DNA of 64,000 nt, from positions 1 through 64,000 of the forward strand of contig CACABO010000008.1 of NCBI GenBank assembly GCA_902530745.1, given 5' to 3'. The notes beneath the pieces are model-generated. The model did no database searches. It worked only from the letters and a program-made list of their open reading frames with translations, and was not told where the DNA came from. Positions 1-64,000 of the stretch are shown piece by piece; within the stretch, counting starts at the first letter, position 1, and every line of letters begins with the position of its first letter. The DNA comes from an uncultured Alphaproteobacteria bacterium (GTDB lineage Bacteria; Pseudomonadota; Alphaproteobacteria; HIMB59). Both the position numbers and the translations under genes were made by a program.

Positions 1-806
1 AATCCATTTTTGTAAGCTTCATACTGAACTAAACTATAATTTATTCCTTTGAGTTTTTCGTTTTGATTATAAATTCCTTTTTCAAGATTAATAAAAAATT
101 GATTAAATAATCTATTTTTAGAGTCTTTTGAGTATTTAGCTTTAATCCAATCAAATTCGTAAGAGTTATTATTAACTGAATTTTTTATGTATTTTAAATT
201 ATTAATTCTATCAATAGCACTTGGGTGTGTTTTAAAATAACTTATATTTTCTTTTTCCATTTCATTTAAAAAAGTTATTAATTCTGATGTATTAATATTA
301 TTTTCTTTTATTTGATTTATCATGAAATTATCTGCTTCAATTTCAAAGTTAATTGAGTGTTTAGATATATCATTCACCAAATTATTATTTAATGTAATGC
401 TAGTTCCTAAACCAATATTAGAGCTACCTGTAATTACAGCTAATCCTACTGCAAATAAATTTAAAATATTACTATTACTATTTGTTTGTTTAATTTTAAT
501 TTTTTTAGTTTGAAAATGATTATTTATTACATGGGCATATTCATGTAAAAATATTGCTTTTAATGTATCTTCATTTTTTATTAATTTTAATAAACTTGTC
601 GTAAAATATATATTATTATTTAATACAAAAGCATTAGCATTATTATTTTTAACTAAATAAGTATCTATTTTTTTTAAATCTAATTCATTAGAAAATTTAA
701 TAAAATAATTTTCAAATATTGGGTCTCTAATGATTTCATAACTGTGCGTATAGCTAAAATTAAATAAAAAAAATAATAGAATGAGTAACTTAATTTTTTT
801 TATCAA
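1..806 (-). CDS. M48 family zinc metalloprotease, partial at C-terminus
   Basis: Reading the minus strand from a TTG at 806-804 gives an open frame running off the left edge (about 268 residues visible). It begins with a signal peptide (MIKKIKLLILLFF, then a hydrophobic stretch ending near NFSYT), so the product is probably periplasmic or lipid-anchored. The zinc motif HEYAH, the third-ligand motif EIEAD and a downstream THPS...R segment are the standard M48 set, as in BepA/LoiP-type proteases that act on outer-membrane protein assembly. The visible C-terminal part looks like the start of helical repeats (YEAYKNG). No ATG is available upstream of the signal peptide, so TTG is the best start. 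It lies inside the 3' end of the RNase E/G gene (17-bp overlap), which suggests translational coupling. The family is clear; the exact orthologue is not. Confidence 0.85.
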   Translation of the reverse strand, partial: MIKKIKLLILLFFLFNFSYTHSYEIIRDPIFENYFIKFSNELDLKKIDTYLVKNNNANAFVLNNNIYFTTSLLKLIKNEDTLKAIFLHEYAHVINNHFQTKKIKIKQTNSNSNILNLFAVGLAVITGSSNIGLGTSITLNNNLVNDISKHSINFEIEADNFMINQIKENNINTSELITFLNEMEKENISYFKTHPSAIDRINNLKYIKNSVNNNSYEFDWIKAKYSKDSKNRLFNQFFINLEKGIYNQNEKLKGINYSLVQYEAYKNG

Positions 807-2448
807 CAGTTTTTTTTTTGATTTTTCTACGATATGATTTTTCTATATTCGTAACCTCATTTTTATTCATCTCAATGATTTCATTAGTATTATTTTTAAT
901 TTTAATTATCAAATCCTTATTAAATTCAAATATCTCTTTAGGTAAATATTTATTAATCAAATTTACATTAAATGGAAGTTCTATTGATTTAATTTTATCC
1001 TTAAGATTTTTTGAGTTTTCCTTTAAAAATTCTTCATCAATCAATAAATCAATATCTTCTTCATTACCAACTGCATATATGCTTTTTAGATTTGAAATTA
1101 TATTATTAACTACTATTGAATTTGTTTTTTTAAAACCATTACCATCACAACATTCACATTTTTTATAAAATGTTTCATAAATACTTTGACCAATTCTTTG
1201 TCTTGATATTTCCATTAGCCCAAATTGTGAAATTTTAGTAATTTGGACTCTTGATTTATCTTTATAAAACAGTTCTTTTACTTTTCTCTCTACTTTCAAA
1301 TTATTTGAATGTATGTTCATATCGATAAAATCAATAACAATTAGACCAGCTATATTCCTCAGTTGAACTTGCTTAAATATTTCTTCACTTGCTTCTAAAT
1401 TTGTATTTAATGCAGTTATTTCTATATTCTTTTCAGAGGTAGAACGTCCAGAATTAATATCAATACTAGTCAAGGCTTCTGTGGGATTAATAACTAAATA
1501 ACCACCAGATTTTAGATAAATATTTTCTTCAGTTAGAGTATTAATTGGATTTTTTATTCCATAATTTTCAAATAAAGGTAATTTACCTTTATAATGAGTT
1601 ATCTTTTTATCAGACTTCAAACTAAAATTTTTTTCTAATTTCTTATAAAGTTTTATAGTTTTTAAATCATTAAAAATAATTTCTTCAATTGCTCTTTGAT
1701 TAAAGTCTCTTGCAATTTTAATTATAGGCGTATCTAGTTCTATTATTAGTTTAGGTGCCTTTGATTTTAAAGTGTCTTCCCTAATAGTTGTCCATAATTT
1801 TCTTAGATAATCAAAATCAGCAATTATATGATCGTCCTCTGCAGAAATAGCATTTGTTCTTATTATAAGTGACATTCCGTCTGGTAAATTAAAGTTATCA
1901 TGTAATTTTTTTAATCTTTTTCGGTCATTTGGATTAGATATTTTTTTTGATACACCTCCTGTTGATGAATTATTTGGTAACAAAACACTATATCTTCCTG
2001 GTAAAGAAATGAATGTTGTAATGGCAGCACCTTTAGTTCCCCTTTCTTCTTTTACTATTTGAATTAATAAAACTTGATCTTTTTTTATGACATCTTGAAT
2101 TTTGTATTTTCTATAAAATGAAAGAAAATGTTTTTTATCATCTTTATCATCATCTACTTCTTTGGCATTTTCTTTTTTGTTATGAACAACTTTTTCATTA
2201 TGAGGTATTTTAAAATAACTTGGGTGAATTTCATCAAAAGGTAAAAAAGCTTTTTTTTCTGATCCAAAATCAATAAAAGCGGCTTGTAATGAGGGCTCTA
2301 CCCTTGATACAGTTCCTAAATATATATTATTTTTCTTGCTTGTTGCTAAATCATCTGAGTAGTCAAAATAGTTGATTTCTTGACCATCTGCCGCAATAAC
2401 ACATAGTTCACTATTGATGTTACCATCAATGAAAATTCTTTTAGACAT
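790..2448 (-). CDS. rne: Ribonuclease E/G
   Basis: Endoribonuclease of the RNase E/G family, 552 residues, acting in mRNA decay and rRNA/tRNA processing. The N-terminus carries the RNase H-like start and an S1 RNA-binding domain interrupted by a charged insert (about 38-165). The catalytic DIN motif is at D330/N332, with a second metal-ligand aspartate at about D373. The zinc-link CxxC is at C431-C434, followed by DGNG. The protein stops soon after the catalytic core, so the long C-terminal degradosome scaffold usual in alphaproteobacterial RNase E is missing, and length alone would fit RNase G. Its position divergent from mrcA-prfB matches the alphaproteobacterial rne locus, so I lean towards the rne orthologue in reduced form. 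The M48 gene follows with overlap. Confidence 0.93.
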   Translation of the reverse strand: MSKRIFIDGNINSELCVIAADGQEINYFDYSDDLATSKKNNIYLGTVSRVEPSLQAAFIDFGSEKKAFLPFDEIHPSYFKIPHNEKVVHNKKENAKEVDDDKDDKKHFLSFYRKYKIQDVIKKDQVLLIQIVKEERGTKGAAITTFISLPGRYSVLLPNNSSTGGVSKKISNPNDRKRLKKLHDNFNLPDGMSLIIRTNAISAEDDHIIADFDYLRKLWTTIREDTLKSKAPKLIIELDTPIIKIARDFNQRAIEEIIFNDLKTIKLYKKLEKNFSLKSDKKITHYKGKLPLFENYGIKNPINTLTEENIYLKSGGYLVINPTEALTSIDINSGRSTSEKNIEITALNTNLEASEEIFKQVQLRNIAGLIVIDFIDMNIHSNNLKVERKVKELFYKDKSRVQITKISQFGLMEISRQRIGQSIYETFYKKCECCDGNGFKKTNSIVVNNIISNLKSIYAVGNEEDIDLLIDEEFLKENSKNLKDKIKSIELPFNVNLINKYLPKEIFEFNKDLIIKIKNNTNEIIEMNKNEVTNIEKSYRRKIKKKTVDKKN

Positions 2449-2502
2449 GTTTTTGAATCCTTTTGATATAATAAATTATTATTTAATGAGCTAATTTGTA
2501 GA

Positions 2503-4794
2503 ATGAAACTTTTAAAATATTTGCAGTATATATTCATACTTTTTATATTGGGTATTTCCATAATGATTCTCTTTCTGTGGAATATTAATCAAGATTTACC
2601 TGACCACAATATATCTCAATATTTTCCAAATGAAATAACAAAAATTTATGATGAAAAATATGAGCTCATGTATCATGTAGGCAATAGAGATAGATTTTAC
2701 TTAGATTATCAGGACATTCCCAAATATATGATTAATGCAATTATATCTGCTGAAGATAAAACTTTTTTTCAACATCAAGGATTTGATATCAAAGGGATAA
2801 TTAATGCATTTATAATTAATATAAAAAATATTTATTCAAAAAATAATAATAACTATGTAGGGGCATCAACTATTACTCAACAATTAGTTAAAAATATTCT
2901 ACTTAATCGAGATCAAACTATTACGAGGAAAATTAAAGAATTAATTTTATCACTGAGAATTGAACAAGAATATTCAAAAGAATTTATTATAGAACTTTAC
3001 TTAAATGAAATATATTTTGGAAGACGCTCGTATGGAGTAGCCTCTGCATCTTTTAATTATTTTAATAAGTCAATATTTGACCTGGATATACATGAATATG
3101 CATATCTTGCAGCCTTACCCAAAGGTCCAAATAATTATGATCCAAAAAAAAATTATAATAGAGCATTAGATAGAAGAAATTATGTTTTAAAACAAATGGA
3201 ATTAAATAAATTTATAACTTCGGATCAATTTGATTATTATTCGAATTTAGAGATAAAGCTTTATGAAAAAAATAATAAGAAATATAAATCAGATTATAAG
3301 ACAGACTTTATACTTAATTATTTGAATGCAAATTCATTTAATGAAAATTCATTTTATATTCAATCTACGATTGATCAAACTCTTCAAAAAATATCAGAAA
3401 AATCCTTATTGGATAATTTAGCCTTATTTGAGAGAAAATATAAAAAATGGTCTGGTAGCTATAAAAACTTGGAAGATATATTAAAATATAAGAATAATCA
3501 CTGGCATATTGCTAAAGTTATTAGTAAAAATCTAAATAAAACAAAATTATCCATAATTAATTCAGATGAAATAGTTAATTTAAATAATGAAAATAATCTC
3601 TATGGACCTAAAATGATTTCACCAGATACATATTTAAGTATAGATGACTATATTTTTGTTACTAACATAGATAATAATTTTTATGCAGTTCAGTTACATG
3701 AAATAAATGGATCTGTAATTATCATGGATCCTTTTAATGGAAATATAGTTTCTATGGTTGGTGGTGTTAATTATGATATTAGCAATTTTAATAGAGTTAC
3801 TCAGGCATATAGACAACCAGGATCATCAATTAAACCATTTATATATGCTCATGCTCTAGAAACTAAAAAATTTTTACCAAATACACTAATATTGGACTCA
3901 AATATTTTATTGGATCAAGGTAATAATCTTCCTGTATGGGTACCTCAAAATTATTCTAACAAATCTTATGGAGAATTAACATTTAGAAGAGCCTTAGAGA
4001 CTTCAAATAACCTTGTAACATTAAAAATAGGTCTAGATTTAGGGTTGAATTCAGTAAATGAATTTTTAGATAAAATAAATTTTTATAATAAAAATATCAA
4101 TTCTGACGTCTACTCAACCCTTCTTGGTGCAGTAGAAAATAATCTTTTAAATTTGGCTAAATCTTACTCAATCTTTTTAAATGGAGGTTATATAGTCGAG
4201 CCATCTATAATAAAAAAAGTCGTTTCAAACGAAGGTGAATTAATTGTTAACAATGAATATTTTAAATGTAATTATTGCTCGTTTACAATTGATGACAGGT
4301 CATACAGAATGCCATTGATTGAGTCACAAAAAGAAAAAGTCATATCCCCACAAACATCTTTTCAAATACTAAATATACTAGAAGGAGCTATTGAGAGAGG
4401 CACTGGTAAATCTTTAAATAAAATTGATTATCCAATTGCAGGAAAAACAGGCACCACTAATGAAAGTAAAGATTTATGGTTTTTTGGACTAACTCCTAGA
4501 TATGTAATTGGAGTTTATGTTGGTTACGATAAACCTAAATCAATAGGATATAGGGAAACGGGCTCCTCTGTTGCTTTACCTATCTTTAAAACAATAATTG
4601 AGAACTATCTTTTATATAATAAAAATACAAATGATAAATTCATATTACCTAGTGACTTAATTATTAAGAAAGTTCACAAAAATAATGGTGAGATTTCTGA
4701 TGGACAAAATACAATTATTGACTATTTTACAAAAGAACAGTTAGAAATATATGATAATATAAAAAAAATTGAAAGTATTGGCGGAATAAATTAA
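2503..4794 (+). CDS. mrcA: Penicillin-binding protein 1A (bifunctional peptidoglycan synthase)
   Basis: Class A PBP of 763 residues that polymerises glycan strands and cross-links them at the inner membrane. A single N-terminal membrane anchor (about 5-27) is followed by a GT51 glycosyltransferase domain with the catalytic Glu in SAEDKTFF (E84), then GASTITQQLVKN and an ELYLNEIYFGRRSYGV motif. The transpeptidase domain has SxxK at S441-K444, SxN at S501-N503 and KTG at 648-650. It diverges from rne across a 54-bp spacer. Its stop overlaps the prfB start as TAATG, so the two are likely co-transcribed and coupled. An N-acetylmuramoyl-alanine amidase gene, often found between rne and mrcA in alphaproteobacteria, is absent here. 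Confidence 0.96.
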   Translation: MKLLKYLQYIFILFILGISIMILFLWNINQDLPDHNISQYFPNEITKIYDEKYELMYHVGNRDRFYLDYQDIPKYMINAIISAEDKTFFQHQGFDIKGIINAFIINIKNIYSKNNNNYVGASTITQQLVKNILLNRDQTITRKIKELILSLRIEQEYSKEFIIELYLNEIYFGRRSYGVASASFNYFNKSIFDLDIHEYAYLAALPKGPNNYDPKKNYNRALDRRNYVLKQMELNKFITSDQFDYYSNLEIKLYEKNNKKYKSDYKTDFILNYLNANSFNENSFYIQSTIDQTLQKISEKSLLDNLALFERKYKKWSGSYKNLEDILKYKNNHWHIAKVISKNLNKTKLSIINSDEIVNLNNENNLYGPKMISPDTYLSIDDYIFVTNIDNNFYAVQLHEINGSVIIMDPFNGNIVSMVGGVNYDISNFNRVTQAYRQPGSSIKPFIYAHALETKKFLPNTLILDSNILLDQGNNLPVWVPQNYSNKSYGELTFRRALETSNNLVTLKIGLDLGLNSVNEFLDKINFYNKNINSDVYSTLLGAVENNLLNLAKSYSIFLNGGYIVEPSIIKKVVSNEGELIVNNEYFKCNYCSFTIDDRSYRMPLIESQKEKVISPQTSFQILNILEGAIERGTGKSLNKIDYPIAGKTGTTNESKDLWFFGLTPRYVIGVYVGYDKPKSIGYRETGSSVALPIFKTIIENYLLYNKNTNDKFILPSDLIIKKVHKNNGEISDGQNTIIDYFTKEQLEIYDNIKKIESIGGIN

Positions 4795-5886
4795 TGGATA
4801 AATACGAATTATTAAATTTAGTCAATGAAATAGACTCCTTAATAAATATTACAAGGAGGAGTCTTTGACTACGAAAAAAAAATTAAAGAAATTGAAACCT
4901 TAAACGAAATAATTACTGACCAAGAAAATTGGAGTAAAATTAACTTAATTAATAAATCTCAAGAAAAATTAAAACAAAATAAAAATTTAATAAATGATTT
5001 TAATTTTATTTTTAATCAGTTTAAAGAATTTAAAGAGTTTATCCAAATTTATGAGTCTCTAAATGATAAAGAAATAAATGAGTTAGTTGAAAATATTAAT
5101 AATTTAAAAAAACAATGTGAGAAAATTAAAATTAAATCTCTTTTAAACAAAGAAACTGATGATTGTAATGCTTTTATTGAAATACATGCTGGAGCAGGAG
5201 GTACTGAAAGTCAAGATTGGGCTGAAATGTTGTCTAGAATGTACCAGCGTTTTGCAGAAAAAAATGAATACAAATATAAAATTATAGACTATCAAAGAGG
5301 AGAGGAGGCTGGTCTCAAAAATTTAACAATGATAATATCTGGCTTTAAAAGTTATGGTTATTTAAAGAATGAGTCGGGTATTCACAGGTTAGTAAGAATT
5401 TCTCCTTTTGACTCGAATAAGAGAAGACATACAAGTTTTTCCAGCGTTTGGGTATATCCTGAAATAGAGAAGGATATTGAAATAGAAATCAATAACAAAG
5501 ATTTAAGAATTGATACATTTAGAGCTTCAGGTGCAGGAGGTCAACATATTAACACTACTGACAGTGCAGTAAGAATAACACATTTAAAATATAATATTGT
5601 TGTGCAAAGCCAAAGTGAACGATCACAACATCGTAATAAAGACACTGCAATGAAGATGTTAAAATCGAGATTATATGAGATAGAATTAGAAAAAAAAAAT
5701 GAAGAAAAAAAAAGGGAAGAGACTAATAAAAAGCAAATTGGATGGGGAAATCAGATAAGATCTTATGTCCTTCATCCATATAAAATGGTCAAAGATCTTA
5801 GAACAAATTATCAGACATCTAATGCTGAAAATGTTCTTGATGGAGAAATATCTGAATTTTTAGAGTCAACATTAATAGATGTATAA
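4794..5886 (+). CDS. prfB: Peptide chain release factor 2 (programmed +1 frameshift)
   Basis: RF2, recognising UAA and UGA. Translation starts at ATG 4794 (overlapping the mrcA stop as TAATG), reads 24 codons to CTT (4863-4865), meets in-frame TGA (4866-4868) and resumes in the +1 frame at GAC (4867), giving about 363 residues, close to the E. coli 365. The tripeptide anticodon SPF is at about 203-205 (LVRISPFDSNKRR) and the catalytic GGQ at about 248-250 (SGAGGQHINTTDS). A naive ORF call would start at 5227 and lose the N-terminal domain, which is fully present from 4867 (DYEKKIKEIETLN and onwards). The next gene starts 8 bp before this stop codon. Confidence 0.96.
4855..4869 (+). promoter_or_regulatory. 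RF2 programmed +1 frameshift signal
   Basis: AGGAGG (4855-4860), three bases, then CTTTGAC (4863-4869). This has the same spacing and slippery codon as the E. coli prfB site (AGGGGG, three bases, CTTTGAC). The internal Shine-Dalgarno-like hexamer pairs with 16S rRNA while the ribosome pauses at UGA, so low RF2 promotes slippage from CUU to UUU: negative autoregulation by the gene's own product. Confidence 0.97.
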
Positions 5887-6910
5887 ATCTTATTTTTTAA
5901 AAATTTTAGTTCTATTAATTTTACCATATAAAATATTTGCTTACGATTTTAGTTTTCAGAAAGGAGATAATTTATTACAAATTGATTTTGAAAGTAATCA
6001 AATAAAAGAAATTAAATTTGACTTAAAAATTAATGGTCAGAGAAACTTTGGAATAATAAATTACCATAATAATGAGATTTATATTCTTTTAAATACTGAT
6101 CAGATATCATTTGATAATTTTAAAAAATTTTTTCCTAAACCACAAAAAAATAAAAAATTATCAAAGAAAATTAATTTCAATTGGGAAATATCTGAAATGA
6201 TAATTTCAAATGAATACTCTCTTTTTTCTAATAAACTTAATTTTATTTATGATAAAGGTTTTGAGTCAATGATGTTCTACGACAGTAAAAAAGAATTTGA
6301 ATTATCAATTCTTCCACAATTAGATGGAAATAAACAAATTTATTTATTTTCAAAAAATGCTGGACAATTTTTTTATGCTCAAAAAATATCTAAAAATATG
6401 AATGGTGGAGCTTTAATCGGAAAGGGGTCTTTTAGAAAATTCAATGATTACGATGTGAATATCAAAGTTAAAGATTTTAGTATTGATAAAAATTCAAAAT
6501 TTTACAATTTACTTTTTACATCTAGAATGTTGGATGTTTTTTCAGTTTTACAAAATTCTCAAGATGAATTTAATTATCTAGAAGTACCTGTTCAGAAAAA
6601 AGGTAAGGTTTTCAGTTTTGATCACGCGATGATGTTAGGCGGAACAGTTGCCTTTTCTTTTAAAGGAGAGGCTAATCCTACTGAAAAAACTGCAACAGTA
6701 AACGGCACTTATGGCCCATTATATTTATTTGAAAAAAATTTTAAAAATGTACCTTTTTTAAGTGAGTTATTTGGAAAAAATGTTGAAGAAAGTCTTTTGG
6801 CTGCTGATTTTAAAGTTAAAAAAAATGGTAACAAAACAGACTTTATATTTAATCCTCTCTCTATATTAACTCCTGGTAAAGCAAGAAATTTTTTTGATAT
6901 TTGGGAGTAA
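5879..6910 (+). CDS. AsmA/YhdP (DUF3971)-like C-terminal protein, probable shortened form
   Basis: A 343-residue protein with a clear signal sequence (MYKSYFLKILVLLILPYKIFA). The second half resembles the C-terminal repeat region of AsmA/YhdP/DUF3971 envelope proteins: a beta-rich segment with LGGTVAFSFKGEA, then a GTYGPLYLFEKNF stretch, FLSELFG, and a closing FNPLSILTPGKARNFFDI, close to the NPLS.LAPG.LRNLF ending typical of that family. Full-length relatives are about 1,000 residues with an N-terminal transmembrane anchor, so this would be a C-terminal-only version. It overlaps prfB by 8 bp and is probably co-transcribed. Relatives are implicated in phospholipid transport and outer-membrane homeostasis. 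The assignment rests on the C-terminal pattern only. Confidence 0.6.
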   Translation: MYKSYFLKILVLLILPYKIFAYDFSFQKGDNLLQIDFESNQIKEIKFDLKINGQRNFGIINYHNNEIYILLNTDQISFDNFKKFFPKPQKNKKLSKKINFNWEISEMIISNEYSLFSNKLNFIYDKGFESMMFYDSKKEFELSILPQLDGNKQIYLFSKNAGQFFYAQKISKNMNGGALIGKGSFRKFNDYDVNIKVKDFSIDKNSKFYNLLFTSRMLDVFSVLQNSQDEFNYLEVPVQKKGKVFSFDHAMMLGGTVAFSFKGEANPTEKTATVNGTYGPLYLFEKNFKNVPFLSELFGKNVEESLLAADFKVKKNGNKTDFIFNPLSILTPGKARNFFDIWE

Positions 6911-7357
6911 CTATTTTATTATCTTAATTTGATCATTTATTGAAATCTCCCCAGATATCAATATTTCTGCACGCACTCCACTTTTGAAAGCTAAAAGTTT
7001 AACTAGATTTTTTACTTCTAATTTATTTTGAAGATATTTACACGGTTGACATAATTCATGTATTTTAAAAACTACATTATTAATTTGTATTTTTTTATTT
7101 AATAATTTGTTCAAGTTAATACCTGATGTAATAATATTTCTTCTAAAATCTTTATAATCTAAATTTTTTTTTATTTTATTATTAAAATCATCGATTTTTT
7201 CAGACTCTATAAAAGTTATCTGTTCGTAACTATTCTTAAAATTTCCATAATATCTGTCATTAACAATTCCCTTATTTTTTTTTAAGATTGCTTGATTTAT
7301 ATAAAAAGTATTTTCTCCACCAAGATTGCTAATATTGATTGCTTTAATTTTACTCAT
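6911..7357 (-). CDS. MOSC domain-containing protein
   Basis: Stand-alone MOSC domain (molybdenum cofactor sulfurase C-terminal), 148 residues. Supporting motifs are GIVNDRYYG near the N-terminus, QITFIESEKID, the strongly typical DFRRNIITSGINLN, then ELCQPCKYL with the conserved cysteine, and GVRAEILISGEI near the end. MOSC proteins bind molybdenum cofactor and deliver or use sulfur; small bacterial members such as YiiM reduce N-hydroxylated substrates. The gene is convergent with the preceding one with no gap. No molybdenum-cofactor genes are nearby, so the partner is unknown. Confidence 0.85.
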   Translation of the reverse strand: MSKIKAINISNLGGENTFYINQAILKKNKGIVNDRYYGNFKNSYEQITFIESEKIDDFNNKIKKNLDYKDFRRNIITSGINLNKLLNKKIQINNVVFKIHELCQPCKYLQNKLEVKNLVKLLAFKSGVRAEILISGEISINDQIKIIK

Positions 7358-7387
7358 TTTCTAATATATTTACCTTAGTTTATATTT

Positions 7388-7660
7388 ATGGAAGATAACA
7401 CAAATTTATACAGCCAAAGGAATATACTAATTCGTAATTTCCTTATTTTTTCAAGATTGGCACCCTTTGTTACTAGTTTTATAGGTTCTGTACTTATTAA
7501 TAAGATTTTTCTAAAAACACCCAATTTAATTAATTTAGATTTTATTTTAATTTTTATATCTCTTTATTTGGTTTTATACGTATTTATTTCCCATACTAAG
7601 TCTTTGTGTGAGCAACTTGCTATTGTTAACCAAAAAATAAATTCACATAGCGACGAATAA
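7388..7660 (+). CDS. Small membrane protein of unknown function
   Basis: A 90-residue ORF with two hydrophobic segments (about 18-38 and 49-67) and a polar C-terminal tail. I do not recognise the family. It diverges from the MOSC gene and ends 63 bp before umuD. The spacer contains the umuD LexA box, so it is probably not part of the SOS operon. Confidence 0.5.
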   Translation: MEDNTNLYSQRNILIRNFLIFSRLAPFVTSFIGSVLINKIFLKTPNLINLDFILIFISLYLVLYVFISHTKSLCEQLAIVNQKINSHSDE

Positions 7661-7714
7661 TAAGCTTTATTATAATTTTTTTTATTCCTTTAGGATCTAT
7701 TATAGTTTATAAAA

Positions 7715-7729
7715 GAACAAAATATGAAC
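7715..7729 (+). promoter_or_regulatory. LexA (SOS) box overlapping the umuD start codon
   Basis: GAAC-AAAATAT-GAAC is a perfect match to the alphaproteobacterial LexA operator GAAC-N7-GAAC (equivalently GTTC-N7-GTTC). The second half-site is formed partly by the umuD start codon (ATG at 7724-7726 followed by AAC). A possible -10 (TATAGT, 7701-7706) just upstream would put the transcription start near 7713, so bound LexA would cover the start site. The untranslated leader would be only about 10 nt, without a visible Shine-Dalgarno sequence. Confidence 0.85.
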
Positions 7730-8161
7730 AAAAATACCCAAGTAAAGACTGATAAGGACAACAACCTAGAGTCTGTACCCTATGTTTTGTCTAAGATTTC
7801 AGCTGGATTTCCATCCCCAGCTGATGATTATATAGAAAATAATCTAAGCTTATCAGAACTATTGATCAAAAATCACCTATCAACTTTTCTAATGAGAGCT
7901 AGTGGTGACTCCATGGTAGATTCCGGAATTAATGATGGCGACATATTAGTTGTGGATAGGAGTTTAGAAGCTAAAAGTAGAGATATAGTAATAGCTATAT
8001 TTGAGGGAAGCTTAACTGTCAAAAGACTAATTATCAAGACAGATGGCTCTGCTATCCTAAAAGCTGAGAACCCATTGTATAAAAATATATTAATATCAGA
8101 GTACGTAGAATTAGAAATATGGGGAGTTGTTACCAGTGCCATTCATCAATTTATCAAATAA
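7724..8161 (+). CDS. umuD: DNA polymerase V subunit UmuD (LexA-like autoprotease)
   Basis: A 145-residue S24-family protein. The self-cleavage site is A27-G28 (SKISAGFPSPADDY). The catalytic serine is in RASGDSMVDSGI (S63) and the lysine in LTVKRL (K100). The 37-residue Ser-Lys spacing equals that of E. coli UmuD. After RecA-stimulated cleavage, UmuD' pairs with UmuC to form the error-prone translesion polymerase. There is no DNA-binding domain, so this is not LexA itself. The stop overlaps the umuC start as TAATG, and the gene sits directly under the LexA box. Confidence 0.94.
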   Translation: MNKNTQVKTDKDNNLESVPYVLSKISAGFPSPADDYIENNLSLSELLIKNHLSTFLMRASGDSMVDSGINDGDILVVDRSLEAKSRDIVIAIFEGSLTVKRLIIKTDGSAILKAENPLYKNILISEYVELEIWGVVTSAIHQFIK

Positions 8162-9435
8162 TGAATATAGTAGCCCTAGTAGATTGTAATTCATTTTATG
8201 CCTCATGTGAGACTATCTTTAAACCTGATTTAAGTAAAAAACCTATCGTAGTTCTATCGAATAATGATGGATGTGTGATAGCTAGAAGTTCCGAAGCTAA
8301 GAAATTAGGAATTAAGATGGGAGTACCTTTCTTTGAGATAAAGCAAATAATAAAAAAATATCCAGTACATGTGTTTTCATCAAATTACAGTTTATATGGA
8401 AATATTTCATCTAGGGTAATGGGAGTATTAAAAGAGCATTGTGATAAATTAGAAGTTTATTCTATAGATGAAGCTTTTTTAATATTAAATAAATATTCAG
8501 AGAGAAGTTTTATTTCAAGGGCAGAAGGAATAAAAAATATAATAAAGAAGTGGGTAGGTATACCTGTAAGCATAGGAATAGCTAATAATAAAACTTTATC
8601 AAAAGTAGCAAACCATCTAGCTAAAAAAGATGAGCTAGGATCCCAAGTAGTAGAAATTATAAATCAAAAACAAATAGAAATATCCTTGAAGGTATTAGGA
8701 GTGGGTGATATTTGGGGAATAGGAGCCAGGATAGAGAAATTTCTCCAAAAAAATAGTATCTACACCGCATACGATCTATACAAAACAGACCCAAGGTGGG
8801 TTAGGCAACACCTAGGAGTAGTGGGAGAGAGAACCTATAGAGAACTACATGGTGAAATATGTATACCCATAGTAGAGAGATCTGAGCCAAAAAAACAATG
8901 TCGAGTATCAAGATCTTTCGAAAGCTACGTAACAAGTTTCCATGATTTAGAGAAAAGAATAATATCTTATGCTACTAGAGCCTCAGAAAAGATTAGATCT
9001 GATGGTTTGCAGGCAAAAAAAATTACTACATTTATTCGTTCAAATAAATTTAACAACAATAATAAACAATACCAAGCAGCTAGGACTTACGATTTTATAT
9101 CTCCCTCAAATGACTTATTTGAGACGATTAAATTTGCTGTAAAGGCATTAAAATTTATTTATCGGCCAGAAATAAAATATAAAAAGGCAGGCGTTTTACT
9201 CTCAGATTTAACTCCAGAGGGAGAATACAATAGAGATTTATTCTTTCATCAATCAGAAGAGAGTATTTTAAAAAAAAATAGGGTGAACAAGGTATTTGAT
9301 AATCTAAATAACAGATATGGAAGCGGGACTATTTGTGTTGCCAAGGAAAACTACGAAAAGTTTTATATAACCAGACGACAAAACTTAAGTCCCGCATACA
9401 CATCAAATTTTGATGATCTACCTAATGTAAATTAA
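8161..9435 (+). CDS. umuC: DNA polymerase V subunit UmuC (Y-family translesion polymerase)
   Basis: A Y-family polymerase of 424 residues. It begins MNIVALVDCNSFYASCE, with the first catalytic aspartate in VDCNSFYASCE; the second acidic pair lies in YSIDEAFL. NNDGCVIARS, GIPVSIGIANNKTLSKVANHLAK and the helix-hairpin-helix region (VGDIWGIGARIEK) are typical of UmuC rather than DinB. A longer in-frame start at 8119 lies inside umuD; the ATG at 8161, overlapping the umuD stop, is the standard umuDC arrangement. The coding region reads as less AT-rich than many neighbours. It converges on trpB2, with both stop codons inside one palindrome. Confidence 0.95.
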   Translation: MNIVALVDCNSFYASCETIFKPDLSKKPIVVLSNNDGCVIARSSEAKKLGIKMGVPFFEIKQIIKKYPVHVFSSNYSLYGNISSRVMGVLKEHCDKLEVYSIDEAFLILNKYSERSFISRAEGIKNIIKKWVGIPVSIGIANNKTLSKVANHLAKKDELGSQVVEIINQKQIEISLKVLGVGDIWGIGARIEKFLQKNSIYTAYDLYKTDPRWVRQHLGVVGERTYRELHGEICIPIVERSEPKKQCRVSRSFESYVTSFHDLEKRIISYATRASEKIRSDGLQAKKITTFIRSNKFNNNNKQYQAARTYDFISPSNDLFETIKFAVKALKFIYRPEIKYKKAGVLLSDLTPEGEYNRDLFFHQSEESILKKNRVNKVFDNLNNRYGSGTICVAKENYEKFYITRRQNLSPAYTSNFDDLPNVN

Positions 9436-9441
9436 TTTACA
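9426..9441. repeat. 16-bp perfect palindrome across convergent stop codons
   Basis: TGTAAATTAATTTACA is a perfect inverted repeat containing the umuC stop (TAA 9433-9435) and, on the other strand, the trpB2 stop (9434-9432). Both proteins therefore end in Val-Asn. With no loop it is a weak hairpin. It may serve as a minimal bidirectional terminator or be a coding coincidence. Confidence 0.4.
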
Positions 9442-10793
9442 GCAGGTATTGATGCCATAGACTCTTCAAAAGCTTCAGTATCGAATTTATCTTCAGCAAG
9501 ATTGCCTGAGAAATAATCCATATATGCTTGCATATCAAAATGACCATGCCCACAAAGATTGAACAAAATAGCTTTAGATTTGCCCTCGGCTTTACACTTA
9601 AGAGCCTCATCAACAGCACCTTTAATCGCGTGAGTAGCTTCAGGTGCAGGCATAATGCCCTCAGTCCTGGCAAATTGTATACCGGCTTCTAAGCACTCCT
9701 TTTGACCATAAGCTCGTGGTTCCATATGACCATTATGAACCAAGTGTGATAGCATTGGAGACATTCCATGATATCTTAGTCCACCTACATGAGTTGGTGA
9801 TGGCATAAAATCAGAACCTAACGTATGCATCTTTAACAATGGTGCAGATTTTAGAGTGTCACCAAAGTCATAGGAATATTTACCTTTTGTTAAAGAAGGA
9901 CAAGAAGATGGCTCAACTGCAATAGCATGTACATTTTGTTCTCCTCTAAATTTTTTTCCTAAAAAAGGATTACATAAACCTGAGAAATTACTTCCTCCGC
10001 CAGTGCACCCTATAACAATATCAGGATAATCATTAGCCATTTCCATTTGTAGTAGTGCCTCTTGCCCAATAATAGATTGATGCATTAAAACATGATTAAG
10101 AACACTACCTAATGCATATTTTGTGTCATCATTTGTAGCAGCAACTTCTGCTGCTTCTGAGATTGCTATGCCAAGCGAGCCTGAACTATTTGGATCCTTT
10201 TCAAGAATGGCTCTACCTGAATTTGTTTCATTTGATGGGCTAGCTACAACACTACCACCATAACTTTCAATTATAGCTCTTCTGTAAGGTTTTTGATCAT
10301 AGCTTACTCTTACCATGAATACTTTTATCTCTATTCCAAATACGGCTCCAGCATAGCTTAATGCAGTTCCCCATTGACCCGCACCGGTCTCGGTTGCAAT
10401 TTTTTTTACACCTGCCTCTTTGTTATAAAAAGCCTGAGCTAATGCTGTATTCGGTTTATGGCTACCTGAAGGACTTGCTCCTTCGTATTTGTAATAAATT
10501 CTGGCTGGTGTATCTAATGCTTTCTCTAAAGCTCTAGCCCTTACCAGAGGCGTAGATCTCCAACGACTGTAAGCCTCTAAAACTGGTCCCGGTATATCAA
10601 TATATCTCTCTTGGGTGACTTCTTGCATTATTAATTCCATTGGAAATAAAGGTGCTAAGTCATCTGGACCTATTGGCTGTTTTGTTCCTGGATTTAATGG
10701 TGGGCTCATAGGCTCTTTTAAATCCGCTCCCAGGTTGTACCACTGTTTTGGCACATCACTGTCTTTTAAAAAAAATTTACTATCCTCACTCAT
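9432..10793 (-). CDS. trpB2: TrpB2-type tryptophan synthase beta chain (PLP enzyme)
   Basis: A 453-residue fold-type II PLP enzyme of the TrpB2 (TrpB-like) subfamily, which condenses indole with serine to tryptophan and often acts as a stand-alone enzyme or indole scavenger. The PLP lysine is in SGSHKPNTALAQ (K113), the phosphate-binding loop is GCTGGGSNFSGL, and the TETGAGQWGTALS segment is well conserved. The extended N-terminus (LNPGTKQPIGPDDLAPLFP) distinguishes TrpB2 from canonical TrpB. There is no trpA, trpC or trpF beside it, which fits a TrpB2 salvage-type role. The next gene upstream on the same strand is an EamA transporter, 43 bp away. Confidence 0.92.
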   Translation of the reverse strand: MSEDSKFFLKDSDVPKQWYNLGADLKEPMSPPLNPGTKQPIGPDDLAPLFPMELIMQEVTQERYIDIPGPVLEAYSRWRSTPLVRARALEKALDTPARIYYKYEGASPSGSHKPNTALAQAFYNKEAGVKKIATETGAGQWGTALSYAGAVFGIEIKVFMVRVSYDQKPYRRAIIESYGGSVVASPSNETNSGRAILEKDPNSSGSLGIAISEAAEVAATNDDTKYALGSVLNHVLMHQSIIGQEALLQMEMANDYPDIVIGCTGGGSNFSGLCNPFLGKKFRGEQNVHAIAVEPSSCPSLTKGKYSYDFGDTLKSAPLLKMHTLGSDFMPSPTHVGGLRYHGMSPMLSHLVHNGHMEPRAYGQKECLEAGIQFARTEGIMPAPEATHAIKGAVDEALKCKAEGKSKAILFNLCGHGHFDMQAYMDYFSGNLAEDKFDTEAFEESMASIPAVN

Positions 10794-10836
10794 ATTGGGA
10801 ATTTTATTTTATTTGTTAGATAAAAAGTAGGATTAT

Positions 10837-11748
10837 TTATTCACTATAAAACCTATTTAAGGCTGCTTCTTTGTTTATTAAGGGTAAAAGTTGAGCCACA
10901 AGCACACCAATAAGTATTAAAAAACAACCAAAAATCTGAACATTTGTCAAAAATTGAGAAAGAATAACCCATGCTGCTAACGATCCAAATACTCCTTCAA
11001 GAGAAAATGTAATTGCTGCTGTAGAAGGTTTTACATACCTTTGACCAAAAACTTGCAAAGTATAAGCAATCCCACTTGACATAACACCCACATATAAAAG
11101 CTCAAAGATTTCTTTTGATATCCCATCTATAGTAGGATTTTCAAAAATGAATATAAATGGCAAACTATAAAAAAAACATAATAGAAATTGAGATGATGCC
11201 AAAGTAAATGGTGCATTTATAATTTCAAAGTATTCATCAATTAAAATACAGTGTACTGCAAAAAATAAAGCACATACAATTACAAGTATGTCAGCAAATT
11301 GTGCTTCAAAACTATTTTCAAGAGTTAAGTAATAGGAGCCTATAAGACATATTGATACAGATAACCAAATACTCCAGTGTATTTTCTTTTTTAAAAATAA
11401 TCTCGATATAATAGGAACAAATGGAACATACAGTATAGTTAAGAAAGCAGCATTTCCTACTTTAGTATACTGTAAAGCATATTGTTGAAGATAAGTTCCT
11501 AATAATAAACTTAAACCAGTTAACAGAACTACAAAAATAAATTTTTTTTTATTTTTAAGATTTTTTATTTTGTTAATTTCATTAAAAACAAAAGGTAAAA
11601 CTATTAATCCACCAATTAAAAAACGCATATTTGTAAACGTCAGTGGACCAATAAATTCCATTCCTGTAGTTTGAGCCACAAATGCAGTACCCCAAATTAT
11701 TGATGCTACAATGAGACACAAAGTTGATAAAAAATGTTTGGAGTTCAT
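10837..11748 (-). CDS. EamA/DMT-family transporter
   Basis: A 303-residue integral membrane protein with about ten hydrophobic segments arranged as two EamA repeats. The N-terminal repeat has the typical ASIIWGTAFVAQ start, and the second repeat contains a Y.L...G...V.PS.AA.....E.VFG.L.A pattern (QRYVKPSTAAITFSLEGVFG). Such drug/metabolite transporters usually export amino acids or other small metabolites; the substrate cannot be read from sequence. It lies immediately upstream of trpB2 in the same direction and may be co-transcribed. Its start is 7 bp from the tRNA-Asn 3' end. Confidence 0.85.
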   Translation of the reverse strand: MNSKHFLSTLCLIVASIIWGTAFVAQTTGMEFIGPLTFTNMRFLIGGLIVLPFVFNEINKIKNLKNKKKFIFVVLLTGLSLLLGTYLQQYALQYTKVGNAAFLTILYVPFVPIISRLFLKKKIHWSIWLSVSICLIGSYYLTLENSFEAQFADILVIVCALFFAVHCILIDEYFEIINAPFTLASSQFLLCFFYSLPFIFIFENPTIDGISKEIFELLYVGVMSSGIAYTLQVFGQRYVKPSTAAITFSLEGVFGSLAAWVILSQFLTNVQIFGCFLILIGVLVAQLLPLINKEAALNRFYSE

Positions 11749-11755
11749 AAAAAAC

Positions 11756-11830
11756 TGGCTCCGCAGGTAGGATTCGAACCTACGACCTGTCGGTTAACAG
11801 CCGAATGCTCTACCGCTGAGCTACTGCGGA
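11756..11830 (-). tRNA. tRNA-Asn (anticodon GTT), CCA encoded
   Basis: The minus strand reads TCCGCAG...CTGCGGA followed by GCCA, a perfect 7-bp acceptor stem. There is a D-arm AGCTCAGCGGTAGAGC, an anticodon loop CTGTTAA giving GTT, and a T-arm GTAGGTTCGAATCCTAC. It is 75 nt including the genomically encoded CCA. Confidence 0.98.
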
Positions 11831-11933
11831 ACGTTGCAACAAAGTACAATAATTTTTTAATTTTTCAATTAGCATTTTTTAATTCAAATTTAAAAATAAT
11901 TTTCAATGATATTAGGGTTTATTTGAATATAAT

Positions 11934-12197
11934 ATGTTCATGGAAAAAATTATTTCACCTTGTATATCAATATGCAAAACTGATCCATCTACCGGATACT
12001 GTTATGGCTGTGCTAGAACTTCTGAAGAAAAAGCGATATGGAAAGACGAAAATACTACAAATGAATGGAAAATAAATAATATTTCTGAATTAAAAAATAG
12101 ACTTTCTGGTTGGCAATTATCATCATTTGAAGAGTCATATGATTTTAAAATAAAAAATGGCATATCTTTAGCAAAGCATAAAATGATGAATAAATGA
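11934..12197 (+). CDS. DUF1289 domain cysteine protein
   Basis: An 87-residue protein with the DUF1289 signature at the N-terminus: SPCISICKTD followed by GYCYGCARTSEEKAIW. The four cysteines are thought to bind a metal or Fe-S cluster (YdhL-type proteins); the function is unknown. The ATG at 11940 is an equally plausible start. It is the first gene of a chain of overlapping genes running to 15627; the stop overlaps the next start by 4 bp. A second frame over the same DNA (11734-12075) is an artefact of the antisense of tRNA-Asn. Confidence 0.82.
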   Translation: MFMEKIISPCISICKTDPSTGYCYGCARTSEEKAIWKDENTTNEWKINNISELKNRLSGWQLSSFEESYDFKIKNGISLAKHKMMNK

Positions 12198-12616
12198 AAA
12201 AAATTAAAGGCTCGTGTCTTTGCAAAAAAATTAGCTTTGAGATTAAGAATGAATGCAGATATTCAGTTTTTTGTCATTGTAAAATGTGTCAAATATCAAA
12301 TGCTGAATTTAGTTCTTATACAAAAGTAAAAAAAGAAAATCTATATTTTAAAAGTAAAAAAACTCTTAAATGGTTTATTTCTAGTAAACATTATAAAAGA
12401 GGTTTTTGTTCAATATGTGGAAGTTCATTGTTTTTTCAGAAAAGATCTTCTGATGACCATATATCAATATCAACAGGTACTTTAAATAAAAATATACCCT
12501 CTATCGGCCATATTTTTTACAAATATAAAAAATCAAAAATTAATTTCTCTAAATTAAAAAAATTTCCTCTATCTGCCCAAGGATATTTTGATAAGTTTAT
12601 TTACAGAATTAAATGA
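12194..12616 (+). CDS. GFA/CENP-V family zinc protein
   Basis: A 140-residue glutathione-dependent formaldehyde-activating (GFA, DUF636) domain protein. Zinc-binding cysteines are visible as GSCLCKKISF, CHCKMCQ and FCSICGSSLFF, in the family order and spacing. Members bind zinc and sometimes act in glutathione-linked chemistry, but most, including this one, have no demonstrated reaction. It overlaps the genes on both sides by 4 bp, indicating translational coupling. Confidence 0.85.
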   Translation: MKKIKGSCLCKKISFEIKNECRYSVFCHCKMCQISNAEFSSYTKVKKENLYFKSKKTLKWFISSKHYKRGFCSICGSSLFFQKRSSDDHISISTGTLNKNIPSIGHIFYKYKKSKINFSKLKKFPLSAQGYFDKFIYRIK

Positions 12617-13431
12617 ATTACTCATTAACAATTAAGATTATCTTAATATTACTATTTTTATACCTTTTAATTATCTTTTATGTCTATACAAAACAAAGAT
12701 CTCTTCTTTACGTCCCTCAAATTGATAATTATGATGATGAATTACTAATCATCCCTGTGGAACAAGTATTTATTGAAAATAGCTCAAATATAAAATTAAG
12801 GTCAATTTTTTATAAACATCCATCTAATACTAAAACTACATTACTAATGTTTCACGGTAATGCTGGTCCCATTGAAAATAGATTTTATAAAATTAACAAG
12901 TTATCAAAATATGACCAAAATATTCTACTTATTTCTTGGAGATCATACAGCGGTAATGATGGTGAACCAACTGAGGATGGTTTATATGATGACGCTAAAA
13001 GTGCTATAAAATGGCTTGAAGAAAAAAATATCTTCAAAAAGGACATAATTATTTACGGAGAGTCTTTAGGAACTGCTGTTAGTATAGAAATAGCTCAAAA
13101 TAATAATTTTAAGGGTTTGATCTTGGAGGCGCCATTTACTTCAATGATTGATGCAGCTAAATTTCATTATCCATACCTTCCTGTTTCAATCATGCTTAAA
13201 GATAAGTATTTAAGTGATAAAAAGATTAAAAACGTTATTTCTCCTATATTTATTATGCACGCCACAGGGGATGATATTGTCCCATTTAGAATGGGTGAAA
13301 AAATGTACGAATTAGCAAATTCACCTAAAAGTAGTTATTTCGTTGATGAGAATGAACATTTAGTAACTTATGATGAAAATTTAATGAATAAGATGGATGA
13401 ATTTTATGAATCTATAATTAATTATGAATAA
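12613..13431 (+). CDS. Membrane-anchored alpha/beta hydrolase (ABHD13/YfhR-like)
   Basis: A 272-residue serine hydrolase with an N-terminal membrane segment (about 7-26) and an alpha/beta hydrolase domain. The oxyanion motif is FHGNAGP, the nucleophile elbow GESLG (Ser at about 151), then MHATGDDIVPF with the acidic residue and NEHLV with the histidine. The LISWRSYSGNDGEPTEDGL segment is typical of the ABHD13/Bem46 group. The substrate is unknown; position directly before an acyl-CoA synthetase (8-bp overlap) is consistent with lipid or ester hydrolysis feeding fatty acid activation. Confidence 0.82.
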   Translation: MNYSLTIKIILILLFLYLLIIFYVYTKQRSLLYVPQIDNYDDELLIIPVEQVFIENSSNIKLRSIFYKHPSNTKTTLLMFHGNAGPIENRFYKINKLSKYDQNILLISWRSYSGNDGEPTEDGLYDDAKSAIKWLEEKNIFKKDIIIYGESLGTAVSIEIAQNNNFKGLILEAPFTSMIDAAKFHYPYLPVSIMLKDKYLSDKKIKNVISPIFIMHATGDDIVPFRMGEKMYELANSPKSSYFVDENEHLVTYDENLMNKMDEFYESIINYE

Positions 13432-15127
13432 ATTTAATAATCTTCCAGAACTATTTTATTATCAAGCAGATAAGAACGAAAATAATCAACACTTACTAAA
13501 ACTTGACTCAAACAATCAAGTTGTTTCAATGAGTTGGTTAGAGACAAAAAATCTAACAAAAAAAATACATAATTTTTTAGCAAACAAATATTTAAGTGAT
13601 TTAGAGAGAGTTTTATTGGTTTCAGAAAATAGACCTGAATGGATGGCCTCTGATATCGCTATAATGTCTAATAAACTTATTTGTGTTCCCAACTATACAA
13701 CTTATACATCAAGAGATTTTGAGCATATCTTAAATGACTCTCAACCTGTGGGTTTAATAGTTTCAAATAAAAATTTACTTCAGACAATTTTAACTGCCAG
13801 TGAAAAAATTAAATATAATTTTAAATTTATCTTATGTTTTGATTATTTTGAAAATAATTCAATTTCAAATTTAGTATTTTTAAATGACTTAACAGATGAC
13901 AATAATGATAATAACAGAGAAAAAATTAAAGATATTAAGCGCACAGATCCAGCTTGCATTATTTACACCTCAGGTACACAAGGATTACCGAAAGGTGTTA
14001 TTTTAAGTCACGGGGGCATATTAAGTAATTGTGAAGGAGCATATGAACTTCTTAAAACTATAAAGAATCCAGATTTAACCTTTCTTACTTGGTTACCTTT
14101 ATCTCATTCATATGAACATGCAGTTCAATTTGTTCAAATTATTTTAGAAGCAAAAGTATTTTATAATAAAAGTATTGAAACACTTCTGCCTACAGTAAAA
14201 ATAGCACAACCCCATATCATGACTGCTGTTCCAAGATTTTATAATAATCTACATGCAAAAATGAAGATCAATCTTAAAAATCAATCTAAACTCAAACAAA
14301 ACTTATTTAATAAGACTATCCAGTTAGGAACAAAAAAATTTAAAAATATTAAATTAAGTTTTAGTGAAAATATAATTAACCTAATATTAGATAAATTAGT
14401 CAGAAAAAAAGTAAAAAATAATTTTGGTGGCAGATTAGAGGCTTTTATATCTGGTGGAGGACCTCTTGATGGCCAAGTAGGTGAAGCGCTTAATGCACTT
14501 GGTTTAAAGACTTTACAAGGTTATGGCCTAACAGAAACTTCACCAGTTGTAAGCTGCAATTTATTAAATAAGGTAAAAGTTGATACAGTCGGTCCTATAT
14601 TTCCTGGAGTTGAAGTTAAATTAGCAAAAGATGGTGAAATATTAGTTAAAGGTGAGAACCTTATGCTGGGCTATTGGAATAATAAAGAAGCCACTGAGCA
14701 AACAATAAAAGATGGTTGGCTCCATACGGGAGATATTGGTGAATTTGATGAGGACAATTATCTAAAAATAACTGATCGTAAAAAGGATATAATAGTTTCT
14801 TTAGGAGGTGATAATATTGCGCCATCTAAGATTGAAAATCTATTAACTTTATCTCCTGAGATAGAACAAGCCTGTGTCTTTGGTGAACAAAAAAATTATA
14901 TAGCAGCATTATTAGTATTAAGCTCAGAAAGTAAATCTAGCGATGAAGATATTCAAAGATACATTGATGAATTAAACAAAGACTTAACTCAACCAGAAAA
15001 AATAAAAAAGTTTATCTTTATTGATGAGCCTTTTAGTATTGAAAATAACCTAATGACACCGACAATGAAAGTTAGGAGACATGAAGTACAAAAAAAATAT
15101 CAAAATCAAATTGATCAATTATTTTAA
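13424..15127 (+). CDS. Long-chain acyl-CoA synthetase (AMP-binding)
   Basis: A 567-residue ANL-superfamily ligase of the long-chain fatty acyl-CoA synthetase type. The P-loop motif is YTSGTQGLPKGVILSH, the adenine-binding motif GYGLTETSPVVSCN, and the aspartate motif is in DGWLHTGDIGEFDEDNYLKITDRKKDIIV. It activates fatty acids via an acyl-adenylate for beta-oxidation or phospholipid synthesis. It overlaps the hydrolase upstream, and its TAA overlaps the exonuclease ATG (TAATG). Confidence 0.9.
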   Translation: MNKFNNLPELFYYQADKNENNQHLLKLDSNNQVVSMSWLETKNLTKKIHNFLANKYLSDLERVLLVSENRPEWMASDIAIMSNKLICVPNYTTYTSRDFEHILNDSQPVGLIVSNKNLLQTILTASEKIKYNFKFILCFDYFENNSISNLVFLNDLTDDNNDNNREKIKDIKRTDPACIIYTSGTQGLPKGVILSHGGILSNCEGAYELLKTIKNPDLTFLTWLPLSHSYEHAVQFVQIILEAKVFYNKSIETLLPTVKIAQPHIMTAVPRFYNNLHAKMKINLKNQSKLKQNLFNKTIQLGTKKFKNIKLSFSENIINLILDKLVRKKVKNNFGGRLEAFISGGGPLDGQVGEALNALGLKTLQGYGLTETSPVVSCNLLNKVKVDTVGPIFPGVEVKLAKDGEILVKGENLMLGYWNNKEATEQTIKDGWLHTGDIGEFDEDNYLKITDRKKDIIVSLGGDNIAPSKIENLLTLSPEIEQACVFGEQKNYIAALLVLSSESKSSDEDIQRYIDELNKDLTQPEKIKKFIFIDEPFSIENNLMTPTMKVRRHEVQKKYQNQIDQLF

Positions 15128-15627
15128 TGCAATTATTTGCAGCTATAGATTTTGAAACAGCCACTAGTGAGAGAACATCGGCATGCGCTATTGGATATGT
15201 AATATTTAATAAAACTAAAATTATAAAAAAAGTCGCTCATTTAATAAGACCACCTAAACCTGAAGTTCATTTCACAGATATTCATGGTTTAACATGGGAT
15301 ATGTTAAAAAAAGCTAAAACATTTGATAAAGTGTGGCGACAAATTAAGAGCGAATTATCAGCTGTTGATTACTTTTTTGCACATAATGCACCTTTTGATC
15401 GATCTGTCCTGCACTCCTGTTGTTATTTTTATAACATTGAACTACCTAAACAGGAATTTAAAGATACTGTTGCAATTGCAAGAAAATATTGGGAATTTGA
15501 AAACAACAAACTAAACACAGTATGTAAAAATTTAAGAATTCCTTTAAATCATCACGATGCATTATCAGATGCCAAAGGATGTGCTTTGATAGCTATTGAG
15601 GCATTTAAAAAAGGTTATTTTATTTAA
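15127..15627 (+). CDS. DnaQ-like 3'-5' exonuclease (DEDDh)
   Basis: A 166-residue exonuclease-domain protein. The DEDDh residues are visible: DFETAT near the N-terminus (ExoI), HNAPFDRSVL (ExoII), and HHDALSDAKGCA with the histidine and final aspartate (ExoIII). It is a stand-alone domain like small DNA polymerase III epsilon paralogues, and is probably a proofreading or DNA/RNA trimming exonuclease. It is the last gene of the overlapping unit. Its 3' end overlaps the convergent MFS gene by 8 bp. Confidence 0.88.
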   Translation: MQLFAAIDFETATSERTSACAIGYVIFNKTKIIKKVAHLIRPPKPEVHFTDIHGLTWDMLKKAKTFDKVWRQIKSELSAVDYFFAHNAPFDRSVLHSCCYFYNIELPKQEFKDTVAIARKYWEFENNKLNTVCKNLRIPLNHHDALSDAKGCALIAIEAFKKGYFI

Positions 15628-16813
15628 TTTTATTAGCTATAAAGCTCATTGAAGAGAAAATAATTATTAAGGCAAGGCTCATATAAATTAAGGTGTTAAT
15701 AGAATTTGTCTTATCCAATATCAAACCGTATAAGAAAGGGGAGGCCGCTGAGGATAAAACACCAAAAAATGTTAAAAGAGCCCTTATTGCACCTAGGTTT
15801 TTGACTCCATACATTTCTGCCCACAAAGAATTAGACAAATTTTCAGTAAAGCCATTTGATAATCCAAGGCCTGCCATGTAAAGATATAACACAAATACAT
15901 GATTTGAAAATAACATCACAATAAATATTAAAGCCATGGGAATTAAGTGAAATGTGATTACACTCCTACCAGAAAATTTATCGACTAACAAACCAGAAAC
16001 TAAAGAACCACCAATTCCACAGATTGCATAAAAAATAAAACTTTGCGCAATATCTAGCATTGTCCAATTATTTAATTGCCCAATAAAAACTTGATGAAAT
16101 AAAAAACCAGTCACTGTAAATGACATTAATAATGTAAGGGGTAAATAAAGATAAAATTTAAGATCTTTTAAAACATCTCTTCTTCTCCAGGAAAATGAAT
16201 TTTGTATATCTTCATTCTCAAACCCAGTTTCACTTTGAAAATTTTTTTTATTTAATAGGTAGTAAAAAAATACCCCAAAAAATATTATTATAAATATAGA
16301 TGAACTAAACCAGGTAACTCTCCAGCCAAAAGTTAATATTAAAGTAACTACAACAAATGGATAAATCATCTCACCAAAAGAAAATCCAAATCCAGATATA
16401 GCTAATGCTTTTCCTCTATTAGCTTTAAAGTATCTTGCCACAGTTGTTCTAGAAGTGTGTCCCATGAGACCTTGTCCAAAAAGTCTTAAAAAATAAATTA
16501 CGAAAAAAAGAAGAATTACATTAAACACAATACTTGCAAAAAAACATGTTATTGAAAGACCTAATACAATAGCTAAAGTATATTTCTTGAGGGAGACTGT
16601 ATCTATAAGTTTACCAGCCCATATAATAGTTAACGCACTTAAAATTGTAGCTATTGAATACAGACTGCCAAATTGAGTATTACTTAAATTAAATGTTCCT
16701 CTAAAATCTTCACTAAAAAGGGAGATAAAAAATGTTTGTCCAAATCCTGATGCGAATGCTATTAAAAAGCCAAATATTAATAAATTTGAATTTTTATTTA
16801 TAAAATTAATCAA
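15620..16813 (-). CDS. MFS transporter
   Basis: A 397-residue major facilitator protein with about 12 hydrophobic segments in two halves. The characteristic MFS loop between TM2 and TM3 is visible as WAGKLIDTVSLKK, and its second-half counterpart as LVSGLLVDKFSGRSV. The overall style resembles monocarboxylate or oxalate/formate-type permeases, but the substrate is not determinable. It is divergent from the carboxymuconolactone decarboxylase-like gene across 62 bp. Confidence 0.85.
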   Translation of the reverse strand: MINFINKNSNLLIFGFLIAFASGFGQTFFISLFSEDFRGTFNLSNTQFGSLYSIATILSALTIIWAGKLIDTVSLKKYTLAIVLGLSITCFFASIVFNVILLFFVIYFLRLFGQGLMGHTSRTTVARYFKANRGKALAISGFGFSFGEMIYPFVVVTLILTFGWRVTWFSSSIFIIIFFGVFFYYLLNKKNFQSETGFENEDIQNSFSWRRRDVLKDLKFYLYLPLTLLMSFTVTGFLFHQVFIGQLNNWTMLDIAQSFIFYAICGIGGSLVSGLLVDKFSGRSVITFHLIPMALIFIVMLFSNHVFVLYLYMAGLGLSNGFTENLSNSLWAEMYGVKNLGAIRALLTFFGVLSSAASPFLYGLILDKTNSINTLIYMSLALIIIFSSMSFIANKIK

Positions 16814-16875
16814 AACAAGAGGGATATTATGATTAAATAACTATATATCAATTATTATAAAGAAAGGGACTACTG

Positions 16876-17283
16876 GTGAGCACAATTAAAAGAACTGATG
16901 ATAATAATCATCCAATTATAAAGGAAGTCTATGAAGATATTAAACAATCAAGAAACACAACTTATATAGGTAATTTTTGGAAATATTTAGCATTCGACCC
17001 TCAATTACTAAAAAATGTTTGGAGTGATGTTAAAGATTTAATGGTTAAACAAACCATAATTCCTAATAAAACTAAAGAGATGATTTATATGGCAGTCTCT
17101 ATAACAAATAATTGCTCGTATTGCACACATTCACACACAGCTGCAGCAAAAAAACTTGGGATGACTGAAGACGAACATTCAGAATTTTTAAATATTGTAG
17201 CTCTTGCAGCAAAAACAAATCAACTGGTCAATAGTATACAAGTTCCAGTAGATGAAATATTTGATGAAGACATAGAAAAATAA
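16876..17283 (+). CDS. AhpD/carboxymuconolactone decarboxylase-family protein
   Basis: A 135-residue CMD-domain protein starting at GTG 16876, preceded by a purine-rich AAAGAAAGGG. The AhpD-type redox motif is NNCSYCTHSHTAAAKKLGM, with CxxC and the following histidine. This motif is typical of peroxidase-like alkylhydroperoxidase D relatives rather than true decarboxylases. It probably has a thiol-dependent redox role in the cytoplasm. A 33-codon membrane ORF follows 4 bp later. Confidence 0.85.
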   Translation: MSTIKRTDDNNHPIIKEVYEDIKQSRNTTYIGNFWKYLAFDPQLLKNVWSDVKDLMVKQTIIPNKTKEMIYMAVSITNNCSYCTHSHTAAAKKLGMTEDEHSEFLNIVALAAKTNQLVNSIQVPVDEIFDEDIEK

Positions 17284-17287
17284 TCCA

Positions 17288-17389
17288 ATGGAATTCTTAA
17301 TATGGTTTTGGAATGCAGGTGAGCTTCTGATGATTATAGGTATTGGGATTATTATAATTGGATTATTATTTTATAGAAAAAAAAAATAA
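17288..17389 (+). CDS. Candidate 33-residue single-pass membrane peptide
   Basis: ATG 17288 to TAA 17389 encodes a peptide with a hydrophobic core rich in Ile/Leu (MIIGIGIIIIGLLF) and a C-terminal RKKK cluster, the arrangement of a positive-inside single-pass membrane peptide. It lies 4 bp after the AhpD-like gene and may be co-transcribed. No family is recognised. The reading rests on position and composition, and in an AT-rich genome a short hydrophobic ORF can arise by chance. Confidence 0.4.
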   Translation: MEFLIWFWNAGELLMIIGIGIIIIGLLFYRKKK

Positions 17390-17452
17390 ATTATTAGGTT
17401 ATTTATTTTATTATTTTATTTATGATCTCCAAAATTATTATAATATTAAATA

Positions 17453-17692
17453 ATGTATTACGATGATGATAATGATGACGATAATACGTTGTTAGGCAGG
17501 CTTACTGAGCTAAATAGAGCCCTAAGTCAAATGATGAGAAACACCAGCGAAAGAAATATTGTTGAAAAGCTACATACTTACCAACTTGCTATAAAAAAAA
17601 CTCTAAAAGTTATGACTAAAAAACAGCTTAGTACTATTTCTGAGTCCTCCAATGAATACGAAGATAGATTAGAACGAGGGGACTTTGACTAA
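17453..17692 (+). CDS. Hypothetical acidic helical protein
   Basis: A 79-residue protein with a strikingly acidic N-terminus (MYYDDDNDDDN) followed by a probable helical segment with LTELNRALSQMM and KTLKVMTKKQL, and an acidic tail. I do not recognise it. It is probably soluble. It is convergent with ribA: the two stops lie 5 bp apart inside a short inverted repeat (17687-17702). Confidence 0.5.
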   Translation: MYYDDDNDDDNTLLGRLTELNRALSQMMRNTSERNIVEKLHTYQLAIKKTLKVMTKKQLSTISESSNEYEDRLERGDFD

Positions 17693-17702
17693 ATTTTTAG
17701 TC
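17687..17702. terminator. Possible weak terminator hairpin between convergent genes
   Basis: GACTAAATTTTTAGTC is an inverted repeat (GACTAAA/TTTAGTC) spanning both convergent stop codons and followed on the plus strand by TAAATTTTT. It is AT-rich and short, so terminator function is only a suggestion. Confidence 0.35.
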
Positions 17703-18815
17703 TAAATTTTTAAAACCGTAGCCTGTTTTTTTTACTCTTGTCTTAAAATAATTCTTATTAAATTTGTTAATTGTAGGTTTTGTATTTATTTGCTTGGCAA
17801 TTTTAATACCAGCTTTTTTAAGAGAAGAGACTTTTGTAAAATTATTTGTGATAATATTGACTTTATTTACTTTTAATAACTTAAGTATCTTAGCGGCAAT
17901 ATTAAAATCTCTTTCATCATCTAAAAAACCTATGTTGTGATCAGCATCAATAGTATCCAAGCCTTTTGATTGAAGAGAATATGCCCTCATTTTATTTGCT
18001 AGTCCTATACCTCTCCCTTCTTGATCTAAATAAAGGATAATACCTCCTTTATTTTTAACCATATAGTTTAAAGAGTTATTTAATTGTTCTCCGCAATCAC
18101 ATTTTCTAGAGTGAAATATATCTCCAGTAAAACAAGCTGAGTGAATTCTAAGGTTTGTTGGTTGTTTTAAATTTTTTGGTTTAATTATGATCGCGATATG
18201 TCTTCTAGCACCAATATATGACTTAAAAATATTAAAAGTAGTAGATGCAACATTAGGTAAGGGCACATTTGCACTTGAAACTAATCTGATACTATTAGTT
18301 ATAAATTTATTCTGATTTTTTAACTCTTTATGGTTAAATCTTAATAGACCAAGTTGTAATATTAGATTATCAATATTTTTATAATATTTAGAATTAATTT
18401 TTTTAAATACAAGTGATGGTATTACCTTCGCATTTTTGGCTATATCTAAGCAGACATTATGGAAGTCTTTACTTTTGATATAAGGCTCATCTTTAAATAA
18501 TATTTTATTCTGATCAGATAAAGGGTTAATGAATAAACTTAATAAAGATTTATTTGATATTTTTTTATTTATTTTTAAATAAATATTTGTTGATACTTTA
18601 TTTTCAAATATTGATTTTGCTTTTTGTTTTGTGATTAAAAGATATTTGTCTTTTTGTAGGTATTGATTGAATTGATTTAGAATTTTATTGTCCGAATGTT
18701 CAATATTAAAGAACATCCAATAATTTTTATTTTCTTTGATAACTATTGGTCTTCCGGTTCTAAGCTCATTGATAGCCCTATCAATAAATGTGCCAAAATT
18801 TGATTTTAAACTCAT
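17697..18815 (-). CDS. ribA: GTP cyclohydrolase II with alphaproteobacterial N-terminal extension
   Basis: A 372-residue protein whose C-terminal half is GTP cyclohydrolase II. Zinc cysteines are C228, C239 and C241 (SACFTGDIFHSRKCDCGEQ), then DQEGRGIGLANKMRAYSLQ with the catalytic Tyr (Y279, equivalent to E. coli Y105) and DDERDF with the Arg (R302, equivalent to R128). It should open GTP to the diaminopyrimidine that starts riboflavin synthesis. The N-terminal about 170 residues (start FIDRAINELRTGRPIVI) look like the degenerate extension found on alphaproteobacterial RibA, not an active DHBP synthase. It is divergent from a RibD-type reductase over 41 bp and borders a pterin/riboflavin-like cluster. 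Confidence 0.9.
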   Translation of the reverse strand: MSLKSNFGTFIDRAINELRTGRPIVIKENKNYWMFFNIEHSDNKILNQFNQYLQKDKYLLITKQKAKSIFENKVSTNIYLKINKKISNKSLLSLFINPLSDQNKILFKDEPYIKSKDFHNVCLDIAKNAKVIPSLVFKKINSKYYKNIDNLILQLGLLRFNHKELKNQNKFITNSIRLVSSANVPLPNVASTTFNIFKSYIGARRHIAIIIKPKNLKQPTNLRIHSACFTGDIFHSRKCDCGEQLNNSLNYMVKNKGGIILYLDQEGRGIGLANKMRAYSLQSKGLDTIDADHNIGFLDDERDFNIAAKILKLLKVNKVNIITNNFTKVSSLKKAGIKIAKQINTKPTINKFNKNYFKTRVKKTGYGFKNLD

Positions 18816-18856
18816 AGACTATATATATACTCAATAGTACTTGATACAGATGAAAA

Positions 18857-19687
18857 ATGATAACAAAGCATAATATTTCTTCACTATTTGAATTTGTAAA
18901 AAAACAAAAAAAATCAAATATCTTAAGAATTGATTTAATTAACAAATCGTTTGTACTTAGTCAACATTCTAAAACCAATCATATTTTAATTGATAAAAAT
19001 GGTGTTAATTTTAATTGTAAGATTGAAAAAAAAATAAATGAAATAGCACAAATTTTGTTACCAATATTGATGATAAAAAAAAAATTCTATATCGGTCAAA
19101 TTGGGCAAAGCTTAGACGGTAAAATTGCACTTTTAAACGGTAATTCTCATTACATTAATGATAAAAATAGTATTTCATACCTTCATAGCCTTCGTTCAGT
19201 TTGTGATGCAGTTATTGTTGGTGTAAATACAATAAAAAAAGATAATCCCTTGCTAACTACAAGAGCAATTAATGGCTCAAATCCTCAGAGGATTATCATA
19301 GATCCGTCTCTAAAATTAACAAATAACTATAAAATATTTAAAGATGGTTTTTCAAATATCATATTTACACACTCTAATATTAAAAAGAATTTAAATAATT
19401 CAGAAATTTATAAATTACCTGAAAGAAATTTTACAAATCTTATATACAAACATATGAATAATTTAGGTTTTAAGTACGTATTAGTAGAAGGTGGTTCCAA
19501 AACTATATCTAAATTTCTTGAGAATAAATTATTAGACATTATGCAATTTATAATAGCACCAACAATTATTGGTTCTGGTATTAATTCTATAAATATTAAA
19601 CCTATAACAAATTTAAAAAAAGTTATTAGAACAAAAAATAAAATTTATAAATTTGGCGAAGAAATGATAGTAAGTTTAGAGTTTTAA
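18857..19687 (+). CDS. Stand-alone RibD-type pyrimidine reductase
   Basis: A 276-residue protein whose C-terminal about 215 residues are a RibD_C (dihydrofolate-reductase-like) domain: GQIGQSLDGKIAL, SVCDAVIVGVNTIKKDNPLLTTR, and LVEGGSKTISKFL are the usual substrate- and NADPH-binding motifs. The zinc deaminase domain of bacterial bifunctional RibD is absent, and no zinc-cysteine pattern is present in the N-terminal 75 residues. It should reduce a ribosylaminopyrimidine to the ribityl form, or an analogue, as archaeal-type reductases do. It is divergent from ribA and convergent with the methyltransferase (12-bp overlap). Confidence 0.87.
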   Translation: MITKHNISSLFEFVKKQKKSNILRIDLINKSFVLSQHSKTNHILIDKNGVNFNCKIEKKINEIAQILLPILMIKKKFYIGQIGQSLDGKIALLNGNSHYINDKNSISYLHSLRSVCDAVIVGVNTIKKDNPLLTTRAINGSNPQRIIIDPSLKLTNNYKIFKDGFSNIIFTHSNIKKNLNNSEIYKLPERNFTNLIYKHMNNLGFKYVLVEGGSKTISKFLENKLLDIMQFIIAPTIIGSGINSINIKPITNLKKVIRTKNKIYKFGEEMIVSLEF

Positions 19688-20464
19688 AGCTAAAAAATCT
19701 TTATTTCTTAGAAATAATTTTGATTGATTTTTTTTAATATTTTCCCTTCTAAAATCTAACCATCTATCTAATGATATCTTATTTTTTTCAAGTACATTTT
19801 CACAAAAATCTAAAAATATATTTTGAAATTTTTTATTCTTTGATACATCCCAACTCGAGTCAAAAACAAATGTTTTGTGTGACTTAGAAAACAATTTATT
19901 AATTATTTGACTACAGTTTTTACCAACTGCTTTTTGCCCAATACCTTTATCTGACTCCTGATCTTTATTAAATAGATTTAAAACGTATTGATCATCTTTA
20001 TGTTTTGGGTAAAATTTAAAAAATCCATCATAATTAATCGAAAAATATATAACTTTTGTATTTAGATTTTGTTTTTTAAATCCTAAATACCAATTTTTTG
20101 GCATTATATCTAAATACGCAGATCCTGTAATAATATCGTATTTTTCAAATTTAAAACTTTTTATATTTTTGATTAAATCAAATTTTTTATAATTTATATT
20201 TATAATTTTATTATTATTGTTTGTTTTTTTCTTAAATTCTTTAATTGACTCAAATGATATGTCTATCATATCCCATGATTGCCTTTTTTTAAGTTTAGGG
20301 TACAGATATCTATAGTTGGAACCTGTTCCACAACCTAAATCAGCGATAGACAATATTTTGTACTCTTGAAAATATTTATTTATTTTTTCTATAATTTTTT
20401 TATTTCTTGAAACTTTATCAATTTTCTCTCGAAGAAATAGCCAATCATTATTAAATTTATGCAT
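19676..20464 (-). CDS. Class I SAM-dependent methyltransferase of the pterin/riboflavin-like cluster
   Basis: A 262-residue Rossmann methyltransferase. Motif I is ADLGCGTGSNYRYL (about 40-53), the acidic residue after strand 2 is in DMIDISFES, and a region ITGSAYLDIMP corresponds to motif III/IV. The conserved-looking N-terminus NDWLFLREKIDKVSRN precedes the fold. The substrate is unknown. It is the last gene of a four-gene minus-strand unit and overlaps the glycosyltransferase by 8 bp, which suggests it modifies the same product. Confidence 0.82.
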   Translation of the reverse strand: MHKFNNDWLFLREKIDKVSRNKKIIEKINKYFQEYKILSIADLGCGTGSNYRYLYPKLKKRQSWDMIDISFESIKEFKKKTNNNNKIININYKKFDLIKNIKSFKFEKYDIITGSAYLDIMPKNWYLGFKKQNLNTKVIYFSINYDGFFKFYPKHKDDQYVLNLFNKDQESDKGIGQKAVGKNCSQIINKLFSKSHKTFVFDSSWDVSKNKKFQNIFLDFCENVLEKNKISLDRWLDFRRENIKKNQSKLFLRNKDFLALKL

Positions 20465-21500
20465 TTTTTATTATCTTGATAAAAAGATCCCCAGATTGTA
20501 TTGGTGTTAAAAATTTTCTCTTATTTTGTGATAATTTTTTCGATAAATCTGAATTAAATGCATTTTTAGTAATTAATTTTGATAAACTTTTTTCTTTGAA
20601 ATTATTTAAGTAGATAATTCCATCCCTTTTTAGAGTACTTATAATTGTTTTAGTTTTATATGTAATAATCATTTTTTTGAGTTGTAGGGCATTAGCAAGT
20701 GACATACCAAAACCTTCATATTTACTTACTGAGACATAGAAGTCACACTTAGAATATAGTTTTGATAATATATTAGTCGATACATTACTATGAAACTTAA
20801 CTTTTTTACTTAATCTATAATCACTTATAATTTTAAGTAATCTATTATAGTATTTACTCTCTCTAGTTATATCTCCTACAATATTTAATTTTATTTTATC
20901 CATGTATCTTAATTCGTTTAACAGATAATGATAATTTTTTCTCTCAATAATACTTCCTACAGATAGTAAATTTATATTTTTATCCCTTTTTAATTTATAT
21001 TTTTTTAATTTTTCTATTCCAGGCTCAACAACATGAATTTTTCGCTTATTAATTTTAAATTTTTCAAAAATTAGTTGTTTTGTATCACTTGAAGTGACAA
21101 TTATTTTTTTCGTTTTCTTATATAATTTTTTAGCGTTCTTAAGAAAAAATTGACTTTGATTACCATTAAATTCTAGATAAAGAGGGTGGTGTATAAGAGC
21201 TATTACTACAAATCTATCTAAAAAGTTTATTATACTATCAATACACTCAAAAACTAATCCATCAAAAATTAGTACTGCATTATCAGGTAATTTTTCTAAA
21301 GTTTTTTTTAGATTTTTTAAGTCATTTTCTTTAGGAAAGGGAAAGCTGTTAGCTAGTTTGATAGCATTTAAATTAAATTTAATTTTTTTTGCTCTTTTTA
21401 ATATATTTTTTTCATAAATGTAACCGCCTGTTTTGGTATTAATATCACCTGGATAAATAAAATAATAAGATTTATTGTGTATTACTGATCTCTTGTTCAT
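20457..21500 (-). CDS. GT4-type glycosyltransferase
   Basis: A 347-residue GT-B glycosyltransferase. The donor-binding C-terminal domain shows NLLSVGSIIERKNYHYL (about 180), KVKFHSNVSTNILSKLYSKCDFYVSVSKYEGFGMSLANAL in order. In the family's E-x7-E motif the first Glu (YEGFG) is present but the second is Asn. The gene overlaps the pterin-synthase-like gene by 29 bp and the methyltransferase by 8 bp. Few glycosyltransferases sit in pterin or flavin loci; cyanobacterial pterin glucosyltransferases are a precedent. Acceptor and sugar are unknown. Confidence 0.82.
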   Translation of the reverse strand: MNKRSVIHNKSYYFIYPGDINTKTGGYIYEKNILKRAKKIKFNLNAIKLANSFPFPKENDLKNLKKTLEKLPDNAVLIFDGLVFECIDSIINFLDRFVVIALIHHPLYLEFNGNQSQFFLKNAKKLYKKTKKIIVTSSDTKQLIFEKFKINKRKIHVVEPGIEKLKKYKLKRDKNINLLSVGSIIERKNYHYLLNELRYMDKIKLNIVGDITRESKYYNRLLKIISDYRLSKKVKFHSNVSTNILSKLYSKCDFYVSVSKYEGFGMSLANALQLKKMIITYKTKTIISTLKRDGIIYLNNFKEKSLSKLITKNAFNSDLSKKLSQNKRKFLTPIQSGDLFIKIIKNA

Positions 21501-21879
21501 AAGAAGCCCAAGCTACATTTGACTCAGTTAAAATAATTTTAATTTTATGCAACTTGTTAAAATCTTCTATGTAATCTTTTTGTAATTTAGTGCATATTCT
21601 ATCAAAAATATCTTTAGCAAGAAATTCCGTAGAGGTAATTATATTTTTAAATTCTTCAACTTCGTCTAAATTTTTATAACTATAAAATTTTAATACGTCA
21701 GAGAGAATTTCTGTTACAACTCCGAGATCCATAATAATGTTATATTTGTTAATCTCTTTTGCATAAAACTCAGCATCAACTATGTAGGTCGCTCCATGCA
21801 TATTCTGTGCTGGTCCAAAAACCTCACCCGGGAGAGAATGTGCAATTAAAATATTATTTCGAACAGTAATTGAATACAT
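21472..21879 (-). CDS. 6-pyruvoyl-tetrahydropterin synthase/QueD-like protein with altered active site
   Basis: A 135-residue T-fold protein related to PTPS/QueD. The N-terminal zinc region retains H14 (LIAHSLPG) and H28 (NMHGATYIVDAEF), but the usual HGH is HGA (H to A at 30), and the catalytic cysteine normally just before it is absent (GPAQNM). MDLGVVTEIL corresponds to the conserved strand/helix, and LTESNVAWASYE to the C-terminal Glu region. It probably binds a pterin-like ligand but is unlikely to perform the standard QueD or PTPS reaction unchanged. It is embedded in the minus-strand unit dehydrogenase-this-GT-MT. Confidence 0.82.
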   Translation of the reverse strand: MYSITVRNNILIAHSLPGEVFGPAQNMHGATYIVDAEFYAKEINKYNIIMDLGVVTEILSDVLKFYSYKNLDEVEEFKNIITSTEFLAKDIFDRICTKLQKDYIEDFNKLHKIKIILTESNVAWASYEQEISNTQ

Positions 21880-21880
21880 T

Positions 21881-22843
21881 TTAATACTTTATAGCATGCA
21901 TTATGCTTTCTGGATTATTTAATATTGAAATATAATCTTTCTCTAGATCCTTAAAGTCACTTTCAGTGTTTATTAATTTAAGAAGTTGGTTATTAGATAA
22001 AGCATTAATTGCTAAATTCAATCTTTTTTTATAATCATATTTTTTTGATAAATACTTTGGAATATTTGAAACTTGAGAACCAATAATTTTTAATCTCTTT
22101 GAGTGAAAATTACCTCCTAAATTTATTTGACCTTTTCTATTTCCATACCAACTAGCCTCAATAAATTTTCCCTCTAAATTCAATTTTTTTAGTGATTGGT
22201 TTAATACATCATAATTAGATGTTGTATTAATTATAACATCTAAATCTTTAATTTTTTTAAAATTTATAAATTTTAGTCCTAAAATATTAGCAAATTTCTT
22301 CTTTTTAATATTTATGTCAGTAATAAAGACATTTTTAAATTTTAGTAATTTATAATAGTAGGCAGTTAAAATACCAACAGAGCCCATCCCTATTATCAAT
22401 ATTTTGTTATTTAATTTTGCTTGAGTATCCCAAAAGATATTAATAGCTGTTTCCATATTTGCTGTTAGTAAATATTTTCGAATATCACCATTACCCTTTA
22501 AAATATTCACATTATTTATATCAATCTTAAATAGTGATTGATGAGGGTAAAGGCAGAATGTATTTTTATTTAAATATTTTTTTGGGCCTTCAACAATTTT
22601 ACCAATATTAATGTAACCGTATTTAATTGGAAAAGAAAAAGATCCCTCTTGAAAAGGAGATTTCATTATATCGAACTGATCTTTGCTAATATTACCAGAT
22701 GCTACTAATCTCTCAGTACCCTTACTAATTCCTGAATAAAGAGTTTTTACAAGAACAGTTTTAGAATTTTTTTTATAGCTAAGTATTTTTTTCTTAATAA
22801 TCGGTTTATTTTCATTTTTAAGCCATAGAGAATAAGTTTCCAT
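21881..22843 (-). CDS. Zinc-binding-type medium-chain dehydrogenase/reductase
   Basis: An MDR-superfamily oxidoreductase of about 320 residues. The N-terminal GroES-like part contains SGISKGTERLV and SPFQEGSFSFPIKYGYINIG. The Rossmann part has ILIIGMGSVGILTAYYYKL followed by an acidic residue in FITDINIKKKK. The start at 22843 (METYSLWL) is preferred over 22870, because it leaves 29 bp for divergent expression with the creatininase-like gene. I recall this MDR subfamily next to a PTPS-like gene in other alphaproteobacteria (memory, not checked). It is the first gene of the four-gene unit; the substrate is unknown. Confidence 0.82.
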   Translation of the reverse strand: METYSLWLKNENKPIIKKKILSYKKNSKTVLVKTLYSGISKGTERLVASGNISKDQFDIMKSPFQEGSFSFPIKYGYINIGKIVEGPKKYLNKNTFCLYPHQSLFKIDINNVNILKGNGDIRKYLLTANMETAINIFWDTQAKLNNKILIIGMGSVGILTAYYYKLLKFKNVFITDINIKKKKFANILGLKFINFKKIKDLDVIINTTSNYDVLNQSLKKLNLEGKFIEASWYGNRKGQINLGGNFHSKRLKIIGSQVSNIPKYLSKKYDYKKRLNLAINALSNNQLLKLINTESDFKDLEKDYISILNNPESIMHAIKY

Positions 22844-22872
22844 AATAATTATATAAATGTTAAATATCACTT

Positions 22873-23631
22873 ATGCTATCAAAGTTTTGGTCCGATTTAA
22901 CATCAGCAGATATTAGTAAATTAGGTAAAAATAAAATACTTATTCTTCCATTTTCATCTGTAGAACAACATGGAGAACACCTTCCATCAGGTACTGATAA
23001 ATTGATATTAGATGGAATTTTAAATACTTTTGTTAAAAAATATCCCAAACTTAATAAATATTTAATTCTACCAAACATCTCTATAGGTTCAGCGAGTGAG
23101 CATAATAGCTTCGAGGGCACTCTATCCTCGAAATCTACAAATTATATTGATTATATTATCAGCATAGTTGGTGAGTTATGTATTCGTAGATATAAAAAAT
23201 TTATCTTCTTAAATAGTCATGGCGGACAAATTAGTCACTTAGATATAGCTGCTAAAGAAATTAAAAGTAGATATAAAGCTGTCGATATTGTTAAGGCACA
23301 TTATTTTTTATTTAAAGGTTTTGAAAAAATTATTCCAAAAAAGGAATTACTTTATGGATATCATGGAGGTGAATTTGAAACATCAATAATGCTCCACCTT
23401 TATCCAGAATTGATAAAATTAAATAAAATTAAAAGAAACAAACTCTCATCTGACTTTAAATCTAAAAAAATAATTTCTTATGAAAGAACAATTAAAAGAG
23501 CTTGGAATACAAAAGATTTGTCCAAGACAGGTATAATTGGCAATCCTACAAAATCCTCTGCAGATAAAGGAAAAAGAATTCTAGATCTTACATCAAGAAC
23601 CTTAAAAAAAATAATTGATGAAATGAAGTAG
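22873..23631 (+). CDS. Creatininase-family amidohydrolase
   Basis: A 252-residue protein of the creatininase/ArfB/MftE superfamily. Metal ligands match by spacing: E31, H33 and D42 in VEQHGEHLPSGTD, a histidine in NSHGGQISH, and the glutamate in HGGEFETS. Family members hydrolyse creatinine (creatininase), the formamidopyrimidine intermediate of archaeal riboflavin/F420 synthesis (ArfB), or a peptide (MftE). Its location beside GTP cyclohydrolase II, RibD reductase and PTPS-like genes makes a pyrimidine or pterin amide substrate plausible. It is divergent from the dehydrogenase operon, and its stop is followed within a few bases by tRNA-Cys on the other strand. Confidence 0.85.
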   Translation: MLSKFWSDLTSADISKLGKNKILILPFSSVEQHGEHLPSGTDKLILDGILNTFVKKYPKLNKYLILPNISIGSASEHNSFEGTLSSKSTNYIDYIISIVGELCIRRYKKFIFLNSHGGQISHLDIAAKEIKSRYKAVDIVKAHYFLFKGFEKIIPKKELLYGYHGGEFETSIMLHLYPELIKLNKIKRNKLSSDFKSKKIISYERTIKRAWNTKDLSKTGIIGNPTKSSADKGKRILDLTSRTLKKIIDEMK

Positions 23632-23705
23632 TGGAGGCCCACCCCGGAATCGAACCGAGCTACAAGGATTTGCAGTCCTCTGCATAACCAATCTGCCAGC
23701 GGGCC
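23632..23705 (-). tRNA. tRNA-Cys (anticodon GCA), CCA encoded
   Basis: The minus strand reads GGCCCGC...GTGGGCC then TCCA, forming an acceptor stem with one G-U pair. The anticodon loop CTGCAAA gives GCA, and the T-arm is CTCGGTTCGATTCCGGG. Length is 74 nt with the CCA encoded. Confidence 0.97.
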
Positions 23706-23763
23706 ATTTGTCAATTTTTATAGCACTTTTTTATAAATTAGTTCAATTCAATTTTTCCTCTTA

Positions 23764-23780
23764 ATGCATATAAAATGCAT
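23764..23780 (+). repeat. Direct repeat ATGCAT, one helical turn apart, upstream of GS-like gene
   Basis: The 148-bp spacer before the glutamine-synthetase-like gene contains ATGCAT at 23764-23769 and again at 23775-23780, starts 11 bp apart. ATGCAT is itself palindromic. This could be a tandem operator for a dimeric regulator. It is a weak inference, since only two copies exist in an AT-rich spacer. Confidence 0.3.
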
Positions 23781-23853
23781 AAAGATTGAAATAGATTAAC
23801 TGTAGTTTAGACATAAAGTTTATATTAATATTTTTATATTATAAATATTTGTC

Positions 23854-25239
23854 ATGAAAACTAAAAATTATTTATCTGAAGCACAAAATTTTCTGAAGAG
23901 AAATACACAAGTAAAATCATTCGATATTGTAATGCATGATTGTAATGGTGTAGGTCGTGGAAAAATAATAAGAAGAAACGAGTTATTAAATTTGTATAAG
24001 TCAGGTAGGCAATTTCCTCTTTCATTACTTGGAATGGATATTACTGGTGAGGATACACCTGAAACAGGATTAATTTTAGAGCAAGGTGATGGTGACATAA
24101 AAGCTTGGCCTATACCATCATCTCTTAAGTTATTGCATAACAGCAAACCACCAAGAGGTGAATTATTCATGAACATGTATGATATTGAAGGTAATAAACT
24201 ATTAACTGACCCACGAAATGTTTTGGAAAATAAAATACAAGAATTAAAAAAAGATGGTATCTCTTGTTTTGGAGCATTTGAATTAGAATTTTTTCTAGTT
24301 TCAAATGAACTGGATGAGTATGGAAAACTTAAGCCAGCAAAATCTATAATTGGAAAAAAAGCTTCAATTAAAAAAACAGATGTTTATTCAGTTGATCACC
24401 TTCATGGTATGATGCCACTAATAGATGATATATATGAAGCCACAAAACTTGCAAAAGTAGATGCTGAAACTATCATTTCAGAATACGCACCTGGTCAATA
24501 TGAACTTACTCTTAAACATCAAAGCTCATTATTGAAAGCAGCTGATGATATTTTAAGATTAAAGAGAATTATTAGAGCACAAGCAAGAGCGCATGGTGTG
24601 ACAGCATGCTTTATGGCAAAACCGATGGAGAATATAACTGGTTCTGGTATGCACTTTCATATTTCATTGTATGACAAAAAAGGCAAAAATATTTTTGCTG
24701 AGAAGAATAAAGAAAAAATTAGTAAGAAACTTAATTATGCTCTTGGAGGGCTTTCAAAATATATGGGTGAGAGCATGTTAATATTTGCTCCAAATGCAAA
24801 TAGTTGGAGAAGATTTGTATTAGGCTCTTATGCTCCCACTAGACCCAATTGGGGTATAGATAATAGATCTGTGGCTTTTAGAATACCCACCAGCAACTCT
24901 CATAATAGAAGAATTGAACACAGAGTTTCTGGTGTGGATGCAAATCCATATTTAGTTGCATTAACAGTTGTTTCAGCAATTAAAAAAGGATTGACTAATA
25001 AAATAAATGCTGACAAACAGACTACTGGTAATTCATATTTAAAAAAATCATCTAGTAAGAATAAAATTCCAACAGATTGGAACTCTTCAATTAATTTATC
25101 TAAAAAATCATTATTCTTAAAAGAAACTTTAGGATCTGAACTCCATAAAGCTTTTATCGCTATAAAGGAAATGGAGTATAATAAAGTTGCAAGTGCTGTT
25201 ACTGAGTTGGATATTGAGTTATATTTAGACTCAATTTAA
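23854..25239 (+). CDS. Glutamine synthetase-family ligase (GlnT/PuuA-like)
   Basis: A 461-residue GS-superfamily ligase. The catalytic domain carries AFELEFFLVS, the GSGMHFHISLYD metal/ATP motif, FAPNANSWRRFVLGSYAPTRPNWG in order, and RIEHRVSGVDANPYL. The N-terminal part lacks the typical GSI-alpha features and the adenylylation-loop tyrosine context, so it is more like gamma-glutamylpolyamine or gamma-glutamylmethylamide synthetases than housekeeping GlnA. The likely reaction is ATP-dependent gamma-glutamylation of an amine for nitrogen or polyamine catabolism. The gene stands alone behind its own 148-bp promoter region. The exact amine is unknown. Confidence 0.83.
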   Translation: MKTKNYLSEAQNFLKRNTQVKSFDIVMHDCNGVGRGKIIRRNELLNLYKSGRQFPLSLLGMDITGEDTPETGLILEQGDGDIKAWPIPSSLKLLHNSKPPRGELFMNMYDIEGNKLLTDPRNVLENKIQELKKDGISCFGAFELEFFLVSNELDEYGKLKPAKSIIGKKASIKKTDVYSVDHLHGMMPLIDDIYEATKLAKVDAETIISEYAPGQYELTLKHQSSLLKAADDILRLKRIIRAQARAHGVTACFMAKPMENITGSGMHFHISLYDKKGKNIFAEKNKEKISKKLNYALGGLSKYMGESMLIFAPNANSWRRFVLGSYAPTRPNWGIDNRSVAFRIPTSNSHNRRIEHRVSGVDANPYLVALTVVSAIKKGLTNKINADKQTTGNSYLKKSSSKNKIPTDWNSSINLSKKSLFLKETLGSELHKAFIAIKEMEYNKVASAVTELDIELYLDSI

Positions 25240-25240
25240 C

Positions 25241-26389
25241 TTATGCTTTGAATAAATTTTCAGAATAATTTTTTATATTTTGTTCCCAAAAAACTTCTCT
25301 TTTTATTTTTTCAAAATCAGTATCAAATACACTAGACATGGCAGAAGCATATATTGATCTGGCATCAATAGTGCTGTTAAGATCTCTTCCTTCAAATAAA
25401 CTATTTTTTTTTAAACCTGGCCAATCAGTAAAAACTTGAGATTTTTTCAATAGTCCTCCTGCCATTAAAATAGCTGAACCATAACCATGTTCTGTTCCGT
25501 TTCCGCCATTTTGTTCTACTGTTCTTCCAAATTCTGTGAGCGTCAATATTAATGTGTTATTAAAGTCACTTCCCATACCAGTATGGAGGTTTTTAATAAT
25601 TAAATCTATATCATGAAGATTATCTGCATGTTCACCATTGTCCGTCCCTTGAGCTGTATGTGTATCAAAGCCCTCAATATCAAAAACAGCCACTTTTGGA
25701 CCAAGAGGATCTTTTAAAATTTTAGCTGTTCTTTTTGATAGGCTATCTAGAGATTCATCTCCACCTTGCATAGTAAGAGGTCTATTCATTATAACATTGT
25801 AAACCTCCTGAAGTTTGTCATGCTCAATTCCATCATAAGCTCTTGTTATTTTTTCAATAACCTCTCTTTTTGGAAGGTGCATCCAAGTAGGAAAATAATT
25901 GTTATTTCCCTCAACTCCTCTCAGTAAAAGTGGCATTGGTAAACTTAAGGCGAGACTTGAACCATATAGACCTGATGATTTCATTCCCCTTCCTAACCAA
26001 CCTGTTTTTTTGGTGTAAGCTTTTAAGGCACCTGTTTCCATTATATTTTGTCCATCAAAATGAGATCTTCCTGTGTAGGGTACATTTGTTGCATGAATAA
26101 CAGCTGCTAAATTTTGAGACCATAAATTATGAAGTGTTTTTAATTTAGGATGCAAAGAAAAATCTGAATTAAGTTTTAATTTATTGTTTAAAATTAAATC
26201 AGATCTATATTTGTTGATAAGGATGTCATTAACGGGTACAGCAGTTAAACCGTCCATTCCGCCTCTGAGACTTATAATTACAAGATTTTTTTTAGGATTT
26301 GAAATAGACCCATAAAGTGGGATATTAAAATTTGAAAAGAAAATAGTTGCTAAACTACCTTTTAAAAAACTTCTTCTAGTACAATTCAT
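25241..26389 (-). CDS. DUF1501 protein with twin-arginine signal
   Basis: A 382-residue DUF1501 protein. The N-terminus has a Tat signal (CTRRSFLKGSLATIFF), so it is probably exported folded via TatABC, whose genes are also in this window. The domain resembles alkaline-phosphatase/sulfatase-like folds: VIISLRGGMDGL near the start, HATNVPYTGRSHFDGQ, FDIEGFDTHTAQG and TLTEFGRTVEQNGGNGTEHG near the C-terminus carry potential metal ligands. The function is unknown. It overlaps the upstream DUF1800 gene by 4 bp, a pairing seen in many bacteria. Confidence 0.88.
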   Translation of the reverse strand: MNCTRRSFLKGSLATIFFSNFNIPLYGSISNPKKNLVIISLRGGMDGLTAVPVNDILINKYRSDLILNNKLKLNSDFSLHPKLKTLHNLWSQNLAAVIHATNVPYTGRSHFDGQNIMETGALKAYTKKTGWLGRGMKSSGLYGSSLALSLPMPLLLRGVEGNNNYFPTWMHLPKREVIEKITRAYDGIEHDKLQEVYNVIMNRPLTMQGGDESLDSLSKRTAKILKDPLGPKVAVFDIEGFDTHTAQGTDNGEHADNLHDIDLIIKNLHTGMGSDFNNTLILTLTEFGRTVEQNGGNGTEHGYGSAILMAGGLLKKSQVFTDWPGLKKNSLFEGRDLNSTIDARSIYASAMSSVFDTDFEKIKREVFWEQNIKNYSENLFKA

Positions 26390-27843
26390 ACTCTCATTAC
26401 CTCAGGACTATTTGCAAAAATAGCAAATCGATCAGCATAAAATACTGGATCTTTCATTAAATTTAGTAAATTTTCCGGTTGATCAAAATTCTTTTCAATT
26501 ACATTAAAAAAATAATCCTGATCATAGCTTACATTAGGTTTGGTGATGTCAGCAAATCTTCTAGCAGCCGCTAGTCTACGAATAATTAATTCAGGTGACA
26601 GCCATTCATCTTCAAGATCAATAAAACCATTAGGTTGTTTAGCTCGATAAATGGGATGACCAATTTCCCACAGTATATCCTTAACCAACCTATGACTTCT
26701 ACTAGGTCTAGATCCATTAAACTCAAAACCTTTGGGAAACAAATAAATATAATTTAGTCCTAACATCCTTGAGTTTTGTAAAAGCCACAATTCTGGCATT
26801 GAAAATTTTTGATAATTTGAACCATAATCAAATACTGCCTCCATAGTTGATTTGTGAACTTCAATTAAATTGCCATCATTTTGTTTCCATTTTTTAACAA
26901 TACTTGCAATCATTTCCTCTGTTGGTTCATCACAAATATAATGCTGGCATAGCTTTCTTGCTACATGCCTAATAGTAGCTGGGTGGTTAGCTAGATCTTT
27001 AATTACTATTCCTAACTCTTTTCCTTGATTAACAGTATTAAAATCTTTGATGTCGTAAATTTTTCCTAAAATTTTATATGGTCCTTGTTCATGATATTCA
27101 GGTTGAAATTTAATAGGACCTGCCTCTAATTTTTTATTATTCCATAAGTGTCGCCAACCTGTCATAACCTTTGCCATCTCGATTACATCTTTTTGAGAGT
27201 ATTTCCCATCAGGTGAGAGTGTATGCAGTTCTAGTAATTCTCTTGCATGATTTTCATTGAGACCTACTTTTTCATTATCACTATCTGAATTCTCCCTCAA
27301 ACCTTCTATTGAGTTAGGTCCAATATTCTCAGCGTTATCAAGATGATGAAGCATGCACCATGATGTAGTCACTGAATAAATTAAATCTTCAAAAGTATTT
27401 ACCATATTAGGTCGAATAATCTCTCGCTGATAAACACCTGTAGAAAAACTTGCTAAAAAATCCTTTTCACTAATCGCAAAAAAGTTACCCCAAAAATGCC
27501 ACATTCTCTCAAATGCTGGTGAGTTTGAAGCTAGGGCCGTAGAATGTCTCACAGATAACTCTAATGGCTCAAAAAATTTCTCTCCTGTAATTACTCTTAA
27601 ATTATCTTTTTCTTTTTCATAAGCTAGTCGGTCATTTTTATATTTTTCTCTTAAAACTTTACGGTCTTCATAAACCCATTTGCCATATCTGTCTTGTTGT
27701 TCTTCAAGATTAGGAAGTTTTTTTTCCCAAACAAATTTTGGAACAGTATCAAATTGTTGTTTAGCCCAATTTAAGGGATCTTCGTTTATTTTTTCATTGG
27801 GACTTAAACCAAAAGCAACTTTTCTGAAAAAGTTTTTTTTCAT
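26386..27843 (-). CDS. DUF1800 protein
   Basis: A 485-residue DUF1800 protein, the usual partner of DUF1501. Recognisable segments are RMWHFWGNFFAI, the NENHARELLELHTL motif, KVMTGWRHL, and HPATIRHVARKLCQHYI. No signal peptide is apparent, in contrast to the DUF1501 partner. The pair is common in marine and environmental bacteria but its biochemical role is not established. It lies directly downstream of the PanB-like gene with no spacer, suggesting one minus-strand transcript from about 29615 to 25241. Confidence 0.88.
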   Translation of the reverse strand: MKKNFFRKVAFGLSPNEKINEDPLNWAKQQFDTVPKFVWEKKLPNLEEQQDRYGKWVYEDRKVLREKYKNDRLAYEKEKDNLRVITGEKFFEPLELSVRHSTALASNSPAFERMWHFWGNFFAISEKDFLASFSTGVYQREIIRPNMVNTFEDLIYSVTTSWCMLHHLDNAENIGPNSIEGLRENSDSDNEKVGLNENHARELLELHTLSPDGKYSQKDVIEMAKVMTGWRHLWNNKKLEAGPIKFQPEYHEQGPYKILGKIYDIKDFNTVNQGKELGIVIKDLANHPATIRHVARKLCQHYICDEPTEEMIASIVKKWKQNDGNLIEVHKSTMEAVFDYGSNYQKFSMPELWLLQNSRMLGLNYIYLFPKGFEFNGSRPSRSHRLVKDILWEIGHPIYRAKQPNGFIDLEDEWLSPELIIRRLAAARRFADITKPNVSYDQDYFFNVIEKNFDQPENLLNLMKDPVFYADRFAIFANSPEVMRV

Positions 27844-27844
27844 C

Positions 27845-28630
27845 TTATTTAATTTTATTTAAAAAATTATCTAGTTCTTTCTCTTCCATTTTTATTAAAT
27901 TTTTATCTTCAGGATATTGTCCATTCTTAACGTCATCAACAAACATTTTAAACCCTTCAATCCTTATCTTTTGTAACTCATCTTCTTTAGATAATATATC
28001 TACATATTTTTTTGCATGTCTTGGGTAATGACCTTTATTAGTACCAAGTATGTCATTACAAAAAAGATACTGCGTATCACAAACATCTCCACAGCCCATT
28101 CCCATGGTAATCATTCTTGTATTTTTTGTAATATAATCTGCTAATTCAACAGGAACTACTTCTACTTCTACACATGCTGCACCTGCACTTTCAAGATCTT
28201 TGACGTTTTGATAGACTTTTAATGCTTCTTCTGCAGTTTTGCCCACTGCTCTAAAATTGGTCCAAGTTGAGAGGTTAGGCACCAAACCAACGTGAGCTGT
28301 TATAGGAATTCCTTCCTTTGCCATTGCCTCAATAAAGTTAATAGAGTGCGAACAATATATAGCATCAGCACCCATTTCCATTATTTCAAAACCTTTTTTT
28401 ATTGCCTCTTGAGGAGAACTCACCAACCCATGTTTAAGACCAACAGATAAAAATGCTGTTGGAGCAACTTTTCTTACATCCTTGAAATGATGATCGGGTT
28501 CACAGGAAATTATTTCAATTCCTGCTTCATAGGCAGCTTCTGCCTCTTTTGCTGTATCTATATGAGTTTGAGGCCACTTCTTTTTCCCTTTTTGACTCCA
28601 TAGATCAAAAACGGTAGTTCTTTTAGCCAT
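27845..28630 (-). CDS. PanB-like (ketopantoate hydroxymethyltransferase family) protein lacking PanB metal ligands
   Basis: A 261-residue TIM-barrel protein homologous to PanB. Conserved are TAHVGLVPN (H113), VEVVPVELA with the equivalent of the catalytic Glu (E157), and the C-terminal CDTQYLFCNDILG...PRHAKKYVD region. However, the GDSLG motif of PanB is replaced by SCEPD (43-46 region), the aspartate in LADLPF by LSVGL, and the lysine/glutamate of MVKIEGG by AIYCSH. Those residues bind Mg2+ and ketopantoate, so the reaction is probably not pantothenate synthesis. No panC is nearby. It overlaps the fatty acid desaturase gene by 8 bp. Confidence 0.75.
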   Translation of the reverse strand: MAKRTTVFDLWSQKGKKKWPQTHIDTAKEAEAAYEAGIEIISCEPDHHFKDVRKVAPTAFLSVGLKHGLVSSPQEAIKKGFEIMEMGADAIYCSHSINFIEAMAKEGIPITAHVGLVPNLSTWTNFRAVGKTAEEALKVYQNVKDLESAGAACVEVEVVPVELADYITKNTRMITMGMGCGDVCDTQYLFCNDILGTNKGHYPRHAKKYVDILSKEDELQKIRIEGFKMFVDDVKNGQYPEDKNLIKMEEKELDNFLNKIK

Positions 28631-29615
28631 TGTTATTAGATGGAACGGCTACTTGTAATTCATATGAAGGGTTTTTTGCTTGTTTTAAAATAGTAGGGAT
28701 GATTTCAGAGTATGCTCCCCATAAACCTTTTTTTGCAGGAGGCATCTGATCTTTAACTAATTTGTGCAGTTTAGGCAAATTATGCGATGGCACAGTAGGG
28801 AACATATGATGTTCAATATGATATTCCATCTGCCAATATAAAAAACTGAAGATCGGGTTTAAATGCATTGTCCTAGTACTATATCTATGATCTTTGATAT
28901 TATCTTTAAGCCCAGTATGTTGAGTTAATCCAAAAAGTCTTTTGAGTGTTATCCCATAAAAGTTTGGAAGTAAAAAATATAAAACCGGCAACCAAGACTG
29001 AAAAGCAATTGACATTAAAATTAATAAGATCCAAATACCAACATGTAATCTTGAAGAGTTTATGCATTTTTGATGTTCTCTTTCAGGAATTACTTGTTTC
29101 ATTACTTCTGTTTTTTTGCCTAAAGCATGAAGAATAGTCTCGTATTGAGTTGTTTTTTTAAAATTAATAAAGTCAAAGAAAGGTATGAATAAACTGAAAA
29201 AGTAAAAAACATCAGTTGGTCTTCTAATTGCTATTTCAAAATCAAGTGGATCATCAAAGTAAGTATAACCATGATGACGAAAATGTGACCATCTCCATCT
29301 TATTGGTTCAAATCCATTCATATAACTTCCAATTTGATAAAAAAAGTTATTCCAATAGTTCGTTTTAAAAGCTGTTTTATGTCCTGTTTCGTGCCAAATA
29401 GGATCTGCGCAATTCCATATATTTCCATAAATTAAAAAAAATAATAAAGACCACCAAGTCCCCCATGTCATATAAGCTAAAACACCGAATACAATTAAAG
29501 ACCCAAAGAAAATAAACATATGTTTAAAACCTTGATAATCCGACTTCTTAAGAAGCTTTACAAATTCTTCTTTATCAACGTCACAATGATGCCATTTGTC
29601 TAAGTCAACTTTCAT
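28623..29615 (-). CDS. Membrane fatty acid desaturase
   Basis: A 330-residue di-iron desaturase/hydroxylase of the membrane FA_desaturase family. The three histidine boxes are visible: HETGHKTAF (about 72-80), HFRHHGYTYF (about 107-116) and EYHIEHHMFP near the C-terminus. Hydrophobic segments separate them in the usual pattern. It introduces a double bond or hydroxyl group into an acyl-lipid or related substrate; which one is not determinable. It heads a minus-strand unit with the PanB-like and DUF1800/DUF1501 genes. Confidence 0.88.
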   Translation of the reverse strand: MKVDLDKWHHCDVDKEEFVKLLKKSDYQGFKHMFIFFGSLIVFGVLAYMTWGTWWSLLFFLIYGNIWNCADPIWHETGHKTAFKTNYWNNFFYQIGSYMNGFEPIRWRWSHFRHHGYTYFDDPLDFEIAIRRPTDVFYFFSLFIPFFDFINFKKTTQYETILHALGKKTEVMKQVIPEREHQKCINSSRLHVGIWILLILMSIAFQSWLPVLYFLLPNFYGITLKRLFGLTQHTGLKDNIKDHRYSTRTMHLNPIFSFLYWQMEYHIEHHMFPTVPSHNLPKLHKLVKDQMPPAKKGLWGAYSEIIPTILKQAKNPSYELQVAVPSNNNG

Positions 29616-29654
29616 TTACAAAAAATACCATAAACTAAAAAAAAATAAATAAGG

Positions 29655-30077
29655 TCAGACAAATGATCCTATTGCACCAGCTATGGCAAGAATCAAGCCT
29701 AATCTAGACAAAGACCCAGAATTTTTAATATATTTTTGATTGGGGGATAGGCTTTTTCTAGCTGATACATATAAATGCATATTTATGAATATAGCTGTTA
29801 TTAAAATTAAGCTAGCTCCAAATAATTTCATATGAAAAGCCCAACCTAAATTAAATGAGCCATATATTGCCAATAACAAAATAATTCCAGTAACCCACAT
29901 TGTAATGATAGCTAATAAAGATAAAAATGCTAAAACCTTAAAACCTTTAGCCAAATGAGGCTCAGGAACTTTACCTTCTTTTTTATATATAGATTGTATA
30001 ACAGTACTACCAATACCTCCTCCTCCAGCAATAAACAGAGATATAAGATGAAGAAACTTACAAATGTATATAATCAT
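29655..30077 (-). CDS. Four-helix membrane protein (CopD/DUF2269-like)
   Basis: A 140-residue protein with four predicted transmembrane helices. It begins with a HLISLFIAGGGGIGS segment like the first helix of CopD/HemJ/DUF2269-type proteins, where a histidine near the membrane may bind heme or metal, and has MWVTGIILLLAIYG and MKLFGASLILITAIFINMHLY later. The function is unknown. It is divergent from the carnitine dehydrogenase gene over 51 bp. Confidence 0.55.
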   Translation of the reverse strand: MIIYICKFLHLISLFIAGGGGIGSTVIQSIYKKEGKVPEPHLAKGFKVLAFLSLLAIITMWVTGIILLLAIYGSFNLGWAFHMKLFGASLILITAIFINMHLYVSARKSLSPNQKYIKNSGSLSRLGLILAIAGAIGSFV

Positions 30078-30128
30078 ACAAAAAAAATATCATAATTTAA
30101 TATTTATGAGTTAATATATTTTTAAAAG

Positions 30129-31100
30129 TTGATTAAAAAAAAGATTGTCACGATAGTCGGTGCTGGCGTCATTGGCGCTGGATGGGCTGCTAGAATGCTA
30201 GCATGTGGTCTAATAGTTAATGCTTATGACCCAAGTGTTAAGGCAAGAAAGCAACTATTATCAAATACCAAAACAGCTTTAAAGAACCTTCAAAGATTAG
30301 GTTTAAATAAAAATGCAAAACTTAGTAATTTGAAAATTTATTCTGATCTCAGAGAGTCTCTTCATTCAACCACCTTTGTCCAAGAAAATGCTCCAGAGAA
30401 TGAAAAGTTAAAGAAGAAACTTCTCAAAGATATAGATAAATTATTGCCAAAAAATATAATCATTGCGTCTAGTTCATCAGGACTTTTGCCTACAAGAATT
30501 CAATCTTTATGTAATTATCCAGAAAGAGTTTGTATAGGACATCCATTTAACCCTGTATATTTATTACCTCTTGTCGAATTGGTATCAGGAAAGCAAACAA
30601 AGAAAAACACAATTACCAGAGCTAAGAAGTTTTACGAGGAAATAGGAATGAAGCCTTTGATTGTAAAAAAAGAAATTGAGGGCTATATATCTGATCGCTT
30701 ACAGGAGGCTCTTTGGAGAGAGGCACTTCACATAATTAAAGATGGCATTGCTTCGACTAAAGATGTTGACGATGCGATTGTTTATGGACCTGGATTACGA
30801 TGGTCTTTTATGGGCGTTTGTCTAACTTTTCATCTTGCAGGAGGGCAAACTGGTATGAAACACATGTTAGAGCAGTTTGGACCTGCTCTTAAATTACCTT
30901 GGACTAAATTAAAGGCGCCAAAACTTGATGCAAAACTAAAAAAATTAATGATTTCAGGCACAAAAAAACAGGCAGGAAAATACACTATTAAAGATCTAGA
31001 GGTGCAAAGAGATATTTTTTTGATTGAAATTATGAAAACTTTGAATAAATATCAAAGAAATAATTTTCCTAATTGGAATAAAACATTTAATAAATTTTAA
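30129..31100 (+). CDS. lcdH: L-carnitine 3-dehydrogenase
   Basis: A 323-residue NAD-dependent 3-hydroxyacyl dehydrogenase of the carnitine dehydrogenase group. It starts at TTG 30129 (MIKKKIVTIVGAGVIGAGW), with the NAD-binding loop GAGVIGAG at about 11-18. The catalytic histidine region is CIGHPFNPVYLLPLVELV, and the characteristic segment RLQEALWREALHIIKDG plus GLRWSFMGVCLTFHLAGG closely matches known carnitine dehydrogenases as I recall them. It oxidises L-carnitine to 3-dehydrocarnitine. The adjacent gamma-butyrobetaine dioxygenase-like gene, 1 bp downstream, would supply carnitine. The beta-keto cleavage enzyme and betainyl-CoA thioesterase often linked to it are absent here. Confidence 0.88.
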   Translation: MIKKKIVTIVGAGVIGAGWAARMLACGLIVNAYDPSVKARKQLLSNTKTALKNLQRLGLNKNAKLSNLKIYSDLRESLHSTTFVQENAPENEKLKKKLLKDIDKLLPKNIIIASSSSGLLPTRIQSLCNYPERVCIGHPFNPVYLLPLVELVSGKQTKKNTITRAKKFYEEIGMKPLIVKKEIEGYISDRLQEALWREALHIIKDGIASTKDVDDAIVYGPGLRWSFMGVCLTFHLAGGQTGMKHMLEQFGPALKLPWTKLKAPKLDAKLKKLMISGTKKQAGKYTIKDLEVQRDIFLIEIMKTLNKYQRNNFPNWNKTFNKF

Positions 31101-31101
31101 T

Positions 31102-32244
31102 ATGAGCGAAAATTTTTCAATTAAAACAATCGATAAAAATAACAAGTCTATTTTGGTCGATTGGAGCGATGGTTTTAAAAGTAAATATAATTTCTTATGG
31201 TTGAGAGATAATTGTCCCTCTGAAGTGCATCCAACAGCTCGTGAACGAACTTTTAATTTGCTTGATGTATCTGAAGATATTCATCCTAAAAATTACTCTC
31301 TAAATAGTGAAGGTAATCTTGAGATTGAATGGAGTGAGGGAGGGCATAAAAGTGTTTATGAGAGAGATTGGTTGAGACATAATTGTTATTCTTTAAAACA
31401 CAGTCGAGAGTACGTTTCACCATATAGGATTTGGGATAAATCCATGCAAGATACATTTACTGATATTCAAATAGATTACAGCGAAATAATTAGTAGTGAT
31501 GATGGTTTAAAAAAGTGGTTACAGCAACTACATTTTTTTGGTATTTCAATTGTTAAAAATTCTCCAACAGATGTAAATTCTGGTTTTGATATCCTGAAAA
31601 ATATAAGTCACACTCGAGAAACTTTTTTTAAAACACCATTCGAGGTCATTGATATACCTAACCCTAATAATTCAGCTTATACTGCTGCAGGCCTAAGAAA
31701 TCATATTGATTTACCATATTATGAGATAGCTCCAGGATATCAGTTTCTTCACTGCTTAATAAATAATGCTACTGGGGGTGAGTCAGTTGCTGTAGATGGT
31801 TTTAAGGTAATTGATTATTTAAAAAATAATCACCCAAATGATTATGACGTACTACTTAATACGTCTGTAAAATTTGTAAATAGAGACTACACAACTAATA
31901 CAATTAGAGTAATGCATAAACCTATAATAACTCTCGATCACAATAATGATTATAATGATATTAGGTTCAGCGTTGCTTACATGGGAGTTATGGACTGCCA
32001 TCCTGATCAAATGGATCATTTTTACTCAGCATACAGAAAACTTTTAAGCTTACTTCATGACCAGAGGTTTGAAATTAACTTTCGTATGCAAGCCGGAGAT
32101 ATTTTTAGTTTTAATAATCGAAGAGTGTTACATGGTAGAAAAGAATATGATGCCAATTCTGGAGAAAGGCACCTTCAAGGTTATTATATGGACAGAGATG
32201 AAATATTGGGTCGCTTAAATTATATTGAAAATTTAAATCCTTAA
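31102..32244 (+). CDS. Gamma-butyrobetaine dioxygenase-like Fe(II)/2-oxoglutarate oxygenase
   Basis: A 380-residue protein with an N-terminal DUF971/GBBH-like domain (VDWSDGFKSKYNFLWLRDNC, then DWLRHNC) and a C-terminal TauD/TfdA dioxygenase domain. The iron triad is H201-x-D203 (RNHIDLPYY) and H344 (RRVLHGRKE), with downstream arginines for 2-oxoglutarate. In the N-terminal domain the usual zinc CxxC is reduced to a single Cys (DNCPSEVHP). The probable reaction is hydroxylation of gamma-butyrobetaine to L-carnitine, supported by the carnitine dehydrogenase immediately upstream. Trimethyllysine-type or other betaine substrates remain possible. Confidence 0.83.
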   Translation: MSENFSIKTIDKNNKSILVDWSDGFKSKYNFLWLRDNCPSEVHPTARERTFNLLDVSEDIHPKNYSLNSEGNLEIEWSEGGHKSVYERDWLRHNCYSLKHSREYVSPYRIWDKSMQDTFTDIQIDYSEIISSDDGLKKWLQQLHFFGISIVKNSPTDVNSGFDILKNISHTRETFFKTPFEVIDIPNPNNSAYTAAGLRNHIDLPYYEIAPGYQFLHCLINNATGGESVAVDGFKVIDYLKNNHPNDYDVLLNTSVKFVNRDYTTNTIRVMHKPIITLDHNNDYNDIRFSVAYMGVMDCHPDQMDHFYSAYRKLLSLLHDQRFEINFRMQAGDIFSFNNRRVLHGRKEYDANSGERHLQGYYMDRDEILGRLNYIENLNP

Positions 32245-32372
32245 ATTTAATAAAAATTAAAATAAAAAATTCAAGAGTTGTTCAAAGATTACAGCAATAT
32301 AAATAATAAAATTTATTAGGATTAGTTATGTTAAAAGGTAAGAGAAGCAATAGATAATGAGAAAATTTTGTT

Positions 32373-32393
32373 AAGTAATGACTTAAATTACTT
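32373..32393. repeat. AT-rich inverted repeat (possible terminator hairpin)
   Basis: AAGTAAT-GACTTAA-ATTACTT gives a 7-bp stem and 7-nt loop in the 263-bp spacer after the dioxygenase gene. It is weak (AT-rich, no strong U-tract on the plus strand). It could end either flanking transcript. Confidence 0.35.
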
Positions 32394-32445
32394 ACTTTGG
32401 TGGCTTCATCTTTTTAACCTCCATCCTTAAACCTATCCTCTAGGT
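32392..32445 (-). other. Unexplained element: hairpin, strong SD and a 5- or 10-codon ORF
   Basis: On the minus strand this spacer has a small hairpin (ACCTA-GAGGA-TAGGT, 32445-32431), then GGAGG (32422-32418) placed 8 nt before ATG-AAG-CCA-CCA-AAG-TAA (32409-32392), encoding MKPPK. An in-frame upstream ATG gives MEVKKMKPPK (32424-32392). Such a strong Shine-Dalgarno is unusual in this AT-rich region, and the hairpin at 32373-32393 follows directly. The rest of the spacer (32245-32507) shows no gene. Confidence 0.3.
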
Positions 32446-32507
32446 GATTCTATCTTATCAAATTAATTGGATTTTGTATTTTATAATTTGTGAATATTAT
32501 GAAAACT

Positions 32508-33086
32508 TTATTTAACACAATGTTCATTGTCCCAAAATTTATTAACCTTTGGCATTATTAATGGCAGTTTAGCAATAACAGTAGGTCCAAATTTTTCTAT
32601 ATCTCCAGTTGCAAGAACGTAATTACCCATATTAATTTCATTGAAAACTTTAATGTAGTATGAACCTGGTTCGTAAGTTACTGTACTTTTAAAATCTTCA
32701 CCTATTTGTGGTCCTATCCAATACCATTTTTTACCATAAGGCTCATACCATTCCCACCACTCAAAATTTTGACCATCAACTTCCTCGATAACACTTAACT
32801 CAAGGTCTTTACCTTCTAAAATACTAAATGAGAACTTTCTAAATGTATTACAATCATCAATTTTTGGAACAGTAATACCAACATAAAAATTAAATTTCTG
32901 ATCAGAATTTATCAAGTAATAATGTGGATCACCATTTAATTTAGAGTATATTGCTTTTGATATTTCTGGTTTTTCTATTTGATATGCCTCATTAGGTTTA
33001 TTTGGGTTTGAGTCATTTATTACAGGTTGATGAGCATAGGATAATGAAGAAAAGGTAATTAAAATAAAAACACTAAAAAATTTCAT
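32508..33086 (-). CDS. Secreted/periplasmic protein of unknown function
   Basis: A 192-residue protein with a clean signal peptide (MKFFSVFILITFSSLSYA, cleavage before HQPV). The mature part looks beta-rich with YYLINSDQKFNFYVGIT, an aromatic cluster WWEWYEPYGKKWYWIGP and a GSYYIKVFNE segment, resembling a small jelly-roll or pre-peptidase-type ligand domain. Two cysteines (DDCN and EHC near the end) could form a disulfide. I do not recognise the family with certainty. It is divergent from the Pcm-like gene over 82 bp. Confidence 0.6.
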   Translation of the reverse strand: MKFFSVFILITFSSLSYAHQPVINDSNPNKPNEAYQIEKPEISKAIYSKLNGDPHYYLINSDQKFNFYVGITVPKIDDCNTFRKFSFSILEGKDLELSVIEEVDGQNFEWWEWYEPYGKKWYWIGPQIGEDFKSTVTYEPGSYYIKVFNEINMGNYVLATGDIEKFGPTVIAKLPLIMPKVNKFWDNEHCVK

Positions 33087-33168
33087 AGTTTAATTTACAT
33101 TATTATTTTATATGAGGCGAATATGATCTATGAAAAACAATTAATTTTGTTATAAATCAAACTTTATA

Positions 33169-33831
33169 ATGAATTTTGAACAAGCAAGAACAAATATGGT
33201 TCTTAATCAACTAAGAGCTAATCGTATAAAAAACTCATCTTTAATTGAAAAAATTGAATTATTTCCAAGAGAAAACTTGTATCCAAAATCTTATAAACAT
33301 TTGGCTTACTCTGATAAGATTATATTTTTAGATGATGGTCGCTTTATTCTACCTCCTTTAACATCATTTCATTTATTACAAGCTTTGGGAGAGATTGATG
33401 ATGAGTGTATTTTAGAAATTGGTTCTGGATTTGGTACATCAACATCTATTATAAATAAATTTTCCTCTAGTATTGACTGTATAGAGTCTTCTATGCAAAT
33501 GACTGAAGTTTTCAAAAATAGTATGAAAGACGGTTTATTCAATGCCTCTTTATTAGATTTAACGATAGAGGAATTTTTCAATAACAAAAAGCCAAATATT
33601 AAAAAATACCAAAAGATTATTATTAATGGTTCACTTGATGAAGAGCCCATAAACATAATTAAAAATGCATCTGATAATGCAGAGATAGTTTGTATTATTG
33701 ATAACCAAGATTTTAAACATAAGATTGTTAAATATATAAAAGTAGGAGGCAAATCGAATAAGTTTGTTATAGATGAAGCCTCTTCTTCTTATATTTATAA
33801 ATATGTTCAATCCGAACCATTTGTTTTTTAG
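33169..33831 (+). CDS. Protein-L-isoaspartate O-methyltransferase-family protein
   Basis: A 220-residue Pcm-like protein. The start MNFEQARTNMVLNQLRANRI is typical of the alphaproteobacterial Pcm-like gene that normally precedes tolC. The SAM-binding motif is ILEIGSGFGTSTSII, after PPLTSFHLLQAL, which corresponds to the substrate-loop region. The rest is shorter and more divergent than true Pcm, so repair activity on isoaspartyl residues is uncertain. valS starts 3 bp after the stop; tolC, expected between them in other alphaproteobacteria, is absent here. Confidence 0.8.
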   Translation: MNFEQARTNMVLNQLRANRIKNSSLIEKIELFPRENLYPKSYKHLAYSDKIIFLDDGRFILPPLTSFHLLQALGEIDDECILEIGSGFGTSTSIINKFSSSIDCIESSMQMTEVFKNSMKDGLFNASLLDLTIEEFFNNKKPNIKKYQKIIINGSLDEEPINIIKNASDNAEIVCIIDNQDFKHKIVKYIKVGGKSNKFVIDEASSSYIYKYVQSEPFVF

Positions 33832-33834
33832 CAA

Positions 33835-36432
33835 ATGGATGAATTTCAAAATAAAAAAGAATATGAAAATGAAATTTATCAGCTTTGGTTAGACAAAGAA
33901 TGTTTTAAACCTAAATACAATTTTGATAAAAACTTTTCTATTTGTATACCTCCCCCAAATGTAACAGGGTCGTTGCATATGGGACATGCACTTAATAACA
34001 CTATTCAGGATATTTTAACAAGATATCACCGAATGAATGGATTTAATACTCTTTGGCAACCTGGAACAGACCATGCAGGCATAGCGACACAAATGGTTGT
34101 GGAAAGAAACTTAGCTGAGAAAAATATTTATCGTAAAGATCTCACAAGAGAAGAATTCATTGAAAAAATATGGGAGTGGAAAGAATATTCGGGTTCCACA
34201 ATCATAAATCAATTAAAAAGGCTTGGTAGTTCATGTGATTGGTCAAGGGAAAGATTTACGATGGATGACGGATTGTCATCTGCAGTTAGAAAGGTTTTTG
34301 TTAAATTATATACAGAGGGGTTGATATATAAAGATCAAGCTCTTGTTAATTGGGATACCAAATTTAAAACAGCTATTTCTGATTTAGAAGTTGTTCCTAC
34401 GGATGTAAGCACCCAAATTTACTATATAAAATATCCGAGCTCTAATTCTGGGAGTATAACTGTTGCAACAGTTAGGCCAGAAACAATTTTTGGTGATGTT
34501 GCTATAGCAGTTAACCCCAATGACAGTAGATATACTTCATTAAAAAAAGAAACTTTTACTATTCCTTTAACATCAAGATCTATTCCACTTATATTTGATG
34601 AATATTCTGATCCGGAAATGGGAAGTGGTGCAGTTAAAATTACCCCAGCACACGATTTTAACGATTTTGAAATCGGTAAAAGGCACAACTTAGAACTATT
34701 AAATATTCTAAACGAGGACGGATCATTGAACGAAAATTGTCCAAAAGAATTTCAGGGTTTAGATCGATTTGAGGCAAGAAAAAAAGTTGTTCAATTGCTA
34801 AAAGAAAAAGGTTTTTTAGAAAAAATTGAAGATTATAAAACTACAATACCATATGGTGATCGCTCTAACACTGTTGTCGAACCTTTTTTAACTCATCAGT
34901 GGTTTTGTAATGCTGAAGAATTAGCAAAACAGGCAATGAAAGTTGTAAAAGATGGTGATACAAAATTTTTTCCCTCAAATTGGGAGAAAACATACTTTCA
35001 ATGGATGGAAAATATAAGACCATGGTGTATTTCTCGACAAATATGGTGGGGACATCAAATTCCAGTTTGGTATGGCCCTGATGGAAAAGAATTTTGTGCA
35101 GAAACTGAAGAAGAAGCGAAAAATTTAGCTGTAGACTTTTATAAAGCGGATAAAATAATTTTAAAAAGAGATCAAGACGTCTTAGACACCTGGTTCTCCT
35201 CAGCTCTTTGGCCTTTCTCTACATTGGGATGGCCCAACAAAGAACAAACATTAGATACATTTTACCCTAATTCTGTACTAGTTACGGGTTTTGATATCAT
35301 CTTTTTCTGGGTTGCCCGCATGATGATGATGGGTAATAAATTTATGTCAGAAACACCTTTTAAAACTGTTTATGTTCATGCTCTCGTTCGTGATGAAAAA
35401 GGTCAAAAAATGTCAAAATCAAAAGGTAATGTCATAGATCCTTTAGAAATAATCGACAAGTATGGTGCAGATACACTTCGCTTTACTCTAACATCATTAA
35501 ATACACCTGGAAGGGATGTAAGATTAAGTGAGCAACGTATAGCAGGTTATAGAAACTTCGTTACTAAAATCACCAATGCCTATAAGTTTGCTGAATTTAA
35601 AGGAATTTATCCATTTACAGATAATGGCAAAGTTAACCCTAACCATATTTTTAATGTTTGGATTATAAATGAGTTTCAAGAGTTATATAAAAAAGTTCAA
35701 GAAAATTATGAGAAGTACTATTTTCATGAAGTAGCTAATCAACTATATCATTTTACATGGCATACTTTTTGTGACTGGTATATTGAACTTTCTAAAAATC
35801 TTTTAGACGACAATCAATTTAGAGATGAAACCAAACAAACTTTTCATTTAGTATTTAATTCTTTATTGCAACTTTTACATCCAGTGATTCCTTTTATCAC
35901 TGAAAAATTGTGGAGTAAAAATAATAAAGATATCTTGATGAGTCATCAGTGGGACTATGTTGATCTAAAAACAGAGATTGAACATGTATCTAAAACAAAA
36001 TTATTTATTGATTTTATAGAGGAATACAGGTCAATGGAAAAACTTTTTGAAATCAAAAAAGAAGATACTGTAGAAATTTTTTCTAAAAACCAATTAATTC
36101 AAACAATTTTAGAAGATAATAAAAAAACATTTGAATTTTTAACAAGAAAAAAACTTTCATCATCCCATAAAGACAATAGTGTTACTTTACCTTTTAAAGA
36201 GTTTGATTTTGAAATTTCCACTAGCCAAATTGATAAATCTAAAATCAAAGAAAAACTTCAAGAAAATAAAAGCTCTTTGGAAAAAGAAAAAAATACGATT
36301 GATAAAAATTTATCAAATGAAAATTTTGTATCAAAAGCTCCAAAAGATCTCATTGATCAAAATAAAGAGAGACAAAGTTCAATTAATATGGAATTGTCTA
36401 AAATTGATAGTATATTAATTAATATTCAATAA
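33835..36432 (+). CDS. valS: Valyl-tRNA synthetase
   Basis: An 865-residue class Ia synthetase charging tRNA-Val. The HIGH signature is in PNVTGSLHMGHALNNT, the tryptophan-rich region is PWCISRQIWWGHQIPVWYG, and KMSKS is in GQKMSKSKGNVIDP. The CP1 editing domain lies between. A C-terminal coiled coil of about 70 residues (charged, from about 800) is the ValRS tRNA-binding arm. The stop overlaps the ilvD start (TAATG), pairing the charging enzyme with a gene of branched-chain amino acid synthesis. Confidence 0.97.
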   Translation: MDEFQNKKEYENEIYQLWLDKECFKPKYNFDKNFSICIPPPNVTGSLHMGHALNNTIQDILTRYHRMNGFNTLWQPGTDHAGIATQMVVERNLAEKNIYRKDLTREEFIEKIWEWKEYSGSTIINQLKRLGSSCDWSRERFTMDDGLSSAVRKVFVKLYTEGLIYKDQALVNWDTKFKTAISDLEVVPTDVSTQIYYIKYPSSNSGSITVATVRPETIFGDVAIAVNPNDSRYTSLKKETFTIPLTSRSIPLIFDEYSDPEMGSGAVKITPAHDFNDFEIGKRHNLELLNILNEDGSLNENCPKEFQGLDRFEARKKVVQLLKEKGFLEKIEDYKTTIPYGDRSNTVVEPFLTHQWFCNAEELAKQAMKVVKDGDTKFFPSNWEKTYFQWMENIRPWCISRQIWWGHQIPVWYGPDGKEFCAETEEEAKNLAVDFYKADKIILKRDQDVLDTWFSSALWPFSTLGWPNKEQTLDTFYPNSVLVTGFDIIFFWVARMMMMGNKFMSETPFKTVYVHALVRDEKGQKMSKSKGNVIDPLEIIDKYGADTLRFTLTSLNTPGRDVRLSEQRIAGYRNFVTKITNAYKFAEFKGIYPFTDNGKVNPNHIFNVWIINEFQELYKKVQENYEKYYFHEVANQLYHFTWHTFCDWYIELSKNLLDDNQFRDETKQTFHLVFNSLLQLLHPVIPFITEKLWSKNNKDILMSHQWDYVDLKTEIEHVSKTKLFIDFIEEYRSMEKLFEIKKEDTVEIFSKNQLIQTILEDNKKTFEFLTRKKLSSSHKDNSVTLPFKEFDFEISTSQIDKSKIKEKLQENKSSLEKEKNTIDKNLSNENFVSKAPKDLIDQNKERQSSINMELSKIDSILINIQ

Positions 36433-38144
36433 TGGTTGATAAAAGCAAATTACCAAGTAGACATGTTTCTGTAGGTCCTAAAAGTGCACCACATAGAGCT
36501 TTTTATTATGCTATGGGCATTACCGAAGAACAGATTAAACAACCTTTTGTCGGTGTAGTAACCACATGGAATGAGTCTGCCCCTTGCAATATTTCACTTT
36601 CTCGCCAAGCTCAATCAGCCAAAAAAGGTGTGTGGGATGCAAAAGGTACACCAAGAGAATTTACCACCATTACTGTTACTGATGGTATTGCTATGGGTCA
36701 TGAGGGAATGAAATCTTCTTTAACTAGTAGGGAGATTATAGCTGACTCAACTGAACTTTCTGTAAGAGGGCACTGTTATGATGCCTTAGTTGGTTTAGCT
36801 GGGTGTGATAAATCTTTGCCAGGTTTAATGATGGCAATGCTAAGACTTAATGTGCCATCTGTATTTATGTACGGTGGATCTATATTACCAGGTGTTTATA
36901 AGGATAAGGACGTAACAATAGTAGATGTTTTTGAAGCTGTTGGAAAACATTCAACAGGAAAGATTTCAGATCAAGAACTCCATGACATTGAGTGTGTTGC
37001 CTGTCCATCTGCTGGATCCTGTGGCGGACAGTTTACTGCAAATACCATGGCATGCGTTTCAGAGACTATTGGTTTAGCTCTTCCAGGTTCTGCTATGACA
37101 CCAGCTCCTTATGAAAGTAGAGATAAATATGCTTATGAAAGTGGAAAAGTAGTTATGGAATTAATTGAAAAAAACTTGAGACCTAGGGATATTGTTACAA
37201 AACAATCATTAATAAATGCGGCTGTGGTTGTTTCAGCATCAGGTGGATCAACCAACGCAGGTTTACATCTACCTGCTATGGCTCATGAAGCTGGTATTGA
37301 ATTTACTTTGGAAGATGTCTGTAATATTTTCCAATCAACACCTTATATAGGTAATTTAGCCCCTGGGGGGAAATATGTAGCTAAAGATTTATATGAAGTT
37401 GGTGGCGTTCCTGTTCTAATTAAAGCACTCATTGATGGCGGGTTGATTGATGGATCATGCATGACTGTTACTGGAAAAACGTTAGCTGAAAATGTAAAAG
37501 ATGTGGAGTTACCAAAAAATCAAGATGTTGTTTATCCTGTCAGTAGCCCAATTACTAAAACAGGTGGCGTGGTAGGTTTGAAAGGTTCACTTGCTCCTGA
37601 TGGTGCGATTGTAAAAATAGCTGGACTTAAAAAATTACAGTTCAAAGGAAAGGCAATTTGCTTTGATAGAGAAGAACATGCTCTAGACGCTGTCTTAAAT
37701 GGTAAAATTAAACCTGGTCATGTTGTGATTATAAGATACGAGGGCCCAAAAGGAGGACCAGGTATGAGAGAAATGCTATCTACCACTAGTGCCCTTTATG
37801 GACAAGATCTTGGCGAAGAGGTAGCTTTAATTACTGACGGAAGGTTCTCTGGAGGTACACGAGGTTTTTGTATCGGCCATGTAGGTCCAGAGGCTTATGA
37901 TTGTGGGCCTATAGCGTTAGTTGAAGATGGCGATGAAATAGAAATTGATGCAGAGAAAAATATACTAAATTTGAATGTAGACGAAAAAACGTTATCCGAT
38001 AGAAAAATTAAATGGGTTAATAAAGAACCAGAGTTTATGTCAGGTACTTTATGGAAATATATGAAAACTGTTGGACCAGCAAACCTAGGGGCAGTTACAC
38101 ACCCTGGTGGTAAATTAGAAAAAAAGACTTATTCAGATATTTAA
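36432..38144 (+). CDS. ilvD: Dihydroxy-acid dehydratase
   Basis: A 570-residue IlvD/Edd-family Fe-S dehydratase for valine, isoleucine and pantothenate precursors. Cluster cysteines are in the segments WNESAPCNISL, GLAGCDKSLPG and CPSAGSCGGQFTANTM. The C-terminal TDGRFSGGTRGFCIGHVGPEA is the substrate-binding region. It is noticeably less AT-rich than its neighbours, as expected for a highly expressed conserved gene. It is coupled to valS and converges on xthA (12-bp overlap). Confidence 0.97.
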   Translation: MVDKSKLPSRHVSVGPKSAPHRAFYYAMGITEEQIKQPFVGVVTTWNESAPCNISLSRQAQSAKKGVWDAKGTPREFTTITVTDGIAMGHEGMKSSLTSREIIADSTELSVRGHCYDALVGLAGCDKSLPGLMMAMLRLNVPSVFMYGGSILPGVYKDKDVTIVDVFEAVGKHSTGKISDQELHDIECVACPSAGSCGGQFTANTMACVSETIGLALPGSAMTPAPYESRDKYAYESGKVVMELIEKNLRPRDIVTKQSLINAAVVVSASGGSTNAGLHLPAMAHEAGIEFTLEDVCNIFQSTPYIGNLAPGGKYVAKDLYEVGGVPVLIKALIDGGLIDGSCMTVTGKTLAENVKDVELPKNQDVVYPVSSPITKTGGVVGLKGSLAPDGAIVKIAGLKKLQFKGKAICFDREEHALDAVLNGKIKPGHVVIIRYEGPKGGPGMREMLSTTSALYGQDLGEEVALITDGRFSGGTRGFCIGHVGPEAYDCGPIALVEDGDEIEIDAEKNILNLNVDEKTLSDRKIKWVNKEPEFMSGTLWKYMKTVGPANLGAVTHPGGKLEKKTYSDI

Positions 38145-38900
38145 ATCTATGAGAATAGGGCAATGATCAGAGGGTCTATCCATATCACGGTATTCTTTTA
38201 ATACTTTTAGTTTCATTATTTTACTTTTCAAAAATGGAGATAAAAGAAAGAAGTCTATTCTTATTCCTTCCTCTTTTCCAAATTTGTAAGTTTTATAGTC
38301 AAAAAAAGTATAACTTTGTTTTTTTGGAGTAGTCTTAAACACATCAATTAGATCTAGATTTATTAATTTATAAAATTCTTTTCTAGACTCAGGTTGTGCT
38401 AGAGCATCATTTTTATATTTTTTAATATCATGAGCATCTTCATCATCTGGAATAATATTAAAATCTCCCATTAATAAAACTTCATGTTCTTTTTTAAGTA
38501 TTTCTATTTCTCTATAAAGTAATTTCATCCATTCAAGTTTATTTGTAAATTTGTCTGTATCTATAGGATTTCCATTAGGGAAATAACAATTGAGGATTGC
38601 TAAATTTTTATCTTTTATAATAACTGTATTGTTTCTTGCTTGTGTTATATTTAACTTCTTTAAAGGTTTTTCATTTAATACAATCTCACTTTTACAAGAA
38701 ACACTTACCCCATTATAGCTTTTTTGAGTTTCAGCCACTGTTTTCAATGAAAATTGATTAAAAAAATTTTCTACGTATTCTTTATCTAATATCTTCAGTT
38801 CTTGTAAGCAAAATATATCTGGAGTTTCTGTTTTTATTATTTTTTCTATAAGTGGTTCTCGAGCTCTTAAAGAATTTACATTCCAACTAATTATTTTCAC
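38133..38900 (-). CDS. xthA: Exodeoxyribonuclease III / AP endonuclease
   Basis: A 255-residue endonuclease/exonuclease/phosphatase-fold enzyme of the Xth family for base-excision repair. Motifs in order: ISWNVNSLRARE, CLQELKILD (metal Glu), MGDFNIIPDDEDAHD, IRIDFFLLS and the terminal SDHCPILIDL (catalytic Asp-His). It lies 2 bp downstream of erpA on the same strand and is probably co-transcribed with it. Confidence 0.93.
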   Translation of the reverse strand: MKIISWNVNSLRAREPLIEKIIKTETPDIFCLQELKILDKEYVENFFNQFSLKTVAETQKSYNGVSVSCKSEIVLNEKPLKKLNITQARNNTVIIKDKNLAILNCYFPNGNPIDTDKFTNKLEWMKLLYREIEILKKEHEVLLMGDFNIIPDDEDAHDIKKYKNDALAQPESRKEFYKLINLDLIDVFKTTPKKQSYTFFDYKTYKFGKEEGIRIDFFLLSPFLKSKIMKLKVLKEYRDMDRPSDHCPILIDLNI

Positions 38901-38902
38901 AA

Positions 38903-39229
38903 TTAAACGCTAAATGATGTGCCACAGCCACAAGAATTTTTAGCATTAGGATTTGAAATAGAGAAACTAGAGCCTATCAATTCATCTTTATAATCTAATT
39001 CAGACTCATTTATGAAAGTCATAGAATTTTTATCGATCAAAATTTGTAAATCTTTAAAATTAAATACATGATCTTTGGTTTCATTAATTACATTTTCACT
39101 TTTAAATACGTACTGGAATCCAGAACATCCACCACCTTTGACTCTGATTCTAAAATATTTCATATTTTGATCTTTTAGAACTTCTTGAATTTTATTTATA
39201 GCTTTATCTGTTATATTAATACTTCCCAT
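38903..39229 (-). CDS. erpA: Iron-sulfur cluster insertion protein (A-type carrier)
   Basis: A 108-residue HesB/IscA-family carrier. The three conserved cysteines are in VKGGGCSGFQYVF and the C-terminal SCGCGTSFSV. It receives Fe-S clusters from the scaffold and delivers them to targets; IlvD next door is a Fe-S enzyme. Its start codon abuts that of dgt on the other strand (CATATG, 39227-39232), so the divergent promoters must lie inside the opposite coding regions. Assignment to erpA rather than iscA rests on alphaproteobacterial synteny with dgt-argS. Confidence 0.9.
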   Translation of the reverse strand: MGSINITDKAINKIQEVLKDQNMKYFRIRVKGGGCSGFQYVFKSENVINETKDHVFNFKDLQILIDKNSMTFINESELDYKDELIGSSFSISNPNAKNSCGCGTSFSV

Positions 39230-40339
39230 ATGTTCAGTAATTTATCAGCTTTACCAGAAAATTCAAAAGGAAGACTTTACGATGAAATAAATGATCATCG
39301 ATCACTTTACGAAAGAGATAGAGACAGAATTTATCATTCAACAGCCTTTAGAAAACTAAAAGATAAAACACAAGTATTTATGTTTGAAAAAGGTGATTAT
39401 TATAGAAATAGACTAACACATACTCTTGAGGTATCTCAAATAGCAAGATCTATAAGTAGAAAATTGTCTTTAAATGAAGATCTCACTGAATGTATAGCGC
39501 TATCTCATGATTTAGGTCATAGTCCTTTTGGTCATGTGGGCGAAGAAATAATTACTCAAGAATTAGATGCAAATTTTAACCATAATTATCAATCTTTTAG
39601 ACAAATTACATTATTAGAAAAGAGATATATAAATTTTGATGGTTTAAATTTAACTTGGGAAACAATAGATGGTTTAATAAAGCATAATGGAAAAATACTA
39701 GAAACAAATAAAAACTACGACTTATCAAAAAATTTTAAATTTGATTTAAATAAGAATCCCTCTTTAGAGGCTCAAATAGCTTCCTTGTCTGATGATATAG
39801 CTTACATAGCTCATGATTTCGATGACGCTTTAAGATCAGGTATTCTGACAATATCAAGTTTAGCTGAAAATAAAGAACAATTTAATTTTATAGATTTTTC
39901 ATACATTGCAAACTTAGATAAAAGTATTGCAAGAAATTACTTTTCAAGATCCATTATGAACTACTTAATTTTGGATCTTCTTAACGAAACTGAAAATACT
40001 CTTTCTAATAATTCACAAATAAGATCGATTGAAGATGTTATAATAAACACAAATTTTTTGGTTAAGTTTAGTCCTCCAGTATTAGATAAAGTAAAATTTC
40101 TTAAAAATTTTCTATTCGAATTTTTTTACACATCTGATTTTGTATATAAAAATAGAACGCAAGCTGAAAAAATTTTAGTATCTATAATTAAATTATTAAA
40201 TAATGATACCTCTATGCTTCCATCTAAATGGAAAGAAAAATTACAATATGATACAGATAAGCAACAAATAATAGTCGATTATGTATGTGGTATGACAGAT
40301 CAGTATGCTATAAATTTCTATAAAAAATATGTTACATAA
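39230..40339 (+). CDS. dgt: dGTP triphosphohydrolase-like HD protein
   Basis: A 369-residue HD-domain nucleotidase starting at ATG 39230 (MFSNLSALPENSKGRLYDE). The longer in-frame start at 39185 would overlap erpA and is less likely. The N-terminal block ERDRDRIYHSTAFRKLKDKTQVF is characteristic of the Dgt family. Metal ligands are RLTHTLEVSQIA (H), LSHDLGHSPFGHVGEE (HD) and SLSDDIAYIAHDFDDAL. It hydrolyses dNTPs to deoxynucleosides and triphosphate, controlling nucleotide pools. It overlaps argS by 11 bp, in the conserved alphaproteobacterial order. Confidence 0.93.
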   Translation: MFSNLSALPENSKGRLYDEINDHRSLYERDRDRIYHSTAFRKLKDKTQVFMFEKGDYYRNRLTHTLEVSQIARSISRKLSLNEDLTECIALSHDLGHSPFGHVGEEIITQELDANFNHNYQSFRQITLLEKRYINFDGLNLTWETIDGLIKHNGKILETNKNYDLSKNFKFDLNKNPSLEAQIASLSDDIAYIAHDFDDALRSGILTISSLAENKEQFNFIDFSYIANLDKSIARNYFSRSIMNYLILDLLNETENTLSNNSQIRSIEDVIINTNFLVKFSPPVLDKVKFLKNFLFEFFYTSDFVYKNRTQAEKILVSIIKLLNNDTSMLPSKWKEKLQYDTDKQQIIVDYVCGMTDQYAINFYKKYVT

Positions 40340-41978
40340 ATTAAAAAAATCTCTTTTTGAAATATTAATTAAAATTGATAAGAACGTTAGTATTAATTTT
40401 GAAGATGTAGAAGTTGAAACACTTTTTGACAAAAAAGGAGATTTTACAACTAATGCTGCTCTAAAATTTGCAAAAATATTTGGAAAAAATCCAAATCAAT
40501 TAGCAGACATTATTTTAAAGGCTATTAATTTAAATAATTTTGAAAAAGTACAAATTGCTGGACCTGGCTTTATAAATTTTTTTCTTAAGGATGAAAGTTT
40601 TAATCCTCAATTATTTAATTATGAAAAAGAATTTACAGAAAATGAAAAGGTAAATATCGAATTTGTGTCTGCAAATCCAACAGGCCCATTACACTTAGCA
40701 CACGGAAGAGGTGCAGTTGTTGGGGATGTTTTATCTAATTTATTTGAGTATTTTGGACATCCTGTAACTCGAGAATATTATGTAAATAACACAGGTAATC
40801 AAATTAATGAATTTCTATCTTCAATACTTTATTCGATTTCACATACATATAATCTAAATCTTAATGAAAAACAATTTTACAAAGGTGATTACATTAATGA
40901 TATAGCAAAGAACTGTTACGAAAAATTTAAACCAATATTTGATAATAAGCTAAGTTTTGATGAGAAAAACAATATAGTAAATTATGCTATTGAAAATCTT
41001 GTCAATCAGACGCTTCAAACACTTGGCACAGCAGGGATTAAATTCGATCAAATTTCATATGAAACAACCATTATGGATAAGGGTCATCTCCCGATAATTC
41101 TTGAAAAATTTAAGCAAAAAGATCTAACATATGAAGGTCAATTAAATGCCCCTAAAGATTTTACGGGCACTTTAAAAGATAATCAGCTAACAATATTTAA
41201 ATCAACTCTTTTTGAGGATGATGAAGATAGAGCGTTAACTAAAAATGATGGCACTCCCACTTATTTTGCAAATGATATTGCTTATCATGAAGATAAATTT
41301 CAAAGAGGATTTAATAAATTAATAAATATATGGGGCGCAGATCATTTAGGATATCTCAAAAGATTGTCATCAGCGATAACTTCTTTACATCCAAAAATTG
41401 ATTTTTCAGTTGTTTTTTGTCAAATTGTTAATTTAAAACGCGATAATAAAATACAAAAACTCTCAAAAAGAGAGGGTAACATTTTTGAACTAAAAAATTT
41501 AATAGATGAAATAGGAATTGATAATTTTAGATATTTTATGTCTTACAGAAAAAATGATACTCACATGGATTTAGACATAGATTTAATTAAGAGAGAGAAC
41601 AAGGAAAATCCCATTTATTATATTCAGTATTCTTATGCTAGAACACAATCCATTTTAAATAAGGTAAATAAAGTTGTTGATACACCCGTTATAATTACTT
41701 CAGAATTAAAAAACTTATATAAAAAATTATTGGAGTGGGATAATGTGGTAAAATCTGCATATTTAAAAAAAGAAGTTCACTTAATAGCACACTACTTAGA
41801 GAGTTTGTCTTCATATTTCCATACATTATGGTCCTCTTCAAAAAATAAACCATCAGTAAAATTTTTAGATAATGAGAATAATATTTCCTCTAATCTAATT
41901 AAGTTATTACATAATTATCAAAATGTCTTAGACGAAGGGTTAAAAATTTTAGGCATAAAGCCTAAATTACAAATGTGA
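40329..41978 (+). CDS. argS: Arginyl-tRNA synthetase
   Basis: A 549-residue class I synthetase for tRNA-Arg. The HIGH-type motif is ANPTGPLHLAHGRGAVVGD, the KMSK-type region is reduced to KIQKLSKREGN, and the DALR anticodon-binding domain includes YIQYSYARTQSIL. The N-terminal Arg-S additional domain is present in the first about 85 residues. It overlaps dgt upstream and, by 4 bp (GTGA), a small membrane ORF downstream. Confidence 0.96.
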   Translation: MLHKLKKSLFEILIKIDKNVSINFEDVEVETLFDKKGDFTTNAALKFAKIFGKNPNQLADIILKAINLNNFEKVQIAGPGFINFFLKDESFNPQLFNYEKEFTENEKVNIEFVSANPTGPLHLAHGRGAVVGDVLSNLFEYFGHPVTREYYVNNTGNQINEFLSSILYSISHTYNLNLNEKQFYKGDYINDIAKNCYEKFKPIFDNKLSFDEKNNIVNYAIENLVNQTLQTLGTAGIKFDQISYETTIMDKGHLPIILEKFKQKDLTYEGQLNAPKDFTGTLKDNQLTIFKSTLFEDDEDRALTKNDGTPTYFANDIAYHEDKFQRGFNKLINIWGADHLGYLKRLSSAITSLHPKIDFSVVFCQIVNLKRDNKIQKLSKREGNIFELKNLIDEIGIDNFRYFMSYRKNDTHMDLDIDLIKRENKENPIYYIQYSYARTQSILNKVNKVVDTPVIITSELKNLYKKLLEWDNVVKSAYLKKEVHLIAHYLESLSSYFHTLWSSSKNKPSVKFLDNENNISSNLIKLLHNYQNVLDEGLKILGIKPKLQM

Positions 41979-42121
41979 AAAATCTTAAAATAGTAATAAT
42001 TATTTTTTTTTTAATTCTGATTTTATTATTTTCCTATCTGTTTTTTGATAATTACTTGAAGTATATTTTTTTTGATAATTTTATAACTATTACTGCTGAT
42101 GAATTTGATTTTATAAAATGA
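41975..42121 (+). CDS. 48-residue single-pass membrane protein at the SPOR-protein position
   Basis: GTG 41975 to TGA 42121 encodes 48 residues: a short basic start (MKNLKI), a hydrophobic helix (about 6-24, VIIIFFLILILLFSYLFF), then a polar tail ending ITADEFDFIK. Both ends overlap neighbours by exactly 4 bp (GTGA with argS, ATGA with nagZ), the hallmark of translational coupling. In other alphaproteobacteria this exact place holds a SPOR-domain cell-division protein with an N-terminal transmembrane helix. This may be its reduced relic or a replacement. There is no SPOR domain here. It is too short for ordinary ORF calling. Confidence 0.6.
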   Translation: MKNLKIVIIIFFLILILLFSYLFFDNYLKYIFFDNFITITADEFDFIK

Positions 42122-43134
42122 ACTTTCCTATAATTATATCCATTAAAAGTATTTCTTTATCTAAACAAGAAAAAAATTTTATTTCGAAGATAAAACCTTT
42201 TGGGGTAATAATTTTTACAAGAAATATCAGTAATATTCTGCAAATATCAAAGTTAAATGAGTCAATTAAATTACTAAGTAAAAATACATTAATATTTATT
42301 GATCAAGAGGGTGGAATCGTAAATAGATTTAAAAAATTTAAAGAATTTAATTTTTTAGATAATTTTGAGCTTTATAAAATTTATTTAAGATACCCTTCTT
42401 TATCAAAGCAGTTAGTTTTTTTGAAATCCTTCATAACATCGTATTATCTAAAAAAACTAAATTTTGATATTAACACTGTTCCAGTCCTAGATTTACCAAT
42501 TAAAAATACAATCTTAATGATTAAAAAAAGAACTTTTGGACCAAATATTAATGTCAATATAATTTTGCAGAAAATATTAATAGATAATTTAAGTTACTTT
42601 GGACTAATTCCAATAATGAAACATATCCCGGGTCATGGTGTAACAAATAAAGACTCACATTTAACTTTGCCAATAACAAAATTAAGTAAATCTTCTCTTC
42701 AAGACCACATTAAAATATTTAAATATTTTAATAAAATACCTTTAGCAATGACTGCACATATTAAATATCTGTCGTGGGATAAAAATAACATAGCTACTTT
42801 TTCAAGTTATATTATTGATAATATCATTAGAAAAAAAATTGGGTTCAAAGGTTTAATTATATCTGATGATCTAGAAATGAATGCTAATATTTATAATATA
42901 AAGGATGCTATTAAGTTAGCTAACTTATCTAAATTAGATGTTATTTTAGATTGTAGCTCTGATTTGGATAAATATAGTGAAATTGTAAATTCGTTTAATT
43001 TTTCAAATAATTATGTAAATGTTTATAAATCCAATAAACTTCAACAATATAAGAAAAAATTAGTCTTTAAATCTATTAATATTAATCACTATCATGAATT
43101 GTATAATCAATTGTTAAAAATTAATGGATTCTAA
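42118..43134 (+). CDS. nagZ: Beta-N-acetylhexosaminidase (GH3)
   Basis: A 338-residue GH3 enzyme that removes N-acetylglucosamine from anhydromuropeptides during peptidoglycan recycling. The NagZ His-loop motif is KHIPGHGVTNKDSHLTLP, and the nucleophile aspartate is in LIISDDLEMNA. FIDQEGGIVNRF near residue 60 is the substrate-binding region. It sits in the conserved chain argS-(small TM gene)-nagZ-scpA-scpB and overlaps scpA by 11 bp. Confidence 0.93.
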   Translation: MNFPIIISIKSISLSKQEKNFISKIKPFGVIIFTRNISNILQISKLNESIKLLSKNTLIFIDQEGGIVNRFKKFKEFNFLDNFELYKIYLRYPSLSKQLVFLKSFITSYYLKKLNFDINTVPVLDLPIKNTILMIKKRTFGPNINVNIILQKILIDNLSYFGLIPIMKHIPGHGVTNKDSHLTLPITKLSKSSLQDHIKIFKYFNKIPLAMTAHIKYLSWDKNNIATFSSYIIDNIIRKKIGFKGLIISDDLEMNANIYNIKDAIKLANLSKLDVILDCSSDLDKYSEIVNSFNFSNNYVNVYKSNKLQQYKKKLVFKSININHYHELYNQLLKINGF

Positions 43135-43858
43135 CCTAAATATAGATATTAAAGACTACAATGGACCTTTAGATGTTCTTTTAGAACTTGTTCATAAAAA
43201 TAAATTTGATTTAAAAAATCTACCAATACTTAGTCTTTGTAACCAATATATTGCTTTTATTGTAGATTTAAAAAAGGTTAGCATAGAGATAGCATCAGAA
43301 TATTTACTAATGGCTGCTATAATGGTTTTTTTAAAATCCAAATACCTAGTAAATAAAGACAAAGAAGAGGATGTTAAAAAAGTAACAAGATTTCTTACAA
43401 ATCGATTAACGATATTAGAACTTGTAAATAAAAATAGTATTAAGTTATTCGAGCTTCCTAAATTCAAACAGGAATTCTTTCCAAATACACAAAAACATAA
43501 ATTAAAAATTGAAAAAAACTTTGTAATTAAAGACAAGCTCATTGATCTTTTAAAAGCTTATGCAAATATTCATAAAAGAAATCAACAATATACTTTAAAG
43601 TTTAGCTCTACTAAATTATTTACGATCAAGGATGGTCAAAACGTAATTTCTAAGGAAATTCTATCTAACCAAGATTGGTTCACATTGAAGAGTTTACTAC
43701 CTGATAATTTAAAATCGGATATTTTGAATAAATCATTTTTTTCTAGCACATTTAATGCCAGCCTTCACATGGCAAAAGAAGATAAAAATGAAGAAAAAAA
43801 AATAGTAATTAAGCAATCATTGCCATTTTCTGATATATATTTAAAAAAAGATGAGTGA
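43124..43858 (+). CDS. scpA: Segregation and condensation protein A (kleisin)
   Basis: A 244-residue ScpA kleisin that bridges SMC heads and binds ScpB. The N-terminal signature is IKDYNGPLDVLLELVHKNKFDLKNLPI, read here as a kleisin start, followed by SEYLLMAAIMVFLKSKYL and a divergent C-terminal winged-helix region. It overlaps nagZ by 11 bp and scpB by 8 bp. Confidence 0.92.
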   Translation: MDSNLNIDIKDYNGPLDVLLELVHKNKFDLKNLPILSLCNQYIAFIVDLKKVSIEIASEYLLMAAIMVFLKSKYLVNKDKEEDVKKVTRFLTNRLTILELVNKNSIKLFELPKFKQEFFPNTQKHKLKIEKNFVIKDKLIDLLKAYANIHKRNQQYTLKFSSTKLFTIKDGQNVISKEILSNQDWFTLKSLLPDNLKSDILNKSFFSSTFNASLHMAKEDKNEEKKIVIKQSLPFSDIYLKKDE

Positions 43859-44501
43859 AACTTCACAAAAAATTGAAGCTTTAATATTTGCATCAAGTAA
43901 GCCAGTTTCAGAAAATGAAATTAAAAAAAGATTGGATATTCATGAGGATATTTCTGAGGTCATGTCTAATTTAGAGACTGCTTATCAACATAGAGGTATA
44001 AATTTAAAAAAAATATCAAATAAGTGGATTTTCTTAACAAACACAGAAGTCAGTGAGATCTTTCATGAAAAAAAAGAAATACAAAAGAGACTTTCAAAAC
44101 AAGCAATAGAGACATTGGCTATAGTTGTTTATCATCAACCTATAACAAAATCAGAAATTGAAAGTATTAGAGGAGTTGTGATAGGGCAAGGAATATTTGA
44201 TCAATTAATGGAGTTTGGCTGGATAGCACCAGGAGGTCGAAAAGAAGTTCCAGGTAGACCTATTCTTTGGGGTACTACTGAAGACTTCCTTTTACATTTT
44301 GGTTTAGGCACACTAGATAATCTTCCTGGAATAGAGGAAATGAAAAACTCTGGAATATTGGATGAAAATTTTGCTTCAATGAATATCCAAGAGGTTTCAG
44401 ATGATCTAAATAAGGATGAAGCCTTCATAGATGATGACGATCAAGCAGAAACTCTTGATGAGTTTTCAAAAAGTCAATTAACGCAAAATAATGATACTTG
44501 A
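43851..44501 (+). CDS. scpB: Segregation and condensation protein B
   Basis: A 216-residue ScpB with two winged-helix domains. The typical segment is LSKQAIETLAIVVYHQPITKSEIESIRGV, followed by WIAPGGRKEVPGRPILWGTT and FLLHFGLGTLDNLPG. The acidic C-terminal tail (FIDDDDQAETLDE) is variable in the family. The stop is overlapped by 11 bp by an ABC-ATPase gene that is not part of the usual synteny block. Confidence 0.92.
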   Translation: MSETSQKIEALIFASSKPVSENEIKKRLDIHEDISEVMSNLETAYQHRGINLKKISNKWIFLTNTEVSEIFHEKKEIQKRLSKQAIETLAIVVYHQPITKSEIESIRGVVIGQGIFDQLMEFGWIAPGGRKEVPGRPILWGTTEDFLLHFGLGTLDNLPGIEEMKNSGILDENFASMNIQEVSDDLNKDEAFIDDDDQAETLDEFSKSQLTQNNDT

Positions 44502-45537
44502 TGTGAGAGATCTTCACCATTCTTTCGGTGAGATAAATGCTATAAATAAACTTAGTTTTTCAATAGAGCATAACTCGATTGTTTCCATTTTGGGTCCCTC
44601 CGGCTGTGGAAAAACTACTTTAATTCGATTAATAGCTGGTTTGGAAGAAATTCAAAAGGGGCAAATATCTTTTGAGGGTAAATTAGTCGCAAATGAAAAA
44701 TTTAATACTCCCCCAGAGCAAAGATCAATCTCTTACGTTTTTCAAGACTTTGCATTATTTCCTCATATGAACGTAAAAGAAAATATTAGTTTTGCAGCAA
44801 GCACTAAAGTGAATAAAAAACAGTTGATTGAACAAGTAATACAATTAGCGAAAGTTGAAAATTTTCTTGATAAATATCCTCATGCTCTTAGTGGAGGAGA
44901 ACAGCAAAGAGTAGCATTAGCAAGGTCAATAGCTGTTCAACCACGTCTATTACTTTTAGATGAACCTTTTTCTGATTTAGATACTAATTTAAAAAAGGAA
45001 ATTATTGATGACACACTGCACTTAATCAATAGCTTGGACTCCTCTGCTATTGTAGTAACACACAATGCCGAAGAGGCTATGTTTCTTAGCAATGTCATTA
45101 TTGTAATGGAAAAGGGAAGAATAGTTCAGATAGGAAAACCTCGTGAAATATACTTTAATCCTTCTAATGTTTATGTTGCGTCTTTGTTTGGAGAGGTTAA
45201 TATTTTTAAGACAAAGATTTTAAATAATAAATGCGAAACTCCTTTAGGTATACTAGATACAAAAGACTTTAAAGATAACCAACAAGTAAATGTAGTAGTT
45301 AGACCTGAGGCTATTAAATTGAATGTTGAAAAGTCTCCCTTGACAAGTCCTAACTCAGGAGTTGTTGTTGACTCTAAATTTCTTGGAAATAGCGCTATGA
45401 TTCATATGACAGTGAATGATAGCAATAATAAAAAACACCACATACATAGCAAGTTAATTGGAGAGTTTTTACCTGCTCCTGCTAGTTCAGTTTCTTTTTC
45501 ACTAGATCTAAACCACGTATTTATTTTTCCTAGATAA
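44491..45537 (+). CDS. ABC transporter ATP-binding protein (FbpC/PotA-like)
   Basis: A 348-residue nucleotide-binding subunit of the iron(III)/spermidine/sulfate importer group. Walker A is LGPSGCGKTTLI, the signature LSGGEQQRVALARS, Walker B LLLLDEPFSDLD and the H-loop VVTHNAEEA. A C-terminal TOBE-like domain follows (about 275-345, VVVRPEAIKLNV). No permease or binding-protein gene is adjacent, and the gene interrupts the scpB-tatA neighbourhood, overlapping scpB by 11 bp. It probably serves a transporter encoded elsewhere. Confidence 0.9.
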   Translation: MILDVRDLHHSFGEINAINKLSFSIEHNSIVSILGPSGCGKTTLIRLIAGLEEIQKGQISFEGKLVANEKFNTPPEQRSISYVFQDFALFPHMNVKENISFAASTKVNKKQLIEQVIQLAKVENFLDKYPHALSGGEQQRVALARSIAVQPRLLLLDEPFSDLDTNLKKEIIDDTLHLINSLDSSAIVVTHNAEEAMFLSNVIIVMEKGRIVQIGKPREIYFNPSNVYVASLFGEVNIFKTKILNNKCETPLGILDTKDFKDNQQVNVVVRPEAIKLNVEKSPLTSPNSGVVVDSKFLGNSAMIHMTVNDSNNKKHHIHSKLIGEFLPAPASSVSFSLDLNHVFIFPR

Positions 45538-45565
45538 GACATTAATTATGTAGTAGATTACAAAA

Positions 45566-45760
45566 ATGGGTACATTTAGCATATGGCATTGGATAATTGT
45601 TTTAATTATCGTTCTTTTATTATTTGGAAAAGGTAAAATACCATCTTTAATGGCAGATATGGCAAAAGGAATTAAGTCTTTCAAGAGCAACATGGCTGAA
45701 GATGAAAAACCTGCTAACCCAGATCAAGACAATAAAGACAATCAAAATAAGGACCAGTAA
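45566..45760 (+). CDS. tatA: Sec-independent protein translocase TatA
   Basis: A 64-residue TatA. It has [20 protein letters not shown] as the N-terminal membrane helix, the [10 protein letters not shown] hinge and an amphipathic helix [10 protein letters not shown], then an acidic polar tail. Many copies form the translocation pore. The stop overlaps the tatB start (TAATG). Confidence 0.95.
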
Positions 45761-46062
45761 TGTTTTCTTTAGGTTGGATGGAGATATCCATCATCCTAAT
45801 CATAACTGTAATAGTCGTAGGACCTAAGGAAATACCAACTGTTATTAAATTTATTAAAGGAATAACCTCAGGCCTAGGAAAAATTTCTAGAGAGTTTAAA
45901 TCTACTGTAAATGAGATATCTCATTTAGAGGAGGTGAAAGATATTAAAAAGGATATTTTAGATACAAAAGAGTCAATTATAAAAGAAGGAAAAGAATTAG
46001 ACGAATTTATTGAAAAAAGTAATGATGAAATAATGAAAGGCGAAAAAAATGACCGAAGTTGA
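45760..46062 (+). CDS. tatB: Sec-independent protein translocase TatB
   Basis: A 100-residue TatB. The N-terminal helix [20 protein letters not shown] is followed by the conserved GPKEIP hinge with the glutamate typical of TatB, and a long charged amphipathic/coiled region (KEFK...). It binds the twin-arginine signal together with TatC. It overlaps tatA by 1 bp and tatC by 14 bp. Confidence 0.93.
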   Translation: MFSLGWMEISIILIITVIVVGPKEIPTVIKFIKGITSGLGKISREFKSTVNEISHLEEVKDIKKDILDTKESIIKEGKELDEFIEKSNDEIMKGEKNDRS

Positions 46063-46810
46063 AAGTTCAATGAATTTCTTCGATCATATAAAGGAACTAA
46101 GACAAAAACTAATTTATGTCATAATTTTTTTCATTATTGCATTTATATTTTCTTTTTATTTTTCTCAATCAATATTTGAATTCCTTGCTAAACCGCTAAC
46201 TTCAATCTTAGGAGATGGCAATGGATTAATTTATACAGCTCTTCAAGAGGCTTTTTTAACAAACGTTAAAGTTGCTTTTTTTACAGCTGCTTTTATTTCA
46301 TTTCCTTTTTTTACTATTCAGATTTGGTCTTTTGTATCCCCAGGATTACTTAAAAAAGAAAAACAAATTTCATTACCAACTTTAATTGCTATCCCATTTT
46401 TGTTTATTTTAGGTGCCGCTGTTGTCTATTACGTAATATCACCCATAGCTTGGAAGTTTTTTTTAAGTTTTCAAACCTCACAAGCGGACGGTATCAATAT
46501 TACTCTTCAAGCAAAAATGAATGAATATTTGTCACTTATGATGACATTTATTTTTGCTTTTGGACTTGCTTTTCAATTACCTGTTATTTTACTTTTACTT
46601 GTTAAATTTGGTGTGCTCACTATAAGTCAATTAATTTCATTTAGAAAGTATGCAATTGTTTTGTCATTTGTATTTGCTGCAATAGTTACACCACCTGATC
46701 CATTTTCACAAATTTCTCTAGCGTTACCTATAATAATTTTGTATGAAATATCTATCTTTGTATCTAAATTTATGGCTAAGCGACAGATTAATAAGGATGA
46801 GAATAATTAA
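46049..46810 (+). CDS. tatC: Sec-independent protein translocase TatC
   Basis: A 253-residue six-helix TatC that recognises twin-arginine signals. Conserved features are FFDHIKELRQKLIYV near the N-terminus, FVSPGLLKKEK, and FRKYAIVLSFVFAAIVTPPDPFSQ in the C-terminal half. It overlaps tatB by 14 bp; serS starts 11 bp later. A client candidate in this window is the DUF1501 protein (RRSFLKG). Confidence 0.95.
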   Translation: MTEVESSMNFFDHIKELRQKLIYVIIFFIIAFIFSFYFSQSIFEFLAKPLTSILGDGNGLIYTALQEAFLTNVKVAFFTAAFISFPFFTIQIWSFVSPGLLKKEKQISLPTLIAIPFLFILGAAVVYYVISPIAWKFFLSFQTSQADGINITLQAKMNEYLSLMMTFIFAFGLAFQLPVILLLLVKFGVLTISQLISFRKYAIVLSFVFAAIVTPPDPFSQISLALPIIILYEISIFVSKFMAKRQINKDENN

Positions 46811-46821
46811 TAGAAATTGTC

Positions 46822-48081
46822 ATGCATGATATTACTTTTATAAGAGAAAATCCTGAATTATTTGATGAATTGTTAAAAAAGAGATTTATTGATCCAAAAT
46901 CAAATGAAATTATATCTCTTGATAAGAAAAAAAGAGACATTTTAACTAAATCTCAAGAATTAAGAGCAGAGAGAAAGAATTTATCATCTTCTTTTGCAAA
47001 TCTTAACGACAGTGATAAAGCTGATTTACAAAAAAAGGTACAATTAATTAAAAACAAGATAGATGAACTAGAAAACGATATTTCAATAATAGATGAGCAA
47101 TTAAAAAATAATTTATCTAGTCTGCCAAACCTCCCACATAAAGATGTACCTGTGGGAAAAGATGAAACCTCAAACAAATTAATAAAACAAGTCGGAAAAA
47201 TTCCTTCATTTAGTTTTACACCGAAATCCCACTATGAACTTGGAGAGAATTTAGAAATGATTGATTTTGAGCAAGCTGGAAAAGTGTCAGGTACAAGGTT
47301 TGTATATTTAAAGAAAAAGATAGCTCAATTAGAAAGAGCTATAGCTAATTTTATGTTGGATAAACACACAAATGAATTTGATTACACAGAAATTAATCCA
47401 CCTAATTTAGTTAGAGATGCTGCAGCTTATGGAACAGGGCAATTGCCAAAATTTTCAGAAGATTTATTTAAAACTAACACAAATCATTGGTTGATACCTA
47501 CTGCTGAGGTACCTTTGACTAATTTAGTATTAGATACAATAGTATCTGATAAAAATTTGCCCCTGAGGTACACAGCTTGGACACCATGTTACAGATCTGA
47601 AGCTGGAGCAGCTGGAAGAGATACAAGGGGAATGATAAGACAACATCAATTTTCTAAAGTCGAATTAGTAAGCATAACTAAAGAGGATGAATCAGAAAAA
47701 GAGTTGGAAAGAATGTTAAATTGTGCAACTTCTATTTTAGATGATTTAAAAATTCCTTATCAAATTATTTTATTATCCTCTGGTGATATGGGCTTTTCAG
47801 CAGAAAAAACTTATGATATTGAAGTGTGGTTACCTGGTGAGGGAAAATATAGAGAGATATCTTCCTGCAGTAATTGTAATTCTTTTCAAGCTAGGAGAAT
47901 GAATGCTCGTTATAAAGACTTAGATCAAAATAAATTTGTTCACACTTTAAATGGATCTGGTTTAGCGGTTGGGAGAACATTAATTGCAATTTTGGAAAAC
48001 TATCAAAATGAGGATGGCAGTATTAGTATTCCACAGGTCCTGAAACCATACATGGGGAATTTAGATAAAATCTCTAAATAA
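46822..48081 (+). CDS. serS: Seryl-tRNA synthetase
   Basis: A 419-residue class II synthetase. The N-terminal antiparallel coiled coil (about 30-105) contacts the tRNA-Ser long arm. Motif 2 is YTAWTPCYRSEAGAAGRDTRGM, with the following RQHQFSKVELV. Motif 3 is LNGSGLAVGRTLIAILEN. The segment YREISSCSNCNSFQARRM is the standard SerRS serine/ATP site. It follows tatC as in many alphaproteobacteria; surE, often next, is absent. Confidence 0.96.
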   Translation: MHDITFIRENPELFDELLKKRFIDPKSNEIISLDKKKRDILTKSQELRAERKNLSSSFANLNDSDKADLQKKVQLIKNKIDELENDISIIDEQLKNNLSSLPNLPHKDVPVGKDETSNKLIKQVGKIPSFSFTPKSHYELGENLEMIDFEQAGKVSGTRFVYLKKKIAQLERAIANFMLDKHTNEFDYTEINPPNLVRDAAAYGTGQLPKFSEDLFKTNTNHWLIPTAEVPLTNLVLDTIVSDKNLPLRYTAWTPCYRSEAGAAGRDTRGMIRQHQFSKVELVSITKEDESEKELERMLNCATSILDDLKIPYQIILLSSGDMGFSAEKTYDIEVWLPGEGKYREISSCSNCNSFQARRMNARYKDLDQNKFVHTLNGSGLAVGRTLIAILENYQNEDGSISIPQVLKPYMGNLDKISK

Positions 48082-48832
48082 TTATATTCTTACTAGAACA
48101 ATAATATTTAAAAAATTGGTAAGCAGACCTACCTGTTCTATTTCCTCTTGAAAAGATCCATTTGAGTGCACTATTTTCAATCTCATTATCAAATTCTATT
48201 TTATAAAATTTACAATAATTTTTAATTATTAAGATAAAGTCTTTCTTACTTAAGTTATGAAAACTAATCCATAATCCAAATCGATCAGATAAAGATAATT
48301 TTTCTTCAATCCCCTCATCTTGAGATATAGCAGATGATCTCTCATTATCTAACATATCTCTCTTCATTAAATGCCTTCTGTTACTTGTGACATATACTAG
48401 AAATTCGTAGTTTGAGTTGTAAAAAGATCCTTCAAGAAACGATTTAAATTGAATATATCTTCTATCGTTTTGTTCAAATGATAGATCGTCAATAAATATT
48501 ATGATTTTTTTGTCGAACTTATAATTTAAAAAAATATTTGGTAAATCTGATAAATCTTCACTATTAATTTCTAATGTTTCAAATTTATCATATTTATGAG
48601 CATAATTTTTTAATATACCTCTTATAATACTACTTTTGCCACTACCACGTACACCCCATAAAAGACCATGATTAAAAGCTAAACCCTCTAAAAAGTTTTT
48701 TGTATTTTCCTCTATTTTTTTTATTTGTTGATCAACACCATACAAAAGCTTTAAATCAAGGACTTTATTGAATGGTATTTTATCTAAAGAATTTTTTGAT
48801 CTATTCCAGCACAGTAAATATTTATTTTTCAA
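48074..48832 (-). CDS. DUF815 AAA+ ATPase
   Basis: A 252-residue DUF815-family P-loop ATPase. Walker A is LLWGVRGSGKSSIIRG (about 75-90), Walker B IIIFIDDLSF, and a sensor-like segment VYVTSNRRHLMKRDM. A later RFGLWISFHNLSKKDFI block and the C-terminal SRGNRTGRSAYQF are typical of the family. The function is unknown. It is convergent with serS (8-bp overlap) and divergent from yajC. Confidence 0.88.
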   Translation of the reverse strand: MKNKYLLCWNRSKNSLDKIPFNKVLDLKLLYGVDQQIKKIEENTKNFLEGLAFNHGLLWGVRGSGKSSIIRGILKNYAHKYDKFETLEINSEDLSDLPNIFLNYKFDKKIIIFIDDLSFEQNDRRYIQFKSFLEGSFYNSNYEFLVYVTSNRRHLMKRDMLDNERSSAISQDEGIEEKLSLSDRFGLWISFHNLSKKDFILIIKNYCKFYKIEFDNEIENSALKWIFSRGNRTGRSAYQFFKYYCSSKNIII

Positions 48833-48901
48833 TTTTATGTTGACTTCATTGATGATTGTGAGATTTTAGTGCTTATTTTATTAATTTAAAGGATTTAAAT
48901 C

Positions 48902-49165
48902 ATGGAACAACTTGCAGGAATTCTACCACTTATATTAATTTTTGTCGTTTTCTACTTCTTACTTATTAGGCCCCAACAAAAGAAATTAAAAGATCACAAA
49001 AATATGATTGCAAATTTAAAAAAAGGTGATCGAGTTGTGACCCAAGGCGGAATTATAGGCAACATCCATTATGTAAATGATGATGGCACTCTCTCTGTAG
49101 AAATAGCAGATAACGTACAAGTCAAAGTAGCTAAGGGTATGATAGCTGATATAGCAGCTAAATAG
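48902..49165 (+). CDS. yajC: Preprotein translocase accessory subunit YajC
   Basis: An 87-residue YajC. One membrane helix (LAGILPLILIFVVFYFLLI) is followed by the hallmark RPQQKKLKDHKNMI and a small beta domain with LKKGDRVVTQGGIIG. It associates with SecDF. It starts the yajC-secD-secF unit, preceded by a purine-rich AAAGGA. Confidence 0.94.
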   Translation: MEQLAGILPLILIFVVFYFLLIRPQQKKLKDHKNMIANLKKGDRVVTQGGIIGNIHYVNDDGTLSVEIADNVQVKVAKGMIADIAAK

Positions 49166-49187
49166 CTTAATAAACTAAAATAACATA

Positions 49188-50645
49188 ATGATTATTTTTA
49201 AACAGTGGAGATTATGGGTATCTTTATTACTGTTAATAGGAAGCTATATCTTTATTAAACCTAATTTTGAAAGTCAAACATCTGATAGCAAAATTAATTT
49301 TGGATTAGATATTCAGGGAGGGTTTTCATATTTATTAGAATTAAATGAAGAAGAATATCTTAATAATCTTTTAGTTAAAACATCTCAATATATTGAAAAT
49401 ACTTATTCTATTTCATCTGATATAGATAATGGAGAAATTGTAATATCTAAAAACCAAAATTTAGATGCTCTTACAAATATTGTTATACAAAATTTAGGTT
49501 TAGAAATTAATGAAAAATCAGATAAGGAAAATAGTTATATTTTTTCTAAACAAAGTTTTAATAAATCATTGTCAGATATGACTTTAAATGCAGTTGAAAT
49601 TGTAAGGTCAAGAGTTGATTTTCTTGGTAATAAAGAATTATCTATACAAAAAGTAGGTTTAAATAAAATTTTATTAGAAATACCTGGTGATTTAGATAAT
49701 AACGTCAAAGAAGTAATCTCTAAAACAGCTAAATTAACATTGCACCTAGAAAAAAATAATATAGTTGGTTCTAAGACTTTTATAAATGAAGAAACAGGTG
49801 AGCAAGTTAGAGTTCAAGAAATTCCAAATATAACTGGTGATTTTATTCAAGATGCGTCACTTCAATATAATCAAAATGAACCAGTCGTTGCTTTTTCTTT
49901 TAATAAAGAAGGTTCAGATCTTTTTGCGAAAATGACATCTGAAAATGTTGGTTCTAGATTTGCAATAGTTCTTGATGGTTCTTTAATTACTGCTCCCGTT
50001 ATAAGAGAGTCAATTACTGGCGGTAGTGGTCAAATATCTGGTGGTTTTACAAATGAAACCGCAAATAATCTTGCAATCATTTTAAAGTCTGGATCTTTAC
50101 CAACTCAAATAAAAATAATTCAAGAAAAACAAATAGGCCCGACTCTTGGACAAGAAGGCGTAGAGAAGGGAGTGATAGCATCAATAATAGCTCTTATAGC
50201 TATTACTCTTTTTATGATTATTTATTATAAAATTTCAGGATTTTTTACAGTTATCACAATTATTAGTTGTCTGTCTTTACTTTTTGCAATGATGTCCTTA
50301 TTAAACACAACATTAACTCTACCTGGTGTTATTGGAATAGTATTAACAATAGGAATGTGTGTAGATGCAAATGTTTTAATATTTGAAAGAATTCGAGAAA
50401 ATTTTAAACATAATATCGAAGATCCTAAAAATCATGGTTTCAATTCTGCCTATGTAACTATTCTTGACTCTAATTTAACAACATTATTTGCAGCTATTTT
50501 TTTATTTGCTTTTGGTTTTGGGCCTATTAGAGGTTTTTCAATTTCTTTAATTATTGGAATTATATCCTCTCTAATAGTTACTTACATAATACTAAAATTA
50601 TTTATTAATATAACTTCAATAAAATACCTTGGACTTCAAAGATGA
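49188..50645 (+). CDS. secD: Protein translocase subunit SecD
   Basis: A 485-residue RND-type SecD that uses the proton gradient to aid protein export. It has an N-terminal helix, then the conserved FGLDIQGGFSYLLEL. The large periplasmic P1 domain ends at about 305 (AIILKSGSLPTQIKI). Five C-terminal helices follow, containing the IGMCVDANVLIFERIRE proton-relay motif. It overlaps secF by 4 bp (ATGA). Confidence 0.95.
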   Translation: MIIFKQWRLWVSLLLLIGSYIFIKPNFESQTSDSKINFGLDIQGGFSYLLELNEEEYLNNLLVKTSQYIENTYSISSDIDNGEIVISKNQNLDALTNIVIQNLGLEINEKSDKENSYIFSKQSFNKSLSDMTLNAVEIVRSRVDFLGNKELSIQKVGLNKILLEIPGDLDNNVKEVISKTAKLTLHLEKNNIVGSKTFINEETGEQVRVQEIPNITGDFIQDASLQYNQNEPVVAFSFNKEGSDLFAKMTSENVGSRFAIVLDGSLITAPVIRESITGGSGQISGGFTNETANNLAIILKSGSLPTQIKIIQEKQIGPTLGQEGVEKGVIASIIALIAITLFMIIYYKISGFFTVITIISCLSLLFAMMSLLNTTLTLPGVIGIVLTIGMCVDANVLIFERIRENFKHNIEDPKNHGFNSAYVTILDSNLTTLFAAIFLFAFGFGPIRGFSISLIIGIISSLIVTYIILKLFINITSIKYLGLQR

Positions 50646-51514
50646 TTAATTTTTACTCTTTTAAAAATAAATCTTATTTAGTCTCCCTTACTCTTATAAT
50701 ACTAACAATTATTATTATTTTTTTTAAAGGATTGAATTTAGGAATTGATTTTAAAGGTGGATTGAACTTTGAGGTAAAATCAAACTTAACAACTAATCAG
50801 CTTAATGAATACTTTGATTTTATAGACTCTGACAGAGAAGTCTTAATTAAAAGAGAGGTTGGCAGTGATGTTTTCAGTATCAGAATAGAGTCAGGTGATA
50901 ATAATCCTGTTTTTATTGAAGAAATAAAAAATCTAATTAATCAAAACCCGGATATTGAAATATTACTCTCTGAGTATATAGAACCAACTTTTAGTGAAGA
51001 ACTTATAAAAAATTCTATTTATGCTTTAGCATCTTCTTTGTTGGTAATAGCTGTTTATGTTTGGATAAGGTTTGATTGGCAGTTTGCAGCATCAGGTATA
51101 TTCGCATTATTACATGACGTTTTTGTAGCTATAGGCTTTATGTCATTATTTAATATTGAATTTAATTTAACAATGATTGCAGCTTTGCTACTAATTGCAG
51201 GTTACAGCATAAACGATACTATAGTTCTATTTGATCGACTTAGAAGTTTAACTTCAAACGAGGAAAATAAAGATAATTTTGAAACTAATGTTAACAACTC
51301 AATTAAATTAAATCTTCGAAGAACTATATTGACAAGTTTCACAACTATTTTGGCATTATTATGTCTAGTTTTTCTTGCACCTGTCAATTTAACTGAAATG
51401 CCAATAGTTTTTATTTTTGGGGTTTTGATTGGAACTTTTTCCTCTTTATTTCTTGTGCTTGGAATAGTGGGGGATTTAAATTATGAAGCAGTGCTTAAAG
51501 CAAGAGACTCTTGA
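50642..51514 (+). CDS. secF: Protein translocase subunit SecF
   Basis: A 290-residue SecF. The start region has NLGIDFKGGLNFEV and the C-terminal five-helix domain has the conserved GYSINDTIVLFDRLR and LNLRRTILTSFTTILALL. It complements SecD in the export motor. The last 34 bp overlap the 3' end of uvrA on the opposite strand. Confidence 0.95.
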   Translation: MINFYSFKNKSYLVSLTLIILTIIIIFFKGLNLGIDFKGGLNFEVKSNLTTNQLNEYFDFIDSDREVLIKREVGSDVFSIRIESGDNNPVFIEEIKNLINQNPDIEILLSEYIEPTFSEELIKNSIYALASSLLVIAVYVWIRFDWQFAASGIFALLHDVFVAIGFMSLFNIEFNLTMIAALLLIAGYSINDTIVLFDRLRSLTSNEENKDNFETNVNNSIKLNLRRTILTSFTTILALLCLVFLAPVNLTEMPIVFIFGVLIGTFSSLFLVLGIVGDLNYEAVLKARDS

Positions 51515-54297
51515 TATTTTCTTAAATAAATACCTGTTTGATTATTTTTATTCTTAATTAGATCCTTTGGTTTACCTTCAAATAAAATATTCCCACCTTT
51601 TTCTCCACCCTCAGGTCCTAAATCTATAATCCAATCACTCGTGTTAATAACATCTAAGTTGTGTTCTATTACAATTACAGTATTTCCGTAAGACACTAAT
51701 TTATGAAGTATCTCTAAAAGTTTTTTTATATCATCAAAATGAAGTCCAGTTGTAGGTTCGTCTAAAATATAAAGTGTTTTTCCAGTTTGACGTTTCGATA
51801 ATTCTTTAGAAAGTTTAATCCTTTGAGCTTCTCCACCGGATAGTGTTGTTGCTGATTGACCAATAGAAATATACCCTAAACCAACATCTTTTAGTGTTTT
51901 AAGCTTTGAATATACTTGTGGATTATTAATAAAAAATTCTTCAGCATCATCTACTGTCATTGATAATATATCATTAATATTTTTTTTATTATATTGAATA
52001 CTTAATGTTTCCTTATTATATCTTTTTCCGTTACAAACTTCACATTTAACATATACAGGTGCTAAAAAATGCATTTCAATTTTTTTTAATCCATCACCCT
52101 CACAACTCTCACACCTACCTCCTTTAACATTAAATGAAAATCTACCAGGTTTAAAACCTTTAACTTTAGCTTCTGGTAAATTTGCAAACCATTCTCTTAT
52201 AGGTGTAAAAAGCCCAACATAAGTAGCTGGGTTTGATCTAGGTGTTCTTCCAATCGGTGATTGATCGATATTTATAACTTTATCAATATTTTCTATACCT
52301 TTAATGTCCTCATAAGGGAGTGTTTTTATAATTTTTTCATAAATTCTGTTATTAGTAGCTCCATACAAAGTTTCATTAATTAATGTTGACTTTCCACTTC
52401 CAGAAACACCAGTAATAGTTATAAACTTACTTAAAGGAAATTTTACACTCACATCTTTTAAATTATTCCCATTTGCCTTTTTAATTTCAATAAATTGTTT
52501 TGATGGATTTTTATTAAGAGTGGGTGGATACCTACCAATTAAACCCCTTATATAGCTACTAGTTAAACTATCTTTACTATTTAGTATTTTGTTGAATTCT
52601 CCGTTAGCTACAATAGATCCACCATTGATACCCGCATGCTTACCGATATCAACTACATAATCTGCCTCTCTTATAATATCCTCATCATGCTCAACGACTA
52701 TTATTGTGTTACCTAAATCTCTTAAATTCTTGAGAGTATTTATAAGTTTTTGATTATCTCTTTGATGAAGTCCTATTGAAGGTTCATCTAATACATATGT
52801 AACTCCAGTTAAGCCAGACCCAATTTGACTTGCTAATCGAATTCTTTGAGACTCTCCACCAGATAGAGTAGAACTTTTTCTCGATAAACTTAAGTAATTC
52901 AAACCAACTTCATTTAAAAAATTTAATCTAGAAAAGATTTCTTTTTTTAATGGAGCTGCTATTAGTTTTTCCTGATCATTTAATTCATTTTCAAATTCAT
53001 TAATCCACTTTAAAGAATTAGCTATGCTTAGGGAAGTAAAGTCAGAAATAGTTATATTATTAATCTTAACACACAGTGCTTTTTCATTAAGTCTTTTTCC
53101 ATTACAGTCATTACAAGTTTTTGAGTTTCTAAATTTTTCAAGCTCCCATTGCCTCCACCAACTTGAAGAGCCATCATAGATATCGTCCATGATATTTATT
53201 AAACCATCAAATTGTCTTCCACCATAAAGAACCTCATTTTGAAAAGATTTAGGTATTTTAGACCAAATAATATTTTCTAATTTTTTTGCATTAAACATTT
53301 TTTTTAGCTTTGGAAATATTCTTGATTTTGATCTTTCTGACCAAAAATTTATTGCTCCTTCATTAAATGATAAATTTTTATCTGGTATCAATATATCTTC
53401 ATCAAATGTATCTATCTCACCAAGACCGTCACATGTTTTACAAGCTCCATATGGATTATTAAAACTAAATAATCTGGGTTCTATCTCATCAATACTAAAT
53501 CCGCTTACGGGACACATGAATTTATCAGACAATGTAATTATTTCATTATCATCAATGTTAAATACCTCTACACTTCCTTCACTTTCTTTTAAACTAATTT
53601 CAATACTATTTGCTAATCTATCTCTATTATCTTTTGAAGGTACTATTCTATCAATTACAACACTTATAGAATGTTTAAAGTTTTTACTTAATTCAGGTAG
53701 TTCTTCTTTTTGATAAAGTTTGTTATTAATAAAAAATCTCTCGTAACCTTTTTTAAAATATTCCTCAAAGAGTTTTTTATACTCTCCTTTTCTCCCTTTA
53801 ATTAATGGAGACATAATCATTATTTTTTTTGAATTAAATTTTAACTTAACTTCATCTATCATTTCTGAGCTAGTTAAGCCTTTGATTGGTTTTCCAGTTG
53901 CGGGTGAGTAGGGTACACCAACTCTTGAGAATAGAACCCTTAGATAATCATAAATTTCAGTTACTGTTCCTACAGTTGATCTAGGGTTTTTAGAAGTTGT
54001 TTTTTGATCAATTGAAATAGCAGGAGATAAACCTTCTATTTTATCAACCTTGGGTTTATCCATCATATCTAAAAACTGACGGGCATAAGCACTTAGTGAT
54101 TCGATATACTTCCTCTGTCCTTCAGCATAAATTGTATCGAAGGCTAATGTTGATTTGCCAGACCCACTCACACCAGTTATTACAACGAGTTTGTTTTTTG
54201 GTAAATTTAAATTTATATTTTTTAAATTATGTTCATGGGCATTATGAACAATAATGTGAGTAAGTGGTGTATGTTTATCCATTAAATTAGATATCAA
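51481..54297 (-). CDS. uvrA: Excinuclease ABC subunit A
   Basis: A 938-residue UvrA with two ABC ATPase modules: Walker A GVSGSGKSTLAFDTIYAEGQ and GVSGSGKSTLINETLYG, signatures LSGGESQRIRLASQ and LSGGEAQRIKLSKE. The zinc module in the second half is CESCEGDGLKK with CEVCNGKRYN. In the first module the upper CxxC is CPVS, with one cysteine lost, while the partner CKTCDGLG is kept. A start at 54282 (MDKHTPLTHI) is also possible. It recognises DNA lesions for nucleotide excision repair. No LexA box of the GAAC-N7-GAAC type is visible upstream. Confidence 0.96.
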   Translation of the reverse strand: MISNLMDKHTPLTHIIVHNAHEHNLKNINLNLPKNKLVVITGVSGSGKSTLAFDTIYAEGQRKYIESLSAYARQFLDMMDKPKVDKIEGLSPAISIDQKTTSKNPRSTVGTVTEIYDYLRVLFSRVGVPYSPATGKPIKGLTSSEMIDEVKLKFNSKKIMIMSPLIKGRKGEYKKLFEEYFKKGYERFFINNKLYQKEELPELSKNFKHSISVVIDRIVPSKDNRDRLANSIEISLKESEGSVEVFNIDDNEIITLSDKFMCPVSGFSIDEIEPRLFSFNNPYGACKTCDGLGEIDTFDEDILIPDKNLSFNEGAINFWSERSKSRIFPKLKKMFNAKKLENIIWSKIPKSFQNEVLYGGRQFDGLINIMDDIYDGSSSWWRQWELEKFRNSKTCNDCNGKRLNEKALCVKINNITISDFTSLSIANSLKWINEFENELNDQEKLIAAPLKKEIFSRLNFLNEVGLNYLSLSRKSSTLSGGESQRIRLASQIGSGLTGVTYVLDEPSIGLHQRDNQKLINTLKNLRDLGNTIIVVEHDEDIIREADYVVDIGKHAGINGGSIVANGEFNKILNSKDSLTSSYIRGLIGRYPPTLNKNPSKQFIEIKKANGNNLKDVSVKFPLSKFITITGVSGSGKSTLINETLYGATNNRIYEKIIKTLPYEDIKGIENIDKVINIDQSPIGRTPRSNPATYVGLFTPIREWFANLPEAKVKGFKPGRFSFNVKGGRCESCEGDGLKKIEMHFLAPVYVKCEVCNGKRYNKETLSIQYNKKNINDILSMTVDDAEEFFINNPQVYSKLKTLKDVGLGYISIGQSATTLSGGEAQRIKLSKELSKRQTGKTLYILDEPTTGLHFDDIKKLLEILHKLVSYGNTVIVIEHNLDVINTSDWIIDLGPEGGEKGGNILFEGKPKDLIKNKNNQTGIYLRKYQESLALSTAS

Positions 54298-54346
54298 TTA
54301 AAGGGCTTTTAATATATATTAATATTACCTTTTAATAAAAATATTC

Positions 54347-54817
54347 ATGGCTGGATCAGTAAATAAAGTAATTCTTCTAGGCAACTTAGGTAAAGATCCT
54401 GATATTAGAGCTACAACAGCTGGATCGAGACTTGCGAGTTTTTCAATTGCTACCTCTACGAAATACCGAAACAAAGACACTCAACAGTTAGAGGATAAGA
54501 CTGAATGGCACAGAGTTGTTGTTTTTAATGATAAGTTAGCCGATATTTGTGAAAAATATTTAAGGAAAGGTTCAAAGATATACATAGAAGGTCAACTTCA
54601 AACAAGGAAATGGACTGATAATAATGGTGTTGATAAATACACAACTGAAGTAGTTATTCCAAATTATTCTGGAGTATTAACGATGTTAGATACTCGTTCT
54701 CAATCATCTGTTAGTGATGAAAATAATAGTAATCAATTAGACTCAGCAGCAGATGAAGCAATGGGTGGTTCAGAAACATCTACAGCTGAACAACTCGATG
54801 ATGACATTCCTTTTTAA
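54347..54817 (+). CDS. ssb: Single-stranded DNA-binding protein
   Basis: A 156-residue SSB with an OB-fold start [21 protein letters not shown], then [16 protein letters not shown] and [15 protein letters not shown]. It has a disordered Asn/Ser-rich linker and the acidic tip DDDIPF that docks partner proteins. It is divergent from uvrA over 49 bp and followed by gyrA after 8 bp, the usual uvrA<>ssb-gyrA order. Confidence 0.97.
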
Positions 54818-54825
54818 AAAAATCA

Positions 54826-57492
54826 TTGGCTAAAAAGAAAAAAACTAAAGCAAAACAGTTAGATGTTTTGGATACTAAAATATATCCAAACATAGATATT
54901 ACAGATGAATTAGAAAAAAGTTATTTAGATTACGCTATGAGTGTCATAGTCTCTAGAGCTTTACCCGACGTAAGGGATGGATTAAAACCAGTTCATAGAA
55001 GAATACTTTACTCTATGTATGAGTCTTCATACCATCACAACAAACCTTATAAAAAATCTGCAAGAATAGTTGGAGATGTTATGGGTAAATATCACCCTCA
55101 TGGTGACTCTGCAATATATGAGTCTATGGTTAGAATGGCACAAGATTTTACAATGCGTCTCCCCTTAATAGATGGTCAGGGAAATTATGGTTCTATGGAC
55201 GGAGATCCTGCTGCAGCTATGCGTTACACCGAAGCTAGATTAGATAAAATCTCATCTTTTATGTTAGAAGAATTAGAGTATGAAACAGTTCAACTTAGAG
55301 CAAATTACGATGAGACATTAACAGAACCTAAAGTTTTACCATCAAGATTTCCAAATATTTTTGTAAATGGTGCCAGTGGTATTGCAGTAGGAATGGCAAC
55401 AAATATTCCTCCTCATAATCTTGGAGAAATTATAGACGCTACTTTACTTCTAGTAGATGAACCAGATACAACTTCTAAACAACTTCATAAGATAGTAAAA
55501 GGGCCAGATTTTCCAACTGGAGGAATTATATCTGGTTCTGCTGGTCTAAGCTCAATGTATGAAACAGGTAGGGGAAGCGTTACAGTCTTATCTAAACTTC
55601 ATGAAGAAAAAATTAAGAGTAGAAATGCAATTATAATTACAGAAATTCCTTACTTGCAAAATAAGTCAAAACTTTTAGAGCGTATTGCTGACGTAGTTAA
55701 CAATAAAACAATAGAGGGTATAAACGATATTCGTGATGAGTCGAATAAAGAGGGCGTTAGAATTGTAGTTGAATTAAAATCATCTGCTGTGCCTGAAATA
55801 ATAAAAAATCAGCTATTTCAATATACTCCCTTAAAAACCTCATTCAGCAGTAATATGCTTGCATTGAAAGAGACTAAGCCTTTAACGCTTAATTTAAAAG
55901 ATGGCCTCACTTATTTTATTAATTTTAGAAAAGATGTTATTACAAAAAGAACTGTATATAAACTTAACAAAGCAAGAGAAAAAGCTAACATTTTAATTGG
56001 ATTATCAATTGCTGTTAATAATATTGATGCAGTAATTACCCTTATTAAAAAATCTAAAACTCCATTAGAGGCTAAAGAAAAATTATTATCAACAAAATGG
56101 ACACTAAAATCCAATGTTACTCAATACATTAGGTTAATAAACCCTTCTTTTAAATTATCTGGATCTAAGATTCTGTTAGATGAGGAACAAGCTAAGGCTA
56201 TTCTAGAATTAAGACTTCAAAAGTTAACAGCTTTAGAAAGAGATGATTTATTTAATAATTTAAAATCACTTGTAGAAGATATTAATACATATCTCAAAAT
56301 ATTAAACTCAGATAAGCAACTTTTAAAAGTATTAAAAAGTGAATTGACAGAAATTAAAGATAATTTTTCTACAGTTCGAAAAACTGAAATTCAAAAACAA
56401 GATATTGAAGACATAGATACGGAAGATCTAATAATAGAAGAGGATGTTGTAGTCACAGTTTCCCATCAAGGTTATATAAAAAGAGTTCTAAAATCCTCTT
56501 ACAAAGTTCAAAAAAGAGGTGGTAAAGGTAAAAAAGCTATGACTACACGAGATGAAGATTTTCTTGAACAAGTATTTGCAGCCACTACTCGTGATACAAT
56601 ATTATTTTTTACTTCAGTTGGAAAAGTTTATTCTATGAAAGCCTATGAATTACCTGCTGGCACACCTACATCGAGGGGAAAAGCAATAGTCAATCTTATT
56701 CCAATAACAAAAAACGAAAAAATTTCTTCTATTCTCACATTGCCAAAAGATATTGATGATTTTGAGAATTATAATTTAGTTTTTGCTACTAGCCTTGGGA
56801 ACATAAGAAAAAATAAACTAAAAGATGTAGCAATGAGTGGTTCAAGAAAATTATCTAGAACAGGTAAGACTGCTATTAAACTTAAAACAGGAGATAGGTT
56901 AATTGGTGTAATTTCTGTTATAGAAAATGATGATGTACAGCTTGCAACAACAAATGGTAAATCAATCAGATTTGCTACAAAAGATTTAAGAGAGTTTTCA
57001 GGATTAGGCTCTGCAGGTGTAAGGGGAATTAAACTAGCTAAAGATGATAAAGTTGTATCTGTATGCAGTTTACTTCATAATAAAATATCTATAGATGTTA
57101 GAGAGTCCTATTTAAAAGCAAAAAATGAGGCTAAAAAAGATATATCAAAAATAAACAATAAATTTAAAGAACTTGCAAATACAGAAGAATATCTCTTATC
57201 AATTACCGAAAATGGTTATGGTAAGTTAAGTTCTGCTTATGAATACAGAATTACTAATAGAGGTGGATCGGGAGTTACTAATATTACTGTTACCCCTAAA
57301 AATGGAAGAGTTATTCAATCATTAAAAGTAAATTTGGATGATAATATAGCTTTAATTTCAGATACTGGTAAATTATTAAGGTGTAATGTTGGAGATAATA
57401 TCAGAGTAGTTGGAAGAGTTTCCCAAGGTGTCTCTGTATTTAAAGTAGATGCAAATGAAAAAATTGTCTCTGTAGCAAGGTTAGAAGATTAA
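54826..57492 (+). CDS. gyrA: DNA gyrase subunit A
   Basis: An 888-residue type II topoisomerase subunit starting at TTG 54826. The breakage-reunion domain has the active-site tyrosine in [13 protein letters not shown]. The quinolone-determining region reads [18 protein letters not shown], with Ser at the E. coli 83 position and Glu at 87 (Asp in E. coli). The GyrA-box is [11 protein letters not shown], distinguishing it from ParC, and the C-terminal domain is a set of beta-pinwheel repeats. coaD follows after 1 bp. Confidence 0.97.
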
Positions 57493-57493
57493 A

Positions 57494-57982
57494 ATGTCAA
57501 AAATTGGTATATATCCCGGTTCATTCGATCCAATCACTTATGGACATCTTGATATTATTCAAAGGAGTTTAAGTGTAGTTGATGAATTAGTTATAGCTGT
57601 TTCAAATAATAAGTCTAAAAATCACCTAATATCTATTGATGATAGATTAAATTTAATCAATCAATCAATCTCATCTCTTCCAGAAAAAGATTTATCAAAA
57701 ATTAAAGTAGAAAAATTTGATAATTTACTAGTACACTATGTAAAATCAAAAAATGCTTCATTGATTATTCGAGGTTTAAGAGCTGTTTCAGATTTTGAGT
57801 ATGAGTTTTTAATGACTGGTATGAATAGATCAATCGATAAAGATATTGAAACTATTTTTTTAATGTCTTCAGAAAAATATCATTTTATATCATCAAGATT
57901 TATAAAAGAGATACACAAGTTGGGTGGGGATATTTCCAAAAGTGTACCAAAACCAGTCCTTGATTTCTTGGCAAAAATTTGA
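57494..57982 (+). CDS. coaD: Phosphopantetheine adenylyltransferase
   Basis: A 162-residue CoaD, the penultimate step of coenzyme A synthesis. The nucleotidyltransferase motif is GSFDPITYGHLDII at the N-terminus, with the RGLRAVSDFEYEF middle block and the C-terminal ISSRFIKEIHKLGGDI (ISSR motif). It lies in the conserved gyrA-coaD order, and tRNA-Lys follows 22 bp later. Confidence 0.96.
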   Translation: MSKIGIYPGSFDPITYGHLDIIQRSLSVVDELVIAVSNNKSKNHLISIDDRLNLINQSISSLPEKDLSKIKVEKFDNLLVHYVKSKNASLIIRGLRAVSDFEYEFLMTGMNRSIDKDIETIFLMSSEKYHFISSRFIKEIHKLGGDISKSVPKPVLDFLAKI

Positions 57983-58004
57983 AATGTTCACAATTATTCT
58001 ACAC

Positions 58005-58080
58005 GGGCCCATAGCTCAGCCGGTAGAGCACCTGACTTTTAATCAGGGTGTCGCAGGTTCGAATCCTGCTGGGCTCACCA
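58005..58080 (+). tRNA. tRNA-Lys (anticodon TTT), CCA encoded
   Basis: GGGCCCA...TGGGCTC-A-CCA forms the acceptor stem with one G-U pair. The D-arm is AGCTCAGCCGGTAGAGC, the anticodon loop CTTTTAA gives TTT, and the T-arm is GCAGGTTCGAATCCTGC. Length is 76 nt including the encoded CCA. Confidence 0.98.
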
Positions 58081-58089
58081 CTTATAACT

Positions 58090-58542
58090 ATGATTAAAGT
58101 TTATTTAGCTGGAGAAATTCACACTAATTGGCGTGAAGATTTAATTCAATTGTGTAATTCAGCTAATTTGAAGACTCAATTTTTCTCTCCTGTAACCAAT
58201 CATGAAAATTCTGATAATTGTGGAGTAGAAATATTAGGACCTGAAGATAAAAATTTTTGGAAAGATAATAAAGGTGCCAATATTAATTCTATTCGTACAA
58301 AAAAAGCTATAAAGGATAGCGATGTAGTAATTGTAAAATTTGGCGAAAAATACAAACAATGGAATGCTGCTTTTGATGCTGGATATGCTTCGGCTCTAAA
58401 CAAATCAATTATTATTATACATAGTGATGATCATCAACATGCTTTAAAAGAGGTAGATGCAGCAGCTTCTGCTGTAGTGTCTAATAATGAACAAGTGGTT
58501 CGTATTTTAAAATATGTTCAAGATGGATCTCTTGAAAAATAA
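58090..58542 (+). CDS. YtoQ family protein
   Basis: A 150-residue YtoQ-type protein starting at ATG 58090 (MIKVYLAGEIHTNWREDLI). A longer in-frame start at 58048 would read through the tRNA-Lys and is rejected. Conserved segments are YLAGEIHTNWR, SPVTNHENSDNCG, IRTKKAIKDSDVVIVKFG and QWNAAFDAGYASAL, resembling a nucleoside 2-deoxyribosyltransferase-like Rossmann fold. The cellular role of the family is unknown. It begins 9 bp after the tRNA. Confidence 0.85.
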   Translation: MIKVYLAGEIHTNWREDLIQLCNSANLKTQFFSPVTNHENSDNCGVEILGPEDKNFWKDNKGANINSIRTKKAIKDSDVVIVKFGEKYKQWNAAFDAGYASALNKSIIIIHSDDHQHALKEVDAAASAVVSNNEQVVRILKYVQDGSLEK

Positions 58543-58595
58543 ATATGAAATATAATAAATCGACCAACTGTTTATTTATGGTTATAATCTGAAAT

Positions 58596-60026
58596 ATGCT
58601 TGATAAAAGAAAATTTTATATAAATGGTGAATGGGTATCTCCATCAAAAAACTCAGATTTTAATGTAATCAATCCAGCTACAGAAGAACCTTATGTAACT
58701 ATATCTTTAGGTAATGAAGATGACACTAACAAGGCTGTAGTAGCGGCAAAAAATGCTTTTACTTCATGGAAAAATACCTCTGTAAAGGAAAGAATAACTT
58801 TACTTGAAAAACTCTTAAAGATTTACAAGAGAAGATTTAATGAGATGGCCCAAGCCATTTCAACTGAACTTGGTGCTCCCTTAGATTGGGCTTCATCTGC
58901 ACAAACAGCCTCTGGAGAGTCACATATTGAAGATTTCATATTGAGATTAAAAAAATTTGAATTTGAAACAAAATTTGATGAAAGTTCCGATAATTATATA
59001 GTTTATGAACCTATTGGTGTGTGTGGTCTTATCACACCATGGAATTGGCCTATTAACCAAATAGCTCTTAAAGTAATACCGGCTTTTGCCACTGGCTGTA
59101 CCATGATTTTAAAACCATCTGAAATGGCACCTCTGTCTGGTTTGTTATTTGCTGAAATGATACATGAAGCAGGTTTTCCTGCAGGTGTTTTTAATTTAGT
59201 AAATGGAGATGGAGCAGGCGTTGGATCTCAAATATCCAGTCATCCTGACATTGACATGGTTTCTTTTACTGGTTCAACTAGAGCAGGTAAATTAATTTCA
59301 AAAAATGCAGCTGATACAATTAAAAGAGTTTGTCTAGAACTTGGTGGTAAGGGAGGTAATATTATTTTTGCTGATGCATACCCTAATGCTGTTAGAGATG
59401 GTGTAAGGAACATAATGAGTAATTCTGGTCAATCATGTGATGCACCTACACGAATGTTAGTTGAAAAATCAATTTATGAAAAAGCTGTTGAGGAAGCTGC
59501 AGATGAGGCTAAAAAGATAGGCGTAGATTTACCATCTAAATCAGGAGATCATATTGGCCCTGTAATTAATAAAATTCAATTTGAGAAAATACAGTCGTTA
59601 ATACAAAGCGGTATTGACGAGGGCGCTACACTTGTAGCTGGTGGAGCAGGTAGACCATCAAATCTTGAAAAAGGTTATTATGTAAAACCAACTGTATTCA
59701 CAAATGTTAGTAATGATATGAGAATAGCTAAAGAGGAAATATTTGGCCCAGTGTTATCCATTATTCCTTTTGAGTCTGAAGAAGAGGCTATTTCGATAAC
59801 TAATGATACACCATATGGATTAGGTAATTTTTTACAAACTGAAAATAAAGAGAGAGCCAGAAGAGTTTCAAAACAATTAAGGGCTGGTGTAGTTCAAATC
59901 AATGGAAATGCTCCTGACGCTGGAACACCTTTTGGAGGCTACAACCAATCTGGTAATGGACGCGAGGGTGGAACCTGGGGTCTGCACGAATATTTGGAAG
60001 TTAAAGCAATAAGTGGTTGGAAATAG
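58596..60026 (+). CDS. Aldehyde dehydrogenase family protein
   Basis: A 476-residue NAD(P)-dependent ALDH. The catalytic glutamate is in VCLELGGKGGNI, the catalytic cysteine in NSGQSCDAPTRM, and NWPINQ and FTGSTRAGKL are cofactor-binding motifs. The C-terminal KEEIFGPVLSIIPF is standard. The substrate is not obvious; it is followed without gap by a VOC protein and a homocysteine S-methyltransferase, so it may oxidise an aldehyde produced in degradation of a methylated compound. Confidence 0.9.
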   Translation: MLDKRKFYINGEWVSPSKNSDFNVINPATEEPYVTISLGNEDDTNKAVVAAKNAFTSWKNTSVKERITLLEKLLKIYKRRFNEMAQAISTELGAPLDWASSAQTASGESHIEDFILRLKKFEFETKFDESSDNYIVYEPIGVCGLITPWNWPINQIALKVIPAFATGCTMILKPSEMAPLSGLLFAEMIHEAGFPAGVFNLVNGDGAGVGSQISSHPDIDMVSFTGSTRAGKLISKNAADTIKRVCLELGGKGGNIIFADAYPNAVRDGVRNIMSNSGQSCDAPTRMLVEKSIYEKAVEEAADEAKKIGVDLPSKSGDHIGPVINKIQFEKIQSLIQSGIDEGATLVAGGAGRPSNLEKGYYVKPTVFTNVSNDMRIAKEEIFGPVLSIIPFESEEEAISITNDTPYGLGNFLQTENKERARRVSKQLRAGVVQINGNAPDAGTPFGGYNQSGNGREGGTWGLHEYLEVKAISGWK

Positions 60027-60407
60027 ATGATAGGATTTGTCATGGTTGGAACAAACGATCTTGATAAAGCTACTGGGTTTTATGATACCCTTCTTGATAT
60101 TATTGATTTAAAGAGAATTGAAAAAACTGATACTTATGGCTCCTACGCCCCTAAATCAAATCCCGAGGCAGTAGAATTTTATGTTACAACTCCTTTCAAT
60201 GAAGAAAAAGCAACGGTTGGTAACGGAACTCAAATTTCTTTTTATATAAATAATAAAGAAACTGTCGATTTATTTCATTCTACTGCAATAAGTTTAGGTG
60301 CAAAAGATGAAGGTGCCCCAGGTGAGAGATATGAAGGTGAGTATTATTCTTATATCAGAGATTTAGATGGCAACAAAATTTGTGGTTACACTTACCTGAA
60401 CAAATAA
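60027..60407 (+). CDS. VOC (glyoxalase/dioxygenase fold) protein
   Basis: A 126-residue vicinal-oxygen-chelate protein: start FVMVGTNDLDKATGFYDTLL, and the C-terminal SYIRDLDGNKICGYTYL with the metal-ligand glutamate position replaced by Cys/Gly (usually IEL or E). The N-terminal histidine of glyoxalases is also not evident (VGTND). It is therefore perhaps a binding or non-canonical enzyme. It starts directly at the ALDH stop. Confidence 0.8.
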   Translation: MIGFVMVGTNDLDKATGFYDTLLDIIDLKRIEKTDTYGSYAPKSNPEAVEFYVTTPFNEEKATVGNGTQISFYINNKETVDLFHSTAISLGAKDEGAPGERYEGEYYSYIRDLDGNKICGYTYLNK

Positions 60408-60424
60408 AGATTTATTTTATTTTT

Positions 60425-61345
60425 ATGTCCTATTCTGATATTGAAAATAAATTGAACTCAGGAAAAATTATTATTCTTGATGGTGGAATGGGTGCTGAGC
60501 TAGAAAAACTCGGAGCATCTATGGATAATAATCTATGGTCTGGCAGATGTTCTGTAGATAATCCTGAAATCGTATACAAAGCCCATCAAAATTTTATTCA
60601 ATCAGGCTCAGATATAATTACGACTAATACTTACGCTAGTACTCCAATTTCAATGAAAGAATATGGCTATGAAAACCATATTGAAGAATGGAATAAAGCG
60701 AGTGTAAAAATAGCTAAAAATGTTATTGATAATTCTAATTCCAATGTGTGTGTAGCTGGTTCGGTTTCTACATATGGTAGTTGGGATAGAATTGAACCAA
60801 AATTCTTAAAACCAGGTTTTTTAAAACAATTAAGTATTTTATCTGAAGCAGGTGTTGATTTAATTATCCTTGAAGCAATGACTTCATCAACAAGAACAAT
60901 TGAGACACTATTAGATTGTTCAAATGAATTTGATATATCAGTATGGCTTTCAATATCGTGTGCATTGGACAGAGAAAGAGACAAACTTATGCTTGGTTAT
61001 CAAGAAAGTATAAGTAATTCTGAGGCATTCTTTTACGATGATTTTGAAAATTCAATTAATGAATTTAAAAAAATTCATGATGGTCCTATATTAATAGCTC
61101 ATTCCGATATAAAGGTGATAAATCAAGGAATTCAAATAATCAAAAGTAATTATAATGGTGTTATTGGGGCATATCCGAATAACGGTTTTTTTAAAAAACC
61201 ACATTGGAATGTGGTAGAGAGTATTTCTCCACAAGAGTATTATGAAGAAGCTAAATTATGGGTTGAAAGTGGAGCACAAATTATAGGTGGTTGCTGTGGA
61301 GTCAGCCCTAGTCATATTAAAGCATTATCAGTTTTAAAGAATTAA
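60425..61345 (+). CDS. Homocysteine S-methyltransferase-family protein, copy 1
   Basis: A 306-residue Hcy-binding TIM barrel starting at ATG 60425 (MSYSDIENKLNSGKIIIL); the in-frame ATG at 60380 lies inside the VOC gene. It carries the zinc-thiolate set Cys in LSISCALDRER and the Cys-Cys of IIGGCCGVSPSHI. ILDGGMGAELEKLG near the N-terminus and ITTNTYASTPISM are typical. It should transfer a methyl group from a methylated donor (betaine, S-methylmethionine or similar) to homocysteine, making methionine. A paralogue lies at 62477-63463. Confidence 0.87.
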   Translation: MSYSDIENKLNSGKIIILDGGMGAELEKLGASMDNNLWSGRCSVDNPEIVYKAHQNFIQSGSDIITTNTYASTPISMKEYGYENHIEEWNKASVKIAKNVIDNSNSNVCVAGSVSTYGSWDRIEPKFLKPGFLKQLSILSEAGVDLIILEAMTSSTRTIETLLDCSNEFDISVWLSISCALDRERDKLMLGYQESISNSEAFFYDDFENSINEFKKIHDGPILIAHSDIKVINQGIQIIKSNYNGVIGAYPNNGFFKKPHWNVVESISPQEYYEEAKLWVESGAQIIGGCCGVSPSHIKALSVLKN

Positions 61346-61360
61346 TTTTTAAGTTAATTC
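61339..61360. terminator. Inverted repeat between convergent genes, possible bidirectional terminator
   Basis: GAATTAA-TTTTTAAG-TTAATTC, a 7-bp stem with 8-nt loop, covers the plus-strand stop codon and the minus-strand stop region of the two convergent genes. It is AT-rich and therefore weak. Confidence 0.4.
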
Positions 61361-62473
61361 TGTTTCTTTGTATGAAGATGTATCTTCCATTAACAATTTA
61401 GTATCAATATTTATACCTAAACCTTCATTGTCCTCTATTTTGACAAATCCATCTTTTATTTCATAGTTTTGATTACTAAATTTTAATGAGTATGGAATAT
61501 ATTCAGGAAAAAATTCTGCCATTTCTGTATTTGTAAAACTCATACATACATGTACCATCGCAGATGCTGCAATTGACATAGAATTCCAACAATGAGGAGA
61601 AACTGTAACTTTTTTTTCATGAGATAATTTGATTATTTTTATCATTTCAATAATTCCCCCAACACCTGAAATATCTGGATTGAAAATATCAACTGCATCC
61701 AAAGCTAAAGTTTCAATAAAATGATTTAATCCACATTGCTTTTCACCTGAAACAATTCTCAAACTTGTTTTCTCTCTAATGTCTTTAAGTGATCTTGTTG
61801 CTTCACCATCAACTGGTTCTTCAAACCAATAAGGTCTAAATTCCTCAACAAGTGAAGCCAGTTTTAATGATATATTTGTATCTTTAGGGCAGGCTAGATC
61901 TAACATAAGAGGTATTTTATAACCTAAAACATCTCTTATTTTTGAAACACATGTTGCTGCTTGTTCAACAGTTCTATTTTGAAGTGGATATATTTTAATT
62001 CCTCCATAACCATCGCTTAGTGTTTCTATACATCTTGATAATAAATTTTCATCATTTTTAAAATCCTCACTCCATATTGTTGCATAAACAGGAACTTTTT
62101 CTCTATAATCCTTTGATAATATTTTATAAAGAGGTTTTTTTTCTTTCTTCCCCTCTATATCCCAAAGACTCATTTCTATAGCACTTGTTGCAGCGGAAAA
62201 GTCAATTCCACGATGTCCATCAGCTATTAAATTTGATTCTTTATAAAATCTATCTGGTGTCATGTCTTTTAAATGAGATAAAGAGCTCATTAAATTATGA
62301 ATAATTTCCACAATTCCTTTTTCTCTTGCAGGTAATGAAAAAGCCTCACCCCAGCCCTCAAAACCATCAGAGTTAGTTAATTTTAAAAATATAAATGGTT
62401 TTATTTGCGACCATCCATCTTCAGTTTGTTTTGAATTAGTTATCCATGTCTCCACTTTTTTTATGAATGTCAT
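61349..62473 (-). CDS. Enolase-superfamily enzyme (MR/MLE type)
   Basis: A 374-residue mandelate racemase/muconate lactonizing enzyme-like protein. Metal ligands fit LMLDLACP (Asp), YWFEEPVDG (Glu) and RIVSGEKQCG (Glu). A catalytic Asp-His dyad is suggested by FNPDISGVGG and VSPHCWNS. At the usual KxK site the sequence is GGIKIYP, so the second lysine is Tyr. This fits a dehydratase, racemase or epimerase of a carboxylate; the substrate is unknown. It lies between two homocysteine methyltransferase genes, which points to a carboxylate carrying methyl groups, such as a betaine. Confidence 0.85.
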   Translation of the reverse strand: MTFIKKVETWITNSKQTEDGWSQIKPFIFLKLTNSDGFEGWGEAFSLPAREKGIVEIIHNLMSSLSHLKDMTPDRFYKESNLIADGHRGIDFSAATSAIEMSLWDIEGKKEKKPLYKILSKDYREKVPVYATIWSEDFKNDENLLSRCIETLSDGYGGIKIYPLQNRTVEQAATCVSKIRDVLGYKIPLMLDLACPKDTNISLKLASLVEEFRPYWFEEPVDGEATRSLKDIREKTSLRIVSGEKQCGLNHFIETLALDAVDIFNPDISGVGGIIEMIKIIKLSHEKKVTVSPHCWNSMSIAASAMVHVCMSFTNTEMAEFFPEYIPYSLKFSNQNYEIKDGFVKIEDNEGLGINIDTKLLMEDTSSYKETELT

Positions 62474-62476
62474 TAT

Positions 62477-63463
62477 TTAAAATTTTTCAATTAATTTCTT
62501 TAAATGATTGTCACTTACACCACAGCATCCACCAATGATTTGTATTTGATCATCAATAAATTCTAGGCAAGAATTTGCAAATTCATCTTCATTACATGTA
62601 GCAATAGCTTCATGTGTGCTTGTATCAAATTTATGTATTTCTGGATAAAACATCATAGGGCCACTCCAATGATCTTTTATAATTTTCAAGCCACCATAGC
62701 TATCTTGAAACCACGTGTGCATAATACCATAAACATCTCCACCAATATTTGTTAATGTTTTTATAATATCTTCAAATAAAATTATATCATCTTCAGGTAA
62801 AAATTTCGGTTGTTCTTGATATATCTTTTCATCATAAATTAGTGATTTTTCTTTTTCAGCTCTAAAATTTCTTCCAACTATCGTGTTATCATATTTACTT
62901 ACACAACAACTTAATCCAACCCATACAGGTAAACCAGTTTGTAAAGCAGCATTCAATAATAATTGTGAATGGTCTATGTCTAATAACATTTCTAATATTA
63001 AAATGTCTACACCAGAATTTTTTAATGTGCTAGCTGCCTCTATATAATTCTCTTCTTCTTGTTTAAATGACGGAATAAACCTTGGATCAGGTACAAATTC
63101 ATTTTCCTTTAAAGCAAAAAAATTGGATAGACTTCCAGCTATAGCAACCTGATTTTCCTTATTACAGTTTTTTAATGCTTTTCTAGCTAATTCGACAGAT
63201 CCTGTTAAAAATTCTATAGTTTCATTTTCACGATTTAAACTTTGTAAAACGTGTCTACTAGTTGCAAAAGTGTTAGCGGTAATGATATCACATCCAGCAT
63301 TGATAAAGTTTTCATGAACTTTTACAACAATATCAGGAGATGTAATTGTTGATAATGCTGCAAAAGCAGGGCTCATATCACCACCTAATTTAGCAATCTC
63401 AGAACCATTTCCACCATCGAGGAAAATTTTTGAATTGTTATTTAATTTTTCTTTATAAATCAT
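62477..63463 (-). CDS. Homocysteine S-methyltransferase-family protein, copy 2
   Basis: A 328-residue Hcy-binding barrel paralogous to copy 1, with ILDGGNGSEIAKLG-like start (IFLDGGNGSEIAKLGGDM), ITANTFATSRHVL, zinc cysteines in VGLSCCVSKYDN and IIGGCCGVSDNHL. It retains the full zinc set. It contains an insert around 190-210 absent from copy 1. It lies 3 bp upstream of the enolase-type gene and overlaps the EamA gene by 4 bp on the same strand, forming an operon EamA-Hcy methyltransferase-enolase. Confidence 0.86.
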   Translation of the reverse strand: MIYKEKLNNNSKIFLDGGNGSEIAKLGGDMSPAFAALSTITSPDIVVKVHENFINAGCDIITANTFATSRHVLQSLNRENETIEFLTGSVELARKALKNCNKENQVAIAGSLSNFFALKENEFVPDPRFIPSFKQEEENYIEAASTLKNSGVDILILEMLLDIDHSQLLLNAALQTGLPVWVGLSCCVSKYDNTIVGRNFRAEKEKSLIYDEKIYQEQPKFLPEDDIILFEDIIKTLTNIGGDVYGIMHTWFQDSYGGLKIIKDHWSGPMMFYPEIHKFDTSTHEAIATCNEDEFANSCLEFIDDQIQIIGGCCGVSDNHLKKLIEKF

Positions 63464-64000
63464 GATTTTTTTGTGTTTGGCGCTAGTACTACTGCTAAAA
63501 TTCCACCAAGCACAATCATTGAACTTCCTATTATTTCACGCCAGCCAAAAGGCTCATCTGTTAAAATACTAGAACTGGTCACACCAACAAGTATTTCTGA
63601 TAAAAAAAGAATGGAACACAAACCTGCACCTAATTTGCTAGGAGACCAGAATATTACTATACCTGTGGGTATAAAATAAAAAACAGATATAAAGAAAAGA
63701 AATGAAGACATTGCAACGAAAGAGTCCATTGTGGGCATAGGTCCTAAATAATCTTTTAAAAAGTAGCCAGCGACAATGTTAAATAAAGTTCCATAAAAAA
63801 AGAAAGAAAAAATTGTTGGGAATACACCATCTGTCTTTGCGATTTCTAATTTTATCATCCCGCCAGCAAATAATGCCCCTCCAGCAAAAGCTAACCAATC
63901 ACCAGCGTTTTCTGGTAAAGGGATTATCGTTTGCTTACTAAATACTACCCATAGCCCCCCTAAAGCTAAACCAAGTGTTATAGCTCTTTCTATCCCAGGT
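63460..64000 (-). CDS. EamA-family transporter, 5' end beyond window
   Basis: The open frame continues from the obvious in-frame Met at 63858 through to the right edge: upstream in frame it reads GIERAITLGLALGGLWVVF and then WLAFAGGALFAGGMIK, so 63858 is not the true start. The visible 180 residues show about five hydrophobic helices ending ILGGILAVVLAPNTKKS, and a SEILVGVTSSSILTDEP segment typical of the second EamA repeat. Probably a metabolite exporter or importer for the product or substrate of the adjacent methyltransferase/enolase genes. Confidence 0.8.
   Translation of the reverse strand, partial: PGIERAITLGLALGGLWVVFSKQTIIPLPENAGDWLAFAGGALFAGGMIKLEIAKTDGVFPTIFSFFFYGTLFNIVAGYFLKDYLGPMPTMDSFVAMSSFLFFISVFYFIPTGIVIFWSPSKLGAGLCSILFLSEILVGVTSSSILTDEPFGWREIIGSSMIVLGGILAVVLAPNTKKS

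Follow-up and report, generated by a model that had tools for sequence, protein, structure and literature searches.

A conserved seven-gene block around a PTPS-IV protein in an alphaproteobacterium, a candidate cassette for a glycosylated and methylated GTP-derived metabolite

Described relatives and layout of the block

In cyanobacteria, pterin glycosides are formed by a glycosyltransferase acting on a pterin; this glycosylation is shared with the pathway proposed below, whereas the start, GTP cyclohydrolase I, differs. In FolE-less Chlamydia, pterin is supplied by RibA plus TrpF. The Streptomyces protein SCO6650 (PDB 3d7j), whose structure reportedly lacks zinc, is a PTPS-IV protein like that of the window, i.e., the whole 64,000-nucleotide stretch of contig CACABO010000008.1 from an uncultured alphaproteobacterium (HIMB59) analyzed here. 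SCO6650 is presumably adjoined by SCO6655, a GTP cyclohydrolase II variant that reportedly yields a formylated product. Many Streptomyces loci combine a CDP-alcohol phosphatidyltransferase, an MDR dehydrogenase, a PTPS protein, a glycosyltransferase, a creatininase, and a RibA in which a tyrosine is changed to methionine, whereas the window RibA keeps the tyrosine. Unlike the window, actinobacterial loci often add the CDP-alcohol phosphatidyltransferase together with a flippase-like gene and often are without RibD.

The PTPS-IV subfamily of COG0720, with the signature FGPAQ, was delineated with AGeNNT (PMC5445326), where its cluster of 561 sequences has PF00925 and PF01872 neighbors, as in the window. 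The available part of that text labels PF00925 as GTP cyclohydrolase I/FolE2 and gives PTPS-IV no function; unlike here, MDR, GT4, methyltransferase, creatininase, and lipid-enzyme partners are not named in it. BrbF is a formamidase annotated as creatininase family and placed in a riboflavin context, and the BrbF/ArfB formamidases (riboflavin, F420) resemble the putative window enzyme in their setting of ring-opened GTP; in the portion of the source considered, BrbF adjoins MarR- and CobW-type genes in named rhizobial groups, unlike the window cluster (PMC9478397). Toxoflavin and pseudoiodinine are proposed to be GTP-derived via GTP cyclohydrolase and RibD plus methyltransferases, similar to the proposal made here, but the seven psd genes listed include no PTPS, MDR, or glycosyltransferase (PMC9911603). 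No description of the whole cluster was found in a literature search covering open-licence full texts.

The block spans positions 17697 to 23631, and the seven ORFs of the first-pass annotation were all recovered there, their claimed families being matched in Pfam. The ribD gene reads away from ribA, and its 3′ end overlaps the methyltransferase gene by 12 bases. The overlapping ends described for the four-gene minus-strand unit hold for the methyltransferase and glycosyltransferase genes (8 bases) and for the glycosyltransferase and PTPS genes (29 bases), whereas the PTPS and MDR genes are spaced by 1 base. An MFS transporter gene (15620-16813), an AhpD/CMD gene (16876-17283), and a glutamine-synthetase-like gene (23854-25239) were excluded from the cassette because they border the block-less site in cassette-less relatives too.

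Conserved residues of the encoded proteins

The PTPS-like protein (21472-21879, minus strand; Pfam PF01242, 9.6e-21) belongs to the PTPS-IV subfamily by its FGPAQ...HGAT signature, and the GTP cyclohydrolase II and RibD_C neighbors that go with this subfamily are both encoded in the block. Its alignment profile matches 3d7j (SCO6650) with 3.8e-62. FGPA is invariant in both alignments, A1 (which leaves out locus L055, where a stop lies within the coordinates chosen) and A2 (40 sequences, i.e., the window plus 39 of 80 named loci, themselves the best 80 of 586), and the following Q is kept in at least 90% of A1 and throughout A2; H28-G-A-T and E119 are likewise invariant in the 40 rows of A2. 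Specifically, instead of the QueD (PTPS-I) motif CxxxHGH the window reads FGPAQNMHGATY, so that the cysteine and the second histidine of HGH are lost and H28 alone of the pair is kept, and the score against QueD TIGR03367 is 41 bits versus a cut-off of 89. The PTPS-II and PTPS-III motifs (CxxxxxHGH and ExxHGH) are not present either, HGA standing in place of HGH. An ordinary QueD or biopterin-type PTPS was therefore rejected: of the label "PTPS/QueD-like," the PTPS family stands, whereas the altered active site means that ordinary QueD or PTPS chemistry is not to be assumed. The conserved E119 is a probable anchor of the substrate ring.

The BchC-like MDR dehydrogenase (21881-22870, minus strand) was matched in Pfam by ADH_zinc_N PF00107 only (3e-4; 21.2 bits, below the cut-off of 31.8), and its best NCBIfam match is BchC TIGR01202, with 51 bits versus a cut-off of 291. 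Conserved columns read SxxSxGTE, YGY, and GxGxxG; the usual catalytic-zinc motif was not seen in the sequence, and a search by sequence found no solved relative. An MDR tree covered 61 of 121 rows. The GTG start at 22870 is probably too early, the true start being the in-frame ATG at 22843. For the GT4 glycosyltransferase (20457-21500, minus strand; Pfam Glycos_transf_1, 1.3e-21), H104 is present in 111/111 rows, K188 in 110/111, and E262 in 109/111. The SAM-dependent methyltransferase (19676-20464, minus strand) was matched by Methyltransf_25 (1.5e-7).

The RibA-type protein (17697-18815, minus strand; PF00925, E 9e-48) carries an extra N-terminal region of approximately 170 residues and is PRK08815-like across residues 11 to 366, with a score below the cut-off. 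It aligns to the GTP cyclohydrolase II 2bz0 (1.4e-40), and its motif columns hold the zinc cysteines C228, C239, and C241 and the RAY tyrosine. These motifs fit a GTP cyclohydrolase II, predicted to open the GTP ring with loss of formate. The RibD (18857-19687, plus strand; PF01872, 7e-29) is, as first annotated, reductase-only: Pfam found the RibD_C domain and no deaminase domain, so it is not a bifunctional RibD. Among proteins of solved structure, it can be aligned with RibD and with archaeal-type reductases, and it retains the residues common to them; the presumed substrate residues R113, D129, R136, and E211 are kept in no fewer than 74 of the 75 alignment rows. The creatininase-family amidohydrolase (22873-23631, plus strand; PF02633, 4.5e-53; best solved match 3lub, 1.3e-13) has conserved columns E31, H33, D42, H116, and E169, and its family membership makes it a candidate formamidase of the BrbF/ArfB type.

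Recurrence across genomes

The statement in the first-pass annotation that similar gene sets recur in other alphaproteobacteria was verified in a sample of 289 genomes of the class, searched with PTPS-IV at E <= 1e-5 and the MDR at E <= 1e-10. Both proteins were found in the identical 36 genomes (Fisher p 9e-47, kinship ignored); a 37th PTPS match (G106) has the canonical CxxxHGH motif, is QueD-like, and was set aside. Leaving out G106 and the window's own genome, 35 class loci remain, and the conserved unit extends far beyond the window genome: the order MDR, PTPS, glycosyltransferase, methyltransferase is kept in 30, a methyltransferase gene of the same orientation follows downstream in 31, and RibD is present in 27 (not found in 8). 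The ribA gene occurs in 12 of them, one copy being degenerate, and was not found in the other 23; among named genomes it occurs in 52 of 80 loci, which are the best 80 of 586 confirmed matches (at least 595 pattern matches) and hence biased to high identity and Streptomyces. Loci without RibA or RibD may use the housekeeping enzymes, or the pathway may need none there. At least four bacterial phyla are represented among those of these best 80 of 586 loci that combine PTPS-IV with the MDR.

The relative order and orientation of all seven genes are the same in the window's family and in a sister family, with different flanks, and among members of the window's genus, one site with constant flanks either carries the whole block or lacks it. 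This behavior, together with the shared 36 of 289 genomes, argues that the block is more than a chance arrangement. PTPS-IV without any other cluster gene was seen at two Streptomyces loci (L105 and L123) and, in addition, on a S. anthocyanicus plasmid, and no MDR gene was found at 5 of 115 loci (35 class loci and the best 80 of 586 named), some of these being contig ends. Haloarcula plasmids carry an analogue of the set, one with a GTP cyclohydrolase IIa inside the cluster and another with a creatininase nearby; the haloarchaeal PTPS keeps an HxH pair and is thus not PTPS-IV by signature. Inositol-monophosphatase-like genes, labeled by reading, lie at 9 loci according to an unsupervised clustering of neighboring ORFs in which ordinary ABC transporters and antisense frames from GC-rich genomes predominated.

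Across the class loci and the best 80 of 586 named loci, the tyrosine is replaced in 31 RibA rows (by Met in 25, His in 5, and Gln in 1), every one from Actinomycetota, and a creatininase is present in 31/31 of their loci, which fits a formamidase, as for BrbF (PMC9478397). Among the 35 rows with the tyrosine, the creatininase is present in 21 loci, 16 of them from the window's own two families, and absent from 14; the degenerate RibA match of L067 was excluded from both counts. Note that the link between tyrosine and creatininase rests on one phylum and may reflect few evolutionary events. As the window RibA keeps the tyrosine, deformylation alone does not account for its creatininase.

Proposed pathway and alternatives

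From the observed gene content, conservation, co-occurrence, and conserved residues we infer substrates, order of steps, product, and its use, and we lean towards a self-contained cassette that channels GTP, by way of the product of GTP cyclohydrolase II, into a 2-amino-4-oxo-pyrimidine or pteridine carrying a sugar and a methyl group. RibA would open GTP to 2,5-diamino-6-(5-phosphoribosylamino)-4(3H)-pyrimidinone, and the creatininase would take off formate where RibA leaves it on; beside the tyrosine-bearing RibA of the window it would serve as a backup or in a later amide cleavage. The reductase-only RibD would convert the ribosyl to a ribityl chain ahead of any deamination, so that the 2-amino group would stay. 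PTPS-IV would bind the ring through its conserved glutamate, and the MDR would oxidize a side-chain alcohol, the ring compound being cyclized or rearranged by the two; GT4 would attach a sugar, and the methyltransferase would then add a methyl group. The product first suggested was a glycosylated and methylated pterin, lumazine, or pyrimidine-derived molecule; the enzymes do fit such a GTP-derived pyrimidine or pteridine, which may be a pterin, a lumazine, or an open pyrimidine.

A more specific form of this explanation, possible though unlikely, is a route to pterin that bypasses GTP cyclohydrolase I: RibD would reduce the ribosyl chain, the MDR would re-oxidize C2′ (a regiochemistry that this reading assumes), and ring closure by PTPS-IV would link N5 with C2′. 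The resulting dihydroneopterin-type pterin would then be glycosylated and methylated. Each core enzyme would thereby have a natural job, the PTPS fold keeping the probable ring-anchoring glutamate and having lost the Cys/His chemistry, and Chlamydia, with RibA plus TrpF, would be a precedent. Consistently, FolE and FolE2 were not detected in the window genome (G000), in five other cluster-bearing genomes of its genus, or in the sister-family genome G161. However, G015 and G028 have FolE as well as the cassette, and in G030, which has no cassette, FolE was not found either. Moreover, the window genome keeps folP-folB-folK beside a TrpF-like gene, which adjoins folK in sister genomes without the cassette as well and is a candidate for the lineage's own, separate folate route. 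Replacement of FolE by the cassette in folate supply was rejected because a search covering folK and PTPS-IV found the former but not the latter in G335, G344, and G348 of the sister group.

Unlikely, in our estimate, is a lipid-linked redox or signaling headgroup, i.e., a GTP-derived glycoside joined to a lipid, moved across the membrane, and used with cytochrome b561 and YceI. The CDP-alcohol phosphatidyltransferase occurs in 10/35 class loci, in 50 of the best 80 of 586 named loci, and in both Haloarcula clusters, and cytochrome b561 in 8/35 and 4/80, respectively; a YceI-type gene was found at 10 loci by the ORF clustering and an extended-family Pfam scan of 10 hand-picked proteins. The LPG_synthase_TM flippase-like protein is present in 46 of the same 80 named loci but in 0/35 class loci. 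None of these genes lies within the seven-gene block, and the four CDP-alcohol phosphatidyltransferase matches of the window genome resemble the cluster type weakly at best. A third pterin route without GTP cyclohydrolase I is distinctly unlikely as a whole: GTP cyclohydrolase II, RibD, and MDR would be followed by ring closure in a PTPS fold without the usual Cys/His chemistry, side-chain reduction by RibD and re-oxidation by the MDR being the equivalent of the GTP cyclohydrolase I Amadori shift, and the glycosylated, methylated pterin would in many lineages and haloarchaea be joined to lipid as a membrane redox carrier.

An alternative riboflavin or F420 supply is improbable, whether RibA, RibD, and a BrbF-like formamidase are read as a second riboflavin set that stands beside the other genes by chance, or the block is read as providing an F420 step, such as has been reported for PTPS-IV in unpublished form. 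The second riboflavin set that the first-pass annotation had proposed to look for exists, ribD-ribE-ribBA-ribH being grouped elsewhere in the window genome (contig C1; ribE and ribH names confirmed; a nusB label, without a Pfam match, was dropped), and its RibD carries the N-terminal deaminase domain. Pfam found neither ribH nor ribE among the seven block proteins, and a plain riboflavin operon was rejected. Furthermore, the neighbor genes are conserved across phyla, and glycosyltransferase and methyltransferase are, to our knowledge, not F420 enzymes. In the window genome, which is approximately 90% complete, no GTP cyclohydrolase II with intact zinc cysteines was found other than the cassette RibA, which therefore probably also serves riboflavin there; in the sister family the cassette RibA is additional to another RibA of approximately 198 residues. 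Thus, of the counterevidence named beforehand, riboflavin genes unique to the block and linkage in this genome only, the former holds in part for RibA, whereas the block is not confined to this genome. Finally, an antimicrobial of the toxoflavin/pseudoiodinine kind, with the RibA and RibD intermediates of the proposed pathway as its starting point, is highly improbable: the pseudoiodinine genes include GTP cyclohydrolase, RibD, and methyltransferases, and the block is patchy and cassette-like, but the WD-40 and sulphatase-modifying-factor proteins required there are absent among the seven block proteins, PsdG is likened in the part of the report available to a deaminase, a domain that the window RibD lacks (PMC9911603), and small genomes retain the block.

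For PTPS-IV, named years ago and without a published function that we found, the MDR is a fixed partner: at the E-value thresholds given above, no genome among the 289 sampled has one without the other. A glycosyltransferase and a methyltransferase travel along at most loci; a pathway, a likely starting metabolite, and cultured hosts in which the product may be sought are thereby defined. In the window's genus, the cassette RibA seemingly became the sole GTP cyclohydrolase II that is intact, which links an accessory cassette with vitamin synthesis. Should the proposed cassette yield a novel carrier of pterin or flavin-like type, a widespread metabolite would have gone unrecognized, with even ocean bacteria of small genome size among its producers.

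Composition and recurrence of the seven-gene block

The seven genes that the first-pass annotation had placed at window positions 17697 to 23631 are all present there as open reading frames and belong to the families it named according to Pfam and NCBIfam: RibA, a reductase-only RibD, a methyltransferase (MT), a GT4 glycosyltransferase (GT), a PTPS-fold protein, an MDR dehydrogenase, and a creatininase. The overlapping ends described for the minus-strand unit hold for MT and GT (8 bases) and for GT and PTPS (29 bases), but PTPS and MDR lie 1 base apart. MDR is a weak ADH_zinc_N match in Pfam; its closest NCBIfam model is BchC, at 51 bits and well under the cut-off. Translation of the MDR gene probably begins at an ATG at position 22843. 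Right past a glutamine-synthetase-like gene, neighbouring DUF1501 and DUF1800 genes (Pfam) occupy the minus strand at 25241 to 27843.

The block is a minimal variant of an orphan neighbourhood that is already known. PMC5445326 describes the PTPS-IV subfamily together with two neighbouring families, and in PMC5041015 the subfamily is attributed to F420 on the basis of unpublished work. No description of the whole operon, the MDR partner, the cross-domain context, or the cassette behaviour was found in searches of open-licence literature.

A PTPS search of 289 alphaproteobacterial genomes (E ≤ 1e-5) gave 37 matches, or 36 once G106 was excluded because its protein carries the ordinary CxxxHGH motif. 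A separate MDR search of the same genomes (E ≤ 1e-10) gave 36 matches, in genomes identical to the PTPS set (Fisher p 9e-47, with each genome treated as independent); in G035 the two genes are on separate contigs. Thirty-five class loci, leaving out the window's own genome and G106, were fetched and mapped with phmmer. MDR was found in 34, GT in 33, MT in 31, RibD in 27, RibA in 12 (one degenerate), and creatininase in 6, some of the gene losses being contig ends. The full set of seven families occurred in 3 of the 35 and the one-strand order MDR>PTPS>GT>MT in 30; additional genes encoded a CDP-alcohol phosphatidyltransferase (10 loci), cytochrome b561 (8), and an FkbM methyltransferase (6).

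In the window's genus (f1) and the sister family (f2), order and orientation of the seven genes are unchanged. The f1 flanks consist of two plus-strand genes, MFS and AhpD-like, on one side and the glutamine-synthetase-like gene on the other; they enclose the block in G305, G306, and G259 and are joined without it in G030 (on one contig, 99% complete), G325, and G314.

Copies in named genomes and an archaeal counterpart

When named genomes were scanned with the PTPS alignment, at least 586 matches were confirmed; the best 80 were taken and comprise 38 Actinomycetota, 37 Pseudomonadota (Alpha, Beta, and Gamma), 4 Bacteroidota, and 1 Gemmatimonadota. Among these best 80 loci, MDR was present at 76 (it was not found at L096, L105, L108, and L123), GT at 71, MT at 62, RibA at 52, creatininase at 51, RibD at 42, CDP-alcohol phosphatidyltransferase at 50, and a flippase-like gene at 46. 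All seven window families occurred at 23 of the 80, and the strict MDR>PTPS>GT>MT order was scored at only 47. Annotated copies of varying completeness lie on plasmids of Peteryoungia, a Rhodobacteraceae, Thiodictyon, Streptomyces, Microbacterium, Methylosinus, and Palleronia; in Methylosinus trichosporium OB3b the plasmid is pOB3b1. In the MDR tree, many inner branches of which are weak, the copy of Aquiluna (Actinomycetota, a metagenome-assembled genome) falls within Rhodobacteraceae, which suggests transfer or misbinning.

By context, the Haloarcula plasmid clusters (loci L174 and L175) are an archaeal counterpart of the cassette. Haloarcula GH36 combines a CDP-alcohol phosphatidyltransferase, GTP cyclohydrolase IIa, MDR, PTPS, and a methyltransferase, and H. 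sinaiiensis combines a creatininase, a CDP-alcohol phosphatidyltransferase, MDR, PTPS, GT4, and a methyltransferase-like protein. The archaeal PTPS proteins keep the HxH pair without FGPAQ and are therefore regarded as analogues in context, not assigned to PTPS-IV. On a Natrarchaeobaculum plasmid an MDR relative stands beside GTP cyclohydrolase IIa, and phmmer found no PTPS there.

Streptomyces loci L105, L123, and L177 hold PTPS-IV genes without the remaining cluster, and on an S. anthocyanicus plasmid PTPS-IV adjoins a MEKHLA-domain protein and cupins; the subfamily may thus have a second role.

Active sites and proposed pathway

Across 126 PTPS rows, including two divergent archaeal and some near-identical ones, H14, G22, and H28 are present in 126, P23 and E119 in 125, and A30 and T31 in 124. 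Compared with the QueD motif CxxxHGH, PTPS-IV lacks the cysteine and has alanine in place of the second histidine (motif definitions from PMC5041015 and PMC5445326). The experimental structure 3d7j, deposited as "Uncharacterized protein SCO6650", belongs to the subfamily (3.8e-62). It reportedly shows a pterin-like pocket and no zinc. We take E119 to be the ring anchor, as in other T-fold enzymes. In RibD, R113 and D129 are found in 75 of 75 rows and R136 and E211 in 74, and the window protein aligns with structures of RibD and of archaeal-type reductases.

The RibA rows carry tyrosine (35) or Met, His, or Gln (31), with one degenerate. The 31 non-tyrosine rows are all from Actinomycetota, each with creatininase in its locus (31/31); among tyrosine rows it is present in 21 of 35, 16 of these 21 being f1 and f2. 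In SCO6655 of S. coelicolor, a Tyr-to-Met exchange is said to lead to a formylated intermediate. According to PMC9478397, BrbF of the creatininase family deformylates this intermediate, and two more distant homologues did not complement.

Where a cluster includes an entry enzyme, the recurrent one is GTP cyclohydrolase II (GCH II) or its archaeal counterpart, which would act on GTP. Since the reductase comes without a deaminase, the RibD step would keep the 2-amino group, as happens at reduction when riboflavin is made in the fungal and archaeal order. The PTPS-fold protein, suited to a 2-amino-4-oxo ring by its fold and conserved glutamate, could then act on that ring. BchC oxidises a ring-borne hydroxyethyl group, and this analogy suggests that MDR may oxidise a side-chain alcohol; GT4 and the methyltransferase would complete the molecule. 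We somewhat favour a cassette that diverts GTP via the GCH II product into a glycosylated, methylated pyrimidine or pteridine. The most specific version, a putative and chemically neat one in which the side chain is reduced, re-oxidised at C2′, and closed to a pterin, appears unlikely.

In many lineages, a CDP-alcohol phosphatidyltransferase, a flippase-like protein, cytochrome b561, and YceI near the clusters point to a membrane use of the product; the window's block, however, lacks all four. YceI-type proteins are encoded near the cluster at L053 (6454 to 7083) and at nine further loci. Together with cytochrome b561, YceI is a possible periplasmic electron-transfer partner.

Riboflavin and folate genes

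In the assembly of the window's genome, G000 (1.28 Mb, 27 contigs, 90% complete), PF00925 is matched twice, by RibA of the window and by the RibA half of a ribBA gene. The latter sits in the operon nrdR-ribD-ribE-ribBA-ribH (identified with Pfam), so that another riboflavin set, whose presence the first-pass annotation had left to be checked, does exist outside the block. In this housekeeping RibBA (L076, 9754 to 10827, contig C1) the zinc-cysteine motifs are gone from the GCH II half, which reads RVHPVQGFDD where the window RibA has RIHSACFTGD; the window RibA is therefore the sole intact GCH II found in G000. The window's PTPS protein is the only one of its family in the genome, and RibD_C is matched three times: in the window, in the housekeeping ribD, and on contig C15 by a frame of 181 aa.

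In the f1 genomes G259, G292, G305, G306, and G308 (at least 92% complete), RibA is represented only by the cassette copy and a RibBA-type match; G312 has both RibA kinds, and G324 (92% complete) has a RibBA-type match only. Genus genomes without a PTPS-IV match (G030, G301, G303, G307, G314, and G325; L161 to L166) possess another kind of RibA, divergent in its N-terminal region, and no cassette families were found around its gene; in cassette-less G030 this separate protein has 349 aa. Within f2, the RibA of the cassette (about 388 aa) is additional to another one some 198 aa long; G335, G336, G338, and G348 have neither cassette RibA nor PTPS-IV. On the simplest reading, and with the caveat that the assemblies are incomplete, riboflavin supply in f1 was probably taken over by the RibA of the cassette. 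At L168, 9229 to 10292, in the f2 genome G161, a phosphoribosyl-AMP cyclohydrolase gene is directly followed by the gene for the RibA of roughly 198 aa, and annotation places a cyclohydrolase of the same kind close to the Peteryoungia cluster (L033, 16259 to 16825).

FolE was not found in any of eight f1 and f2 genomes (G000, G030, G259, G292, G305, G306, G308, and G161), and the same search detected it in G015 and G028. FolE2 was not found in the 12 genomes searched, 11 of which contain HPPK (FolK), absent only from cassette-less G030. In G000, G259, G335, G344, G348, and G161, folP-folB-folK faces a convergent, divergent-sequence PRAI/TrpF-like gene, with Pfam PRAI scores of 30 bits in G000 and 23 bits in G335 (cut-off 22.7). 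In G000 the arrangement lies at 8721 to 13498 of locus L190 (C4:54500-74400), where aminotransferase IV, GATase, and chorismate-binding genes (pab-like) come after the folate genes; the further loci are L191, L192, L193, L167, and L189. Genomes that carry the cassette and genomes that lack it both show the arrangement, which therefore does not require the cassette. Chlamydia reportedly uses a RibA and TrpF bypass, which the folP-folB-folK and TrpF-like arrangement resembles, and a RibA and TrpF-like route to the folate pterin is a likely candidate in these marine alphaproteobacteria.
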